The notes under the pieces are model-generated. The model worked only from the letters and a program-made list of their open reading frames with translations. It was not told where the DNA came from and did no database searches. The translations under genes and the position numbers were made by a program. Shown in pieces: positions 1 to 40,000 of a stretch of DNA of 40,000 bases (positions within the stretch are counted from its first letter, which is position 1; every line of letters starts with the position of its first letter). The stretch spans positions 1 to 40,000 of the forward strand of contig JACRGO010000009.1 in assembly GCA_016212295.1 (NCBI GenBank), read 5' to 3'. The DNA comes from Nitrospinota bacterium. Lineage in GTDB: Bacteria > Nitrospinota > Nitrospinia > JACRGO01.

Positions 1-1013
1 TCATCTGCAATTACTCTTGTCCATGTGTTAGTGGCGGGATTCAGTTCCCATGTGTCATTGTGGTTCTCTGTCCAGTCAAACCACCATCGTTCTCCTCCGC
101 CAAATAGGATTATCCTGTCTCTGTCTGAATCATATACCATCCGACTCCATCTGGGACTGGCAGTCGAGCCCTTTGAGATCCATGTTGTACCATTCCACAT
201 CCATACATCATTATAAAATGATTGCCAGTGATTGCCTCCAAAAAGATATGTGTTACCCCGCAGGCTGTCATATGTCATGGTAGCTCCTGCCCGTTGAGAA
301 GGTGTTCCCGACTTCCTCATGACCCAAGTCCGATCATCGGCGCCCGCGCCCGTTACGGTATAAATCCATGTCTGATCGTGGTTCGTATCATCAGGGCGCC
401 ATCCTCCATAAAGAATTACCTCTGACCTCATAGCGTCATAGGCCATGGCATTTTCGGCGTAACCTGCTGGAGGACGGGTACCTGAGATATTTATCTTATG
501 CCACTGGATGCCGTTCCATTCCCATGTGTCATTTACCCAGCCAGAAGACTCATCACGACCACAGAAAGCTACCGCTATATGCCGTGTAGTATCAAAAGCC
601 AGCGAACACTCGCCCTTTGGACCATCTGAATTAATGAGTGTCCAGCCTTTTGTTGTGGTATCAGAAGTTGATTTTTTATAAGTCGCCGTCACTCGCGTTG
701 TCTTCCCTGCCTTTACCGTGGCGTTTTTCTTTTTGCTCCTGGGAGAAATGATGGTATATCCAGCCATGTCTCCGAATTTAACCTCGTATTTCCTTGCCGG
801 AAGCCCTTTCAGGATCACCTTACCGGTCCCCTTCTGCAACACGCTATCCACGTATATCCGAGCTTCGATTTGTTTTTTCGAGGCGTCCTGAGTGATAACC
901 ACAAGGGTTCCGGTTCCTTTTCCGGCGGCAAGGGAGGAGACTGGAATAAGGGCTGACGCGAAAAGCACAAAAATAGATGTGAGCATCAAGACTTTCCATA
1001 TATTTTTTCCCAT
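1..1013 (-). CDS. Secreted PEGA-like/Kelch-repeat protein (3' end off window)
   Basis: Reading the minus strand from ATG at 1013 gives 337 codons with no stop before the window edge, so the C-terminus is missing. Residues 1-30 form a Sec signal peptide (basic MGKNIWK, hydrophobic core, cleavage near LAA-G). Residues about 33-112 look like a PEGA-type beta domain, with a GLPARKYEV segment and alternating strands. From about 125 there are four Kelch-type blades, each with a (M/L)xxD segment, a hydrophobic strand ending in GG (LYGGW, LFGGN, LFGGG) and a W-x-W close such as NDTWEWNG or NDVWMWNG. More blades probably follow to close a propeller. A strong ribosome site, AAAGGAGG, lies about 6 bases before the ATG. 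It is probably a periplasmic or cell-surface binding protein; the ligand is unknown. The PEGA assignment is by pattern and less certain than the Kelch one. Confidence 0.85.
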   Translation of the reverse strand, partial: MGKNIWKVLMLTSIFVLFASALIPVSSLAAGKGTGTLVVITQDASKKQIEARIYVDSVLQKGTGKVILKGLPARKYEVKFGDMAGYTIISPRSKKKNATVKAGKTTRVTATYKKSTSDTTTKGWTLINSDGPKGECSLAFDTTRHIAVAFCGRDESSGWVNDTWEWNGIQWHKINISGTRPPAGYAENAMAYDAMRSEVILYGGWRPDDTNHDQTWIYTVTGAGADDRTWVMRKSGTPSQRAGATMTYDSLRGNTYLFGGNHWQSFYNDVWMWNGTTWISKGSTASPRWSRMVYDSDRDRIILFGGGERWWFDWTENHNDTWELNPATNTWTRVIAD

Positions 1014-1036
1014 GATGGCCCTCCTTTATTTTATTT

Positions 1037-1248
1037 TCACGCGAAGCCGCAAAGCCACAAAGAACGCAGATGGTTCGACAGGCTCACCATGACAACTCTG
1101 AGCTTGTCGAAGGGTCTTTGCGGCCTTTGCGCCTTTGCGTGAGTTATTTCGGATTTTGGATTTAAAATCCGTTTAAATTAGCCGCAAAGGACGCGAAGTC
1201 CCGCGAATTTTTTTTGTTTCCTTAGTGGTCCTTAGCGTTCTTCGCGGC
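1037..1248. repeat. Composite intergenic inverted repeats
   Basis: The spacer between the Kelch gene and the phosphoglycerol transferase gene is built of hairpins. Outer arms 1037-1067 and 1112-1142 are imperfect reverse complements made of CGCAAAG-type words. Nested inside is TTCGACAGGCTCA (1074-1086) facing TGAGCTTGTCGAA (1099-1111), with one mismatch; this palindrome is common in environmental genomes. A 7-bp hairpin (1151-1157 with 1164-1170) and a second CGCAAAG-word hairpin (1181-1194 with 1235-1248) follow. No T-run makes any of them a clear terminator. Confidence 0.8.
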
Positions 1249-1263
1249 TTTCATTAGTTCTTT

Positions 1264-3060
1264 TCAGTGCGCCACGGAAACGCCCTTGTCCTTCCCAGGC
1301 CTTTCCACGCTGGCCTTGACTATGGAAGGCGCCCCGGATGAAGGGGGCTCCGACTCCATGGCATGGGCCATTATTGCCATGTACTCGTCCCTGTACGCTT
1401 CCCTGTCCAGATGTTTCTTTTTCGGCGAAGTGAATTCGCAGTCCTCCTCCTTGCAGTAACTCCCGTTCGTCACGTAATTGAGTATAATCCTGGGAACGCT
1501 GAAGTGGTGGATGGCGTCGTACTTGACAGGCTTGCCGTTTTCAACAATCAGGATACGATTGAGGTACATGGATTCAGGCGAGCCGTCCAGATACCGCAAT
1601 TCCTTGTAGGTTATGGGGCCGAAGTCCAAGGTAGGCAGGTGGTCGCTCATCAGGATAATGAGGCTGTTCGGGTCAATGGCCAGCAGCCCTTTCACGTAGG
1701 CCGCTATGGCCTCCGTGCGGTAGTAGTATTGGTTGGCTGTGGCCTCCAGCACGTCGTCCTTGCTGTTCGATTTCACGCTGACGACCTTCGGCCTCTTGTC
1801 CGTGTTTATCGCAATAGGAATATGCCCATAGATGCCGACAATATAGTTAAAGATGGGAGTGTCCGGATTTTCCTTTATCCGCCTGGCGATAAACTCCAGG
1901 TTTTGGGAGAAAAGATCGCCGTCAAACATGTACTTCTCGCCAGTGGTGTCCCCGGTTGAGAAATAGGTGTCCCGGCCAGGGGCGAACTCGCGCGGGTAAT
2001 AAATGCTTGAGAACCCGATGCCGGTGTAGGCATTAACGGAATTAAAGAAGTCCGGCGAATAGGAATTGGTGGCTATGGCATGGTAACCGGCCCGTGACAG
2101 GACGTTGGGCGCGCAGAAGGTCCGGGCGCCGGTGAAAGCGTTGAATTCCACGCCTGAAATCTCCCGCATGGCCGGGACCCCGCACAGCGCCTCGAATTCG
2201 GCCTGGGCGGTCCCCCCGCAAAACACGGGCGACACCGAAAGCCCCACCTTGTCCTTGAAGAACGCGTCATAATCCGGGTGCGCCGGCTTGCGCGAGTATT
2301 GCGCCTTGGCCATAAGCTCAGGGTCAACAAAACTCTCCAGCACGACCAGATGCACATTGCGCTTGGCGTTCACGGCCTTGACCTTGTCAACCAGTCTGTC
2401 GAATTTATTCTGAAAGGCATTATTATCCAGCCACTTTGTTATTTTGGAGCGGTAGCTCCTTCGCTTCGCCTCGTTGTAAAGCATCATGCTCATGCGTCCG
2501 TTGTTGCCGGCGCTGTCGCTGTCTGAATAAAAACTGATGCCCTTCTGCGTCCTTTCAAACGCGTCCATGAAGAAGGCAGGATAAAATTTCACGCAAAGGA
2601 CCAATGCCGCAAGCGGTACGGCCCCAAGGGCCATGGCGCGAAACCGCCGGAAATCCAATAACGCCAAATAGCCCAGCAAGGGCAGTCCGGCGGCCACGCA
2701 GAACAACGCGATTGAGCCTGGACTCGCAACGTGGATAAGCTCCGGGACCTCCGTCACTTCGGCGAACCGAGGCAGACGCCCGAACATGATATAGAAAACG
2801 TCGGTGAACATGTAGGAAAGCACAACCGGCGCGGACGCGGCAAGGGCCTGAAATCTGGACTGCTTTGTGATGCGTCCCGCGTAAAAAAAGAGATACAGGA
2901 GAAGCGGCAGCTCCAGGCGCCAGGCAGGCAGGACTGACGGCAGTCCTCCGAGTGATTCCATGATTGAGGAATAAGCAAGCAGGAACAGGGACAACAGGAC
3001 GTACCTGTTGGACAATATGGCCTTGGGATTCAGGAAAGAAAAACGGCTGAAAAAGCTCAT
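1264..3060 (-). CDS. LtaS/OpgB-family phosphoglycerol transferase (sulfatase fold)
   Basis: A membrane-anchored alkaline-phosphatase-superfamily enzyme of the LtaS/OpgB type, which moves phosphoglycerol from phosphatidylglycerol to an acceptor outside the cytoplasmic membrane. Counting from an upstream GTG at 3114, four to five hydrophobic segments lie between residues 38 and 182, followed by the catalytic domain. Visible catalytic or metal residues are E260 (VVLESF), nucleophile T302 (GGTAQAEFE), H431 (IYGHIPI) and D491-H492 (SDHLPTL). I prefer ATG at 3060 (codon 19) because the GTG lies inside the intergenic inverted repeat at 3107-3199; neither has a clear ribosome site. The next gene upstream encodes an NdvB-like glucan synthase, so the likely acceptor is a periplasmic beta-glucan, as with OpgB, rather than lipoteichoic acid. 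The acceptor is inferred; the family call is firm. Confidence 0.87.
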   Translation of the reverse strand: MSFFSRFSFLNPKAILSNRYVLLSLFLLAYSSIMESLGGLPSVLPAWRLELPLLLYLFFYAGRITKQSRFQALAASAPVVLSYMFTDVFYIMFGRLPRFAEVTEVPELIHVASPGSIALFCVAAGLPLLGYLALLDFRRFRAMALGAVPLAALVLCVKFYPAFFMDAFERTQKGISFYSDSDSAGNNGRMSMMLYNEAKRRSYRSKITKWLDNNAFQNKFDRLVDKVKAVNAKRNVHLVVLESFVDPELMAKAQYSRKPAHPDYDAFFKDKVGLSVSPVFCGGTAQAEFEALCGVPAMREISGVEFNAFTGARTFCAPNVLSRAGYHAIATNSYSPDFFNSVNAYTGIGFSSIYYPREFAPGRDTYFSTGDTTGEKYMFDGDLFSQNLEFIARRIKENPDTPIFNYIVGIYGHIPIAINTDKRPKVVSVKSNSKDDVLEATANQYYYRTEAIAAYVKGLLAIDPNSLIILMSDHLPTLDFGPITYKELRYLDGSPESMYLNRILIVENGKPVKYDAIHHFSVPRIILNYVTNGSYCKEEDCEFTSPKKKHLDREAYRDEYMAIMAHAMESEPPSSGAPSIVKASVERPGKDKGVSVAH

Positions 3061-3106
3061 AACGCGGTCGCGCTGCAACAATGGTAAACGCAAAAAATAA
3101 GAGAAA

Positions 3107-3199
3107 CCGTTCACAGTTACCGGTTCACGGTTTACAGTTAATAATACACAAGGCTTCTTGATTCACCAACTGTAACCGTGAACCGGTAACCGTGAACGG
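3107..3199. repeat. 32-bp inverted repeat between glucan genes
   Basis: Arm 3107-3139 (words such as CCGGTTCACGGTTTACAG) and arm 3168-3199 (such as ACCGTGAACCGGTAACCG) are reverse complements over about 32 bases with one mismatch and one indel, separated by 28 bases. The arms are themselves near-direct repeats of an ACCGTGAACCGGTA word. The structure would form a very stable hairpin in RNA or a cruciform in DNA. It overlaps the possible upstream GTG start of the phosphoglycerol transferase. Confidence 0.85.
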
Positions 3200-3256
3200 T
3201 ATCCATGAATATATATTCCGCTTCTTCCCGGTGCAATTGCAAGAGAGCATAGCGGA

Positions 3257-5935
3257 TCAACCCGCCTTGTCCGCCGCCGGTATAAGCTCGGCGCCGGCGT
3301 CGCGGCGCGTCACAAAGGCGTTCACAAAGGAAAGGAAGACGGACGCCGCGTAAGGAGAAGACTGCACCAGAAGCACCACCACCCAGAGCCTGGAGACCTT
3401 GTCATAAAATTCCGGGTTAAAAAAGAGGGCGGCCGCGAGACTCCAAAGGGCAACCAGCATCAAGGCCTCCTCGCGGACTTGCAGAAAGGCCGCGGCAAGG
3501 GCGGGCTTGTCCTCGCATTTCGGCGTCCTGAAAAAAGGGCGTCCTGAGGTGAACAGCCCGGAGAGGATGGCCTTCGCCACCGTGTGGGTGAGCGACAAGG
3601 CCGCCATGGCCGCGCCGAGGCTGTCGAGGAACGAGCAATGCACCCGTATGGCGTAAAGCCAAAGGGAGCGAATGAACTTGAACGCGAAGCTTCCTATGGT
3701 GGGGATCATGAAGGCCGCCACAGGCAGAAAGGCGGCGCGCGGCTGCATCAAGGCCCAAATCGACAAGCCGATGCTGGCGAAGGTAAACAGCAGCGCCAGG
3801 GAATCCGCGAACCAGGGCAGCCATCCCGCGAAGAAATAATAACTCTGGGCGCGGGTCAGGCGCTTGGACTCAAGGGGCAGAAAAATCGCGCGCCAATGCC
3901 GTTTCAGGATTTGCACCGCTCCGTATGCCCAGCGGAACCTCTGGCTCATGTAAGCGCCGATTGTGTCCGGAGTAAGGCCCTTGCCGAAGGAAACGTTGAC
4001 GTACACGGAGTCGTACCCTTCCCTGTAAAGCTTCACTCCCAGCTCCGCGTCCTCGCAGATGCACCATTCCGCCCATCCGCCCACCTTCTGCAAAGCGGTC
4101 TTGCGGACCAGGGTCATGGTCCCGTGCTGTATCACCGCGTTGAAATTGTTCCTCTGGACCATGCCGATGTGGAAGAAACCGGCATATTCCCAATAGCACA
4201 TGGTCTTGAAACGGTTCTCGCCGCCGTCCCTGTAGTCCTGCGGGGCCTGCACGAAGGCGACGTCCGGCTTGGCGAAATAAGGAACAAGACTTGAGAGCCA
4301 ATCGGGCTCGACCTTGTAATCGCTGTCTATTACCGCGATGATTTCGGAATCAGGCGCCGTCTGCGTTATGGCGAAGTTAAGGGCTCCGGCCTTGTATCCA
4401 GGCCAGGGATCGAGATGGAAGAAGCGAAAGCGCGGGCCCAACTCGGCGCACCTTTGCTCCACCGGCTGCCAGGTCGCGGCGTCCTTTGTGTTGTTGTCGA
4501 TCACGAGGACCTCGAAGTTCTTATAATCCAGCCGCGAAAGGGCGTCAAGGGTCTCGAACACCATATCCGGCGGCTCATTGTGGATCGGCACGTGGACCGA
4601 TACCTTAGCGGTCGGGTGGTCTCCTGCCGCGTTCCGCAACGGCTTGAACTGGCGTTCGCCGTGGCGCATCCAAAGTACCTCCACCAGTTCAACGGCCTCC
4701 GTTATCAACACTATGAGCAGCAGCCCCTGGGAGAAAAACAAAGCTGTCCAGAGCGCGACCTCCCAATGGGTAAGGTAAATGCCGGTGACGCTGAGCCCGC
4801 TCCACGCTATGCCGGAACCAGCCAATTGGGCCAGGACCGCGAAGAAGACCTGTCCAACCGGGCGCACCTGCTGCCGTCCCAGGGCGAAAACAACAGCCGG
4901 GATCAAGGCGAGTCCGGCTGCCACAGAGGCCCATATCCTCCACATGGCGTATTCGTCCAGCTGTCCAACCAGCGGAAACTTGGGCTTCCGCAAGGCATTG
5001 AAGATTCCCCAATAACCGCCGGCCAGGCCTTCGTCCTTGCTTTTCCATGGCTGGTCGAATGCCTCCATGACATAATAGGTCAGCTTTTCCTCCTTGGCCC
5101 TGTTAAGAAAAACGCGCAGGAAGCCTGCCTGGTTGACAAGGGACGGGACCGCCTCCAGGTTCGCCTCCTCGGCGGACATGCCGTCGTAGTAACGCCGGGG
5201 GATAATACGCCCTCTGCTCGGCCAGCCTACTTCCGTAATGACGATCGGCTTGTTAGGAAAGGCGGCCTTTAGTTCCTTCAGCCGTGCGAAGACAAAATCC
5301 ACCGCTGTCTCAACAGACACGCCTTCCCAGTAGGGAAGTATCTGCACGCCTATAAAGTCCACCTCCCGCGCAAGCTCCGGATGGGCCAGCCACAAATGCC
5401 ACGGCTCGGCGGTGCTGACCGGTTTCCATACGGTGTTCTTGACCTTGCGGATGTATTCGATAAGCTCCGGGACCGTGACCTCGTTGCGAAGGGCCGCTTC
5501 ATTTCCCACCAATACCCGCACCACGTTTTTCCTGAAAGCGACTTTTTTCAGGAGCTCTATTTCCTCCTCATTGCGCTCCTTGTCGCTGCCTATCCACGCG
5601 CCCACGGAAACGGAGAGGTTATACTTTTTCGCGATGTCCGGCACGGCGTCCAGGCCGTTAGTGGTTGAGTAAGTCCTGATGGCCTGGACTTTAGTAGACA
5701 GCAGACTCATGTCCTCATCAAGTTGCCCAGGCCCTATGGTGATGCCTTGAAACGGGTCCTGGCCTATGCGGTACGGGCTGTAGGACAGGCCGACGATCTC
5801 GCCCACCCAGCTCTCGGTCTGGTGAGGGCGGTTCACCGCGGCCCATAGCGCGATGTTCGCGCCCACTATGAGCGGCAACACAAGAAGAAAAAAAAGGACT
5901 GTGCGGAAATTAAGATATGACTTGCTATCGGGCAT
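3257..5935 (-). CDS. NdvB-like beta-glucan synthase: GH17-like domain fused to GT2
   Basis: An 892-residue membrane protein. After an N-terminal anchor (about 12-34), residues 45-320 form a GH17-like glucanase/transglycosylase domain with both acidic signatures: E146 in VLVGNEA and E235 in ITEVGWPS. Membrane segments follow (about 333-352, 362-385, 391-418). Residues 445-680 are a processive family 2 glycosyltransferase: VPIHNEPP near 450, the DxD D537-S-D539, the acid motif C627-E-D629, and Q665-R-F-R-W669. The C-terminus has several more membrane helices. This architecture matches NdvB of Bradyrhizobium and Pseudomonas, which uses UDP-glucose to make periplasmic cyclic beta-1,3-type glucans; the GH17 part may cyclise or branch the chain. 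The neighbouring LtaS/OpgB-like gene could add phosphoglycerol. Domain calls are firm; the glucan linkage is inferred. Confidence 0.9.
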   Translation of the reverse strand: MPDSKSYLNFRTVLFFLLVLPLIVGANIALWAAVNRPHQTESWVGEIVGLSYSPYRIGQDPFQGITIGPGQLDEDMSLLSTKVQAIRTYSTTNGLDAVPDIAKKYNLSVSVGAWIGSDKERNEEEIELLKKVAFRKNVVRVLVGNEAALRNEVTVPELIEYIRKVKNTVWKPVSTAEPWHLWLAHPELAREVDFIGVQILPYWEGVSVETAVDFVFARLKELKAAFPNKPIVITEVGWPSRGRIIPRRYYDGMSAEEANLEAVPSLVNQAGFLRVFLNRAKEEKLTYYVMEAFDQPWKSKDEGLAGGYWGIFNALRKPKFPLVGQLDEYAMWRIWASVAAGLALIPAVVFALGRQQVRPVGQVFFAVLAQLAGSGIAWSGLSVTGIYLTHWEVALWTALFFSQGLLLIVLITEAVELVEVLWMRHGERQFKPLRNAAGDHPTAKVSVHVPIHNEPPDMVFETLDALSRLDYKNFEVLVIDNNTKDAATWQPVEQRCAELGPRFRFFHLDPWPGYKAGALNFAITQTAPDSEIIAVIDSDYKVEPDWLSSLVPYFAKPDVAFVQAPQDYRDGGENRFKTMCYWEYAGFFHIGMVQRNNFNAVIQHGTMTLVRKTALQKVGGWAEWCICEDAELGVKLYREGYDSVYVNVSFGKGLTPDTIGAYMSQRFRWAYGAVQILKRHWRAIFLPLESKRLTRAQSYYFFAGWLPWFADSLALLFTFASIGLSIWALMQPRAAFLPVAAFMIPTIGSFAFKFIRSLWLYAIRVHCSFLDSLGAAMAALSLTHTVAKAILSGLFTSGRPFFRTPKCEDKPALAAAFLQVREEALMLVALWSLAAALFFNPEFYDKVSRLWVVVLLVQSSPYAASVFLSFVNAFVTRRDAGAELIPAADKAG

Positions 5936-6241
5936 AAAAAATAATGATATTTTTTTATATTGTTACCATCGGAAATTCGCGTTTCTCGCGCGATATGTTA
6001 TGTAATGAGACGGCGGCTAACAGCGCCATGCTCACGCTTTGCGTGGAGGTGAGGGTGAATGGAATTTTCTGGAAATTGCCGGGGCCTTGCCCCTTCCGCT
6101 GTTTCCAGGTAAATGGAGGGTAGTTATCAGAATAAAAATAAATAGGCTGGATTTCATGAGTTGCCACCCGCTGCTATTATCAGCCGAATTTTAGCAGAAA
6201 GGGCATTGTAAATCAAAAATTTCTTTCATTGCCGGCTAGGA
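5936..6241. other. Intergenic, no gene recognised
   Basis: This 306-base spacer lies between two minus-strand genes. It has a short palindrome (CACGC-TTT-GCGTG) but no RNA gene, clear promoter or terminator that I can support. A 70-codon minus-strand frame (5955-6167) has no family resemblance and no ribosome site. The AT-rich stretch before the glucan synthase start could hold its promoter. Confidence 0.5.
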
Positions 6242-6685
6242 TCAGCAGGGTAGATTATTTATCAAGTAATATTCGCTCTCTTTCAGGATTTCCAAGACCT
6301 CTTCCCTTTTATCCGCCGGGATGGATAGATGCACGTGCGGTTTTCCGGCGCCACCTGACATCATTACCCCATGCGCGGCCATTTCGCCCAGGAATTTTGC
6401 CTCGCGGGCCTCTATAATTGGTACCCTCTTTTCAAAGATATCAAAGCCGGGCTTCTTGCCTATGGTGCATACAGGGGGATGTTGCTGGGTGATTTCAAAG
6501 CCGCTTTCCTTGAAAAACCCCTCCACTTTCGCGTATACGTTTTCAGGGACGAAGATGTGAAGGTGGATGTAGATCTTTCCTTCCAGCGCCTGGACCCCCA
6601 TGCCGGCCAGTCTTTCCTTCAGGTCCTTTGGAATGGCCTCGATTTGCTTGACCGCTATATACCAATAAGTTTGATATTCCCTCAT
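6242..6685 (-). CDS. Hypothetical protein with internal duplication
   Basis: A 147-residue soluble protein that I do not recognise. It has two related halves. Residues about 37-65 (IYIHLHIFVPENVYAKVEGF, then a FKESGFEI end) resemble residues about 113-140 (PHVHLSIPADKREEVLEIL, then a KESEYYLI end). Each is a strand with alternating H, a helix of KxEEVxEILKES type, and a closing strand. This suggests a duplicated ferredoxin-like (ACT-like) half. The ATG is preceded by AAGGAGA at good spacing and by a candidate promoter (6713-6741), so it is a real gene, divergent from the kinase-like gene at 6881. No catalytic signature is visible. Confidence 0.75.
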   Translation of the reverse strand: MREYQTYWYIAVKQIEAIPKDLKERLAGMGVQALEGKIYIHLHIFVPENVYAKVEGFFKESGFEITQQHPPVCTIGKKPGFDIFEKRVPIIEAREAKFLGEMAAHGVMMSGGAGKPHVHLSIPADKREEVLEILKESEYYLINNLPC

Positions 6686-6712
6686 GGCTTCTCCTTTTTT
6701 GGATTTTAAAAA

Positions 6713-6741
6713 ACTTTATCAGAATCATGGAGGGAAGTCAA
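6713..6741 (-). promoter_or_regulatory. Candidate sigma70 promoter for the 6685 gene
   Basis: On the minus strand TTGACT (6736-6741), a 17-base spacer and TAAAGT (6713-6718) sit just upstream of the ribosome site of the 147-residue protein. The -35 matches 5 of 6 consensus bases and the -10 matches 4 of 6. Confidence 0.5.
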
Positions 6742-6805
6742 AATTTCCTGTCCCCGGTTTTCCATGCATGGAGAGGCTCCTATGGTCCCCGCGCCGGACC
6801 ATTCC

Positions 6806-6834
6806 TTGAAATACCCGGCAAATTAAGATATATT
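6806..6834 (+). promoter_or_regulatory. Candidate sigma70 promoter for the kinase-like gene
   Basis: TTGAAA (6806-6811), a 17-base spacer and TATATT (6829-6834) lie about 45 bases before the ATG at 6881. The site is divergent from the minus-strand promoter at 6713-6741, so the spacer 6686-6880 would be a divergent promoter region. Confidence 0.55.
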
Positions 6835-6880
6835 TTATTACCCAACCCCAAAAAATGAAAGTGAAAGGCCAAGGCAAAAT

Positions 6881-7591
6881 ATGAAAATCCACGTGGAATC
6901 GGAAAACATCAACGCAATGATTGAACGCCAACTCAAGCTTTGGGAGACGCAAAAAAAAATCTCCGAAAAAAAATTGGAGGAAGAGAACCAGCCTAAACTC
7001 CTTATCACAATTTCAAGGGCCATGGGCTCAATGGGCGAGGAAGTCGCGGCCAAATTGTCACAACTCACCGGGTTTCAGCTTTTCGACAAGGAAATAATGG
7101 AGGCGATAGCCAAGAATTCAGGCGTGCAGACTAAAATCGTGGAACTGCTGGATGAAGAGACCAAATCGGACCTGATGCATTGGCTTAAAGGCACCTTGAA
7201 AGGAGAAATTTTCGGCAGGTCCGATTATATAAAATCCCTGACACGTTCCATTGGGTCCATTATGAAACACGGAAACGCCATCCTGGTGGGCCGGGGCGCT
7301 AATGTAATTATCGGCATGAAAAGGGGATTTAATCTCAGGATTGTCGGCTCTTTCAAAACACGGGTGGAACGGGTCGCCCAGAAAATGAATATTTCCCAAA
7401 AAGAGGCGGAAAAGTTGGTCAGAAAAAGCGATAAAGGCCGCGCGATTTTCATAAAGACGTCTTTCGGGATGCATTCCGGCGATCCATCTTTCTTCGATAT
7501 GGTATTGAATACCGATTGCCTGGACCTGGACGACACGGTGGAGCTTGCCTTGCTGGCATACAGCAAAAAGAAACACCACATGGCTAAATAA
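6881..7591 (+). CDS. Cytidylate-kinase-like family protein
   Basis: A 236-residue protein of the cytidylate kinase-like family. The family's order of motifs is present: ITISRAMGSMGEEVAAKL (42-59), then FDKEIM (68-73), AILVGRGAN (133-141), RVERV (161-165) and DPSFFDMVLNTD (201-212). Residues 1-38 are a charged helical extension not needed for the fold. The phosphate-binding loop is atypical: SRAMGSMGEE lacks the GK(S/T) of a classical P-loop, as in many members of this family, so kinase activity on CMP is not assured. It stands alone with its own candidate promoter, upstream of but well separated from the PilZ gene. Function within the cell is unknown. Confidence 0.82.
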   Translation: MKIHVESENINAMIERQLKLWETQKKISEKKLEEENQPKLLITISRAMGSMGEEVAAKLSQLTGFQLFDKEIMEAIAKNSGVQTKIVELLDEETKSDLMHWLKGTLKGEIFGRSDYIKSLTRSIGSIMKHGNAILVGRGANVIIGMKRGFNLRIVGSFKTRVERVAQKMNISQKEAEKLVRKSDKGRAIFIKTSFGMHSGDPSFFDMVLNTDCLDLDDTVELALLAYSKKKHHMAK

Positions 7592-7661
7592 TAGTATAGG
7601 AATTTCCATTTTTTTCGTTTATAAATCAAACAGTTGCAGATTAGCGACATCAGGTGATAGC

Positions 7662-7726
7662 CATTGGTCAATAGTCATTTGTCATTGATAAACATGAAGA
7701 CACCCTAATGACCAGTGACCAATGAC
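7662..7726. repeat. CATTGGTCAATAGTCATT-word inverted repeat
   Basis: Words of the AGTCATTGGTCAT family run in one orientation at 7662-7687 and in the opposite one at 7707-7726, giving an imperfect hairpin. The same family recurs at 14650-14790. A small palindrome, CGCCC-GAA-GGGCG, follows at 7738-7750. The rest of the 347-base spacer 7592-7938 holds only the candidate PilZ promoter. Confidence 0.75.
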
Positions 7727-7807
7727 TCTTTAAAGTCCGCCCGAAGGGCGATAAGTTCTCTTCATTGTCACCGCTGGCTGCTTACCGCGCTTTTTTTGTT
7801 TTTCCCC

Positions 7808-7836
7808 TTGACACCCCATCCAACCTTAATTAGATT
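7808..7836 (+). promoter_or_regulatory. Candidate sigma70 promoter for the PilZ gene
   Basis: A perfect -35 TTGACA (7808-7813), a 17-base spacer and TAGATT (7831-7836; 4 of 6 consensus bases) lie about 100 bases upstream of the PilZ gene start at 7939, on the same strand. Confidence 0.55.
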
Positions 7837-7938
7837 TAACAGTAGGAAGGGGACTCGTTAAAAAATTACATAGCGCGCCATGGCCGCAGCCAAAATAAAT
7901 TTCGACGCGTTCAAACGTAATAATATGGAGGGGAAAAA

Positions 7939-8283
7939 ATGAAAAGTGACAGAAAATTCAAAAGAAGACATCTGGTATATTACTTAAGGGTTTTCGATCT
8001 TCCAAGCAACAAACTCCTCGGCCATTTGGTGGATATCACGCCGGAAGGAATCATGCTGATAAGCGACAGCCCCATCGAGGCGAATAAAACTTTTCACTTG
8101 CGTTTAATCCTTCCAGCGGAAATCCTCGCGAAGAAAAACCTGGATTTCGAGGCAAAAAGCCTATGGAGCAAAAAGGACATCAACGCCGATTTCTTTGACA
8201 CCGGATTTCACCTCATCAATGTAAAGCTGGAAGAAATTGAAATAATAGAGTACCTGACCACGGAATTCGGCATGCAGGATTGA
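7939..8283 (+). CDS. PilZ-domain protein
   Basis: A single-domain 114-residue protein. It shows the two PilZ signatures in order: R5-K-F-K-R9 (RxxxR) near the N-terminus, and D32-I-T-P-E-G37, matching (D/N)xSxxG with Thr for Ser. Beta strands follow, with W56 and the DTGFHLINV strand near the end. PilZ proteins bind cyclic di-GMP and pass the signal to motility, polysaccharide synthesis or transcription machinery. Retention of both arginines suggests that ligand binding is kept. GGAGG lies before the ATG at good spacing. No partner gene is obvious; the periplasmic glucan synthase 2 kb away is a possible but unproven target. Confidence 0.8.
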   Translation: MKSDRKFKRRHLVYYLRVFDLPSNKLLGHLVDITPEGIMLISDSPIEANKTFHLRLILPAEILAKKNLDFEAKSLWSKKDINADFFDTGFHLINVKLEEIEIIEYLTTEFGMQD

Positions 8284-8431
8284 ATGAAGGAAAACTTAAT
8301 GCGCCACCCTCTTCACGCCGGTGGCCGGACTGGAAATTTGATTTTGCCGTGAAACAGCGTTAAATTAGACTATAATATTGATTGCATCCATGCCTGCTCC
8401 GGCGGTAAGCGGAGAATACTCAACACTCGAA

Positions 8432-8779
8432 ATGTTTAAAATTCATAAATTTTGTTTTTCGCTGCCGTTGTTTTTGGTCCTTGTCTTTTTCGCGGCTTTC
8501 CTTCCTGGGTGGAACGCGGCGGCGGACGAAAATGAGCTGGAGCGCCAACTCGAATCAGATTGCGCTAAAAAGTTTTCCAAGGAAAAAAAAGATTGCGCGG
8601 AAAGAAATCCTGATGACCGCGACGTGCAAACCGGCTTCTATGGCGGTTGCATGGATAAAGCAGCGCTTGACTTCAAGGAATGCATGGACGCCGCCAAGTC
8701 CAAGGCGCAAAGTTCCGGCTCTTCTCCCCAAAAAAAGGTGACTGGAAAAGAGGACCTCTTGAAGCGCTGGAGCTTTTAA
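8432..8779 (+). CDS. Small secreted protein with twin CX10C motif
   Basis: Starting at ATG 8432, this is a 115-residue protein with a signal peptide (basic MFKIHK, hydrophobic core to about residue 24, cleavage near NAA-AD). The mature part is highly charged and helical. It has four cysteines in two evenly spaced pairs, C44-x10-C55 and C73-x10-C84, 17 residues apart, which suggests a helical hairpin held by two disulfides, like the CHCH fold. The C-terminal 25 residues look disordered, then end in EDLLKRWSF. The frame stays open upstream to a TTG at 8378, but 8432 gives a proper signal peptide. I do not recognise a family, and the function is unknown. Confidence 0.65.
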   Translation: MFKIHKFCFSLPLFLVLVFFAAFLPGWNAAADENELERQLESDCAKKFSKEKKDCAERNPDDRDVQTGFYGGCMDKAALDFKECMDAAKSKAQSSGSSPQKKVTGKEDLLKRWSF

Positions 8780-8807
8780 TGGCTTATTAAAATAAAGAGA
8801 CGCTAAA

Positions 8808-9347
8808 ATGATTTTCCTGGGAACAGGCGAGGCGTTGGTTGAAACAAAAAGGGCCTCCGGGTGGTACGCGTACCTTACCACGGACAGGCTTATCTTGTTC
8901 AACGACATCGGGTTCGGAGAGGAAGGAAAAATTCTTGACACAAGGCTGAATAATATCGAGTCAATCGTCTCCCGTAAGGAATCTCCGTGGATTTTTTACT
9001 GCCTGGGAATTCTTTTCTGCTTCTCCTCGCTGCTGCCAATGGTTTTTTTCGCCTTGATGGACAGCTCGAGGCCTTTCTTCTGGCCGGTATTGGCCCTGCC
9101 TGTTTTTTTATGGCTCGGACTCAAATTTTTTTCAAAAAATTGTTTCGCGCACAGGATTATTGAGGTAAACTTAAAGAGGGGGAAGGCGGTCCAAACGCCC
9201 GGCAGTCTCCGGGGAATTTTGGAAAAGGTCCGCCCTATCACGTGGGCGCCGGACAAAGGCGTGACGTTTCAGGGTTTCCGCGATAGTTTGAAAGGACCTG
9301 ACGGCAAGTTTGACTTCCAGAACATGGTCGAGAAACTACTCTCATGA
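8808..9347 (+). CDS. Bacterial PH-like membrane protein
   Basis: A 179-residue protein. Residues 1-58 form strands with the typical start of bacterial PH domains (FLGTGEALVETKRAS, then YLTTDRLILFND). Two membrane helices follow (about 61-82 and 91-107), and a second strand-rich part (115-179) resembles the rest of a PH-like fold. Proteins of this layout are usually uncharacterised membrane proteins. GAGA lies upstream of the ATG, and the gene follows the small Cys-rich gene by 28 bases and precedes a zinc-ribbon gene by 27, so the three may be co-transcribed. The PH assignment rests on pattern only. Confidence 0.65.
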   Translation: MIFLGTGEALVETKRASGWYAYLTTDRLILFNDIGFGEEGKILDTRLNNIESIVSRKESPWIFYCLGILFCFSSLLPMVFFALMDSSRPFFWPVLALPVFLWLGLKFFSKNCFAHRIIEVNLKRGKAVQTPGSLRGILEKVRPITWAPDKGVTFQGFRDSLKGPDGKFDFQNMVEKLLS

Positions 9348-9374
9348 AAGTCATGGCGCGGCATAGTGCGGAGC

Positions 9375-9599
9375 ATGAACAACATTAACAAGAGACAATA
9401 CGACACGCCGCCAGCCGGCCTCTCTGATATAAAGCCGTGCCCCAATTGCTGGTTTCCCAATAAGGCAACTTATACAAAATGCTCCTATTGCGATACCCCT
9501 TTATACAGCCCGGCTTCCAACACGCCGTTGAAATGGCTGGTGAGGGTCTTGAACCAATTGAAATGGAACATGGCGCGGCTTTACCGGAACCAAAAATAA
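9375..9599 (+). CDS. Small zinc-ribbon protein
   Basis: A 74-residue protein with C22-P-N-C25 and C36-S-Y-C39, a four-cysteine zinc ribbon separated by 10 residues, followed by a basic amphipathic tail (WLVRVLNQLKWNMARLYRN). Start is uncertain: a GTG three codons earlier (9366) is in frame, and the ATG at 9375 has GGAG too close to be an ideal ribosome site. The tail could bind membrane or nucleic acid. It is probably the last gene of the short plus-strand group before rnpB. No function can be assigned. Confidence 0.6.
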   Translation: MNNINKRQYDTPPAGLSDIKPCPNCWFPNKATYTKCSYCDTPLYSPASNTPLKWLVRVLNQLKWNMARLYRNQK

Positions 9600-9604
9600 G
9601 GCCA

Positions 9605-9750
9605 AAAGTAAAATCAAATCACAAATGGCAAATAACAAATCACAATTAATGAATGTCCAAAACAATTCCTTTTTCTTGTTTGTTTTTTGTAATTTTGATC
9701 ATTGAAATTTATTTGTTATTTGATAATTGAGATTTGGAGTTTCACAAATC
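9605..9750. repeat. CAAATAACAAATCAC-word inverted repeat
   Basis: Upstream of rnpB, words such as AAATCAAATCACAAATGG (about 9613-9650) face their reverse complement (TTTGTTATTTGATAATTG and neighbours, 9700-9745), forming an imperfect AT-rich hairpin. No clear rnpB promoter could be separated from it. Confidence 0.65.
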
Positions 9751-9757
9751 AGGATAT

Positions 9758-10116
9758 CGGAGGTGGACAGGCGGCCGCCGCGAGGTTTTTACTCGCGGAG
9801 GAAAGTCCGGGCACCACAGGGCAGGGTGCTCCGTAACGCGGAGTGGGGGCGACCCTAAGGAAAGTGCAACAGAGAGCAGACTTCCCGCCCAGGCGGGTAA
9901 AGGTGAAACGGTGAGGTAAGAGCTCACCATTTCCGCGGGCGACCGCGGAAGATCGGTAAACCCCACCCGGTGCAAGGCCGAATAGGGGGACGTTTGAGGG
10001 CTGCCCGCCCGATGTCCCCGGGTTGGCCGCATGATCCAGACGGCAACGGCTGGACCAGATGAATGACCGCCTCCTCCTTAGGGAGGACACAGAACCCGGC
10101 TTATGGCCACCTCCGG
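9758..10116 (+). ncRNA. rnpB: RNase P RNA (bacterial type A)
   Basis: This is the catalytic RNA that trims the 5' leader of tRNA precursors. The universal 5' core GAGGAAAGTCCGGGC is at 9798-9812 and the 3' core ACAGAACCCGGCTTA at 10089-10103; these form the P4 region. Helix P1 closes perfectly between 9758-9766 (CGGAGGTGG) and 10107-10115 (CCACCTCCG). The middle contains AAAGGTGAAACGGTGAGGTA and AGAGCTCACC, typical of the specificity domain. Length, about 359 bases, is usual. T-rich sequence directly after P1 may end transcription. Reading frames across it are spurious. Confidence 0.97.
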
Positions 10117-10263
10117 TTTTTATTTTTGACCGGATCCCACCCATTGATATTACTCCTCAAAAGAGCTGATATTATTTACGGTTGCCGGATGCATATGATT
10201 TTTTCAAGACAGCTTCCGAAATTATTGTGATTATTTTTTCCTGTGCCTCCTCATGGCCGCAAC

Positions 10264-10370
10264 CAAAATCCGAATAACCAAATTTCAATATCCAAAACCA
10301 CGGGGCCTGGGTTTTGAAATTTGGACCTTTGAATTTTGATATTGTTTCGGATTTCGTTATTCGGATTTCG
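10264..10370. repeat. AAATCCGAATAAC inverted repeat in the rnpB-TIR spacer
   Basis: In the 413-base gap between rnpB and the TIR gene, AAATCCGAATAAC (10265-10277) pairs perfectly with GTTATTCGGATTT (10356-10368). Between them, AAATTTCAATATCCAAAACC-like words face TTTTGAAATTTGG-like words. Apart from this repeat and the promoter at 10458-10486, I see nothing else in the gap. Confidence 0.75.
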
Positions 10371-10457
10371 AAGTTTTATAAGTTTGCAGCGCTAAGAAAT
10401 CCGCGAAGCAAAAAAATTCTTTAAGCAAAACTTCGTGATCTTCGTGGTGAAAAAAAA

Positions 10458-10486
10458 TTGGAAAAATTCCGGTTTTGTTTTATAAT
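10458..10486 (+). promoter_or_regulatory. Candidate promoter of the TIR-STAND gene
   Basis: TTGGAA (10458-10463; 4 of 6 consensus bases), 17 bases, then a perfect TATAAT (10481-10486), 44 bases before the ATG at 10530. The leader would be short and has only a weak ribosome site. Confidence 0.55.
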
Positions 10487-10529
10487 CCCGGCTGGCCTGC
10501 CTTAGTAACCGCCGGCGGAAAAGACAAGA

Positions 10530-13385
10530 ATGCCTGACCATCCCAACGACCAGGACAAGCCCACGGTTTTCATCAGCTACAGCCATAAGGATGAGAACTG
10601 GAAGGACAGGCTTGTCCTTCAACTCAAGACATTGGAAAAACAAGGTTATCTTAATGTTTGGGATGACCGGCGCATCCATGGGGGAGACGATTGGCTTCAG
10701 GAAATTACAAAGGCCATGAACAGCGCCAAGGCCGCCGTTCTCCTGATATCGCCCGACTTTCTGGTATCGGATTTTATCCTTACGGAGGAAATACCGCCCC
10801 TTCTGGAAAAACGCCAGAAGGAGGGCATGCGCGTCATTCCTTTGATTGTGCGTCCTTGCCCTTGGCAACAAATTCCCTGGCTCAAATCTATTCAGGCCCG
10901 TCCAAAAGACGGCGCCCCTCTTTCCAGCTTTAGAAGACACCGTTTTGAAACCGCCCTGGCGAACCTTGCCGTGGAACTCCACGACTTACTATCCGCTAAA
11001 GCCGCCGCTAAAATCGGTCCAACCAATTTAACAAATCAAACAAATCAAACCAACCCAACCGCCCAAACCTTCCTCTCCAAACTCCCCACCACCCGCAAGG
11101 ACCTCTTTGGCCGTGAAACAGAACTGAAAATGCTGGACGCGGCATGGGAAAACCAGAACACCCACATTTTTGTTCTCGAAGCGTGGGGCGGGGTGGGGAA
11201 GACCTCGCTCGTGAACGGGTGGTTGAACGGAATGGAAAAGGACAATTACCGGGGCGCGAGGCGGGTGTATGGCTGGTCCTTTTACTCCCAAGGGACAAGA
11301 GAAGACCGGCAGGCGTCGGGCGATGAATTCCTGTCCCACGCCCTGAACTGGTTCGGCGACCCGGACCCCGCCCACGGCCCCTCCTGGGACAAGGGGGTTC
11401 GCCTGGCCGGGCTGGTCCAGAGGGAGCGGAGCCTTGTGGTCCTGGACGGACTGGAACCCTTGCAGTATCCGCCCGGACCCGCCACCCAGGGCAGGCTCAA
11501 GGACCAGGGGCTCCAGGGGTTTCTGAAGGAGTTGGGCCGGTCCCCCCAGGGATGGGGACTCTGCGTCATCAGCACCAGGGTGAAGGTGAAGGACCTGGAG
11601 CATCTGGAAGGGGCCTCCGTGCGGGCCGAGCCTTTGCGCAATCTTTCCAGGGAGGCTGGGAGGGAGCTTCTGAGGAGTTTCAATTTGAAGGGAACAGACA
11701 AGGAACTGGAGGAGGCGTCCGTGGATTTCAGAGGACACGCCCTGGCCCTTACCCTGCTTGGAAGTTATCTGGACGCGGTGCATGGGGGAGAGATAAGGAA
11801 GCGCGACCTTATCCCTGCCCTGGAGATGGAAGAGGAGCAGGGCGGCCACGCCCGGCGCGTGATGGGGTCCTATGAAATCTGGCTCAAGGACAAGGCGGAA
11901 CTGGACATTCTGAATATCATGGGCCTCTTTGACCGTCCTGCCGAGGGCGGGGCATTAAGGGTCCTGCGCGCCGCGCCTGGCATAAAGGGCTTGACCGGGA
12001 GCACCCAGTCCCTGTCTGGTACGGCTTGGCAATACGCGGTGAAGCATCTCAGGGACTTGCGGCTCCTGGAGGAAAGGGACGAGGCCGAACCTGAAACCCT
12101 GGACTGCCATCCCCTGGTGCGGGAGCATTTCGGGGAGAAGTTAAGGATTTCCAATCCCGAAGCCTGGAGGGAGGCCCATTCCCTGCTGTATGAATATTAT
12201 AAGGCCCTGCCAAAAAAGAAATTGCCCGACACCCTGGAGGAGATGGGGCCGCTCTTCACGGCGGTTGCCCACGGATGCGGGGCCGGACGGCATCAGGAGG
12301 CGTTGATGGAGGTCTATTGGGAGAGGATTTCCAGGGGAAACAAATTCTATAGCACCAACCAACTCGGCGCCTTTGGGGCGGATCTGGGGGCGGTTGCCTG
12401 TTTTTTCGATTCCCTTTGGGACCGTCCGGCCGAGGGGTTGACGGAGGCAGCTCAAGCCTGGATTTTGACTAATGCAGGCTTTGGCCTTCGCGCCCTGGGA
12501 CGGTTGAGGGAGGCGGCCCAGCCCATGGAGGCTGGACTGAAAATGCGGATAGTCCAGAAAAATTGGAAAGAATCAGCCCTGGACGTTGGCAATCTTAGCC
12601 AAATCTTCCTGGCCCTGGGGGAAATTTCCAAGGCGGTGGATTATGGCCGCAGGAGCGTGGAATACGCAGACCAAAGCAAGAATGCCTTTCGAAAAGAAAA
12701 CAACCGTACCACCTTTGCAGACGCCCTGATGCAGGCCGGGAAAATAGAAGAAGCGGAGACTCTCTTCCGCGAGGCAGAGGCCATGCAACAAAAAAGACTA
12801 CACGACATTCCTTACCTCTATTCTCTTTGGGGTTTTCGGTTTTGCGACCTACTCATAGGCAAGGGAGGATTTGGGGAGACGAGGGAGAGGGCCGAACAAG
12901 CGATTGAAATTGCAAAACGAAACAACTGGCTTTTGGACATTGCCCCGGGCAACCTCACCCTTGGCCGGGCCTTGTTCCTCCAGGCCCAGGCGGAAGGGAG
13001 CGGCGATTTTTCCTCCTCGGAACAATATTTAAATCAGGCAGTGAAAGGGTTTATGGATGCATCTCGCCATGATTATTTACCACGCGGTCTCCTGGCCCGT
13101 TCCGCCCTGTACCGGGCCAAAAAAGATTTTTCCCTCGCCCGGCGCGACCTGCGAGAGGCCCAGGAGACTGCGGAGCGCGGGAAGATGAAACTTCATCTTG
13201 CGGATTGTCATTTGGAAGCGGCGAGGATTCTCATAGAAGAAGGGGACAGGGGGCAGGGTTCAGGGGGCAGGGAAAAAGCAAAAGGGCATTGGCGGGAGGC
13301 GAAGCGGTTGGTGGAAGAGACGGGATACCACAGGCGGGATGGGGAGGTGCAGGAACTCAGCGGCAGATTGAGAGTCAATGAATAA
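10530..13385 (+). CDS. TIR-STAND NTPase-TPR protein, probable immune sensor
   Basis: A 951-residue three-part protein. Residues 10-115 are a TIR domain: TVFISYSHKDENW, WDDRRIHGGDDW, then SDFILTEEIPPLL, where E86/E87 sits at the place of the catalytic glutamate of NAD-cleaving TIRs. A low-complexity Asn/Thr/Gln linker (163-180) leads to an NB-ARC-like STAND NTPase: Walker A WGGVGKTS (219-226), Walker B LVVLDGLEP (302-310), sensor CVISTR (345-350), RGHALALTLLGSY (401-413) and a winged-helix segment with HPLVREHF (527-534). Residues about 575-930 are helical TPR-type repeats, the likely sensor. Such proteins act in prokaryotic antiphage immunity or signalling: the trigger binds the repeats, the NTPase oligomerises and the TIR is activated. 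It stands alone, with its own promoter. NADase activity and phage defence are inferences. Confidence 0.85.
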   Translation: MPDHPNDQDKPTVFISYSHKDENWKDRLVLQLKTLEKQGYLNVWDDRRIHGGDDWLQEITKAMNSAKAAVLLISPDFLVSDFILTEEIPPLLEKRQKEGMRVIPLIVRPCPWQQIPWLKSIQARPKDGAPLSSFRRHRFETALANLAVELHDLLSAKAAAKIGPTNLTNQTNQTNPTAQTFLSKLPTTRKDLFGRETELKMLDAAWENQNTHIFVLEAWGGVGKTSLVNGWLNGMEKDNYRGARRVYGWSFYSQGTREDRQASGDEFLSHALNWFGDPDPAHGPSWDKGVRLAGLVQRERSLVVLDGLEPLQYPPGPATQGRLKDQGLQGFLKELGRSPQGWGLCVISTRVKVKDLEHLEGASVRAEPLRNLSREAGRELLRSFNLKGTDKELEEASVDFRGHALALTLLGSYLDAVHGGEIRKRDLIPALEMEEEQGGHARRVMGSYEIWLKDKAELDILNIMGLFDRPAEGGALRVLRAAPGIKGLTGSTQSLSGTAWQYAVKHLRDLRLLEERDEAEPETLDCHPLVREHFGEKLRISNPEAWREAHSLLYEYYKALPKKKLPDTLEEMGPLFTAVAHGCGAGRHQEALMEVYWERISRGNKFYSTNQLGAFGADLGAVACFFDSLWDRPAEGLTEAAQAWILTNAGFGLRALGRLREAAQPMEAGLKMRIVQKNWKESALDVGNLSQIFLALGEISKAVDYGRRSVEYADQSKNAFRKENNRTTFADALMQAGKIEEAETLFREAEAMQQKRLHDIPYLYSLWGFRFCDLLIGKGGFGETRERAEQAIEIAKRNNWLLDIAPGNLTLGRALFLQAQAEGSGDFSSSEQYLNQAVKGFMDASRHDYLPRGLLARSALYRAKKDFSLARRDLREAQETAERGKMKLHLADCHLEAARILIEEGDRGQGSGGREKAKGHWREAKRLVEETGYHRRDGEVQELSGRLRVNE
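13240..13271. repeat. GGGGACAGGGGGCAGGG word inside the TIR gene
   Basis: The coding sequence for residues around 903-914 (EGDRGQGSGG) is two copies of a G-rich word, of which GGACAGGGGGCAGGGTTCAG is part. An inverted copy (CCTGCCCCCTGAAACCTGTC and following) lies in the spacer at 13570-13592, only 300 bases away. This looks like an intergenic repeat absorbed into the reading frame. Confidence 0.7.
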
Positions 13386-13399
13386 CCACTATGGCTAAC

Positions 13400-13592
13400 A
13401 ATTCCAAATGCCAAAGTTCAAAACTTTTGACATTGTGAGGCATTTGGATTTGATTTGAAATTTGGATTTTGTCATTTGGAATTTATTTACCTTTTGGTTG
13501 CGGCTAAGCCGCGCTGTGGCATCACGGATTCCAAACCGTCAACCGTCAACTGGAAACCGTCAACTGATTCCTGCCCCCTGAAACCTGTCCCC
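13400..13592. repeat. Mixed intergenic word repeats after the TIR gene
   Basis: AATTCCAAATG (13400-13410) pairs perfectly with CATTTGGAATT (13473-13483), with related AAATTTGG words between them. Then come three copies of an ACCGTCAACTG-type word (about 13537-13566) and the CCTGCCCCCTGAAACCTGTC word (from 13570). The spacer separates the convergent TIR and DUF1611 genes and carries no T-tailed terminator that I can support. Confidence 0.7.
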
Positions 13593-13594
13593 TA

Positions 13595-14644
13595 TTATTT
13601 AGAAATAACAAAAAACTTTAGAAGGCTGTCGACAATATTTTCACAACCGAAGCGGTAGGGATCGTTGGCGGGGAGTCCGGCGTAGGACCCTATATCCCGG
13701 ATGGCCTGTCTGGCCTTGGACTCGTCCTGGATGCGGTGGGTTATGACCCCAAGGCCGAGGACCTTTGAGTCCTTGAAAAAACTCATGGCTGTTTCGTGGA
13801 AGTCGATCATCTTTTTCAGATCAGGTATCCTGTTGCCCCAGTCATCGTATTCCCTGGTTGCGTCCAGGCAAAAGACCATTGCGTCCGGCATGGACCCGTG
13901 CAGGAGTCCCAGGGTGACCCCTGAATAGGCCGAGTGGGTCAAGGCCCCCTGGCCTTCCACGAAGATGAAATCAACTCCCTTCCTGTCTGATTTTTCTATC
14001 TCAGCTTCCACAGCCCCGGCCAGGAAATCGCTTACCACGGCGTCCGCCGGGACCCCTTCTCCCCCGGCCAGCAGGATACCGGTCTGGCCTGTCCCGATGA
14101 AATTCGATGGAATGCCTCTCTTGCGGAAGGCCTGGAAAATCTCGTAAATGGTGGAGAGCTTGCCTGAGTTGCAATCTGAACCGACGGACAAGACCACCTT
14201 GGCGCGGATCTCCTTCCACTTGCTTTTCGCTACCTTGAGATCGGGCGCGGGTTTTCTGAGATCGGTGATTTTTACTCCGTGGGCCTTAGCGAGTCCGGCT
14301 ATTTCCGGCATATCGGAAAAAAAGTTGTGAAGGCCGCTCAACACGTTCATCTTGTTGGCTATGGCCTCCTTCACCGTGTCCAGCAAGTGGGCGTTCATGG
14401 CGCCTCCGATGGGAGCGGAGCCCACGAGAAAGGTGTCGGGCCGGAAGCGCAGGGCCTCGGCCAGGCAGCCGACAATCGGGACGCCCTTGCCGGCGCCGAT
14501 GAATTCAAACAGGTCGCCGCCCTTCTTGGAGCTGTCGATCACGGCCGCTATTTCATCCGGGAAATACCGGATGGCGCAGTTGCCGGTCTTTGAGGCGAAA
14601 AGGCCTAGTTTGCCTTCGGCGTATATGAGGATTTTTCTTTTCAT
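13595..14644 (-). CDS. DUF1611 protein, DgcN-like (possible D-glutamate N-acetyltransferase)
   Basis: From ATG 14644 this is a 349-residue protein of the DUF1611 family. It has a Rossmann-like N-terminus (RKILIYAEGKLG; FLVGSAPIGG) and a P-loop-like centre, VGSDCNSGKLSTIYE, at about residues 154-168. FVEGQGALTHSAYSG near 228-242 is the most conserved stretch. Established knowledge: one member of the family, DgcN, is described as a D-glutamate N-acetyltransferase that works with an epimerase, and other members lie beside dipeptide epimerases. Here it sits downstream of ftsZ on the same strand, next to genes that consume D-glutamate-containing precursors, so a role in recycling D-Glu is a reasonable inference. 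No epimerase gene is present in the window. An in-frame TTG 5 codons upstream falls in the repeat and was not used. Confidence 0.82.
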   Translation of the reverse strand: MKRKILIYAEGKLGLFASKTGNCAIRYFPDEIAAVIDSSKKGGDLFEFIGAGKGVPIVGCLAEALRFRPDTFLVGSAPIGGAMNAHLLDTVKEAIANKMNVLSGLHNFFSDMPEIAGLAKAHGVKITDLRKPAPDLKVAKSKWKEIRAKVVLSVGSDCNSGKLSTIYEIFQAFRKRGIPSNFIGTGQTGILLAGGEGVPADAVVSDFLAGAVEAEIEKSDRKGVDFIFVEGQGALTHSAYSGVTLGLLHGSMPDAMVFCLDATREYDDWGNRIPDLKKMIDFHETAMSFFKDSKVLGLGVITHRIQDESKARQAIRDIGSYAGLPANDPYRFGCENIVDSLLKFFVISK

Positions 14645-14649
14645 AGAGG

Positions 14650-14790
14650 CATTGGTCAATAGTCATTGGTCATTGAGTCATTAGTCATTGGGTCATTAGT
14701 CAATTAATAAACGCGATGATTCCCAAATAGCCAAAAGATCACTGGCCAATGCCCCAATGCCCAATGACTATTGACTATTGCCCAATGACT
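14650..14790. repeat. AGTCATTGGTCATTG-word inverted repeat, ftsZ-DUF1611 spacer
   Basis: Degenerate copies of a TCATTGG(T/G)CATTAG word run at 14650-14707 and in reverse complement at 14741-14790, filling almost the entire spacer. The same family occurs at 7662-7726. It may act as a hairpin at the end of the dcw transcript, but has no proper T-run. Confidence 0.8.
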
Positions 14791-14800
14791 TTTTTCAATT

Positions 14801-15964
14801 TCAATGTCCGTTATTATGCCTCAAGAAAGTCGGAATGTCGTACTGGGTTTCGTATTCTATCTTTGAGTTAACGGTCGGCTGCAAATGGAAATGCTTGTCC
14901 CCCAGTTTCTTTCCGGTGCGAAGATAGGCCGGCTTATCGTATGAGCGGGCGTCAGGGGTGACCACCGGCAGGGCGTCAACAGCCTTCATTTCGACCTTCG
15001 CCTCCAGGTCTGATCTTCTGTTGAATCCAGTGGCTATGACCGTCACCCTCATTTTTCCTTCCATTTCAGGGTCTATGACGGACCCGAAGATGATGTTCGC
15101 GTCATCGTGGGCTTTTTGCTGTATGAAGAGCGTGGCCTCGTTGACCTCGTGAAGGGTCATGTCCGGTCCGCCGGTGATGTTGATCAGCATGCCCTTGGCG
15201 CCGTCCACGCTGTTTTCCTCCAGGAGCGGACTTGAAATCGCGCCGGTTGCCGCGTCAATCGCCTTGCGTTCTCCCTTGCCGAGGCCGGTCCCCATCAGGG
15301 CCATGCCCATGTCCATCATGATGGTCTTGACGTCCGCGAAATCGAGATTTATCAGGCCGGGTTTCTGGATCAGGTCGGAAATCCCCTTGGCCGCCTGGCA
15401 GAGGACGTCGTCCGCCACCTTGAACGCGGCTGAGAGCGGCTGTTTGCCGACCACTGAAAGGAGCTTCTGGTTCGGGATGACGATCAGGGTGTCCACGCAT
15501 TCATTCAATTCCTCTATGCCTCTTTTCGCCTGCTGGATGCGGCGTTTTCCCTCGAAATCAAAGGGCTTTGTCACTATGCCGACCGTCAGGATCTTGTGCT
15601 CCTTGGCGATCCTGCCTATCACGGGCGCGGCCCCGGTGCCGGTCCCGCCGCCCATTCCGGCGGTGATGAAGACCATGTCCGCGTCCCTGATATATTCCGC
15701 TATTCTCCTCTCGTCCTCGAGGGCGGCCTTTTGTCCGACCTCCGGATCTCCCCCTGCTCCCAGGCCGCGCGTGAGCTGCGGTCCAAGCTGAATCTTATTC
15801 GGGACCTTTGAGCAGCGCAGGACCTGGATGTCCGTGTTTGCCACGAGGAATTCCACCCCAGTCAGGCCGGACTCCATCATTGTATTGACCGCGTTGCCTC
15901 CGCCCCCACCCACACCGATGACCTTTAATCTCGCTACATTCTCCGTTTCCGCGAACTCAATCAT
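14801..15964 (-). CDS. ftsZ: Cell division protein FtsZ
   Basis: The tubulin-like GTPase that builds the Z-ring at midcell. The 387-residue protein has all core motifs: [13 protein letters not shown] (15-27), the GTP-binding signature [10 protein letters not shown] (105-114), NLDFADV with the T7-loop NxDxxD-type residues, and the C-terminal conserved peptide DIPTFLR that contacts FtsA. The variable linker is short (about 40 residues). AAGGGGA lies before the ATG. It is the last gene of the dcw cluster, 31 bases after ftsA, and is followed by a repeat array. Confidence 0.98.
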
Positions 15965-15995
15965 GGTTGTTCCCCTTAAAAAAAATAAATGGATA

Positions 15996-17231
15996 TTAAA
16001 AGAATTCCTCCACCCACCCCTTCATTCTTGAGAAAATTTTGTTGAACATGTTCCTTCCGGAAAGGTCCGGCTGGCCCTTGTCCTTCTTGTCCGTTTTCCT
16101 GTGCCCATAGAGCAGCAAGCCCACGCTTGTGGCGTACATGGGCGAGTTGACCACGTCCACCAGTCCGCCTATTCCCCTTGGATATCCCCTGCGGACCGGG
16201 AGTTGGAAGGCACGTTCCGCGGCCTCCAGCATCCCTTCCATGATCACAGTGCCGCCCGTGATTACAAGCCCGGACGAGAGCGCGTCCTCGTAACCGCTTG
16301 CAGTGATCTCCCTCTTCAGGAGGTCGTAAAGCTCGACCACGCGGGGCTCGATTATTTCCGCCAGGATTTCGCGCGATAAAATCCGCGGCTCGCGTCCGCC
16401 GACGCTTGGGACCTCTATGGACTCCTTGTCCTTTACCATGCCCGCTATGGCGCAGCCGTATGCCTTCTTGATCTTCTCGGCCTCGCTGTGCGGCGTCCTG
16501 AGGCCGATGGCTATGTCGTTCGTGAGATGGTCGCCTCCAATGGCGAGCACTGAGGTGTGCTTGATCGCGTCCTGGCTGAAGAGCGCGATGTCCGAGGTCC
16601 CGCCGCCTATATCCACCATCGCGACGCCGAGTTCCCTCTCCTCCGGGGTCAGGACCGCCTCGCTGGAAGCCAGGGGCTGTAGCACGATATCGTTGACCTG
16701 GAGTCCGGCCTTGTTGACGCTCTTCACTATGTTCTGGGCGGAGGTCACGGCGCCTGTCACTATATGGACCTTGACCTCAAGCCTCACGCCGTGCATTCCC
16801 AGCGGGGACTTTATGCCGTCCTGGTCGTCCACGATGAATTCCTGGGGCAGGACGTGGATCACCTCGCGGTCCATCGGGATCGCGAGGGCCTTCGCGGCGT
16901 CGATGACGCGGAGGATGTCGGGCTGTGTGACTTCCTTGTTTTTCACAGCGATTATTCCGTGGCTGTTGAAGCCCTTGATGTGTCCGCCTGCTATTCCCAC
17001 GTATACGGAATCAATCTCCATTCCGGCCATCAACTCCGCTTCTTCCACGGCGCACTTGATGGACTCCACGGTGGTTTCAATGTTTACCACCACGCCTTTT
17101 CTAAGGCCCCGCGAAGGGTGCTGGCCGATTCCGATGATGTCGATCCCTCCCTCCTCGTTGACTTCACCGATGATGCAGCAAATTTTCGTAGTGCCGATGT
17201 CCAGGCCTACGATAGGAGCATTTTTTGCCAT
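15996..17231 (-). CDS. ftsA: Cell division protein FtsA
   Basis: The actin-like ATPase that tethers FtsZ to the membrane. The 411 residues start with the phosphate-1 loop [15 protein letters not shown] and include the phosphate-2 motif [13 protein letters not shown] and adenosine motif [11 protein letters not shown]. The protein ends in an amphipathic helix ([17 protein letters not shown]), the usual membrane-targeting tail. The ribosome site GGAAGGTGA is good. It sits in the normal place between ftsQ and ftsZ, but a 200-base spacer with a large repeat hairpin separates it from ftsQ. Confidence 0.97.
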
Positions 17232-17262
17232 CGTAAATCACCTTCCTTTCTTGAAAAGTTTT

Positions 17263-17423
17263 AAGTGACTAAAGTGAGCTAAAGTTAAAAGTGAGCTAAA
17301 GTTAAAAGTGAGCTAAAGTTAAAAGTGGCTTAAGTTGCGGTGGAAGTACCACTTTTTTTAACTTTAGCTCACTTGTAACTTTAGTTCACTTTAGTCACTT
17401 GTAACTTTAGCTCACTCTTAACT
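17263..17423. repeat. AGTGAGCTAAAGTTAAA hairpin array, ftsQ-ftsA spacer
   Basis: Left arm 17263-17337 holds near-identical tandem copies of AGTGAGCTAAAGTTAAA. Right arm 17351-17423 holds the reverse complements (TTTAACTTTAGCTCACT and variants). Together they would fold into a hairpin of about 70 base pairs with a short loop. The same word family fills the spacers at 22484-22664 and 25202-25333, and nowhere else in the window. Confidence 0.9.
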
Positions 17424-17431
17424 TTTTCCCT

Positions 17432-18310
17432 TCAAACCCCCTCCGTGAATTTAACCACCGCCTTTTTCTCGTAGCACAGGTCAATGGACTTTATGGACTT
17501 GCCCTCCATCCTCGCGTAATCGAAAATGGCCCTCAGCCTGGAGAGTTTTTTCGGGAGGTCCTGCGTGTCCACGCGGATTTCCGTTTTGTTCTTCCTGGTG
17601 ATAAGGGACATTTCGTACTTGTTCTCGATCCTCAAGCCTGCCACCGGGTCTTCAAACAGCCTTGTTTCCCCGGCGTACTTCAGCAAGTGTAGGCCGGTCA
17701 GGAATATTTTCGGGAAGACCTGGCCGCCGAGGTCCGGCCTGTCCTCTCCCGCGCCCGCAAGGAGCGGCAGGTCCGGGTACTCTTTTTCAGAGAGCTTCGC
17801 TATTATGAATCCCTTGGCGTTCACCAGAAACAGCTCGCCCCTCCAGAAGACCCTGGCGAAGAGTTCCCTTTCCGTGATTTCAATGGCAAGGCCGGACGGT
17901 AGGTCGCGCCGCACAACGGCCTTCTCCACCCACGGGTTTCGCATTATATTCTTAGAGATGTTCTCCAGATTAAGCTGAAAGGAGTTTTTCCCAGTATGCA
18001 CGCCTGAAAGCGACAGTATCTCAGTTTCCGGTATCCTTTTATTTCCTGCCACCACCACCTTATTCAGGAGGAAATGTTCGTCCTGGAAGATATAGCTATA
18101 TGCATTCATCCCGACGGCGGTAGAGGCCGCGGCAAGCAGGGCCATGAAAGACGCCTGGACGCAAAAAACCACAAGATAAGCCATCGTGTTGTAAATGGCC
18201 CGGAAGGAAATCGGCTTCCTTGGTTTACTTGCGGACTTGGAGCGGACCCGCGCGCGGGTGCGAGGGGAAACCACGCCCTTCCTTGATATTGCAATGCTTG
18301 CTGACGCCAT
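17432..18310 (-). CDS. ftsQ: Cell division protein FtsQ
   Basis: A bitopic divisome protein linking FtsL/FtsB and the septal synthase. The 292-residue sequence has a long basic cytoplasmic N-terminus (to about 40), one membrane helix (about 43-65), a POTRA domain (about 82-152, with VVVAGNKRIPETEIL and NPWVEKAVVRRDLPSGLAIEI) and the beta domain ending in IKSIDLCYEKKAVVKF. The start lies three bases after the ddl stop, which supports translation coupling. No FtsB gene is seen here. Confidence 0.92.
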   Translation of the reverse strand: MASASIAISRKGVVSPRTRARVRSKSASKPRKPISFRAIYNTMAYLVVFCVQASFMALLAAASTAVGMNAYSYIFQDEHFLLNKVVVAGNKRIPETEILSLSGVHTGKNSFQLNLENISKNIMRNPWVEKAVVRRDLPSGLAIEITERELFARVFWRGELFLVNAKGFIIAKLSEKEYPDLPLLAGAGEDRPDLGGQVFPKIFLTGLHLLKYAGETRLFEDPVAGLRIENKYEMSLITRKNKTEIRVDTQDLPKKLSRLRAIFDYARMEGKSIKSIDLCYEKKAVVKFTEGV

Positions 18311-18312
18311 GT

Positions 18313-19227
18313 TTATTTCACCGTGTCTAAAATGTTTTCAAGCAGGACGCCGAATTCCATTCCCGCCTGCTTAGCGGCCATCGGCAGGAGACTGGTCCCG
18401 GTCATACCCGGGAGCGTGTTACATTCCAGGACAAAGGGATTTCCGCCAGAGTCCAGCATAAGGTCCACCCTGGAAAGCCCCCGGCATCTCAGGACCTTGT
18501 GCGCCTGGAGGGCCAGTTCAGAGCACCTCCTTGCCGCTTCAGAACTCAAGGGAGCGGGGCATAGGTAGTCGGTTTTCCCCTTGGTGTACTTTGCCTCGTA
18601 ATCGTATAGCCCGCCCTTTGGTTTTATTTCCACGATTGGAAGCGCCCTTTCTCCGACGATTCCAACAGTGAGATTCCTGCCGTCGATAAAATCCTCCACC
18701 AGGACCTCGTCATCCATTTTAAAGGCGCATAGGATGGCTGCCTCAAGCTCTTCCTCGCGGCGGACAATGGAAAGCCCTATGGTGGAGCCTTGGGACGCGG
18801 GCTTTACAATGCAAGGCAGCTTCAGGTCCCTTTTGGCCTTTTCCATGAAATCCGGGTCGTCCCTGAAAATGGCTTGAAAGTCCGGGGTCGGTATTCCATG
18901 AAAAATGAATATTTCCTTTGCGATGGTTTTATTCATGCTCAGGGCGCTGCCGAGTATCCCGGACCCCACGTAAGGTATGCCCATCCATTCCAAAAGGCCC
19001 TGCGCCGCGCCGTCTTCCCCCAGCGCCCCATGAAGGGCAATGAAGGCGATATCGATTTTGGATTCCTTGATTTTTTCCCAGAGGTCCCGGCCGGCCATGA
19101 TCGGCGCAACGTCGTAGCCCTGTTCTTTCAGGGCGGCCGCAACCGCGCTTCCGGTTTTAAGGGATATTTCCCTTTCAGAGGAAAAGCCCCCCATGATTAC
19201 GCCGATTTTTTTATTTTTCCATTTCAT
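18313..19227 (-). CDS. ddl: D-alanine--D-alanine ligase
   Basis: An ATP-grasp enzyme that joins two D-alanines for the end of the peptidoglycan stem peptide, feeding MurF. Present are the N-terminal MGGFSSEREISLKTG, the ATP-grasp segments CIVKPASQGSTIGLSIV and VEDFIDGRNLTVGIVG, and the C-terminal LECNTLPGMTGTSLLPMAA with the Mg-binding and substrate residues. At about 304 residues it has the usual length. ATG 19227 is preferred to a GTG three codons earlier (19236), because the GTG leaves little room for a ribosome site; the difference is small. Confidence 0.96.
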   Translation of the reverse strand: MKWKNKKIGVIMGGFSSEREISLKTGSAVAAALKEQGYDVAPIMAGRDLWEKIKESKIDIAFIALHGALGEDGAAQGLLEWMGIPYVGSGILGSALSMNKTIAKEIFIFHGIPTPDFQAIFRDDPDFMEKAKRDLKLPCIVKPASQGSTIGLSIVRREEELEAAILCAFKMDDEVLVEDFIDGRNLTVGIVGERALPIVEIKPKGGLYDYEAKYTKGKTDYLCPAPLSSEAARRCSELALQAHKVLRCRGLSRVDLMLDSGGNPFVLECNTLPGMTGTSLLPMAAKQAGMEFGVLLENILDTVK

Positions 19228-19236
19228 TGTATTCAC

Positions 19237-19303
19237 TCACCGCAAAGGCGCAGAGGGCGCAAAGAAAAGCCAAAACTTTGCGTTCTTTGCGTCTTTGCGG
19301 TGA
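19237..19303. repeat. CGCAAAG-word inverted repeat, murB-ddl spacer
   Basis: Arm 19237-19264 (starting TCACCGCAAAGGCGCAGAGG) and arm 19276-19303 (ending GTCTTTGCGGTGA) are reverse complements at about 24 of 28 positions. The word is the same family as the repeats at 1037-1248. The left arm overlaps the region just before the ddl start. Confidence 0.8.
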
Positions 19304-19331
19304 TTAAGATTGTAATTATTTTCAAAAGTGG

Positions 19332-20261
19332 TTAATTCATAATTTGAATTTCAAGTTCCAGATTTATTCCGAATTTCTCCATCACCTTTTTCCTGGCCAT
19401 GTCGATCAGTTCCTGAATGTCCGACGCCCTTGCCCCTCCGGTGTTTACAATAAAATTAGCGTGTTTCCTGGATATCTCGGCGCCGCCGGCCCGCGTTCCC
19501 TTTAGTCCGGCGGACTCTATCAAACGTCCCGCGCAATCGCCCGGCGGGTTTTTAAATACCGACCCTGCTGAAGGGAACTCAAGGGGCTGCGAGTTTTTCC
19601 GCCATTGGAGATGTTCCTTCATCTTTTTCAAAATTTCCCCGGCCTCGCCCGCGGCCAATTTCAACTTCGCGCCAAGAATAATTCCCATGTCCCTCAGGGA
19701 AGACCATCGATAGCCGAACTTGATTTCTTCCCTGGAGAGATTGCGCGCCCGGCCTTCCATGTCCATTACTCTGACCGATTCCACCAGGGAAGCTATCTCC
19801 CGGCCCCCGGCCCCTGCGTTCATTAATAACGCCCCTCCAAGGGTCCCTGGAATTCCGGCCAGGCATTCCATTCCGGTGAGACCATGTTTCAGGGCAAAGG
19901 CGGCCAAGCCGCTAAGAACCACCCCGGCCCCGGCCTCTATCTCCTTGGATTTTTCTCCATTTTTCAGCAAGGTCTTCTTCCTGTAATTTCCGTCCAGTAA
20001 AATAACCACGCCCCTTATGCCCTGGTCCGATACCAGAATATTCGAGCCCCGTCCGATGACCCTGGCCGGAAGGCCCTTTTCCCCGGCGAACTCCAGGGAG
20101 CGCCTCAGTTGGCCGTCATCCTCGGCCCAAAGCATGAGGTCCGCCTTTCCTCCCACTTTAAAGGATGTGTAGGGCGCCAAGGGCTCATTGGCCTTGAAGC
20201 GGATTTTTTCGCGCCTCAACCTCTCTACTTCGACGTTCGACGTTCGATGTTCGATGTTCAA
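19332..20261 (-). CDS. murB: UDP-N-acetylenolpyruvoylglucosamine reductase MurB
   Basis: A flavoenzyme that reduces UDP-GlcNAc-enolpyruvate to UDP-MurNAc. The family motifs are all present: APYTSFKVGGKADLML, VIGRGSNILVSDQG, GLTGMECLAGIPGTLGGALLMNAG, FGYRWSSLRD, PSAGSVFKNPPG, and SRKHANFIVNTGGA. The start is a problem. No ATG or GTG precedes the conserved core, and the first in-frame start (TTG 20261) lies in a TCGAACATCGAACGT-word repeat, so the first 13 residues are a translation of that repeat. A later TTG at 20219 would exclude it but has its purine-rich stretch too close. murB follows murG by 24 bases; murC, usual at this place, is missing. Confidence 0.95.
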   Translation of the reverse strand: MNIEHRTSNVEVERLRREKIRFKANEPLAPYTSFKVGGKADLMLWAEDDGQLRRSLEFAGEKGLPARVIGRGSNILVSDQGIRGVVILLDGNYRKKTLLKNGEKSKEIEAGAGVVLSGLAAFALKHGLTGMECLAGIPGTLGGALLMNAGAGGREIASLVESVRVMDMEGRARNLSREEIKFGYRWSSLRDMGIILGAKLKLAAGEAGEILKKMKEHLQWRKNSQPLEFPSAGSVFKNPPGDCAGRLIESAGLKGTRAGGAEISRKHANFIVNTGGARASDIQELIDMARKKVMEKFGINLELEIQIMN

Positions 20262-20273
20262 TGTTCGACGTTA
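20228..20273. repeat. TTCGACGTTCGATGTTC array at the murB start
   Basis: Five to six degenerate copies of a GTTCGA(C/T) heptamer (for example TTCGACGTTCGATGTTC on the plus strand) cover the murG-murB junction and the first codons of murB. Translated on the minus strand it gives NIEHRTSNVE, a peptide often seen at mis-called protein starts. Confidence 0.85.
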
Positions 20274-20285
20274 ATTCTTTATTTT

Positions 20286-21368
20286 TTAACCAGCCAAGTC
20301 CTCCGCCATCATGGCTATCCTCGAGGCCGCGTCAGGCTTCGAGAACTTCTTGATCTCCTCGCCCACCACCATCAAGGCCAAGGGGTTCTCCATGTAATAA
20401 GTGATTTTTTCAGCAAGCCTCTCTCCCAGGAATTCGTCCTCCAGCAGGACCTCCGCCGCGTGGTTTCTTTCAAGCGCCCTGGCGTTTATTTCCTGGTGGT
20501 TGTCCGCCGCTGTTGGCAGCGGTATTAAAATCGCGGGCTTCCCGGCGGCCGCCAGTTCCGAAAGGGTCATTGCGCCGGCCCGGCAGACGATCAGGTCCGC
20601 GAACCTGAAGGCGTCGAACATGTCGTATATAAAGGGCTGGACGTCGGCCTTGACCCCAAGCTCCTCGTATTTTTCCTTTATCCATTCACAATCCGCCGTT
20701 CCTGACTGATGAAGGATGCTGATTGGCCTTGGAAAATCCATGAGCACGGCGGCGGCTTCCACCATCGCCATGTTGATTGCATGAGACCCCTGGCTTCCTC
20801 CGAATATCAGCAATGTAAACTGGTCCACATTTTCCACGTCCTTCAGCCGCGGTTTTATTTCAAGGAACTCCCTGCGGACCGGATTTCCCGTTGCCTCGGT
20901 TTTGGACCTTGGGAAATAGTCCGCTGACTCCTTAAAGCCAAGCGCGATGGCATTAACTATCCTTGCCGCTATCCTGTTCGTTGCGCCGGGCAGCACATTC
21001 TGCTCGTGGATCAGGCGCGGCACTCTTAACAGCCAGGCCGCGGCGAGGACAGGTCCTGAGACATACCCTCCCGCGCCAAGGGCGACGTCAGGCCGGAACA
21101 CCGCCATGTAAAAGACGGCCTGAAGGAACCCGAAGGGCAGTTTGAAAAGGGACTTCAAGATATCGGGCAAGGACTTCCTTTTCATTCCGCCGGCGGCGAT
21201 GGTCCTGAATTCCAACTCTTCCCTTCGCAGAATTTCCACGCCGCATCCTTTTTTTGTTGTGATAAAGAGGACCTTGGTTTCCCAATTCCTATCGAGCAGT
21301 TCCCGCGCCACGGCTATGGCGGGATAGAGATGTCCTCCAGTCCCTCCAGCGGCGATAAGTATTTTCAT
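20286..21368 (-). CDS. murG: MurG, lipid II-forming GlcNAc transferase
   Basis: This peripheral membrane GT-B enzyme adds GlcNAc to lipid I, making lipid II. The glycine-rich loop GGTGGHLYPAIAVA with H13 is at 8-21, the acceptor-domain segment LGAGGYVSGP at about 97-106, HEQNVLPGATNR at 121-132, and the second G-loop FGGSQGSHAIN at 189-199. The UDP-GlcNAc site region CRAGAMTLSELAAAGKPAILIPLP follows as two adjacent stretches. The 360 residues are normal length. The start overlaps the ftsW stop as ATGA, showing tight coupling. Confidence 0.97.
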   Translation of the reverse strand: MKILIAAGGTGGHLYPAIAVARELLDRNWETKVLFITTKKGCGVEILRREELEFRTIAAGGMKRKSLPDILKSLFKLPFGFLQAVFYMAVFRPDVALGAGGYVSGPVLAAAWLLRVPRLIHEQNVLPGATNRIAARIVNAIALGFKESADYFPRSKTEATGNPVRREFLEIKPRLKDVENVDQFTLLIFGGSQGSHAINMAMVEAAAVLMDFPRPISILHQSGTADCEWIKEKYEELGVKADVQPFIYDMFDAFRFADLIVCRAGAMTLSELAAAGKPAILIPLPTAADNHQEINARALERNHAAEVLLEDEFLGERLAEKITYYMENPLALMVVGEEIKKFSKPDAASRIAMMAEDLAG

Positions 21369-22480
21369 GGCTGTTTTTTCACATACATTTTGTTGGAGAC
21401 ATTCAGCAAAATCCCGGCGCTCACCATTGACACTATAAGGGACGAGCCTCCCACGCTTATAAAGGGAAGAGGCAGCCCCTTTGTCGGGAGCGCCCCCACC
21501 ACCACTCCGATGTTGATCAGGGCCTGCACGCTGATCAGCAGGGAAAATCCCACGGCCAGATAGCGGCCGTAAAGATCATCGACCTTCATGGCAACGCGCA
21601 GGCCGCGCCACAGAAAAACAATGAAACACAAGAGGACAAAAGCCACCCCGATGAACCCCAACTCCTCGCCTATCACTGAAAAAATAAAATCCGTGTGCGG
21701 CTCAGGTAGATAGAAGAGCTTTTGCTTGCTGTTCCCCAGGCCAAGGCCGGTGACGCCTCCCCGCGCAATGGCAAGCAGGGACTGGATGATTTGAAAGCCG
21801 GAGTCCGTGGGATCGTCCCATGGATTCAAAAAAGCCAGAATCCTCCTCTTCCGGTAGGGGACGAACATGACCGCGTAAGCCAGGACCGGCAAGGAGCAAA
21901 GGAGCGTGAGAAACGTGTGCTTCATCCGCACCCCTGCGACAAAGAGGAGCATGGAAACCACAACGGTGATGACTATGGCGGTGCCAAGGTCCGGCTGTAT
22001 GGCGATCAACATGGCGAGCGCTCCCAGGACTATAAGGTTCGGGAGATAGCCGACGGTGAAGTCCTCGATCTTGTCCGCTTTCCTGGAAAGGGTATGGGCC
22101 ATATAGAGAATCAGGGAGACCTTGACCAGTTCCGAGGGTTGAAAGATGAATGGGCCCAGCACCAGCCACCTCCTTGCTCCTCCTACTTCCTTGCTGAAGA
22201 CCGGGAAGAGGATGAGGACAAGCATGAAAACTGAAGCCGCGAAGAGTGGGAGGGTCGCCTTCTTCAATTGTTCATAATCAACGAGCATGACTGACACCAT
22301 CAGGACCGACCCGATTCCCACCCAGGCGATCTGGCGCTTCAGGAAATAAAGGTGGTCTCCGTATCTTTCCATTGCGATAATCGCGCTGGCGCTGTAACTC
22401 ATGATGACCCCTATGGACACCATTACAAGGGTGGAGATGAGTATCCAGGGGTCGAATCTTTTTGTGATTTTTATGTTCAT
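21365..22480 (-). CDS. ftsW: FtsW, septal peptidoglycan glycosyltransferase (SEDS)
   Basis: A polytopic SEDS enzyme that polymerises lipid II with its partner FtsI. The 371 residues have about ten membrane helices. Family marks are GGARRWLVLGPFIFQPSELVK (as two stretches, 99-120), PDLGTA (163-168), and the catalytic-loop PEPHTDFIFSVIGEELGF (259-276), where D264 is the likely catalytic aspartate. LPFISVGGSSL (338-348) follows. The gene order is mraY-ftsW with a 189-base repeat-filled gap; in related clusters murD lies here. Confidence 0.96.
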   Translation of the reverse strand: MNIKITKRFDPWILISTLVMVSIGVIMSYSASAIIAMERYGDHLYFLKRQIAWVGIGSVLMVSVMLVDYEQLKKATLPLFAASVFMLVLILFPVFSKEVGGARRWLVLGPFIFQPSELVKVSLILYMAHTLSRKADKIEDFTVGYLPNLIVLGALAMLIAIQPDLGTAIVITVVVSMLLFVAGVRMKHTFLTLLCSLPVLAYAVMFVPYRKRRILAFLNPWDDPTDSGFQIIQSLLAIARGGVTGLGLGNSKQKLFYLPEPHTDFIFSVIGEELGFIGVAFVLLCFIVFLWRGLRVAMKVDDLYGRYLAVGFSLLISVQALINIGVVVGALPTKGLPLPFISVGGSSLIVSMVSAGILLNVSNKMYVKKQP

Positions 22481-22483
22481 GTT

Positions 22484-22664
22484 ACAAGTGACTAAAGTTA
22501 CGAGTGAGCTAAAGTGACTAAAGTTACGAGTGACTAAAGTGAACTAAAGTTAAAAACGAAAAATCGTTACATATATATTTAAACTTAGTGGACCTTCGTG
22601 GCTATGATCTTTTGTTGCCGCTTTCAACTTTAGTCACTTGTAACTTTAGTCACTTTAGCTCACT
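22484..22664. repeat. AGTGACTAAAGT hairpin array, mraY-ftsW spacer
   Basis: Tandem words AGTGACTAAAGTTACG and AGTGAGCTAAAG fill 22484-22555; their reverse complements (ACTTTAGTCACTTGTAACTT and variants) fill 22624-22664. The array occupies nearly the entire gap where murD is usually found. It belongs to the same family as those at 17263-17423 and 25202-25333. Confidence 0.9.
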
Positions 22665-22669
22665 ATCCT

Positions 22670-23761
22670 TCACCTTATTTTCAAAGTACTCAAACTGAAC
22701 ATTGCAAGGATAATGGCGACTATCCAGAACCTGACTATAACCTTCGGCTCCTCCCAGCCCTTTTCCTCGAAGTGGTGGTGCAAAGGGGCCATGCGGAAAA
22801 TCCGCTTGCCCCCGGTCATTTTGAAATAACCAACCTGGAGGATGACCGACATCGCTTCTATCACAAATACCCCGCCGATGAAGAAGAGCAGGAGTTCATG
22901 CTTGACTATCACGGCCAGGGTCCCCAGCAGGGCCCCCAAGGGAACGGAGCCGACATCGCCCATGAATATCTGGGCCGGATAGGAATTGAACCAAAGAAAA
23001 CCAAGGCACGATCCTATGGCCGCGCCGCATAGCACTGTCAGCTCCCCGCTTTCCTTGATGTTGTAAATCATCAGGTATTGCGCGAACTTGGTATGGCCGC
23101 ATACGTAAGTCACCACCATCAAGGCGAAGGTGGCTATGATAATCGGGCCTATGGCCAGTCCGTCCAGTCCGTCCGTGAGGTTGACCGCGTTGGACGTTCC
23201 CACTATCACCATGATGATGAAAAAAAGATAAAAAAGGCCCAGGTCCGGTCTGTAGTTTTTCAGGAAGGGTATGCCGAGTTTCGTGGCGAAGCCCGCCCTG
23301 CCGCTGTCAAAATAAACAATATACACCGCCACGATCGACGCGAAAAAAAACTGGAGGAAGAATTTCTCCCTTGGCGACATTCCCTGCTTCCTGATTTTTT
23401 TGATCTTCATGTAGTCGTCGGCGAAACCTATGGCGCCATAGGCAATGGCCACGAACATGGCCAGTAAAATGTAGCGGTTGGAAAGATCGGCCCACAGCAG
23501 GACCGAAACTATAAGGGAGCCAAGGATCAGGAGGCCGCCCATTGTGGGGGTACCGGATTTTTTATGGTGGCTTTTCGGCCCGTCCTCCCTTATTTTTTCC
23601 CCGATTTCAAAGGCCCGCATGGTCCTAATCACCAGCGGACCTATCAGCAGGCTCAGCAACAGGGCGGTCAAAAGCGAATACACCGACCGGAAGGTAATGT
23701 ATTTAAAAACATTGAAAAGAGTGTATGTATCGCTTAGCGGATATAGTAAGTGGTAAAGCAT
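22670..23761 (-). CDS. mraY: MraY, phospho-MurNAc-pentapeptide translocase
   Basis: A ten-helix membrane enzyme that transfers phospho-MurNAc-pentapeptide to undecaprenyl phosphate, giving lipid I. The 363-residue sequence has the conserved GPKSHHKKSGTPTMGG (61-76), the aspartate pair D115-D116 in GFADDYMK, NAVNLTDGLDGLA (191-203) and the HHH motif PLHHHFE (326-332). The start lies four bases after the murF stop. Confidence 0.97.
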   Translation of the reverse strand: MLYHLLYPLSDTYTLFNVFKYITFRSVYSLLTALLLSLLIGPLVIRTMRAFEIGEKIREDGPKSHHKKSGTPTMGGLLILGSLIVSVLLWADLSNRYILLAMFVAIAYGAIGFADDYMKIKKIRKQGMSPREKFFLQFFFASIVAVYIVYFDSGRAGFATKLGIPFLKNYRPDLGLFYLFFIIMVIVGTSNAVNLTDGLDGLAIGPIIIATFALMVVTYVCGHTKFAQYLMIYNIKESGELTVLCGAAIGSCLGFLWFNSYPAQIFMGDVGSVPLGALLGTLAVIVKHELLLFFIGGVFVIEAMSVILQVGYFKMTGGKRIFRMAPLHHHFEEKGWEEPKVIVRFWIVAIILAMFSLSTLKIR

Positions 23762-23765
23762 GGCC

Positions 23766-25157
23766 TCAGTTTTCCATTATTTTTTTAATAATCCTCTCCA
23801 TCCCCATGCCGCGTGAGCCCTTGAGGAGGACGCAGTCCCCTTTTTTCGCGAAATCCCTCAGAAAACCTGCGGCCTCTTCAGGGTCCTTGAAACCCTTAAC
23901 CCTTGAGGAATCAAAGCCGTTCTCAATGGCGGACATGCCGCAGGCCTCGGCCTCGTCCCCGAAGGTAACGAAGAAATCAAGTTTCTTTTCCGCGACTATT
24001 TTTCCTATACGGGAGTGGGCGGACTTTGAATATTTTCCTAGCTCCAGCATGTCGCCAGCGACGAATATTTTTCTCCCGGCCACGTGTTTGCCGGCCAGGG
24101 TTTCAATGGCTGCGGACATGGACGCGGGATTGGCGTTATATGCGTCGTTGATAAGCATGACGCCGTTCCACTCCAGGGTCTCCATGCGCATGGCCAGGGG
24201 CCTGTAATTTTCAAGGCCCTCGGCTATACCGTCACCATTGATTTCAAGCAGTTCCGCCACTGCAGCGGCGCATAGGGCGTTATAAAGGTTATGCATTCCA
24301 GGGACCATGACCTTGCAGCGGGCGATTTTCCCGCCGCGCGCCACCAGGCTGAATTCAATGCCGGAATCCCCAAGCCGGATCTCCTCCGCCGTGAAATCCG
24401 CCTTGTTCCTCATGCCAAAAGAGACGACCCTTCCCCTTGCGGCGTTTTTCATGGCGTCAAAGCCGAAGCTGTCGGAATTCAAAACCACGCCGCTTTCGCG
24501 GTCCAGGCAGTCCACAAGCTCTTTTTTGGCCTTCAGGACGTTTTCAATTGAGCCCAGTGATTCCAGATGGGCCTCTCCTATATTAGTCACCGCCCCGTAT
24601 CCCGGCCTGGCGGTATCGCATAAAAGCGTTATCTCGCCAAGGCCGCTCATTCCCATTTCCAGGACAGCCGCTTCATGGGTCTCGTCCAATTCAAAAAGCG
24701 TGAGCGGCAGGCCGATATGGTTATTGAAATTTCCCTGGTTCTTTAACACCCGGAACTTCGTTGACAGGATGGAGGCCGCCATTTCCTTTACAGTGGATTT
24801 TCCATTACTGCCGGTGATCCCGACCACCGGGATATCGAATTTCATACGATGGCAGCGGGCGATGTCGTGCAGGGCCTTCAAGGTGTCATCCACCTTTATT
24901 ACCGTGGCCCTGTTCCCGGCGTTATGGGAAAACTTTTTTATTTCGTCTTCCCGCTCAGACAGGATAGCAACGGAAATGCCTTTTCCCATTGCCTCTTCCA
25001 TGAACAGATGGCCGTTTTTGCTTTCGCCCTTGATGGCGATGAAGAGTCCGCCTTCAGCGGCCTTCCGGGAATCTATATAAATCCCGGAAAATTCCGTGTC
25101 CGCCTTCCCGGCAATCGCCGTCCCGCCCGTGGCCGCCATAAGTTCCTTGGTTTTCAT
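23766..25157 (-). CDS. murF: MurF, UDP-MurNAc-tripeptide D-Ala-D-Ala ligase
   Basis: A cytoplasmic ATP-dependent ligase that adds the D-Ala-D-Ala made by Ddl to UDP-MurNAc-tripeptide. From ATG 25157 it has 463 residues: an N-terminal domain with DSR, the ATP loop GITGSNGKSTVKEMA (113-127), the MurF-type NQGNFNNHIGLPLT (about 140-153), EMGMSGLGEI, and the C-terminal INDAYNANPASM stretch. An in-frame TTG 15 codons earlier starts in intergenic word sequence (CGCGGCTGCGCCGC) and was rejected. murF is the only Mur ligase in this window. Confidence 0.96.
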   Translation of the reverse strand: MKTKELMAATGGTAIAGKADTEFSGIYIDSRKAAEGGLFIAIKGESKNGHLFMEEAMGKGISVAILSEREDEIKKFSHNAGNRATVIKVDDTLKALHDIARCHRMKFDIPVVGITGSNGKSTVKEMAASILSTKFRVLKNQGNFNNHIGLPLTLFELDETHEAAVLEMGMSGLGEITLLCDTARPGYGAVTNIGEAHLESLGSIENVLKAKKELVDCLDRESGVVLNSDSFGFDAMKNAARGRVVSFGMRNKADFTAEEIRLGDSGIEFSLVARGGKIARCKVMVPGMHNLYNALCAAAVAELLEINGDGIAEGLENYRPLAMRMETLEWNGVMLINDAYNANPASMSAAIETLAGKHVAGRKIFVAGDMLELGKYSKSAHSRIGKIVAEKKLDFFVTFGDEAEACGMSAIENGFDSSRVKGFKDPEEAAGFLRDFAKKGDCVLLKGSRGMGMERIIKKIMEN

Positions 25158-25201
25158 TGAGATCAATTTTAAACTTCCATAACGCGGCTGCGCCGCAATC
25201 A

Positions 25202-25333
25202 AGTTAAAAGTGACTAAAGTGAGCTAAAGTGACTAAAGTTGAAAACAAAAAATTGCCTTTCCACCACAACTTTAGCTCACTTGAAACTTTAGTCACTTTA
25301 GCTCACTTTAGCTCACTTTAGTCACTTTTAATT
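25202..25333. repeat. AGTGACTAAAGT hairpin array, ftsI-murF spacer
   Basis: Forward words at 25202-25242 (AAGTGACTAAAGTGAGC and similar) face five reverse-complement words at 25267-25333 (CTTTAGCTCACTTTAG and similar). The array fills the gap where murE is usually found. Confidence 0.9.
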
Positions 25334-27226
25334 TCACAATACCCTTTGCACCTGAAGATCGTTATAGTGGCGCGGAGAATTTTTCAATTGCTCCAGGGCC
25401 TGGGCGATATTTCCGCCGAAAATTTTGCCGTCCTCATATTCCTCCTCGTCGTCCCTGAAATAATCCTGGAAGTTCTTTCCATCCGTTCCAGGATCGGCCT
25501 GGTTCACCCATATCACCCTCCCCTGCTTGGAGGGGATGTTCAGGTAACGCGCGGTTTGCATGGCTATATTGCGAAAGACCGGAGCAGCCACGCTCCCGCC
25601 CCAGACAACGGTTTTCGGCTCGTCCACCATGACCAGGATCGCCACTTGGGGATTTTCCGCCGGGAAGTAACCCGCGAAGGAGGCCAGGTATTTTGTCTTG
25701 GAATAGGCGTTGATCTCCCTGTCGAATTTTTGCGCGGTCCCGGTTTTGCCCACGACGGAATAGCCTTCCAGGGCGGAATTCTTGCCCGTGCCTTCCAGCA
25801 CTACCTCCCTGAGTATGGCGGTCACTATTAGGCTGGTTTTCTTGCTGACGACCCGCCGGACTATTTCAGGCGAGAACAACTTCAAGGGCTTGCCGTTTTT
25901 GTAAATCCCCTTGACCACGCGAGGCTTCATCAGGACCCCTCCGTTGGCGATGGCTGAAAGAGCGGTGATGATCTGTATGGGCGTTACGGAGATTTCCTGT
26001 CCCATGGATACCGAGCAGAGTGACAAAGGAGTCCAGTTTTTCAGCTCCCTGTTAAGGCCGGTGGCCTCGCCGTCCATGTCTATGCCGGTCTTGGCGCCGA
26101 AGCCGAACTTTTCAATGAAATTATAGTAGCGTTCCTTGCCCAGCTTTTGGCCTATTTTTATCGCGCCGATATTGCTCGAAAGCTTTATTATGTCCACCAT
26201 GGACAACCATTCATACTTTTTCTTTTTTGCCTCGTGTATCGCCACATTGCCGACAAGCAGTTCCCCGTTTTCACAGTTGAACATTGTCTTGGGGTCTATC
26301 CCGGATTCAATGGCCGAGGCGGCAAGGAACACCTTGAAAGTGGAGCCTGGCTCGTAGGCGTTGGAGATGATCTTGTTCCGCCAATTGGCGGACGGGTAAC
26401 TTTTATACTGGTTCAGGTTAAAGGGGGGATAATCCGCCATGGCAAGGATTTCGCCGGTGGCGGGATTCATCACTATGGCTGCCCCTTCCTTGGCGCCGGT
26501 TTCAATTACCTTGTCGCTTAGTTCCTTCTCCGCTATATGCTGGAGCGTTTCGTCTATGGTAAGGACAATGTCGGATTGCTTGAATTCCTTGGATTGCTTT
26601 TCGATTTCCACTGACCTCATCATGCGGCCCTTTGCGTCCTTTTCCATGACGATCCATCTGCCGCCCCCGCGCAGGTATTCGTCATAAGAATGCTCCACCC
26701 CGGCAAGGCCCTTGAGGTCGAGTCCGGAAAAGCCTATCAACCTCGAGGCCATCTCCCTTTTGGGATAAAACCGTTTGAATTCCTTGACGGAGCCGATCCC
26801 TTCCAGATTTTTTTCCTTGAGGCTGGCGGCGTACTCCGGCAATGCCTGCCTGGCCAGCCAGACGAAATTCTTCCCGGTTTTGAATTTATCGATAAATGAT
26901 TTCTCGTCCGTGTGCAGGGTCTCCGCGAGGACCTTCGCGGTCTTTTTAAAATTCTTTACTTCGGAGGGGTTCGCGAAGAAGGAGTCCACTTCTATGTCAG
27001 CCGCTATTTCCCTCCAGTTTCTGTCGTAGATCATCCCCCTCCTGGGCTGGGAGTAAAAGGTCCTTGTGTATTGCCTTTCGGATTTCTCGGTAAGGGCCCT
27101 GTGCTGAAGGACCTGCAAGTCAAAGAGTCTGCCGAATATCCCCACCACCGCTATCGCAAGCAGGGGAATTATAAGCTTGATCCTTTTTTTTAACTGGTTT
27201 TCAGGACTCTTTTTTCGCGACGCCAT
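25334..27226 (-). CDS. ftsI: FtsI, septal peptidoglycan transpeptidase (PBP3 type)
   Basis: A bitopic class B penicillin-binding protein that crosslinks septal peptidoglycan with FtsW. The 630-residue sequence has a basic N-terminus, one membrane anchor (about 17-36), a dimerisation/pedestal domain (RRGMIYDRN at 62-70) and the transpeptidase domain with nucleophile S295-T-F-K298, S350-S-N352 and K494-T-G-T497. After the enzyme core there is an acidic stretch (DDEEEYEDGK) and a tail; no PASTA domain is visible. It overlaps ftsL by 26 bases. Confidence 0.97.
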   Translation of the reverse strand: MASRKKSPENQLKKRIKLIIPLLAIAVVGIFGRLFDLQVLQHRALTEKSERQYTRTFYSQPRRGMIYDRNWREIAADIEVDSFFANPSEVKNFKKTAKVLAETLHTDEKSFIDKFKTGKNFVWLARQALPEYAASLKEKNLEGIGSVKEFKRFYPKREMASRLIGFSGLDLKGLAGVEHSYDEYLRGGGRWIVMEKDAKGRMMRSVEIEKQSKEFKQSDIVLTIDETLQHIAEKELSDKVIETGAKEGAAIVMNPATGEILAMADYPPFNLNQYKSYPSANWRNKIISNAYEPGSTFKVFLAASAIESGIDPKTMFNCENGELLVGNVAIHEAKKKKYEWLSMVDIIKLSSNIGAIKIGQKLGKERYYNFIEKFGFGAKTGIDMDGEATGLNRELKNWTPLSLCSVSMGQEISVTPIQIITALSAIANGGVLMKPRVVKGIYKNGKPLKLFSPEIVRRVVSKKTSLIVTAILREVVLEGTGKNSALEGYSVVGKTGTAQKFDREINAYSKTKYLASFAGYFPAENPQVAILVMVDEPKTVVWGGSVAAPVFRNIAMQTARYLNIPSKQGRVIWVNQADPGTDGKNFQDYFRDDEEEYEDGKIFGGNIAQALEQLKNSPRHYNDLQVQRVL

Positions 27227-27611
27227 CCGTTTTTTTGTCCCCCTGGCCGGCTGCCCCCGGAGAAAGGTCCGCTGACTCCTTTTTAAGGCCCATGCGAACG
27301 ATTACAACGCGGGAGTCTTCCGGGAAATCCATTTTCAGCCTGTTCCTGGCTATAGTCTCTATTTTTTTCATGGACCGAAGGTTGGCGACTTCAATCCTCA
27401 TGAGATGGTTGGTTTGCAATAAGGAGTTGTATTGTTTTTGGAGTTCGTCCCTCTCATAACCAAGCTTTACAACCCTTATTTGCGGCCAGATATAAATCAA
27501 TCCCCCGATCAGGATAAGAACGACGCAGAGGGTATATTTCGCGGCCTCCACGAAGCCGCTGCCGCCGCCTCTAAATACTGTTTTTTTCAGCTTGCCCTTT
27601 AAACTAACCAT
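27201..27611 (-). CDS. ftsL: Cell division protein FtsL
   Basis: A short bitopic divisome protein (136 residues) that forms a coiled coil with its partners. It has a basic N-terminus, one membrane helix (about 26-42), then a periplasmic coiled coil (about 46-80, ERDELQKQYNSLLQTNHLM) and the septal-type segment IETIARNRLKMDFP. The charged tail (KKTDGVAKKES) overlaps the ftsI start. The call rests on position and shape, as FtsL sequences diverge fast. A GGAGGT ribosome site precedes the ATG, after two stem-loops in the leader. Confidence 0.9.
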   Translation of the reverse strand: MVSLKGKLKKTVFRGGGSGFVEAAKYTLCVVLILIGGLIYIWPQIRVVKLGYERDELQKQYNSLLQTNHLMRIEVANLRSMKKIETIARNRLKMDFPEDSRVVIVRMGLKKESADLSPGAAGQGDKKTDGVAKKES

Positions 27612-27638
27612 CTTTTACCTCCAATAAAAAGAGGAGGG

Positions 27639-27670
27639 GCCCTGGCCCATTGGGGGGAACGGGCCAGGGC
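27639..27670 (-). promoter_or_regulatory. Perfect 10-bp stem-loop in the ftsL leader
   Basis: GCCCTGGCCC (27639-27648) and GGGCCAGGGC (27661-27670) are exact reverse complements with a 12-base loop. On the minus strand it is followed by CCCTCCTCTTTTT and then, after about 10 bases, by the ftsL ribosome site. It may act as a weak terminator or attenuator controlling entry into ftsL. Confidence 0.55.
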
Positions 27671-27680
27671 TTATGAAGTG

Positions 27681-27744
27681 AAAAACCGAAGACACCAGGA
27701 AACATGCGTGAATATAAATTTTTTGATCCTCCTGGTCTCTTCGG
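27681..27744 (-). terminator. Candidate intrinsic terminator after rsmH
   Basis: On the minus strand CCGAAGAGACCAGGA (27744-27730) pairs with TCCTGGTGTCTTCGG (27700-27686) at 14 of 15 positions, with a 29-base loop, and is followed at once by TTTTT. It lies about 110 bases after the rsmH stop and would separate a mraZ-rsmH transcript from the rest of the cluster. The loop is long for a terminator. Confidence 0.6.
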
Positions 27745-27851
27745 GGGGAGGTGCTTATCTAAAATATTTAACACGTAAATTTTCATCTCTTTGCTTATAA
27801 AGCCGGAATAAAAATTGACAATTTACAATTGAAAATTGAATAGATGGCGTA

Positions 27852-28790
27852 TCATGCCAGTTTTTCCGCCGCCCTCAATTTAGCGCTTCTGGACCGAGGG
27901 TTCCTTCTAACCTCTTCCTCCCCGGCGCAAACCGCTTTTCTGGTAATCCTTTTCAATACAGGCTTCCTGCCGCACGCGCATTGGGGAATTTTGGGAGGGC
28001 AGACGCAGCCCCTTTCCTTTTCCACGAAGAACTGCTTGACGATCCTGTCCTCCAGGGAATGAAAGCTGATCACCGCCAGCCTTCCGCCGGGCTTGAGCAT
28101 GTCCAATGCCCCCGGGAGCGCTTTTTCCAGCAGACCGATCTCGCCGTTTACGGCGATTCTCAGGGCCTGGAAGGTTTTCGTGGCTGGATGTATCCTGTCC
28201 GGGCGGAATTGGCGCGGGATGGCGTCAGACACTATGTCAGCCAACCTGCGCGTTGCAGTGATGGGACTTTTTTCTCTCTCCTCGATAATCCTGAAGGAGA
28301 TTCTTTTCGCCCATCGTTTTTCCTCGCCATAATTCTTTATAATCGCGGCCAGTTCCTTTTGGGGCAAGGTGTTCACCAAGTCGGAGACGGTGATTTTTTG
28401 GGACCGGTCCATACGCATGTCGAGGGGACCGTCCGAGGAAAAGGAAAATCCCCTTTCCACTGTCAATAATTGTCTTGTGGATACTCCAAGGTCCATCAAA
28501 ATTCCGTCCACTCCCTCCGGCGCCGAAGAGACCGCCTCTTTTATATTGATGAAATCGAGTTTTTTAATTTTTGCCCGGCTTTGGAAACGCGCCAGCCTTT
28601 CCCCTGCGGCCATGATTGCCTCCTGGTCCTTGTCCATTCCTATCAAGGTCCCGGACGGGGAGCTTCTTTCCAATATGGCCTCGGCATGGCCCCCGTCTCC
28701 CAGCGTCGCGTCAATATAAAGTCCGCCAGGCTTCACATCCAGGCATTGCAGGACCTCCTCCACCATTATAGGGACGTGAAGGATTTCCAT
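27852..28790 (-). CDS. rsmH: 16S rRNA (cytosine1402-N4)-methyltransferase RsmH
   Basis: An S-adenosylmethionine-dependent enzyme that methylates C1402 in the ribosomal P site; it is the second gene of most dcw clusters. The 312-residue protein shows HVPIMVEEVLQCL, the SAM-binding YIDATLGDGGHAEAIL, DGILMDLGVSTRQL, GFSFSSDGPLDMRMD, and the C-terminal RLAVISFHSLEDRIVK. It begins one base after the mraZ stop; an upstream start at 28817 would overlap mraZ and was rejected. Confidence 0.97.
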   Translation of the reverse strand: MEILHVPIMVEEVLQCLDVKPGGLYIDATLGDGGHAEAILERSSPSGTLIGMDKDQEAIMAAGERLARFQSRAKIKKLDFINIKEAVSSAPEGVDGILMDLGVSTRQLLTVERGFSFSSDGPLDMRMDRSQKITVSDLVNTLPQKELAAIIKNYGEEKRWAKRISFRIIEEREKSPITATRRLADIVSDAIPRQFRPDRIHPATKTFQALRIAVNGEIGLLEKALPGALDMLKPGGRLAVISFHSLEDRIVKQFFVEKERGCVCPPKIPQCACGRKPVLKRITRKAVCAGEEEVRRNPRSRSAKLRAAEKLA

Positions 28791-28791
28791 G

Positions 28792-29223
28792 TCACATTTC
28801 CGAGAGCTTATTCCCAAGCTCCTCGAACTGCCCTTCCTTTTCCGCCATGAATTTGTCCCACCGCGCCTTGTCCCATACCTCTATCATCCTCAGCACCCCC
28901 ACTATCACGACTTCCTTATTAAGGCCGGCTTGGCCGCGGAGGGATGGCGGGACCAGTATCCGTCCGTGCTTAACGGCGCACTCCGAGGCCCTGCCGTAAA
29001 AAAGGCGGTAGAAGTCCTGCACCTCCCTCTTCAGCGGGGGCAATTCCCTCCATTTTTCCTCAAGGATGGCCCATTCGGACTGCGGGTACACCACGATGCA
29101 TTCCTTGTTCACGGAAAGGATCAGGTTGTTCCCGTATTTTTTCTCCAGGACCTCCTGGTAGCGGGAAGGTATATTAATCCTGCCCTTTCCGTCTATATTG
29201 GCTGTGTAATGTCCAAGAAACAT
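28792..29223 (-). CDS. mraZ: MraZ, transcriptional regulator of the dcw cluster
   Basis: A 143-residue DNA-binding protein of double AbrB fold that forms rings and binds short direct repeats in its own promoter. It has the usual FLGHYTANIDGKGRINIPSR start with D11-x-x-G14-R15, and a second, slightly eroded copy around G87-R88 (KHGRILVPPSLR). ATG 29223 gives the normal family length; longer frames run into the operator repeats. It heads the cluster, with promoter and operator directly upstream. Confidence 0.96.
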   Translation of the reverse strand: MFLGHYTANIDGKGRINIPSRYQEVLEKKYGNNLILSVNKECIVVYPQSEWAILEEKWRELPPLKREVQDFYRLFYGRASECAVKHGRILVPPSLRGQAGLNKEVVIVGVLRMIEVWDKARWDKFMAEKEGQFEELGNKLSEM

Positions 29224-29231
29224 AGTTTTTT

Positions 29232-29276
29232 CGGCACTAAAAAGCACACTCCGGCATTTTTCGGCATTCAGCGGCA
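29232..29276 (-). promoter_or_regulatory. Variant MraZ operator: five 10-bp direct repeats
   Basis: Read toward mraZ, TGCCG occurs at exact 10-base steps: units start at 29276, 29266, 29256, (29246, degenerate TGCTT) and 29236. The period and place match the known MraZ operators (TGGG(A) plus a 5-base spacer in Escherichia coli), but the core is TGCCG. The units begin at the predicted transcription start and cover the leader. Confidence 0.7.
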
Positions 29277-29278
29277 CA

Positions 29279-29307
29279 ATATTACACCATGTCCATATTT
29301 TTGTCAA
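29279..29307 (-). promoter_or_regulatory. Strong sigma70 promoter of mraZ
   Basis: On the minus strand: a perfect -35 TTGACA (29307-29302), exactly 17 bases, and TAATAT (29284-29279; 5 of 6 consensus bases). Transcription would start near 29272, within the first operator unit. The rest of the divergent spacer up to 29578 is AT-rich and shows no clear plus-strand promoter. Confidence 0.8.
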
Positions 29308-29578
29308 CAAAAAAATATCAAAAAAATACAGGGCAAGAGTGGCGTCAAAGTCACCGATTTTTTTAGTTCAATCGAAAAGTGAAATCACAAAATGAAACTA
29401 TTTTTTGACGCGTTTTGAAACTTCTGCGTATTCATGGCTCAGTGCTGAAAATGAAATGCGCGAGGTAATTCTCGGAATATAAGAGTAATATCAAGCGGGA
29501 AAAAGAAATGGTAGTGTGTTATACTTAAAAAATAAATTTATTTTCATGCTTTTTTTTAGGTTCCAGCGGCGATATATA

Positions 29579-30532
29579 ATGAATAAGATTGAAAAAATTG
29601 ACGCGGTTGTTTTAGCTGGAGACAAAATAGCGAGCAAAAATATATTGGGCCAAAACAAGCTTTTTTTGGAAATTGATGGAATCCCTTTGCTGTTTTTTGT
29701 GCTCAGGGCGCTGGAGGGCGTGGAAAGGATAGGGAAGATATGTTTGGCTGGACCTGAAAAGCCCATCCGTGAATTGCTCCGGAAGTATTCCGGTTATTTA
29801 AGAAACAACAAGGAGTTGACGGTTATCGAACAAAAAGAAAATATGTATAAGAATTTCTGGAGCGCCTTCACCCAAACTATTGACGGCTACCGCGAGGGAT
29901 TGGAAACGCGGGACCCGGGCGTTCGGGAAAAACTGGTCTTGGTTGCGCCATGCGACCTTCCATTTATTACCTCCGAGGAGATAGATGAATTTTTAAATGG
30001 CTGTGATGTGGATGAATTGGACTATTGCCTGGGAATGACGGAGGAGAGGTTTCTGGAGAAATTTTATCCGGAAGGACGCAAGCCAGGAATAAAGATGGCC
30101 TATCTCTATTTGCGTGAGGGCAATTTTCGCTTGAATAATCTTCACCTTGTCAGGCCGTTCAGGGTTTATAACAGGGAATATATAGAAAGGATATACGAGT
30201 GCAGATATCAAAAGAATATAAAAAATATAATAAAGGTGATGTTTGATTTTTTTAGTTTTCAAGGAGTCGGGCCAAGGGCAATTATGCTTTACGCCTTATT
30301 GGAATTTTCCATATTGTTCAGATATATAGGGCTTTCTTCCTTGGCGGGAGCCACTAAAAACATGGTCTCCCAATCCGAAATACGCAATTTTGTCTCGAAA
30401 CTCCTGAAAACGCGGATTGATATTGTCCAAACCACCATAGGGGGTTCGGCGGTGGATGTTGACAATGAGACCGATTTTGAAACAATAAAAACGAGGTTTC
30501 GTGAATGGACCGAAATCCTGAAAAAAGGATAG
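29579..30532 (+). CDS. MobA-like nucleotidyltransferase (NTP transferase domain)
   Basis: From ATG 29579 a 317-residue protein with the GT-A-like NTP transferase fold. Visible signs are AVVLAGD (9-15) and K27 in place of the usual LAGGxxxRMGxxK, the metal-site CDLPF with D126, and the closing GGSAVDVDNETDFETI near the C-terminus, typical of MobA-like enzymes. The nucleotide-binding loop is degenerate (no GG, no R). About 130 extra residues with helices lie between core elements. The gene overlaps the phospholipase-like gene by 28 bases, so both are probably made together. Substrate unknown. The frame is open upstream to a GTG at 29516, but ATG 29579 begins right at the domain. Confidence 0.8.
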   Translation: MNKIEKIDAVVLAGDKIASKNILGQNKLFLEIDGIPLLFFVLRALEGVERIGKICLAGPEKPIRELLRKYSGYLRNNKELTVIEQKENMYKNFWSAFTQTIDGYREGLETRDPGVREKLVLVAPCDLPFITSEEIDEFLNGCDVDELDYCLGMTEERFLEKFYPEGRKPGIKMAYLYLREGNFRLNNLHLVRPFRVYNREYIERIYECRYQKNIKNIIKVMFDFFSFQGVGPRAIMLYALLEFSILFRYIGLSSLAGATKNMVSQSEIRNFVSKLLKTRIDIVQTTIGGSAVDVDNETDFETIKTRFREWTEILKKG

Positions 30533-31467
30533 TTCTTTGTTTTCTGATGATTCTCCAGGCGATTTTAGTCCTGGTCCCCGCTGAATGCCATGCATGGGGG
30601 GCTGGCATACACATAGCGGACGGCCTGTTCGTGCTTGGCAATCTTGCTTCCCTGCAACCGGCCATAGCGGCGGCCATTGCCGCGTATCCTTATGATTATC
30701 TATACGGCTGCATCAGCGCGGACATTTTTATAGGGAAGGGATACAAGCGGCGGGATGATCATTGCCATAACTGGTCCGTGGCCGAAAAAATGATGCCGCG
30801 GATAAAGACAAATTCGGAAAGGGCCTTTATGTTCGGATATTTGTCGCATTTGGCCGCTGATGTCATACCTCATAACTTTTTCATTCCAAACCAGCTCTAT
30901 ATGACTCCGACGTCAAGGAGAATAGGGCACGTATACTGGGAACTTCGTTCCGATGTGCTCATGGAGCCTGAAATATGGAAGGTGGCCATGCGGGTCATTG
31001 AAAAACACAACAAAAAAAACGACCTTTTCATGAGGAAGACAATCAAGAAAACGCTTTTTCCGTTTTTCGCGAAAAAAAGAGTATATTTCCGTTCCATTAA
31101 GATCCACAATATAAAGCTTTGGAAAAAGACCTTTTCCGCCGTTTCCAACTATTCCAGATGGGAAGTGGACCGGGATTATATAATGCGCCTTAATGCCATG
31201 TCCTTGAATTTAGTCATGGATTTTTTAAAAAATCCTCGATACGCCATTTGCCTGAAGTACGATCCGGTGGGGACTGACAACATGATCGCCGCGAAAAAAA
31301 TGCGGAGGGCCGAAAAAAAATTTTCCGGGAATAGTCCCAGCCAAAAAATTTTCTTTATCCCGCGGGAGATAGAAGAATTATCCATGGAGAACCAAAAGGA
31401 ACTCCATGATCTGAATATAGATAAATTGTTGGCCCCCCTTCAGTTTTATATGAAAAAAGGAAATTAA
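30505..31467 (+). CDS. Exported zinc-dependent phospholipase C-like protein
   Basis: A 320-residue protein with a signal peptide (about 1-30, ending ECHA). The mature chain would begin with W31, as in zinc phospholipase C of Bacillus, where the N-terminal Trp itself binds zinc. Other expected zinc ligands can be matched in order: H36, D73 (ISADIF), H88 (CHNW), H115-x-x-x-D119 and H123 (SHLAADVIPH), and H142-x-x-x-E146 (GHVYWE). So the three-zinc site appears complete. The C-terminal half (about 180-320) is lysine-rich and helical and not part of the classical enzyme. GAGG lies before the ATG. It sits between the nucleotidyltransferase (28-base overlap) and nusB (1-base overlap). Confidence 0.82.
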   Translation: MDRNPEKRIVLCFLMILQAILVLVPAECHAWGAGIHIADGLFVLGNLASLQPAIAAAIAAYPYDYLYGCISADIFIGKGYKRRDDHCHNWSVAEKMMPRIKTNSERAFMFGYLSHLAADVIPHNFFIPNQLYMTPTSRRIGHVYWELRSDVLMEPEIWKVAMRVIEKHNKKNDLFMRKTIKKTLFPFFAKKRVYFRSIKIHNIKLWKKTFSAVSNYSRWEVDRDYIMRLNAMSLNLVMDFLKNPRYAICLKYDPVGTDNMIAAKKMRRAEKKFSGNSPSQKIFFIPREIEELSMENQKELHDLNIDKLLAPLQFYMKKGN

Positions 31468-31904
31468 TGAAAAAGCGCAGAAAGGCCAGGGAAGCTGTTT
31501 TGCAGATTCTCTACCAAAAAGATATTACAGATGATAAGTCCCCGCAAGTGCCTGAAGAATTCTGGATGGAAAACCCTTGTCTACCGGATATAACGGAATT
31601 CGCCGGCTTATTGGTCAAGGGGACCATGGAAAATTTGCAAAAAATTGATTCCCTGATTGAAAACAGCAGCGAGAACTGGGTGCTCAGCCGAATGGGGGTA
31701 ATTGACAGGAATATTCTGAGAATGGCGGTTTATGAGATGATATCCGGCTTGGGTATCCCTGTGAAAGTGGTTCTTAATGAGGCGATTGAGATCGCCAAAA
31801 AATTCGGAACGGAAGATTCCTCGAAATTTATTAATGGGGTGTTGGACCATGTTAGAAAAAATCTTGAAAAAAATCCTGGTTTAATTGAAAAAACCACCGC
31901 CTAA
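31467..31904 (+). CDS. nusB: Transcription antitermination protein NusB
   Basis: An all-helical RNA-binding protein that with NusE binds boxA in rRNA leaders and prevents early termination. The 145 residues show the family's opening RRKAREAVLQILYQKDI, the middle NWVLSRMGVIDRNILRMAVYE, and the closing VLNEAIEIAKKFGTEDSSKF, VNGVLD-type end. The start shares one base with the previous stop (TAATG). No terminator is clear after it. Confidence 0.95.
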   Translation: MKKRRKAREAVLQILYQKDITDDKSPQVPEEFWMENPCLPDITEFAGLLVKGTMENLQKIDSLIENSSENWVLSRMGVIDRNILRMAVYEMISGLGIPVKVVLNEAIEIAKKFGTEDSSKFINGVLDHVRKNLEKNPGLIEKTTA

Positions 31905-32042
31905 TGTATGGAATTTTTGGCTCAAAAATTGCTGTGAATTCAAAAAGGGGTGGTTTGGGGTGGATTTTGAAGAAAAAAATAACAGGATATATAAAAAAAG
32001 AGAAAATTTAAAGGGGAATCGTCAAAAACCTGACTAAAATCC

Positions 32043-32071
32043 TTGAAATTTTGATTGCGCCACCTTAATTT
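32043..32071 (+). promoter_or_regulatory. Candidate promoter of the Ig-repeat gene
   Basis: TTGAAA (32043-32048), 17 bases, TAATTT (32066-32071). Transcription would start near 32078, almost at the ATG 32080; this favours the internal ATG at 32101 as the real translation start, or a leaderless message. Confidence 0.45.
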
Positions 32072-32079
32072 ATTTATGC

Positions 32080-34221
32080 ATGGATGAAAGATATCAAAAA
32101 ATGAAAAATTTTTTTGAAAACTTTATTAGCCGGATTAATTGCCTCCCAAGAGGAAAAATATTCCTTCTCTGCTGCGTTATCCTCTCGTTTTTTTTAATTT
32201 CTCTCCAAATGGCTTTCTCCTGGGAAGCCAACCCCTACGGCGATTTTTACGCGGAAAAATCCCCTGTTTTCAAGGGTCTTGGCCCTCACTCCGGCAGGGC
32301 CATGAAGATATCTCCAAGTTCCGTGATTCTTGGTTATGGAGAGTCCATCACATTTCTCACCGTCGGCGGCACCCAGCCCATTACCTATTCCTTGTCTAAC
32401 AAAACTTTTGGGAGTATCAATTCATCGGGGGTTTTTACCGCTAAAAAATATCAAACTAAAGACAAAAAATTCTATGTGATTGCCAAGGACAAGAGAGGTG
32501 ACGAGGCAAAGGCAAAAGTTAGTATAATAAAAAATTCCGTTGAAATAAGTCCCTCCGTTGCCACGCTTGGCTATGGTAACAGCCTCACCTTTGGGGCCGC
32601 CGGGGGTTATGAAAATAGCTACACCTGGACCGTGAGCAATGCAAGCATGGGGACCATTGCGGCTTCCACTGGTTTATTCACGGCAAAAAACACCACCGGC
32701 TCCGTCACGGTCAGGGCAAAGGATTCCGCCGGAACCCAAGGGACCGCCATAGTGTATGTAGTGGAGAGCGGATTGACTGTCAAACCTTCGGTGGTTGTTT
32801 TGGAAAGAGGGCAAGCTATTACTTTTACCGCTTCAGGCGGCACGGGATCATACACATGGCAAGTAAATGATTCGAACCTCGGCTCCATTGACTCAGCCAC
32901 CGGGAAATTCACCGCAAGTTATAGCACCGGGAAAACTTATATTTCTGTCACCGATTCCGGGGGATCCAAGGGAACGGCTGAGGTGGAAGTCATCAAGGCG
33001 GTGGTCAAGGTCCAACCCTCGATTTTGACAATAACCAGGGGAGGAACCCAGACCTTTACCGCCACAGGAGGGACTGGCACATATTTTTGGACGTCTAGTG
33101 ATGTATCGCTTGGGAACATTATTTTTAATACCGGAAGATTCACGGCGCTTAATACCGAAGGCACTTTAACCATAAACGTTGAGGATAGCGCAGGGAATAA
33201 AGGTTCCGGCTCTGTCACTATTATTGGGACATCGGTAACTGTCATCCCTTCCACTATAACGGTGGCAAGGGGAAATACCCAGCAATTTTCAGCAACAGGC
33301 GGGACCGGGACTTATTTTTGGACCGTTTCGGATCAAACCCTTGGCGCCATAGACAGCGCCGGGCTTTTTACCGCCCGCGCAACAGGAACTTTAAAGGTCA
33401 CGGTTTCCGATAGCGCAGGAAATACCGGCACGGCCACGGTTACAATTACCGTGACATCATTAACAGTCAGCCCCTCCACTATCAGTGTAGCGAGAGGAAG
33501 AACCCAACAATTTTCAGCCGCAGGCGGGACCGGGACTTATTTTTGGGCCGTTTCGGATAAAACTCTCGGCTCTATTGACAGCAATGGACTTTTTACGGCC
33601 AGCGGCGGTTCAGGCACTCTCACGGTAACGGCGTCTGACAGCGCCGGTAACACGGGTACAGCAACAGTTACTGTTGCGGCGTCATCTTTGACCGTCAGCC
33701 CTTACACCGTTACCCTTGGAAGAAGACAAACCCAGCAATTCACGTCAACTGGCGGAAGCGGTACCGTGTACTGGTCAGTGACGGATCGAACTCTCGGCTC
33801 AATTAGTACCACCGGACTATTCACGGCCAAAACCACCCTTGGCACAACTGCAATAACCGCCACGGATTCCCTTGGAAATAGCGGCACGGCCTCAGTAACC
33901 GTCGATAAAACGGTCCTGGACATTTCCCCGCCGTCCTGGTTCGTGTCGAATTCCGTTGGAGAGGCAGGGGCGTCCACCACGAATAGCTTCAGCGTTTCAG
34001 GAGGGAGCGGGAGCTACTACTGGTCCATTTCCAATAATACCACCACCGCCAGTTACATATCTCCCACGCATTTCAGCGTGTCAAGCCCGAACACGGCTGT
34101 CACCAACATCATTACTGTCACTATCCCCGCTTCGAACCTAGGAAACCAAACCCTTACCGTTCTGGTTCAGGATACCTATGGCGATTCGGGAACGGCCACC
34201 GTCACTGTCCAAGCCAAATAA
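32080..34221 (+). CDS. Surface protein with eight Ig-like repeats
   Basis: A 713-residue exported protein. After a basic N-terminus and a signal/anchor helix (about 27-45) come eight beta-rich repeats of about 75-80 residues. Each starts with a (V/I)xPS(x)xTxxRGxxxxF segment (KISPSSVILGYGESITF, TVSPSTISVARGRTQQF) and carries GGTGTYFWxVSD, LGSIDSxGLFTA and DSAGNTGTATVTV. These resemble bacterial Ig-like (BIG) domains. Repeats 5 and 6 are nearly identical even in DNA, which suggests recent duplication or gene conversion. There is no C-terminal anchor or sorting signal. Start may be ATG 32101 instead of 32080. A role in adhesion or as an extracellular matrix part is likely but unproven. Confidence 0.85.
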   Translation: MDERYQKMKNFFENFISRINCLPRGKIFLLCCVILSFFLISLQMAFSWEANPYGDFYAEKSPVFKGLGPHSGRAMKISPSSVILGYGESITFLTVGGTQPITYSLSNKTFGSINSSGVFTAKKYQTKDKKFYVIAKDKRGDEAKAKVSIIKNSVEISPSVATLGYGNSLTFGAAGGYENSYTWTVSNASMGTIAASTGLFTAKNTTGSVTVRAKDSAGTQGTAIVYVVESGLTVKPSVVVLERGQAITFTASGGTGSYTWQVNDSNLGSIDSATGKFTASYSTGKTYISVTDSGGSKGTAEVEVIKAVVKVQPSILTITRGGTQTFTATGGTGTYFWTSSDVSLGNIIFNTGRFTALNTEGTLTINVEDSAGNKGSGSVTIIGTSVTVIPSTITVARGNTQQFSATGGTGTYFWTVSDQTLGAIDSAGLFTARATGTLKVTVSDSAGNTGTATVTITVTSLTVSPSTISVARGRTQQFSAAGGTGTYFWAVSDKTLGSIDSNGLFTASGGSGTLTVTASDSAGNTGTATVTVAASSLTVSPYTVTLGRRQTQQFTSTGGSGTVYWSVTDRTLGSISTTGLFTAKTTLGTTAITATDSLGNSGTASVTVDKTVLDISPPSWFVSNSVGEAGASTTNSFSVSGGSGSYYWSISNNTTTASYISPTHFSVSSPNTAVTNIITVTIPASNLGNQTLTVLVQDTYGDSGTATVTVQAK

Positions 34222-34243
34222 AATATTTGCAATACTCACGGTC

Positions 34244-34462
34244 TCAGGCCACGGTATTTACGCGTTGACCTACTTGCGTCATGATGGCATTTACCTGTTT
34301 GGTGACAAAGCTGGATATTTCCCTGGAAGTGGACAACGCCTGGCCGGGGGACTTTGCTCCAGATCCGCTCTCCTGGTCCAATGGATTTATTTTGGTTGTT
34401 GACGACCGGAGAATAGAATGAGTTATAGTGGCAATTTCTCCAGCGGACATTTTTCCAGGCAT
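34244..34462 (-). CDS. Small hypothetical protein
   Basis: A 72-residue frame whose ATG is preceded by GGAG at 8 bases. The sequence is polar and helical with a Ser/Gly-rich middle (ESGSGAKSPGQALS) and ends FVTKQVNAIMTQVGQRVNTVA. It is convergent with the Ig-repeat gene (22-base gap). I recognise no family. The good ribosome site and absence of any competing frame support it; short length and lack of known relatives weaken it. Confidence 0.5.
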   Translation of the reverse strand: MPGKMSAGEIATITHSILRSSTTKINPLDQESGSGAKSPGQALSTSREISSFVTKQVNAIMTQVGQRVNTVA

Positions 34463-34559
34463 GATAGACTCCGGATTTTGTCTTTTTTAGTCAATATAAC
34501 TCAAAAGCACAAAATTTCAACCATTAAGTGGAAATTTATCTATACGGCAAAGGAAAAAT

Positions 34560-34838
34560 ATGGCAAGGTTTTCATTAAGCGCCCAGGACGCTATAAAAGT
34601 GATTGGCGTGATGGCAAGTTTTATCCTCCCATTGTTCAATATCCCCTTGGTCCTTAAAATAAGAAAAAGAAAATCATCGAAGGACCTTTCCTTAACATGG
34701 GCGTTAGGGGTTTGGATTTGTATTTTATTCATGACGCCTGCTGCGTTTTATTCCAGTGATATAGTATTCAAGGTTTTCGGCATGGCTAATTTAGCTCTAT
34801 TCTCCGTTGTCACCTTTTATGTTTTGAAATATCGTTAG
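34560..34838 (+). CDS. SemiSWEET-like (PQ-loop) small membrane protein
   Basis: A 92-residue protein with three membrane helices (about 11-31, 43-62, 68-88), the size and layout of bacterial SemiSWEET sugar transporters, which work as dimers. The stretch [20 protein letters not shown] after helix 1 corresponds to the PQ-loop region (family form PQLxKxxKTKSAxGLS); here the PQ itself is replaced by LFNIP. AAAGGA lies before the ATG. The 3' end overlaps the convergent uxs gene by 42 bases. Confidence 0.75.
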
Positions 34839-35780
34839 CGCATGGGGAAGTAATAATTTGCTTTTAAAATACTCTATCGTCCTTTCAAGGCCATCCTCCA
34901 GCGATACTTTCGGTTCCCATCCCAATGTTCTCCTGGCGCGGCTTATGTCAGGTTGTCTGACCTTTGGATCATCCTCCGGCAATGGCTTGAAAACGACCTT
35001 GCCTTTGCTTCCCGTGGACTCAAGAATTTTTTTAGCCATGTCCAGAATTGTCATTTCATGCGGATTACCGATATTCACCGGCTCAGTTTCCCCGGACATT
35101 AACAGCCGGTAAAGGCCCTCCGCGAGGTCGGAGACATAACAAAAACTCCTGGTTTGTGAACCGTCTCCATACACGGTCAAGTCTTCACCACGAAGGGCCT
35201 GGCTGATGAAGTTGGGAACCGCGCGTCCGTCCCTAATGCGCATTCGAGGCCCGAAGGTGTTGAATATGCGCACGATTCTTGTTTTAACCTGATGGTATCT
35301 GTGGTAGGCCATGGTCATGGCCTCAGCGAAGCGTTTTGCCTCATCGTACACTCCCCTTGGACCTATGGGATTTACGTTGCCCCAATAGTCTTCCTTTTGA
35401 GGATGCACCAAGGGATCGCCATACACCTCCGAGGTGGAGGCCAGAAGAATAGTGGCCCCCTTTTCCTTGGCTAATCCTAACACTTTATGGGTGCCGAGTG
35501 AACCCACCTTCAGGGTCTGGATCGGGTGCTCCAGGTAGTCTATTGGACTGGCCGGGGAAGCGAAATGGAGGATATAGTCAACCTTGCCTTCAATATGGAT
35601 GTAGTTGGTGACGTCGTGTTTAATGAATCTGAAGTTTTCAGAATGGATATGGGCGAAATTTTCAACGTCCCCGGTAAGCAGGTTATCCATTGATATAACC
35701 TCGTGTCCCTTTTCCAAAAAATACTCAATCAAATGGGAGCCGATGAATCCGGCCCCTCCGGTAATAAGCGTTCGCGGCAT
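34797..35780 (-). CDS. uxs: UDP-glucuronate decarboxylase (UDP-xylose synthase)
   Basis: An NAD-dependent short-chain dehydrogenase-type enzyme that converts UDP-glucuronate to UDP-xylose. The 327 residues contain the [10 protein letters not shown] nucleotide loop (8-17), the active-site T116-S-E118 with VYGDP, and Y145-x-x-x-K149 (VYDEAK); [14 protein letters not shown] and [18 protein letters not shown] are typical of the decarboxylase rather than of dTDP-glucose dehydratase. GGGAGGAA precedes the start, inside the end of ugd. The last 16 or so residues extend past the family's normal end, into the overlap with the SemiSWEET gene. It uses the product of the gene directly upstream. Confidence 0.92.
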
Positions 35781-35784
35781 CGTG

Positions 35785-37077
35785 TTATTTCCTCCCTATG
35801 CTGTAGTATTCAAAGCCAAGCCTGCGTTTCCGCTCAGGATCATACATATTGCGTCCGTCAAAGATAACCGGGCAGGCCATTTCATTTTTTATTCGTTCGA
35901 GGTTGAGGAGCTTGAATTCCCTCCACTCCGTGATAATAATCAGCGCATGGGCCCCTTTGGCCGCATCGTAGGAACTTTTGCAAAATTCCACTTTAGGGAG
36001 GATTTTCCTAGCGCTTTCCATTGCGACGGGGTCGTACGCCTTGACCCTCGCGCCCTTTGCGAGAAGTTTCTGGATGACTTCAATGGATTTGGCTTCCCGC
36101 AGATCATCCGTGTCCGGCTTGAACGCCAAGCCAAGAATACCAATGGTTTTGTCCTTTAATTTCTTAAACCTTTTTTCAATCCGGCCAACGAAAAAGTCGA
36201 CTCTCTGATCGTTTATCTGAATAACATTTTCTAACAGGTTGAATTTGAGGCCGAATTTTTTGGCGGTATGGACTAGGGAATGCACGTCCTTGGGAAAGCA
36301 GGAGCCGCCATATCCGAGACCGGCGTTCAGGAATTCCCTTCCGATCCTGGAATCATAGCCCATGCCCTTGGCTACGTCCGTTATATTGGCCCCGGCGGTT
36401 TCGCAGAGGTCGGCGATGGCGTTGATAAAGGAAATCTTCGTGGCGAGAAAGGAATTGGATGCGTATTTTATGATCTCAGCGCTGTTGACGTCCGTTATCA
36501 GCATCGGCCTTTCCAATGGAGAATAAAGTTCAAGAAATCTATTCGCCACTTTTTTATTGGGGACTCCTATTACAATCCGGTCGGGCGTAAGACAGTCCTT
36601 GATAGCGGAGCCTTCGCGGAGAAACTCAGGATTGGACACCACGTCGAAATCCACCTGGTATTTTTTATTTTTTTCAATGATTTCCCTCACCAGATCGCCG
36701 GTGCCAACCGGCACGGTGCTTTTATTAACGATTATTTTATATTCACGGAGGTTGCCGGCGATCTCCCTGGCGGCGGATTCCACGAAGGACAGGTTGGTCT
36801 CGCCATTGTTCTTTTGCGGCGTTCCCACGCATATAAATATGATTTCGGATTTGTTGACCCCCTCGCTCAGATTAGTGGTAAAGGACAGTCTTTGGTCCTC
36901 AATGTTGCTTTGCAGCATTTCCTTCAGACCTGGCTCATAGATGGTGGGGATGCCGCGCTTTAATTTGGCTATCTTTGCCTTGTCCGAATCCACGCATACC
37001 ACCTCGTTTCCAAGGTCCGAGAAAACGACCCCGGTAACAAGGCCGACGTAACCCGTGCCTATAACGCAAATATTCAT
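35785..37077 (-). CDS. ugd: UDP-glucose 6-dehydrogenase
   Basis: A cytosolic enzyme that oxidises UDP-glucose to UDP-glucuronate with two NAD+. The 430-residue sequence shows the [10 protein letters not shown] nucleotide loop (7-16), [18 protein letters not shown] (118-128), [13 protein letters not shown], and the catalytic C260 in [10 protein letters not shown]. Length is normal. AGGAGA stands before the ATG. It sits 4 bases ahead of uxs, giving the pathway UDP-Glc to UDP-GlcA to UDP-Xyl in one operon. Confidence 0.95.
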
Positions 37078-37092
37078 GCTTTTCTCCTATTT

Positions 37093-38400
37093 TTACAATC
37101 TGACTATTTTGCCTGCGTTGTTGGGAATACCCTTGGTCGCGTTCCGGCAATCCATGATTAAGGGCGCCTGGTCGACGATCCATTGATAATCGTATTGATC
37201 GTGGTCCGCGCAAATAATAACGCAATCTGACTCCTTCAACGCGGCTTGTGCAAGCTTCGAATTTGAAATATTTCTATATTGATGGTTCATGGGAATAAAC
37301 GGCTCGTTATAAGAGACCTCGGCCCCTTTCTCAAGAAGGCGGTCTATAATGTCCAATGCCGGGGATTCCCTTATATCGTCAATGTTTTTCTTATAAGCGA
37401 TACCCAAAACAAAAATCTTGGCGCCGTTTAAACTTTTTTTACGCAAGTTAAGGGAGTCCATCACCTTGGAGACAACAAATGCCGGCATGGACGTGTTTAT
37501 CTCCTCGGCCAAGTCGATAAACCTTGCCTTGTAGTTCAGGACCCTCATTTTCCATGCCAGGTATTGCGGGTCCACCGGTATGCAATGCCCGCCCAATCCC
37601 GGCCCCGGATAAAAAGGAATGAATCCGAAAGGCTTCGTTGCCGCGGCATCGATTACTTCCCATACATTTATGTCAAGTTTTTCGCATATCATGGTTATTT
37701 CGTTCACTAGCCCTATGTTCACCGCCCGGAACGTGTTCTCCAGTAGTTTGACCATCTCCGCGGTTTTTGTGGAGGAAACACGGACGACCTTATCCGCCAC
37801 CGAGGAATAAATTTCTTGCGCCAGCCGCGAGCATTCCTTAGTGGTTCCTCCAACCACCTTGGGAGTATTTCTGATGGAATAGACCTTGTTTCCAGGATCT
37901 ATCCTTTCAGGGGAAAAAGCCAGGAAAAAGTCTATCCCCACTTTCATCCCGGTTTCCTCGAAAACAGGCTGAACCACTTCTTCAGTAGTGCCGGGATAAG
38001 TAGTGCTTTCAAGGATGATCAACTGGCCGCGTCTTAAATGGGCCTTTATTTCATTTGTCGCGCTGATAATAAAGGAAAGGTCAGGGTCCTTTGTCTTTAC
38101 AAGGGGAGTAGGAACGCAGATGATGATGGAATCCATTTCCTTGAGTTTTCCCGGCTCAACCACAAAGGCAAGCCGGTGGTTTTCCATCTCTTTCTTCAAC
38201 TCAGCGGAAGACACATCAGCGACGTAGCTTTCCCCTTTATTCAGTATTCCTACTTTTTCTGGATTTCTTTCGAATCCGGTGACCCTGAATCCAGCCTTGG
38301 CGAATTCCAGGGCCAGAGGCAAGCCGACATAACCTAAGCCAATCACGCCTATCTGAATTTCCCTTCGTTTAATCCTGTCGAGAAAACCGTTCATTTCCAT
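37093..38400 (-). CDS. UDP-N-acetylhexosamine 6-dehydrogenase (WbpA/WecC type)
   Basis: A second, distinct nucleotide-sugar dehydrogenase of 435 residues. It has the GLGYVGLPLALEFAKAG loop (21-37), CVPTPL (95-100), ILESTTYPGTTEEV, FSPERIDPGN, and catalytic C273 in GPGLGGHCIPVDPQYL. The GLGGHCIPVDP form marks the WbpA/WecC branch, which oxidises UDP-GlcNAc or UDP-ManNAc to the uronic acid; WbpA (UDP-GlcNAc) is the better guess. AGGAGA precedes the ATG. It lies between fmt (9-base gap) and ugd (15-base gap). The substrate epimer is inferred. Confidence 0.88.
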   Translation of the reverse strand: MEMNGFLDRIKRREIQIGVIGLGYVGLPLALEFAKAGFRVTGFERNPEKVGILNKGESYVADVSSAELKKEMENHRLAFVVEPGKLKEMDSIIICVPTPLVKTKDPDLSFIISATNEIKAHLRRGQLIILESTTYPGTTEEVVQPVFEETGMKVGIDFFLAFSPERIDPGNKVYSIRNTPKVVGGTTKECSRLAQEIYSSVADKVVRVSSTKTAEMVKLLENTFRAVNIGLVNEITMICEKLDINVWEVIDAAATKPFGFIPFYPGPGLGGHCIPVDPQYLAWKMRVLNYKARFIDLAEEINTSMPAFVVSKVMDSLNLRKKSLNGAKIFVLGIAYKKNIDDIRESPALDIIDRLLEKGAEVSYNEPFIPMNHQYRNISNSKLAQAALKESDCVIICADHDQYDYQWIVDQAPLIMDCRNATKGIPNNAGKIVRL

Positions 38401-38409
38401 ACTGTTCTC

Positions 38410-39348
38410 CTATGATTTTGTAAATTTTTCTCCAATTTCAAGTTTATGCCCCTGAACAAACTGAAATGCGTCCATCCTTTTTTTGCCTTCCATCTGGATT
38501 TCCCTTAAAAGGACGTACCCTTCTTTTGCTGAAACGTGAATACCCCCGCGGTCAATTTTTACTATTTGGCCTGGAGCAACAGCAGGCATGTCCAGACCGG
38601 AAATTTCCGTTTTCCATACTCTTATCCTGTTTCCATTTAGAAAGGCGCAGGCACCGGGCCGGAGGACCAAGCCTCTTACCATATTGACTATGTCAGTGTT
38701 TTTATTTTCCCAACGGATCAAGCCATCTTCTTTTTTAAGGCGAGGGGCATATGTAACTTCCTCCGGATTTTGGGGTCTGGGCGTGATTTTTCCAGCCTCT
38801 AATTTTTCAAGGGTTTCCAGCACCAGCCTGGCGCCGGACTTGGAAAGTCTTTCATATAAAAACGTAACGTCCGCCCCGGAAGGAATCATTATCTCCTCTT
38901 GCAAGAGAATATCCCCGCTATCCAGTCCCTCATCCATCAGCATCGTGGTGTTTCCAGTCCTTGTTTCTCCCTTTATTAAAGCCCATTCCATTGGAGCGGC
39001 TCCCCTGTATTTTGGGAGGAGGGAGGCATGGAGATTGACGCAGCCAAAAGAAGGAAGGCCAAGGATGCCCTTGGGAATAATTTGGCCAAAGGCCACCACG
39101 ACGATTATGTCCGGCCTTAGGGCCGTCAGATTTTTCTTAAAATTTTCCTCCCTTACGTTTTCCGGCTGGAAGACCGGTATGTCATGCCGTAAAGCTTCTC
39201 TTTTTATCGGAGAGGATTCGATAGTTCTACCCCTCCCTTTTGGCCTATCCGGTTGGGTTACAGCCGCGATCACCTCATGCCTGGAATCCAATAACCCTTG
39301 GAAGGCTGGAAGGGCAAAATCCGGGGTACCCATGAAAATAATTTTCAT
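38410..39348 (-). CDS. fmt: Methionyl-tRNA formyltransferase
   Basis: This enzyme adds a formyl group from 10-formyl-THF to initiator Met-tRNA. The 312 residues show FMGTPDFALP (5-14), the catalytic N105/H107 in VNLHASLLPKYRGAAP and D143 in GLDSGDIL, with the C-terminal OB-like domain following (GALR-like VRGLVLRPGACAFLNG). The start overlaps the def stop as ATGA. def and fmt are coupled as in many bacteria. Confidence 0.97.
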   Translation of the reverse strand: MKIIFMGTPDFALPAFQGLLDSRHEVIAAVTQPDRPKGRGRTIESSPIKREALRHDIPVFQPENVREENFKKNLTALRPDIIVVVAFGQIIPKGILGLPSFGCVNLHASLLPKYRGAAPMEWALIKGETRTGNTTMLMDEGLDSGDILLQEEIMIPSGADVTFLYERLSKSGARLVLETLEKLEAGKITPRPQNPEEVTYAPRLKKEDGLIRWENKNTDIVNMVRGLVLRPGACAFLNGNRIRVWKTEISGLDMPAVAPGQIVKIDRGGIHVSAKEGYVLLREIQMEGKKRMDAFQFVQGHKLEIGEKFTKS

Positions 39349-39926
39349 TGACGTGGCGCGGACCCGGAAAAGGCGCGGGAAGAGAAGTTTTTAATGGATT
39401 TAGGCTTCCTCTCTAAATCTGTTTTTGTCTCCGGACGATTTTTTTGGTATTTTTTTTTTAACTTGTTCTTTTTTTTTTCCGGAAGGTGGTCCCAAAACAA
39501 TAATCCATCCAAGTGGTCGATTTCATGTTGGATGACCCTTGCAAGGATGTCATCCGCCTCCATGACAAACTCCACGCCGCCGGCATCCATCCCCGCTACT
39601 TCCACCCTTTTCGGTCTCGTTATCTCCTCGAATATTTCAGGAATGCTCAAGCATCCTTCTTCAAGGGCCACCTCTCCTTCGGAAGTTTTTATAATTGGGT
39701 TGATTAAAACCAGCATCTCCGGTTTTGCCTGGATTTTCATCATGTTCAGGATAACGATTCGACCCAAAACGCCAACCTGAGGGGCCGCGAGCGCCAGCCC
39801 GGGAAGAGAATATAAAGCCTTCTTCATCTGGTCTATCAGGATCAAACAATCCTTGGAAAAGTCCGTGACCTTTTCGCATTTGGCGCTTAGAATAGGGTCC
39901 GGGAAAAATTTTAAATCCAATTTCAT
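39345..39926 (-). CDS. def: Peptide deformylase
   Basis: A metalloenzyme that removes the N-formyl group from new proteins. The 193 residues contain the three motifs: GLALAAPQVG (43-52; the third position is Ala where Gly is usual), EEGCLSIPE with C92 as metal ligand, and QHEIDHLDG with H134, E135 and H138. The C-terminal 40 residues are lysine-rich and charged. No Shine-Dalgarno is clear. TATAAT on the minus strand at 39966-39961 could be a -10; its -35 is weak. Confidence 0.97.
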   Translation of the reverse strand: MKLDLKFFPDPILSAKCEKVTDFSKDCLILIDQMKKALYSLPGLALAAPQVGVLGRIVILNMMKIQAKPEMLVLINPIIKTSEGEVALEEGCLSIPEIFEEITRPKRVEVAGMDAGGVEFVMEADDILARVIQHEIDHLDGLLFWDHLPEKKKNKLKKKYQKNRPETKTDLERKPKSIKNFSSRAFSGSAPRQ

Positions 39927-40000
39927 TTGGAAAAAGCCGGGAAATTTGTTAAAATCAAAAATTATAAAATAAAAACCGGCAATTCAGCAAATTTTTTTAA

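Follow-up and report, generated by a model that had tools for sequence, protein, structure and literature searches.

The locus examined here raises the question of how a bacterium whose cell-wall (dcw) cluster has no murC, murD or murE can assemble its stem peptide. The cytoplasmic Mur pathway is viewed as a fixed series of reactions starting on UDP-MurNAc, and MurC and MurD are, to our knowledge, regarded as essential in walled bacteria. The window, i.e. the whole stretch of 40,000 nucleotides analysed, belongs to a genus of deep-branching Nitrospinota (Nitrospinia), which is known here from sequence alone and for which two draft genomes were compared: the window's own (G000) and a sister genome (G001).

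The cluster genes are located on the minus strand in the order mraZ-rsmH-ftsL-ftsI-murF-mraY-ftsW-murG-murB-ddl-ftsQ-ftsA-ftsZ (Table 1). This is the canonical order with the usual slots of murE, murD and murC vacant. In most Nitrospinia relatives, these three genes are present at their usual cluster positions. Gene order and this comparison bear out the first-pass annotation of the window, which had read the cluster as canonical minus exactly these ligases. In both genomes, ftsZ is immediately followed by an extra gene, encoding a DUF1611 protein, with a 4-bp overlap at the ftsZ stop in the sister genome. The true start of murF is likely near 25157.

Table 1. Genes and repeat arrays of the dcw cluster in the window
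Feature	Position	Strand	Evidence or remark
mraZ	28792..29310	-	72% identity to same-place gene in G001
rsmH (mraW)	27852..28817	-	comparison with G001
ftsL	27201..27611	-	comparison with G001
ftsI / PBP	25334..27226	-	NCBIfam
dispersed AGTGACTAAAGT dyad array	25201..25334	.	murE-shaped junction ftsI-murF; no array in G001
murF	23766..25202	-	TIGR01143, 413 bits; DSR motif and PF01225 domain kept
mraY	22670..23761	-	TIGR00445, 418 bits
dispersed dyad array	22481..22669	.	murD-shaped junction mraY-ftsW; 2-bp gap in G001
ftsW	21365..22480	-	TIGR02614, 422 bits
murG	20286..21368	-	TIGR01133, 313 bits
GTTCGAC tandem array	20229..20272	.	murC-shaped junction murG-murB; overlaps annotated murB start
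murB	19332..20261	-	TIGR00179, 249 bits; annotated TTG start at 20261
CACCGCAAAGGCGC inverted pair	19237..19303	.	intact junction murB-ddl
ddl	18313..19236	-	NF002378, 383 bits
ftsQ	17432..18310	-	cluster comparison including G001
dispersed dyad array	17255..17425	.	intact junction ftsQ-ftsA
ftsA	15996..17231	-	comparison with G001
ftsZ	14801..15964	-	comparison with G001
TCATTGG-type array	14641..14790	.	between ftsZ and DUF1611 gene; no gene missing there
DUF1611 protein gene	13595..14659	-	PF17396+PF07755, P-loop GSDCNSGK; candidate L-Ala-D-Glu ligase

Repeats had been noticed at all three ligase-less junctions, and they are indeed located there. Two are hairpins with arms that are 97% complementary (22503-22540/22627-22664 and 25201-25232/25303-25334). 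The third, the GTTCGAC array, is real but not purely intergenic, since it extends into the annotated 5' end of murB. The folding z-scores were -12.2 (mraY-ftsW gap), -10.6 (ftsI-murF), -9.4 (ftsQ-ftsA), -8.5 (murB-ddl), and -5.1 (ftsZ-DUF1611); the GTTCGAC stretch, a 7-bp tandem repeat with no hairpin, had a value of -0.3. The presence of arrays at all three holes could be taken to mean that they mark the excision or movement of the ligase genes, as the first-pass annotation had considered. This idea is already refuted and retains virtually no probability, because in the sister genome the three ligase positions are equally vacant but free of arrays: ftsI and murF overlap, the mraY/ftsW gap is 2 bp, the murG/murB gap is 90 bp, and a search with TRF revealed no array at these junctions. 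Intact gaps of the window also contain arrays, and the 12-mer AGTGACTAAAGT occurs in 140 copies in the window's own genome versus 2 copies of the reversed control. The arrays are a dispersed intergenic repeat unrelated to ligase loss, in agreement with the other option named at the outset, namely that repeats gather in any long gap.

The expectation that the three ligases exist elsewhere held for murE, a single gene standing alone on another contig, but not for murC and murD. Relocation of all three as one block was rejected, since a genome search for such a block returned only the lone murE. In the window's own genome, the PF08245 search picked up four members and no others, namely murF, murE, an Mpl-like protein, and FolC; the sister genome yielded these four and, in addition, cyanophycin synthetase. 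For MurD, searching both genomes with TIGR01087 down to E=10 gave nothing but cross-hits, none exceeding 110 bits; full-length MurD proteins of relatives reach 403-464 bits, and murD is present in 72 of 77 Nitrospinota genomes. MurC was not found in either genome, the sole MurC-like protein being the Mpl-like one (283 bits versus the murC cut-off of 335.1). Thus, murC and murD have been lost in this genus. The rival view that both genes lie on sequence missing from both drafts could draw on their state (90.5% complete in 237 contigs for G000; 650 contigs for G001) and on the lack of a murD match in three other incomplete Nitrospinota drafts. However, the sister genome has a completeness of 99%, each of the two drafts would need to lack the pair of genes, and the searches gave no fragment of either. 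Such a gap, which would also account neither for the altered MurE nor for the extra DUF1611 gene, appears very unlikely. The literature searched contained no description of a free-living bacterium that has a wall but lacks murC and murD.

The Mpl-like protein scored higher with TIGR01081 (374 bits, just below the cut-off of 388.7) than with murC. In the tree, it grouped with Nitrospinia Mpl with a support of 1.000, the branch of this genus being long (0.79). The motif (S/T)AFFDxRxK, which is exclusive to Mpl (PMC3060825), is present as TAFFDTRPK. Score, tree and motif rule out that this protein is a true MurC.

The lone MurE was recognized by TIGR01085 with 464 bits (cut-off 257). Its ligase core is intact and includes TGTNGKT (ATP site), the DNPR motif (diaminopimelate), and the carbamylated lysine. 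The uridine site of MurE lies in domain 1 (PMC3829189), and this domain is altered. All 34 other Nitrospinota MurE keep the DSR serine, the xG loop, TTPE, and the EVSSH serine; at those sites, the two genomes of this genus instead share DYK, W with a 7-residue insertion, TTPL, and T. Leave-one-out scores of domain 1 were 31.8 and 36.5 bits, as compared to 126±11 bits (minimum 97) in the 34 relatives. PF01225 matches MurF and canonical MurE but not the MurE of this genus. As a control, domain 1 of MurF and Mpl in the same genomes made up a normal share of the score. At the level of motifs, the uridine-binding-domain signature was lost in MurE and retained in MurF and Mpl. Judging from the motif loss, the insertion and the collapsed domain-1 score, this MurE would not be expected to bind the UDP-linked dipeptide. 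The DSR motif varies across MurE, and the enzymes of M. tuberculosis and T. maritima differ there in alignments; neither has the insertion. The two genomes have almost the same residues across the altered stretch (KPGNIYACLHWEEFLE.Y.LSNGYAYI), as a selected new site, and not decay, would lead one to expect. With 73% identity between the two genomes, MurE ranks with their best conserved proteins (57% for MurF), and this conservation, with all catalytic motifs intact, argues that it is under selection. The literature yielded no report of a MurE acting on free dipeptide, and viral contigs scanned with the MurE pair gave no match.

As MurA (504 and 501 bits), MurB, MurF, MraY, MurG, Ddl, and Mpl are retained, along with FtsW, a wall is presumably made by this genus. 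MurI was not found as a source of D-Glu, a lack shared by relatives possessing MurD; the search for another source revealed one ambiguous Aminotran_4 paralogue. A dipeptide epimerase making D-Glu within the dipeptide was rejected, there being no credible MR_MLE match.

The DUF1611 protein has the same two Pfam domains and P-loop as DgcN, the D-glutamate N-acetyltransferase of the DgcN-DgcA pathway, and structure matches were to 7xrj, 2obn, and 2g0t. It differs from DgcN in being far under the equivalog cut-off (227.8 and 239.1 bits versus 480) and in being encoded in a dcw cluster, in genomes without a DgcA-type epimerase: for this MR_MLE family partner, each genome gave only one sub-cut-off PF13378 match, probably enolase. 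The AlphaFold2 model of the protein had a mean pLDDT of 33. Genome contigs scanned with the DUF1611 pair gave the sister genome itself as the only match.

The reading we favour, and which we place a little short of an even chance, is that the genus, having lost murC and murD, builds the stem peptide first via the DUF1611 protein and MurE and then attaches it by means of Mpl. Free L-Ala-D-Glu would be made with the DUF1611 P-loop protein as the candidate ligase, which is the weakest step. MurE would add meso-diaminopimelate to this free dipeptide. Mpl, assigned to the following step because it is the sole remaining ligase able to perform it, would join the tripeptide to UDP-MurNAc and become essential; MurF, MraY, and MurG would proceed as usual. 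All these activities are predicted ones. Points that weigh against this reading are its basis in two drafts of a single genus, the variability of the DSR motif, the lack of MurI, and the detection of DUF1611 members, as control matches, in an archaeon and in organisms whose walls are ordinary. More tentatively, the scheme may represent a reverse-order de novo precursor synthesis, in which the tripeptide that Mpl loads onto UDP-MurNAc would be supplied by DUF1611, as a novel dipeptide ligase, together with a nucleotide-free MurE. No description of a peptide-first route was found in the literature.

An Mpl of shifted specificity could instead join L-Ala-D-Glu (or L-Ala) to UDP-MurNAc, with MurE acting as usual on the nucleotide-linked dipeptide. 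Mpl is the only MurC-like ligase remaining, its long branch in this genus would suit this view, and the fold can accept L-Ala, as a thermosensitive murC mutant can be rescued by overexpression of E. coli mpl (PMC3060825). The characterised enzyme, however, has rates of 260 per min with tripeptide, 1.4 with L-Ala-D-Glu, and 0.7 with L-Ala (PMC3060825), i.e. it is about 190 times slower with the dipeptide than with the tripeptide, and entry of L-Ala would still require a MurD. We consider this option unlikely; it also leaves unexplained why MurE alone, and not MurF, lost the uridine-binding-domain signature. Mpl could also attach murein peptides that are imported from other cells or recycled, MurE being a leftover or having another job. 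Recycling is the known role of Mpl (PMC3060825), and the lack of MurI would fit, but net wall growth is impossible from recycling alone and the selection acting on MurE speaks against a leftover, so that scavenging seems quite improbable.

Building the peptide before its attachment would share MurA, MurB, MurE, MurF, MraY, MurG, Ddl, and the presumed end product, UDP-MurNAc-pentapeptide, with the canonical MurC-MurD-MurE-MurF pathway, but differs from it by the absence of MurC and MurD and by a MurE without the uridine-binding-domain signature. Xanthomonas MurD2/MurL is a known variant of second-residue addition, in which a MurD-type ligase still acts on UDP-MurNAc-L-Ala; no such ligase is present here. 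In the pseudomurein pMur pathway of methanogens, Mur-type ligases have been redeployed to assemble the peptide in another order; this pathway is archaeal and uses a different carrier and different ligases, whereas bacterial MurE, Mpl, and MurF orthologues are found here. The closest parallel in the predicted transfer of free tripeptide to UDP-MurNAc by an Mpl with the Mpl-only motif is murein-peptide recycling in E. coli and Psychrobacter (PMC3060825), but there Mpl is accessory beside MurC, MurD, and MurE, while here it would be the sole peptide entry.

If synthesis of the peptide ahead of its attachment is true, the order of the pathway would be reversible and a recycling enzyme would be able to take over de novo synthesis. 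This would bear on the inference of cell walls from gene content and on the expected range of Mur-targeting inhibitors. It would also provide a testable second function for the DUF1611 proteins, which are widespread and whose role is mostly unknown.

The cell-wall and division (dcw) gene content and order given by the first-pass annotation were borne out on the window. murE, murD, and murC occupy their expected cluster positions in most Nitrospinia relatives but are missing from the cluster in the window and from that of G001, the sole close relative compared, a same-genus metagenome-assembled genome (5.6 Mb, 99% complete, 6% contaminated). The window's own genome (G000) is a draft of 3.74 Mb in 237 contigs (90.5% complete, 0.4% contaminated), and the window is the whole of its contig C219. 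Within the phylum Nitrospinota, the lineage falls in the class Nitrospinia, and its branch holds no further family members in the genome set. All statements on the genus refer to these two drafts of one genus, known from sequence alone.

The own genome yielded four proteins when searched for the Mur ligase middle domain: the window's MurF, MurE (contig C15), an Mpl-like protein (C61), and FolC (C158). The same four types were present in G001 together with a cyanophycin synthetase, which was not found in the own genome. Searched down to E=10, the MurD profile exceeded 110 bits in neither genome, and all of its hits were cross-hits. MurD was above cut-off in 72 of 77 Nitrospinota genomes; the other five are G000, G001, and three drafts that are 59 to 86% complete. 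On the basis of these searches and the phylum count, murE has moved while murC and murD have been lost in both genomes. The earlier expectation that all three ligases exist elsewhere therefore holds for murE but not for murC and murD, which were found in neither genome, and relocation of the three as one block is refuted, as the genome-wide search returned murE only. In two other Nitrospinia, G002 and G006, the dcw cluster lacks murF, and the sole MurF-like protein, encoded on another contig, has a different, partly hydrophobic N-terminal part without PF01225. The Mur ligases of this class seem unusually plastic.

Both kinds of array reported for the cluster, hairpin and GTTCGAC, are real and far from chance. 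Their proposed role as marks of lost ligase genes is contradicted by G001, which has the same three holes but no repeat array in its dcw cluster (ftsI and murF overlap; the mraY-ftsW and murG-murB gaps are 2 and 90 bp), and by arrays or dyads in window gaps without gene loss, namely ftsQ-ftsA, murB-ddl, and ftsZ-DUF1611. These filled gaps agree with the alternative offered in the same annotation, that repeats collect in long gaps, as do the 140 copies of the AGTGACTAAAGT unit in the own genome (reversed control, 2). G001 contains 12 copies (control, 7) and five further Nitrospinia at most 3 per genome. AGTGACTAAAGT is a dispersed repeat filling long intergenic gaps of the own genome. The GTTCGAC array encodes the annotated first MurB residues, MNIEHRTSNVE, and may have altered the start of this essential gene.

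MurA was matched at 504 and 501 bits in the two genomes, and MurB, MurF, MraY, MurG, FtsW, an FtsI-type PBP, and Ddl are also kept; the genus presumably still builds a wall. The substrate of MurF is UDP-MurNAc-tripeptide. Of the enzyme types that are left, none but Mpl, the murein-peptide recycling ligase, is known to attach anything to UDP-MurNAc. The Mpl-like proteins of both genomes cluster with other Nitrospinia Mpl (support 1.000) and possess the motif (S/T)AFFDxRxK, which is Mpl-specific according to Das et al. (PMC3060825).

The two MurE proteins were compared with 34 others from Nitrospinota. Both display DYK where the others have D/N-S-R/Q/K, TTPL for TTPE, and T for the first S of EVSSH; in addition, their loop glycine is replaced by tryptophan, behind which 7 residues are inserted. 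In leave-one-out profiles, their N-terminal domains scored 31.8 and 36.5 bits versus 126±11 (minimum 97) in the others, and the other two domains 437 and 429 bits versus 620±27. General divergence is ruled out as the cause of the N-terminal collapse because this domain contributes its normal share of the score in MurF and Mpl of the same genomes, and because Pfam domain PF01225, recognised in the genus' MurF as well as in canonical MurE, is not recognised in the genus' MurE. Both proteins retain an intact ATP loop, catalytic lysine, and DNPR diaminopimelate motif; as judged from the sequences, the change is confined to the nucleotide domain, where the uridine site lies (PMC3829189). The changed stretch is almost identical between G000 and G001, which argues that it is maintained by selection. 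The DSR motif is not universal: in alignments, the MurE of M. tuberculosis and T. maritima differ there, both with normal loop length.

The most likely order of reactions is MurE, Mpl, MurF. We infer that MurE would act on free L-Ala-D-Glu, Mpl would next join the tripeptide to UDP-MurNAc, and MurF would complete the precursor. The main rival keeps MurE ordinary and has Mpl accept the dipeptide. Reported Mpl turnover is 260 per min on L-Ala-D-Glu-diaminopimelate, falling to 1.4 for L-Ala-D-Glu and 0.7 for L-Ala (PMC3060825). The altered MurE speaks against this rival. No peptide-first route such as MurE-Mpl-MurF was found in the open-access literature searched.

Most tentatively, the dipeptide might be made by the candidate DUF1611 protein, given the position of its gene in the cluster, its P-loop (GSDCNSGK), and its kinship with an enzyme acylating D-glutamate at the amino group. 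This relative, DgcN (N-acetyltransferase in NCBIfam), opens a D-glutamate pathway as its first enzyme (PMC12363236); the genus' proteins fall far under the DgcN cut-off, and no DgcA-type epimerase was found in the two genomes. The DUF1611 gene lies immediately 3' of ftsZ in both genomes, with a 4-bp overlap in G001. DUF1611 was above cut-off in 13 of 40 Nitrospinota genomes searched, these two included. In the relative G024 the gene is about 30 kb away from the dcw cluster, and nearly all others are upstream of an Orr-like racemase gene. The latter arrangement, with a PLP racemase, was seen in Nitrospinia outside the genus at L057-L066 (L058 racemase versus NF040742, 393 bits); the two genes possibly form a D-amino-acid unit. 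A single scan with the DUF1611 pair, run on a contig collection that extends to other phyla, returned G001 alone. Of 10 Nitrospinia genomes searched for the glutamate racemase MurI, just one had a match above cut-off (G000, G001, G002, G005, G008, G010-class relatives, G022, G031, and G044 were among those covered); MurI was missing even in the single-contig genome G022.

Beside the cluster end, a large TIR-TPR protein is encoded, possibly a defence gene by its similarity. The odd antisense ORFs at 9742-10144 are explained by the RNase P RNA located there.

Coordinates of features in the window and on contigs of related Nitrospinia
Feature	Location	Strand	Evidence
RNase P RNA class A	window 9759-10118	+	RF00010, 312 bits
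Large TIR-TPR protein	window 10530-13385	+	TIR part versus PADLOC ThsB, 105 bits
GTTCGAC array	window 20229-20272		
Cyanophycin synthetase (G001)	L043:154-2739		1101 bits
MurF-like proteins (G002, G006)	L071:3131-4789 and L074:6631-8121

Follow-up and report, generated by a model that had tools for sequence, protein, structure and literature searches.

A putative MraZ operator with a lineage-specific repeat core at the dcw promoter of a Nitrospinota bacterium

What reads the short, regularly spaced repeats that separate a promoter from mraZ in a Nitrospinota bacterium, given that their letters differ from those of the MraZ boxes of Escherichia coli? The window, i.e., the whole stretch of 40,000 nucleotides that was analysed, carries on its minus strand the arrangement described in the original prediction. 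TTGACA (-35 hexamer, positions 29302 to 29307) and TAATAT (-10 hexamer, 29279 to 29284), separated by a 17-bp spacer, are followed before mraZ by five units at exact 10-bp steps, four reading TGCCG and one TGCTT. Both hexamers were identified from the sequence and by a pattern scan, and the -35 box is further supported by its fixed distance to the operator in the phylum. The promoter had been called near-perfect; it is a good one, matching the consensus at 10 of 12 positions in the scan; a reading with an 18-bp spacer and a TG ahead of AATATT obtains the same score.

When the units are set in register with known boxes, their core is [G/A]TGCC, TGCCG being the same motif taken one base late. 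The five units downstream of the -10 box, also on the minus strand, are GTGCC (unit 1, 29273 to 29277), ATGCC (unit 2, 29263 to 29267), ATGCC (unit 3, 29253 to 29257), GTGCT (unit 4, 29243 to 29247), and GTGCC (unit 5, 29233 to 29237), the last of them located 14 nt 5′ of the mraZ ATG at 29223; their first bases are at 29277, 29267, 29257, 29247, and 29237. A chain scan added a sixth in-phase unit that had been missed, GTGTA (unit 0, 29283 to 29287), which lies over the -10 box. The congener (L004) has a counterpart in the same position, and the unit may be a coincidence with the promoter letters. GTG is present in four of the six units and ATG in two, while the TGGG of E. coli is not found, the units reading TGCC, TGCT, or TGTA. 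TGGG had been taken as the general core of known MraZ operators, but what the known boxes share is GTG, of which TGGG is the E. coli form; the core of the window has indeed changed at positions 4 and 5, with GTG largely kept. The array had also been placed clear of the -35 and -10 boxes and downstream of the start site. Five units do lie past the -10 box, but one overlaps it, and the five, spanning about -5 to +39, are over the predicted start site, the position reported in E. coli and Burkholderia cenocepacia. Thus, the locus has direct repeats of 10-bp period before mraZ, a GTG core in its units, and units that follow the -10 box and cover the predicted start site, as MraZ operators do. Between 29224 and 29232, 5′ of the mraZ ATG, the window has no Shine-Dalgarno-like sequence; mraZ of the congener has an AAGGA that overlaps the last operator unit.

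The repeat chain is far beyond chance. Six [GA]TG units at 10-bp steps were equalled in none of 20,000 shuffles of the 135-nt upstream stretch, in which the longest chain had four units and appeared twice. With a pyrimidine imposed at position 4, the array is the sole chain of at least three units on both strands of the window, and 100 shuffled 40-kb windows, scanned on one strand, gave nine three-unit chains and none longer. Self-identity at a lag of 10 amounted to 30 in the window, against 18.9 +/- 3.9 in dinucleotide shuffles (reached in 0 of 500), and lag 10 was the only one between 5 and 15 to stand out. In the 3.74-Mb genome, the pattern RTGCC-N5-RTGCC-N5-RTGCC occurs once, at the mraZ promoter.

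The gene that follows (28795 to 29223, minus strand) codes for a protein of 143 aa and is the one MraZ gene found in the genome. The protein matches Pfam PF02381 in two stretches (94.6 bits) and the TIGR00242 equivalog with 123.1 bits for a cut-off of 98.35. Its AlphaFold model (pLDDT of 93.7) compares with the MraZ structures of Mycoplasma pneumoniae and Mycoplasma genitalium at Z scores of 18.8 to 20.2 and an rmsd of 1.9 to 2.2 over 135 to 136 residues, and the curated models together with this predicted fold place it in the MraZ family. Two DxxxR motifs are typical of MraZ, rather than required. The N-half motif is canonical in the window protein (D11-G-K-G-R15), and the C-half motif, K85-H-G-R88, lacks the Asp and is one residue short relative to DxxGR, two features common to seven families of the phylum. 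Because the curated models accept the protein well over the cut-off, the altered motif identifies it as a variant without removing it from the family.

The same promoter precedes the rest of the dcw cluster (14801 to 28817, minus strand), whose open reading frames are arranged in the order rsmH, ftsL-like, ftsI, murF, mraY, ftsW, murG, murB, ddl, ftsQ, ftsA, and ftsZ, the names being assigned by eye from the translations. The murE, murD, and murC genes are absent from their usual slots in the cluster (14801 to 29223, minus strand), and the gaps at ftsI-murF, mraY-ftsW, and murG-murB are smaller than 200 bp. Three further Mur-ligase-type genes are found on other contigs (C15, C61, and C158).

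We compared the upstream region of mraZ across the phylum, in a sample of 77 genomes, all of one class, of which 66 have an MraZ match. In those 66 regions, identity at a lag of 10 was 0.43 versus 0.27 after shuffling, with no comparable lag, and an array precedes mraZ in nearly all of them, as it does in E. coli and its relatives. Delftia and Burkholderiaceae matches obtained in a contig search for named relatives were judged false hits. The 10-bp pattern is conserved among relatives, which supports the 10-bp period and the MraZ operator identity put forward in the original prediction, but the TGCCG letters are not. The unit core is GTGTC-like in families f2, f4, f5, f7, f8, and f9, GTGGG in f6, GTGGT in f3 (one genome), and [G/A]TGCC in f1, the genus of the window. 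The units of the second member of f1, its only congener, are GTGTA, GTGCC, GTGCC, ATGTC, GTGTT, and GTGTG, with CC in two of the six; ATG units are also common in f5.

The placement of the array bears on the level at which it might act. As the repeats are mostly within the predicted transcribed leader, and near the start codon in the genus of the window, they could function in the mRNA to control translation rather than as a DNA operator. However, in 48 of 60 regions, 28 to 30 nt separate the beginning of the -35 box from the first unit, whereas the distance from the array to the start codon is anywhere between 13 and 92 nt across the phylum. Being fixed relative to the -35 box and loose relative to the start codon, the array is tied to the promoter and not to translation. 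A function in the mRNA leader also fits poorly with the exact 10-bp helical period and with the unit over the -10 box, and we consider it extremely improbable.

A DNA operator might still serve another regulator that recognizes phased repeats. Mollicute HsdC recognizes similar GTG repeats, and a GTG repeat alone is therefore no proof of MraZ binding, but the spacing of the HsdC repeats differs by 1 nt. The array is found upstream of mraZ in E. coli and relatives of it as well as in almost all of the 66 genomes of the phylum, it is unique in the genome, and its letters change in concert with the MraZ loops, as described below; together, these observations make such a regulator very unlikely. 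Comparative sequence evidence indicates that the repeats are almost certainly bound by MraZ, and the locus as a whole is very probably best explained as the autoregulatory MraZ operator of the dcw operon, with cores and loops that have diversified.

In the mechanism that we propose, MraZ would repress its own dcw operon through the phased repeats. We infer that it binds as an octamer along one face of the DNA, with one subunit per 10-bp unit, and that its occupancy of the -10 box, together with ~40 bases from the start of transcription, would block RNA polymerase. Within a unit, the opening [G/A]TG would be read by the N-half loop (D-x-K-G-R), and the bases around position 4 by the C-half loop. 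Lineages whose C-half loop is devoid of Asp and shortened by one residue would use GTGTC-like units, and those with a canonical loop GTGG-like units; the genus of the window would have drifted further, from GTGTC to [G/A]TGCC.

The relationship between the C-half loop and position 4 was analyzed in an alignment of MraZ proteins from the phylum, E. coli, and 100 sampled proteobacterial genomes, 64 of which had a match. Arrays were called on [GA]TG alone, which yielded 108 forward arrays. Where boxes were observed at alphaproteobacterial loci, they lay on the opposite strand, and these loci were therefore left out of the count. The D-x-x-G-R loop, present in f3, f6, E. coli, and the gamma- and betaproteobacteria, goes with G at position 4. 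The families with a pyrimidine at this position have a C-half K-[H/S]-G-[R/K] sequence, one residue shorter and without Asp; in G053, a member of f5, the motif is QAGGK. Position 4 was mostly a pyrimidine in 55 of the 56 arrays associated with the K-type loop (one tie) and mostly G in 49 of the 52 associated with DxxGR (two pyrimidine, one tie). Further Burkholderiales, from a set sampled for another idea that includes 4 regions counted before, had G at position 4 in 156 of 187 units, and all of their loops were of the DxxGR type when inspected by eye.

This correspondence might also be a coincidence of shared ancestry, with position 4 drifting unread by the protein, an explanation that competes with the recognition code only. 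In the RsmH tree, independent switches are few: a minimum of three changes in loop type is required, of which only one falls on well-supported branches, and a single K-type clade is only mildly rejected (p-AU of 0.014); rsmH may have travelled together with mraZ. Some DxxGR proteins accompany GTGCA units, and in Mollicutes an MraZ C-half motif of the DxxxR type goes with boxes that have either G or T at position 4, showing that the loop does not strictly fix this base. On the other hand, genomes fall on opposite sides in 55 of 56 and 49 of 52 cases, and f6, with its DNQGR loop and GTGGG units, is placed among K-type families in the RsmH tree. Coincidence is thus possible, if on the unlikely side. 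We regard the covariation of loop type and position-4 base in the phylum as suggestive and do not count it as proof; that the two changes are cause and effect is what we infer from the sequences.

The original prediction anticipated that a changed core would come with changes in the DNA-contact residues of MraZ. Such a change accompanies the replacement of G by a pyrimidine at position 4, in seven families, but not the T-to-C step of the window's own genus, for which no matching loop residue was found among the aligned MraZ proteins. G12, in D-G-K-G-R, is the only N-half loop residue special to this genus among K-type proteins, bar G021. It was rejected as an explanation for the C at position 4, as it occurs with GTGG units in sampled Burkholderiales and an enterobacterium (L160, L164, L166, L188, and L086; by eye). 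N17 was similarly dismissed as an indicator of a position-4 T, as N17 proteins with GTGGG units exist (L101, L105, and L107). R88 and H86 are shared with the GTGTC family f2 and partly with f4. The T-to-C step is best interpreted as a tolerated exchange of one pyrimidine for another.

The other end of the unit core yielded a second association. Among all aligned proteins, only those of G053 (Ala), G021 (Ser), and G020 (Asn) have lost K13 of the N-half motif, and these three genomes are alone in the phylum in having no [GA]TG chain. Lacking the leading G, their units, in upstream regions L059, L062, and L063, respectively, read TTGTC/TAGTC or TTGTC/ACGTC, and in both G021 and G020 they are split into two blocks ~21 bp apart. 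The loss of K13 corresponds to two changes in the RsmH tree, and the association suggests that the leading G is read by K13. We give an even chance to a stepwise rewiring in the phylum, in which the short K-type loop would have led to a pyrimidine at position 4, and loss of the lysine would have removed the need for a leading G.

Few bacterial regulators are as widespread as MraZ, which controls the cluster for division and the cell wall. How its loops choose bases has only now become accessible structurally, with cryo-EM entries 9r4j and 9sz7, which show MraZ on its promoter, a "4 box promoter" in 9sz7. A single phylum with GTGGG, GTGGT, GTGTC, [G/A]TGCC, and G-less operators and matching loops represents a natural test set for the recognition code, and the rewiring, if true, would provide a readable residue-to-base code for a near-universal regulator of cell division.

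How does the predicted operator compare with known ones? GTG is shared by the MraZ boxes of Bacillus subtilis, E. coli, and mycoplasmas. The E. coli operator (L073) is built alike, with 10-bp repeats (GTGGG three times, followed by GGGGT) whose end is 14 nt upstream of the mraZ ATG, and the autorepression of dcw by E. coli MraZ is what we predict for the window. The E. coli Pmra operator was reportedly described by Eraso et al. in 2014 as TGGGN repeats with 5-nt spacers. The two systems differ in the core, GTGGG versus [G/A]TGCC, and in the C-half loop, DGAGR versus KHGR. In some divergent proteobacterial regions upstream of mraZ (L141, L130, L138, and L146), judged alphaproteobacterial from their sequences, CCCAT boxes are found on the opposite strand at about 10-bp steps, which would reverse the orientation of MraZ on the promoter. 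In B. cenocepacia, the four repeats of the PmraBc promoter follow the -10 box and overlap the start site, and MraZ binding was established by gel shift; the E. coli repeats are likewise downstream of the -10 box (PMC7761207). The window array has the same placement relative to its predicted start site, whereas in the Burkholderiales sampled, GTGG units go with a DxxGR loop. The Mollicutes operator, (AAAGTGKN3)3 (PMC5282649, PMC8475190), resembles that of the window in its 10-bp period, its GTG core, its location at the mraZ promoter, and, in M. genitalium, the report of a single perfect MraZ site in the genome (PMC8475190). It differs at position 4, with G or T rather than mostly C, and the window has ATG for GTG in two units. 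The operator is thus ordinary in kind and place, and its core is lineage specific.
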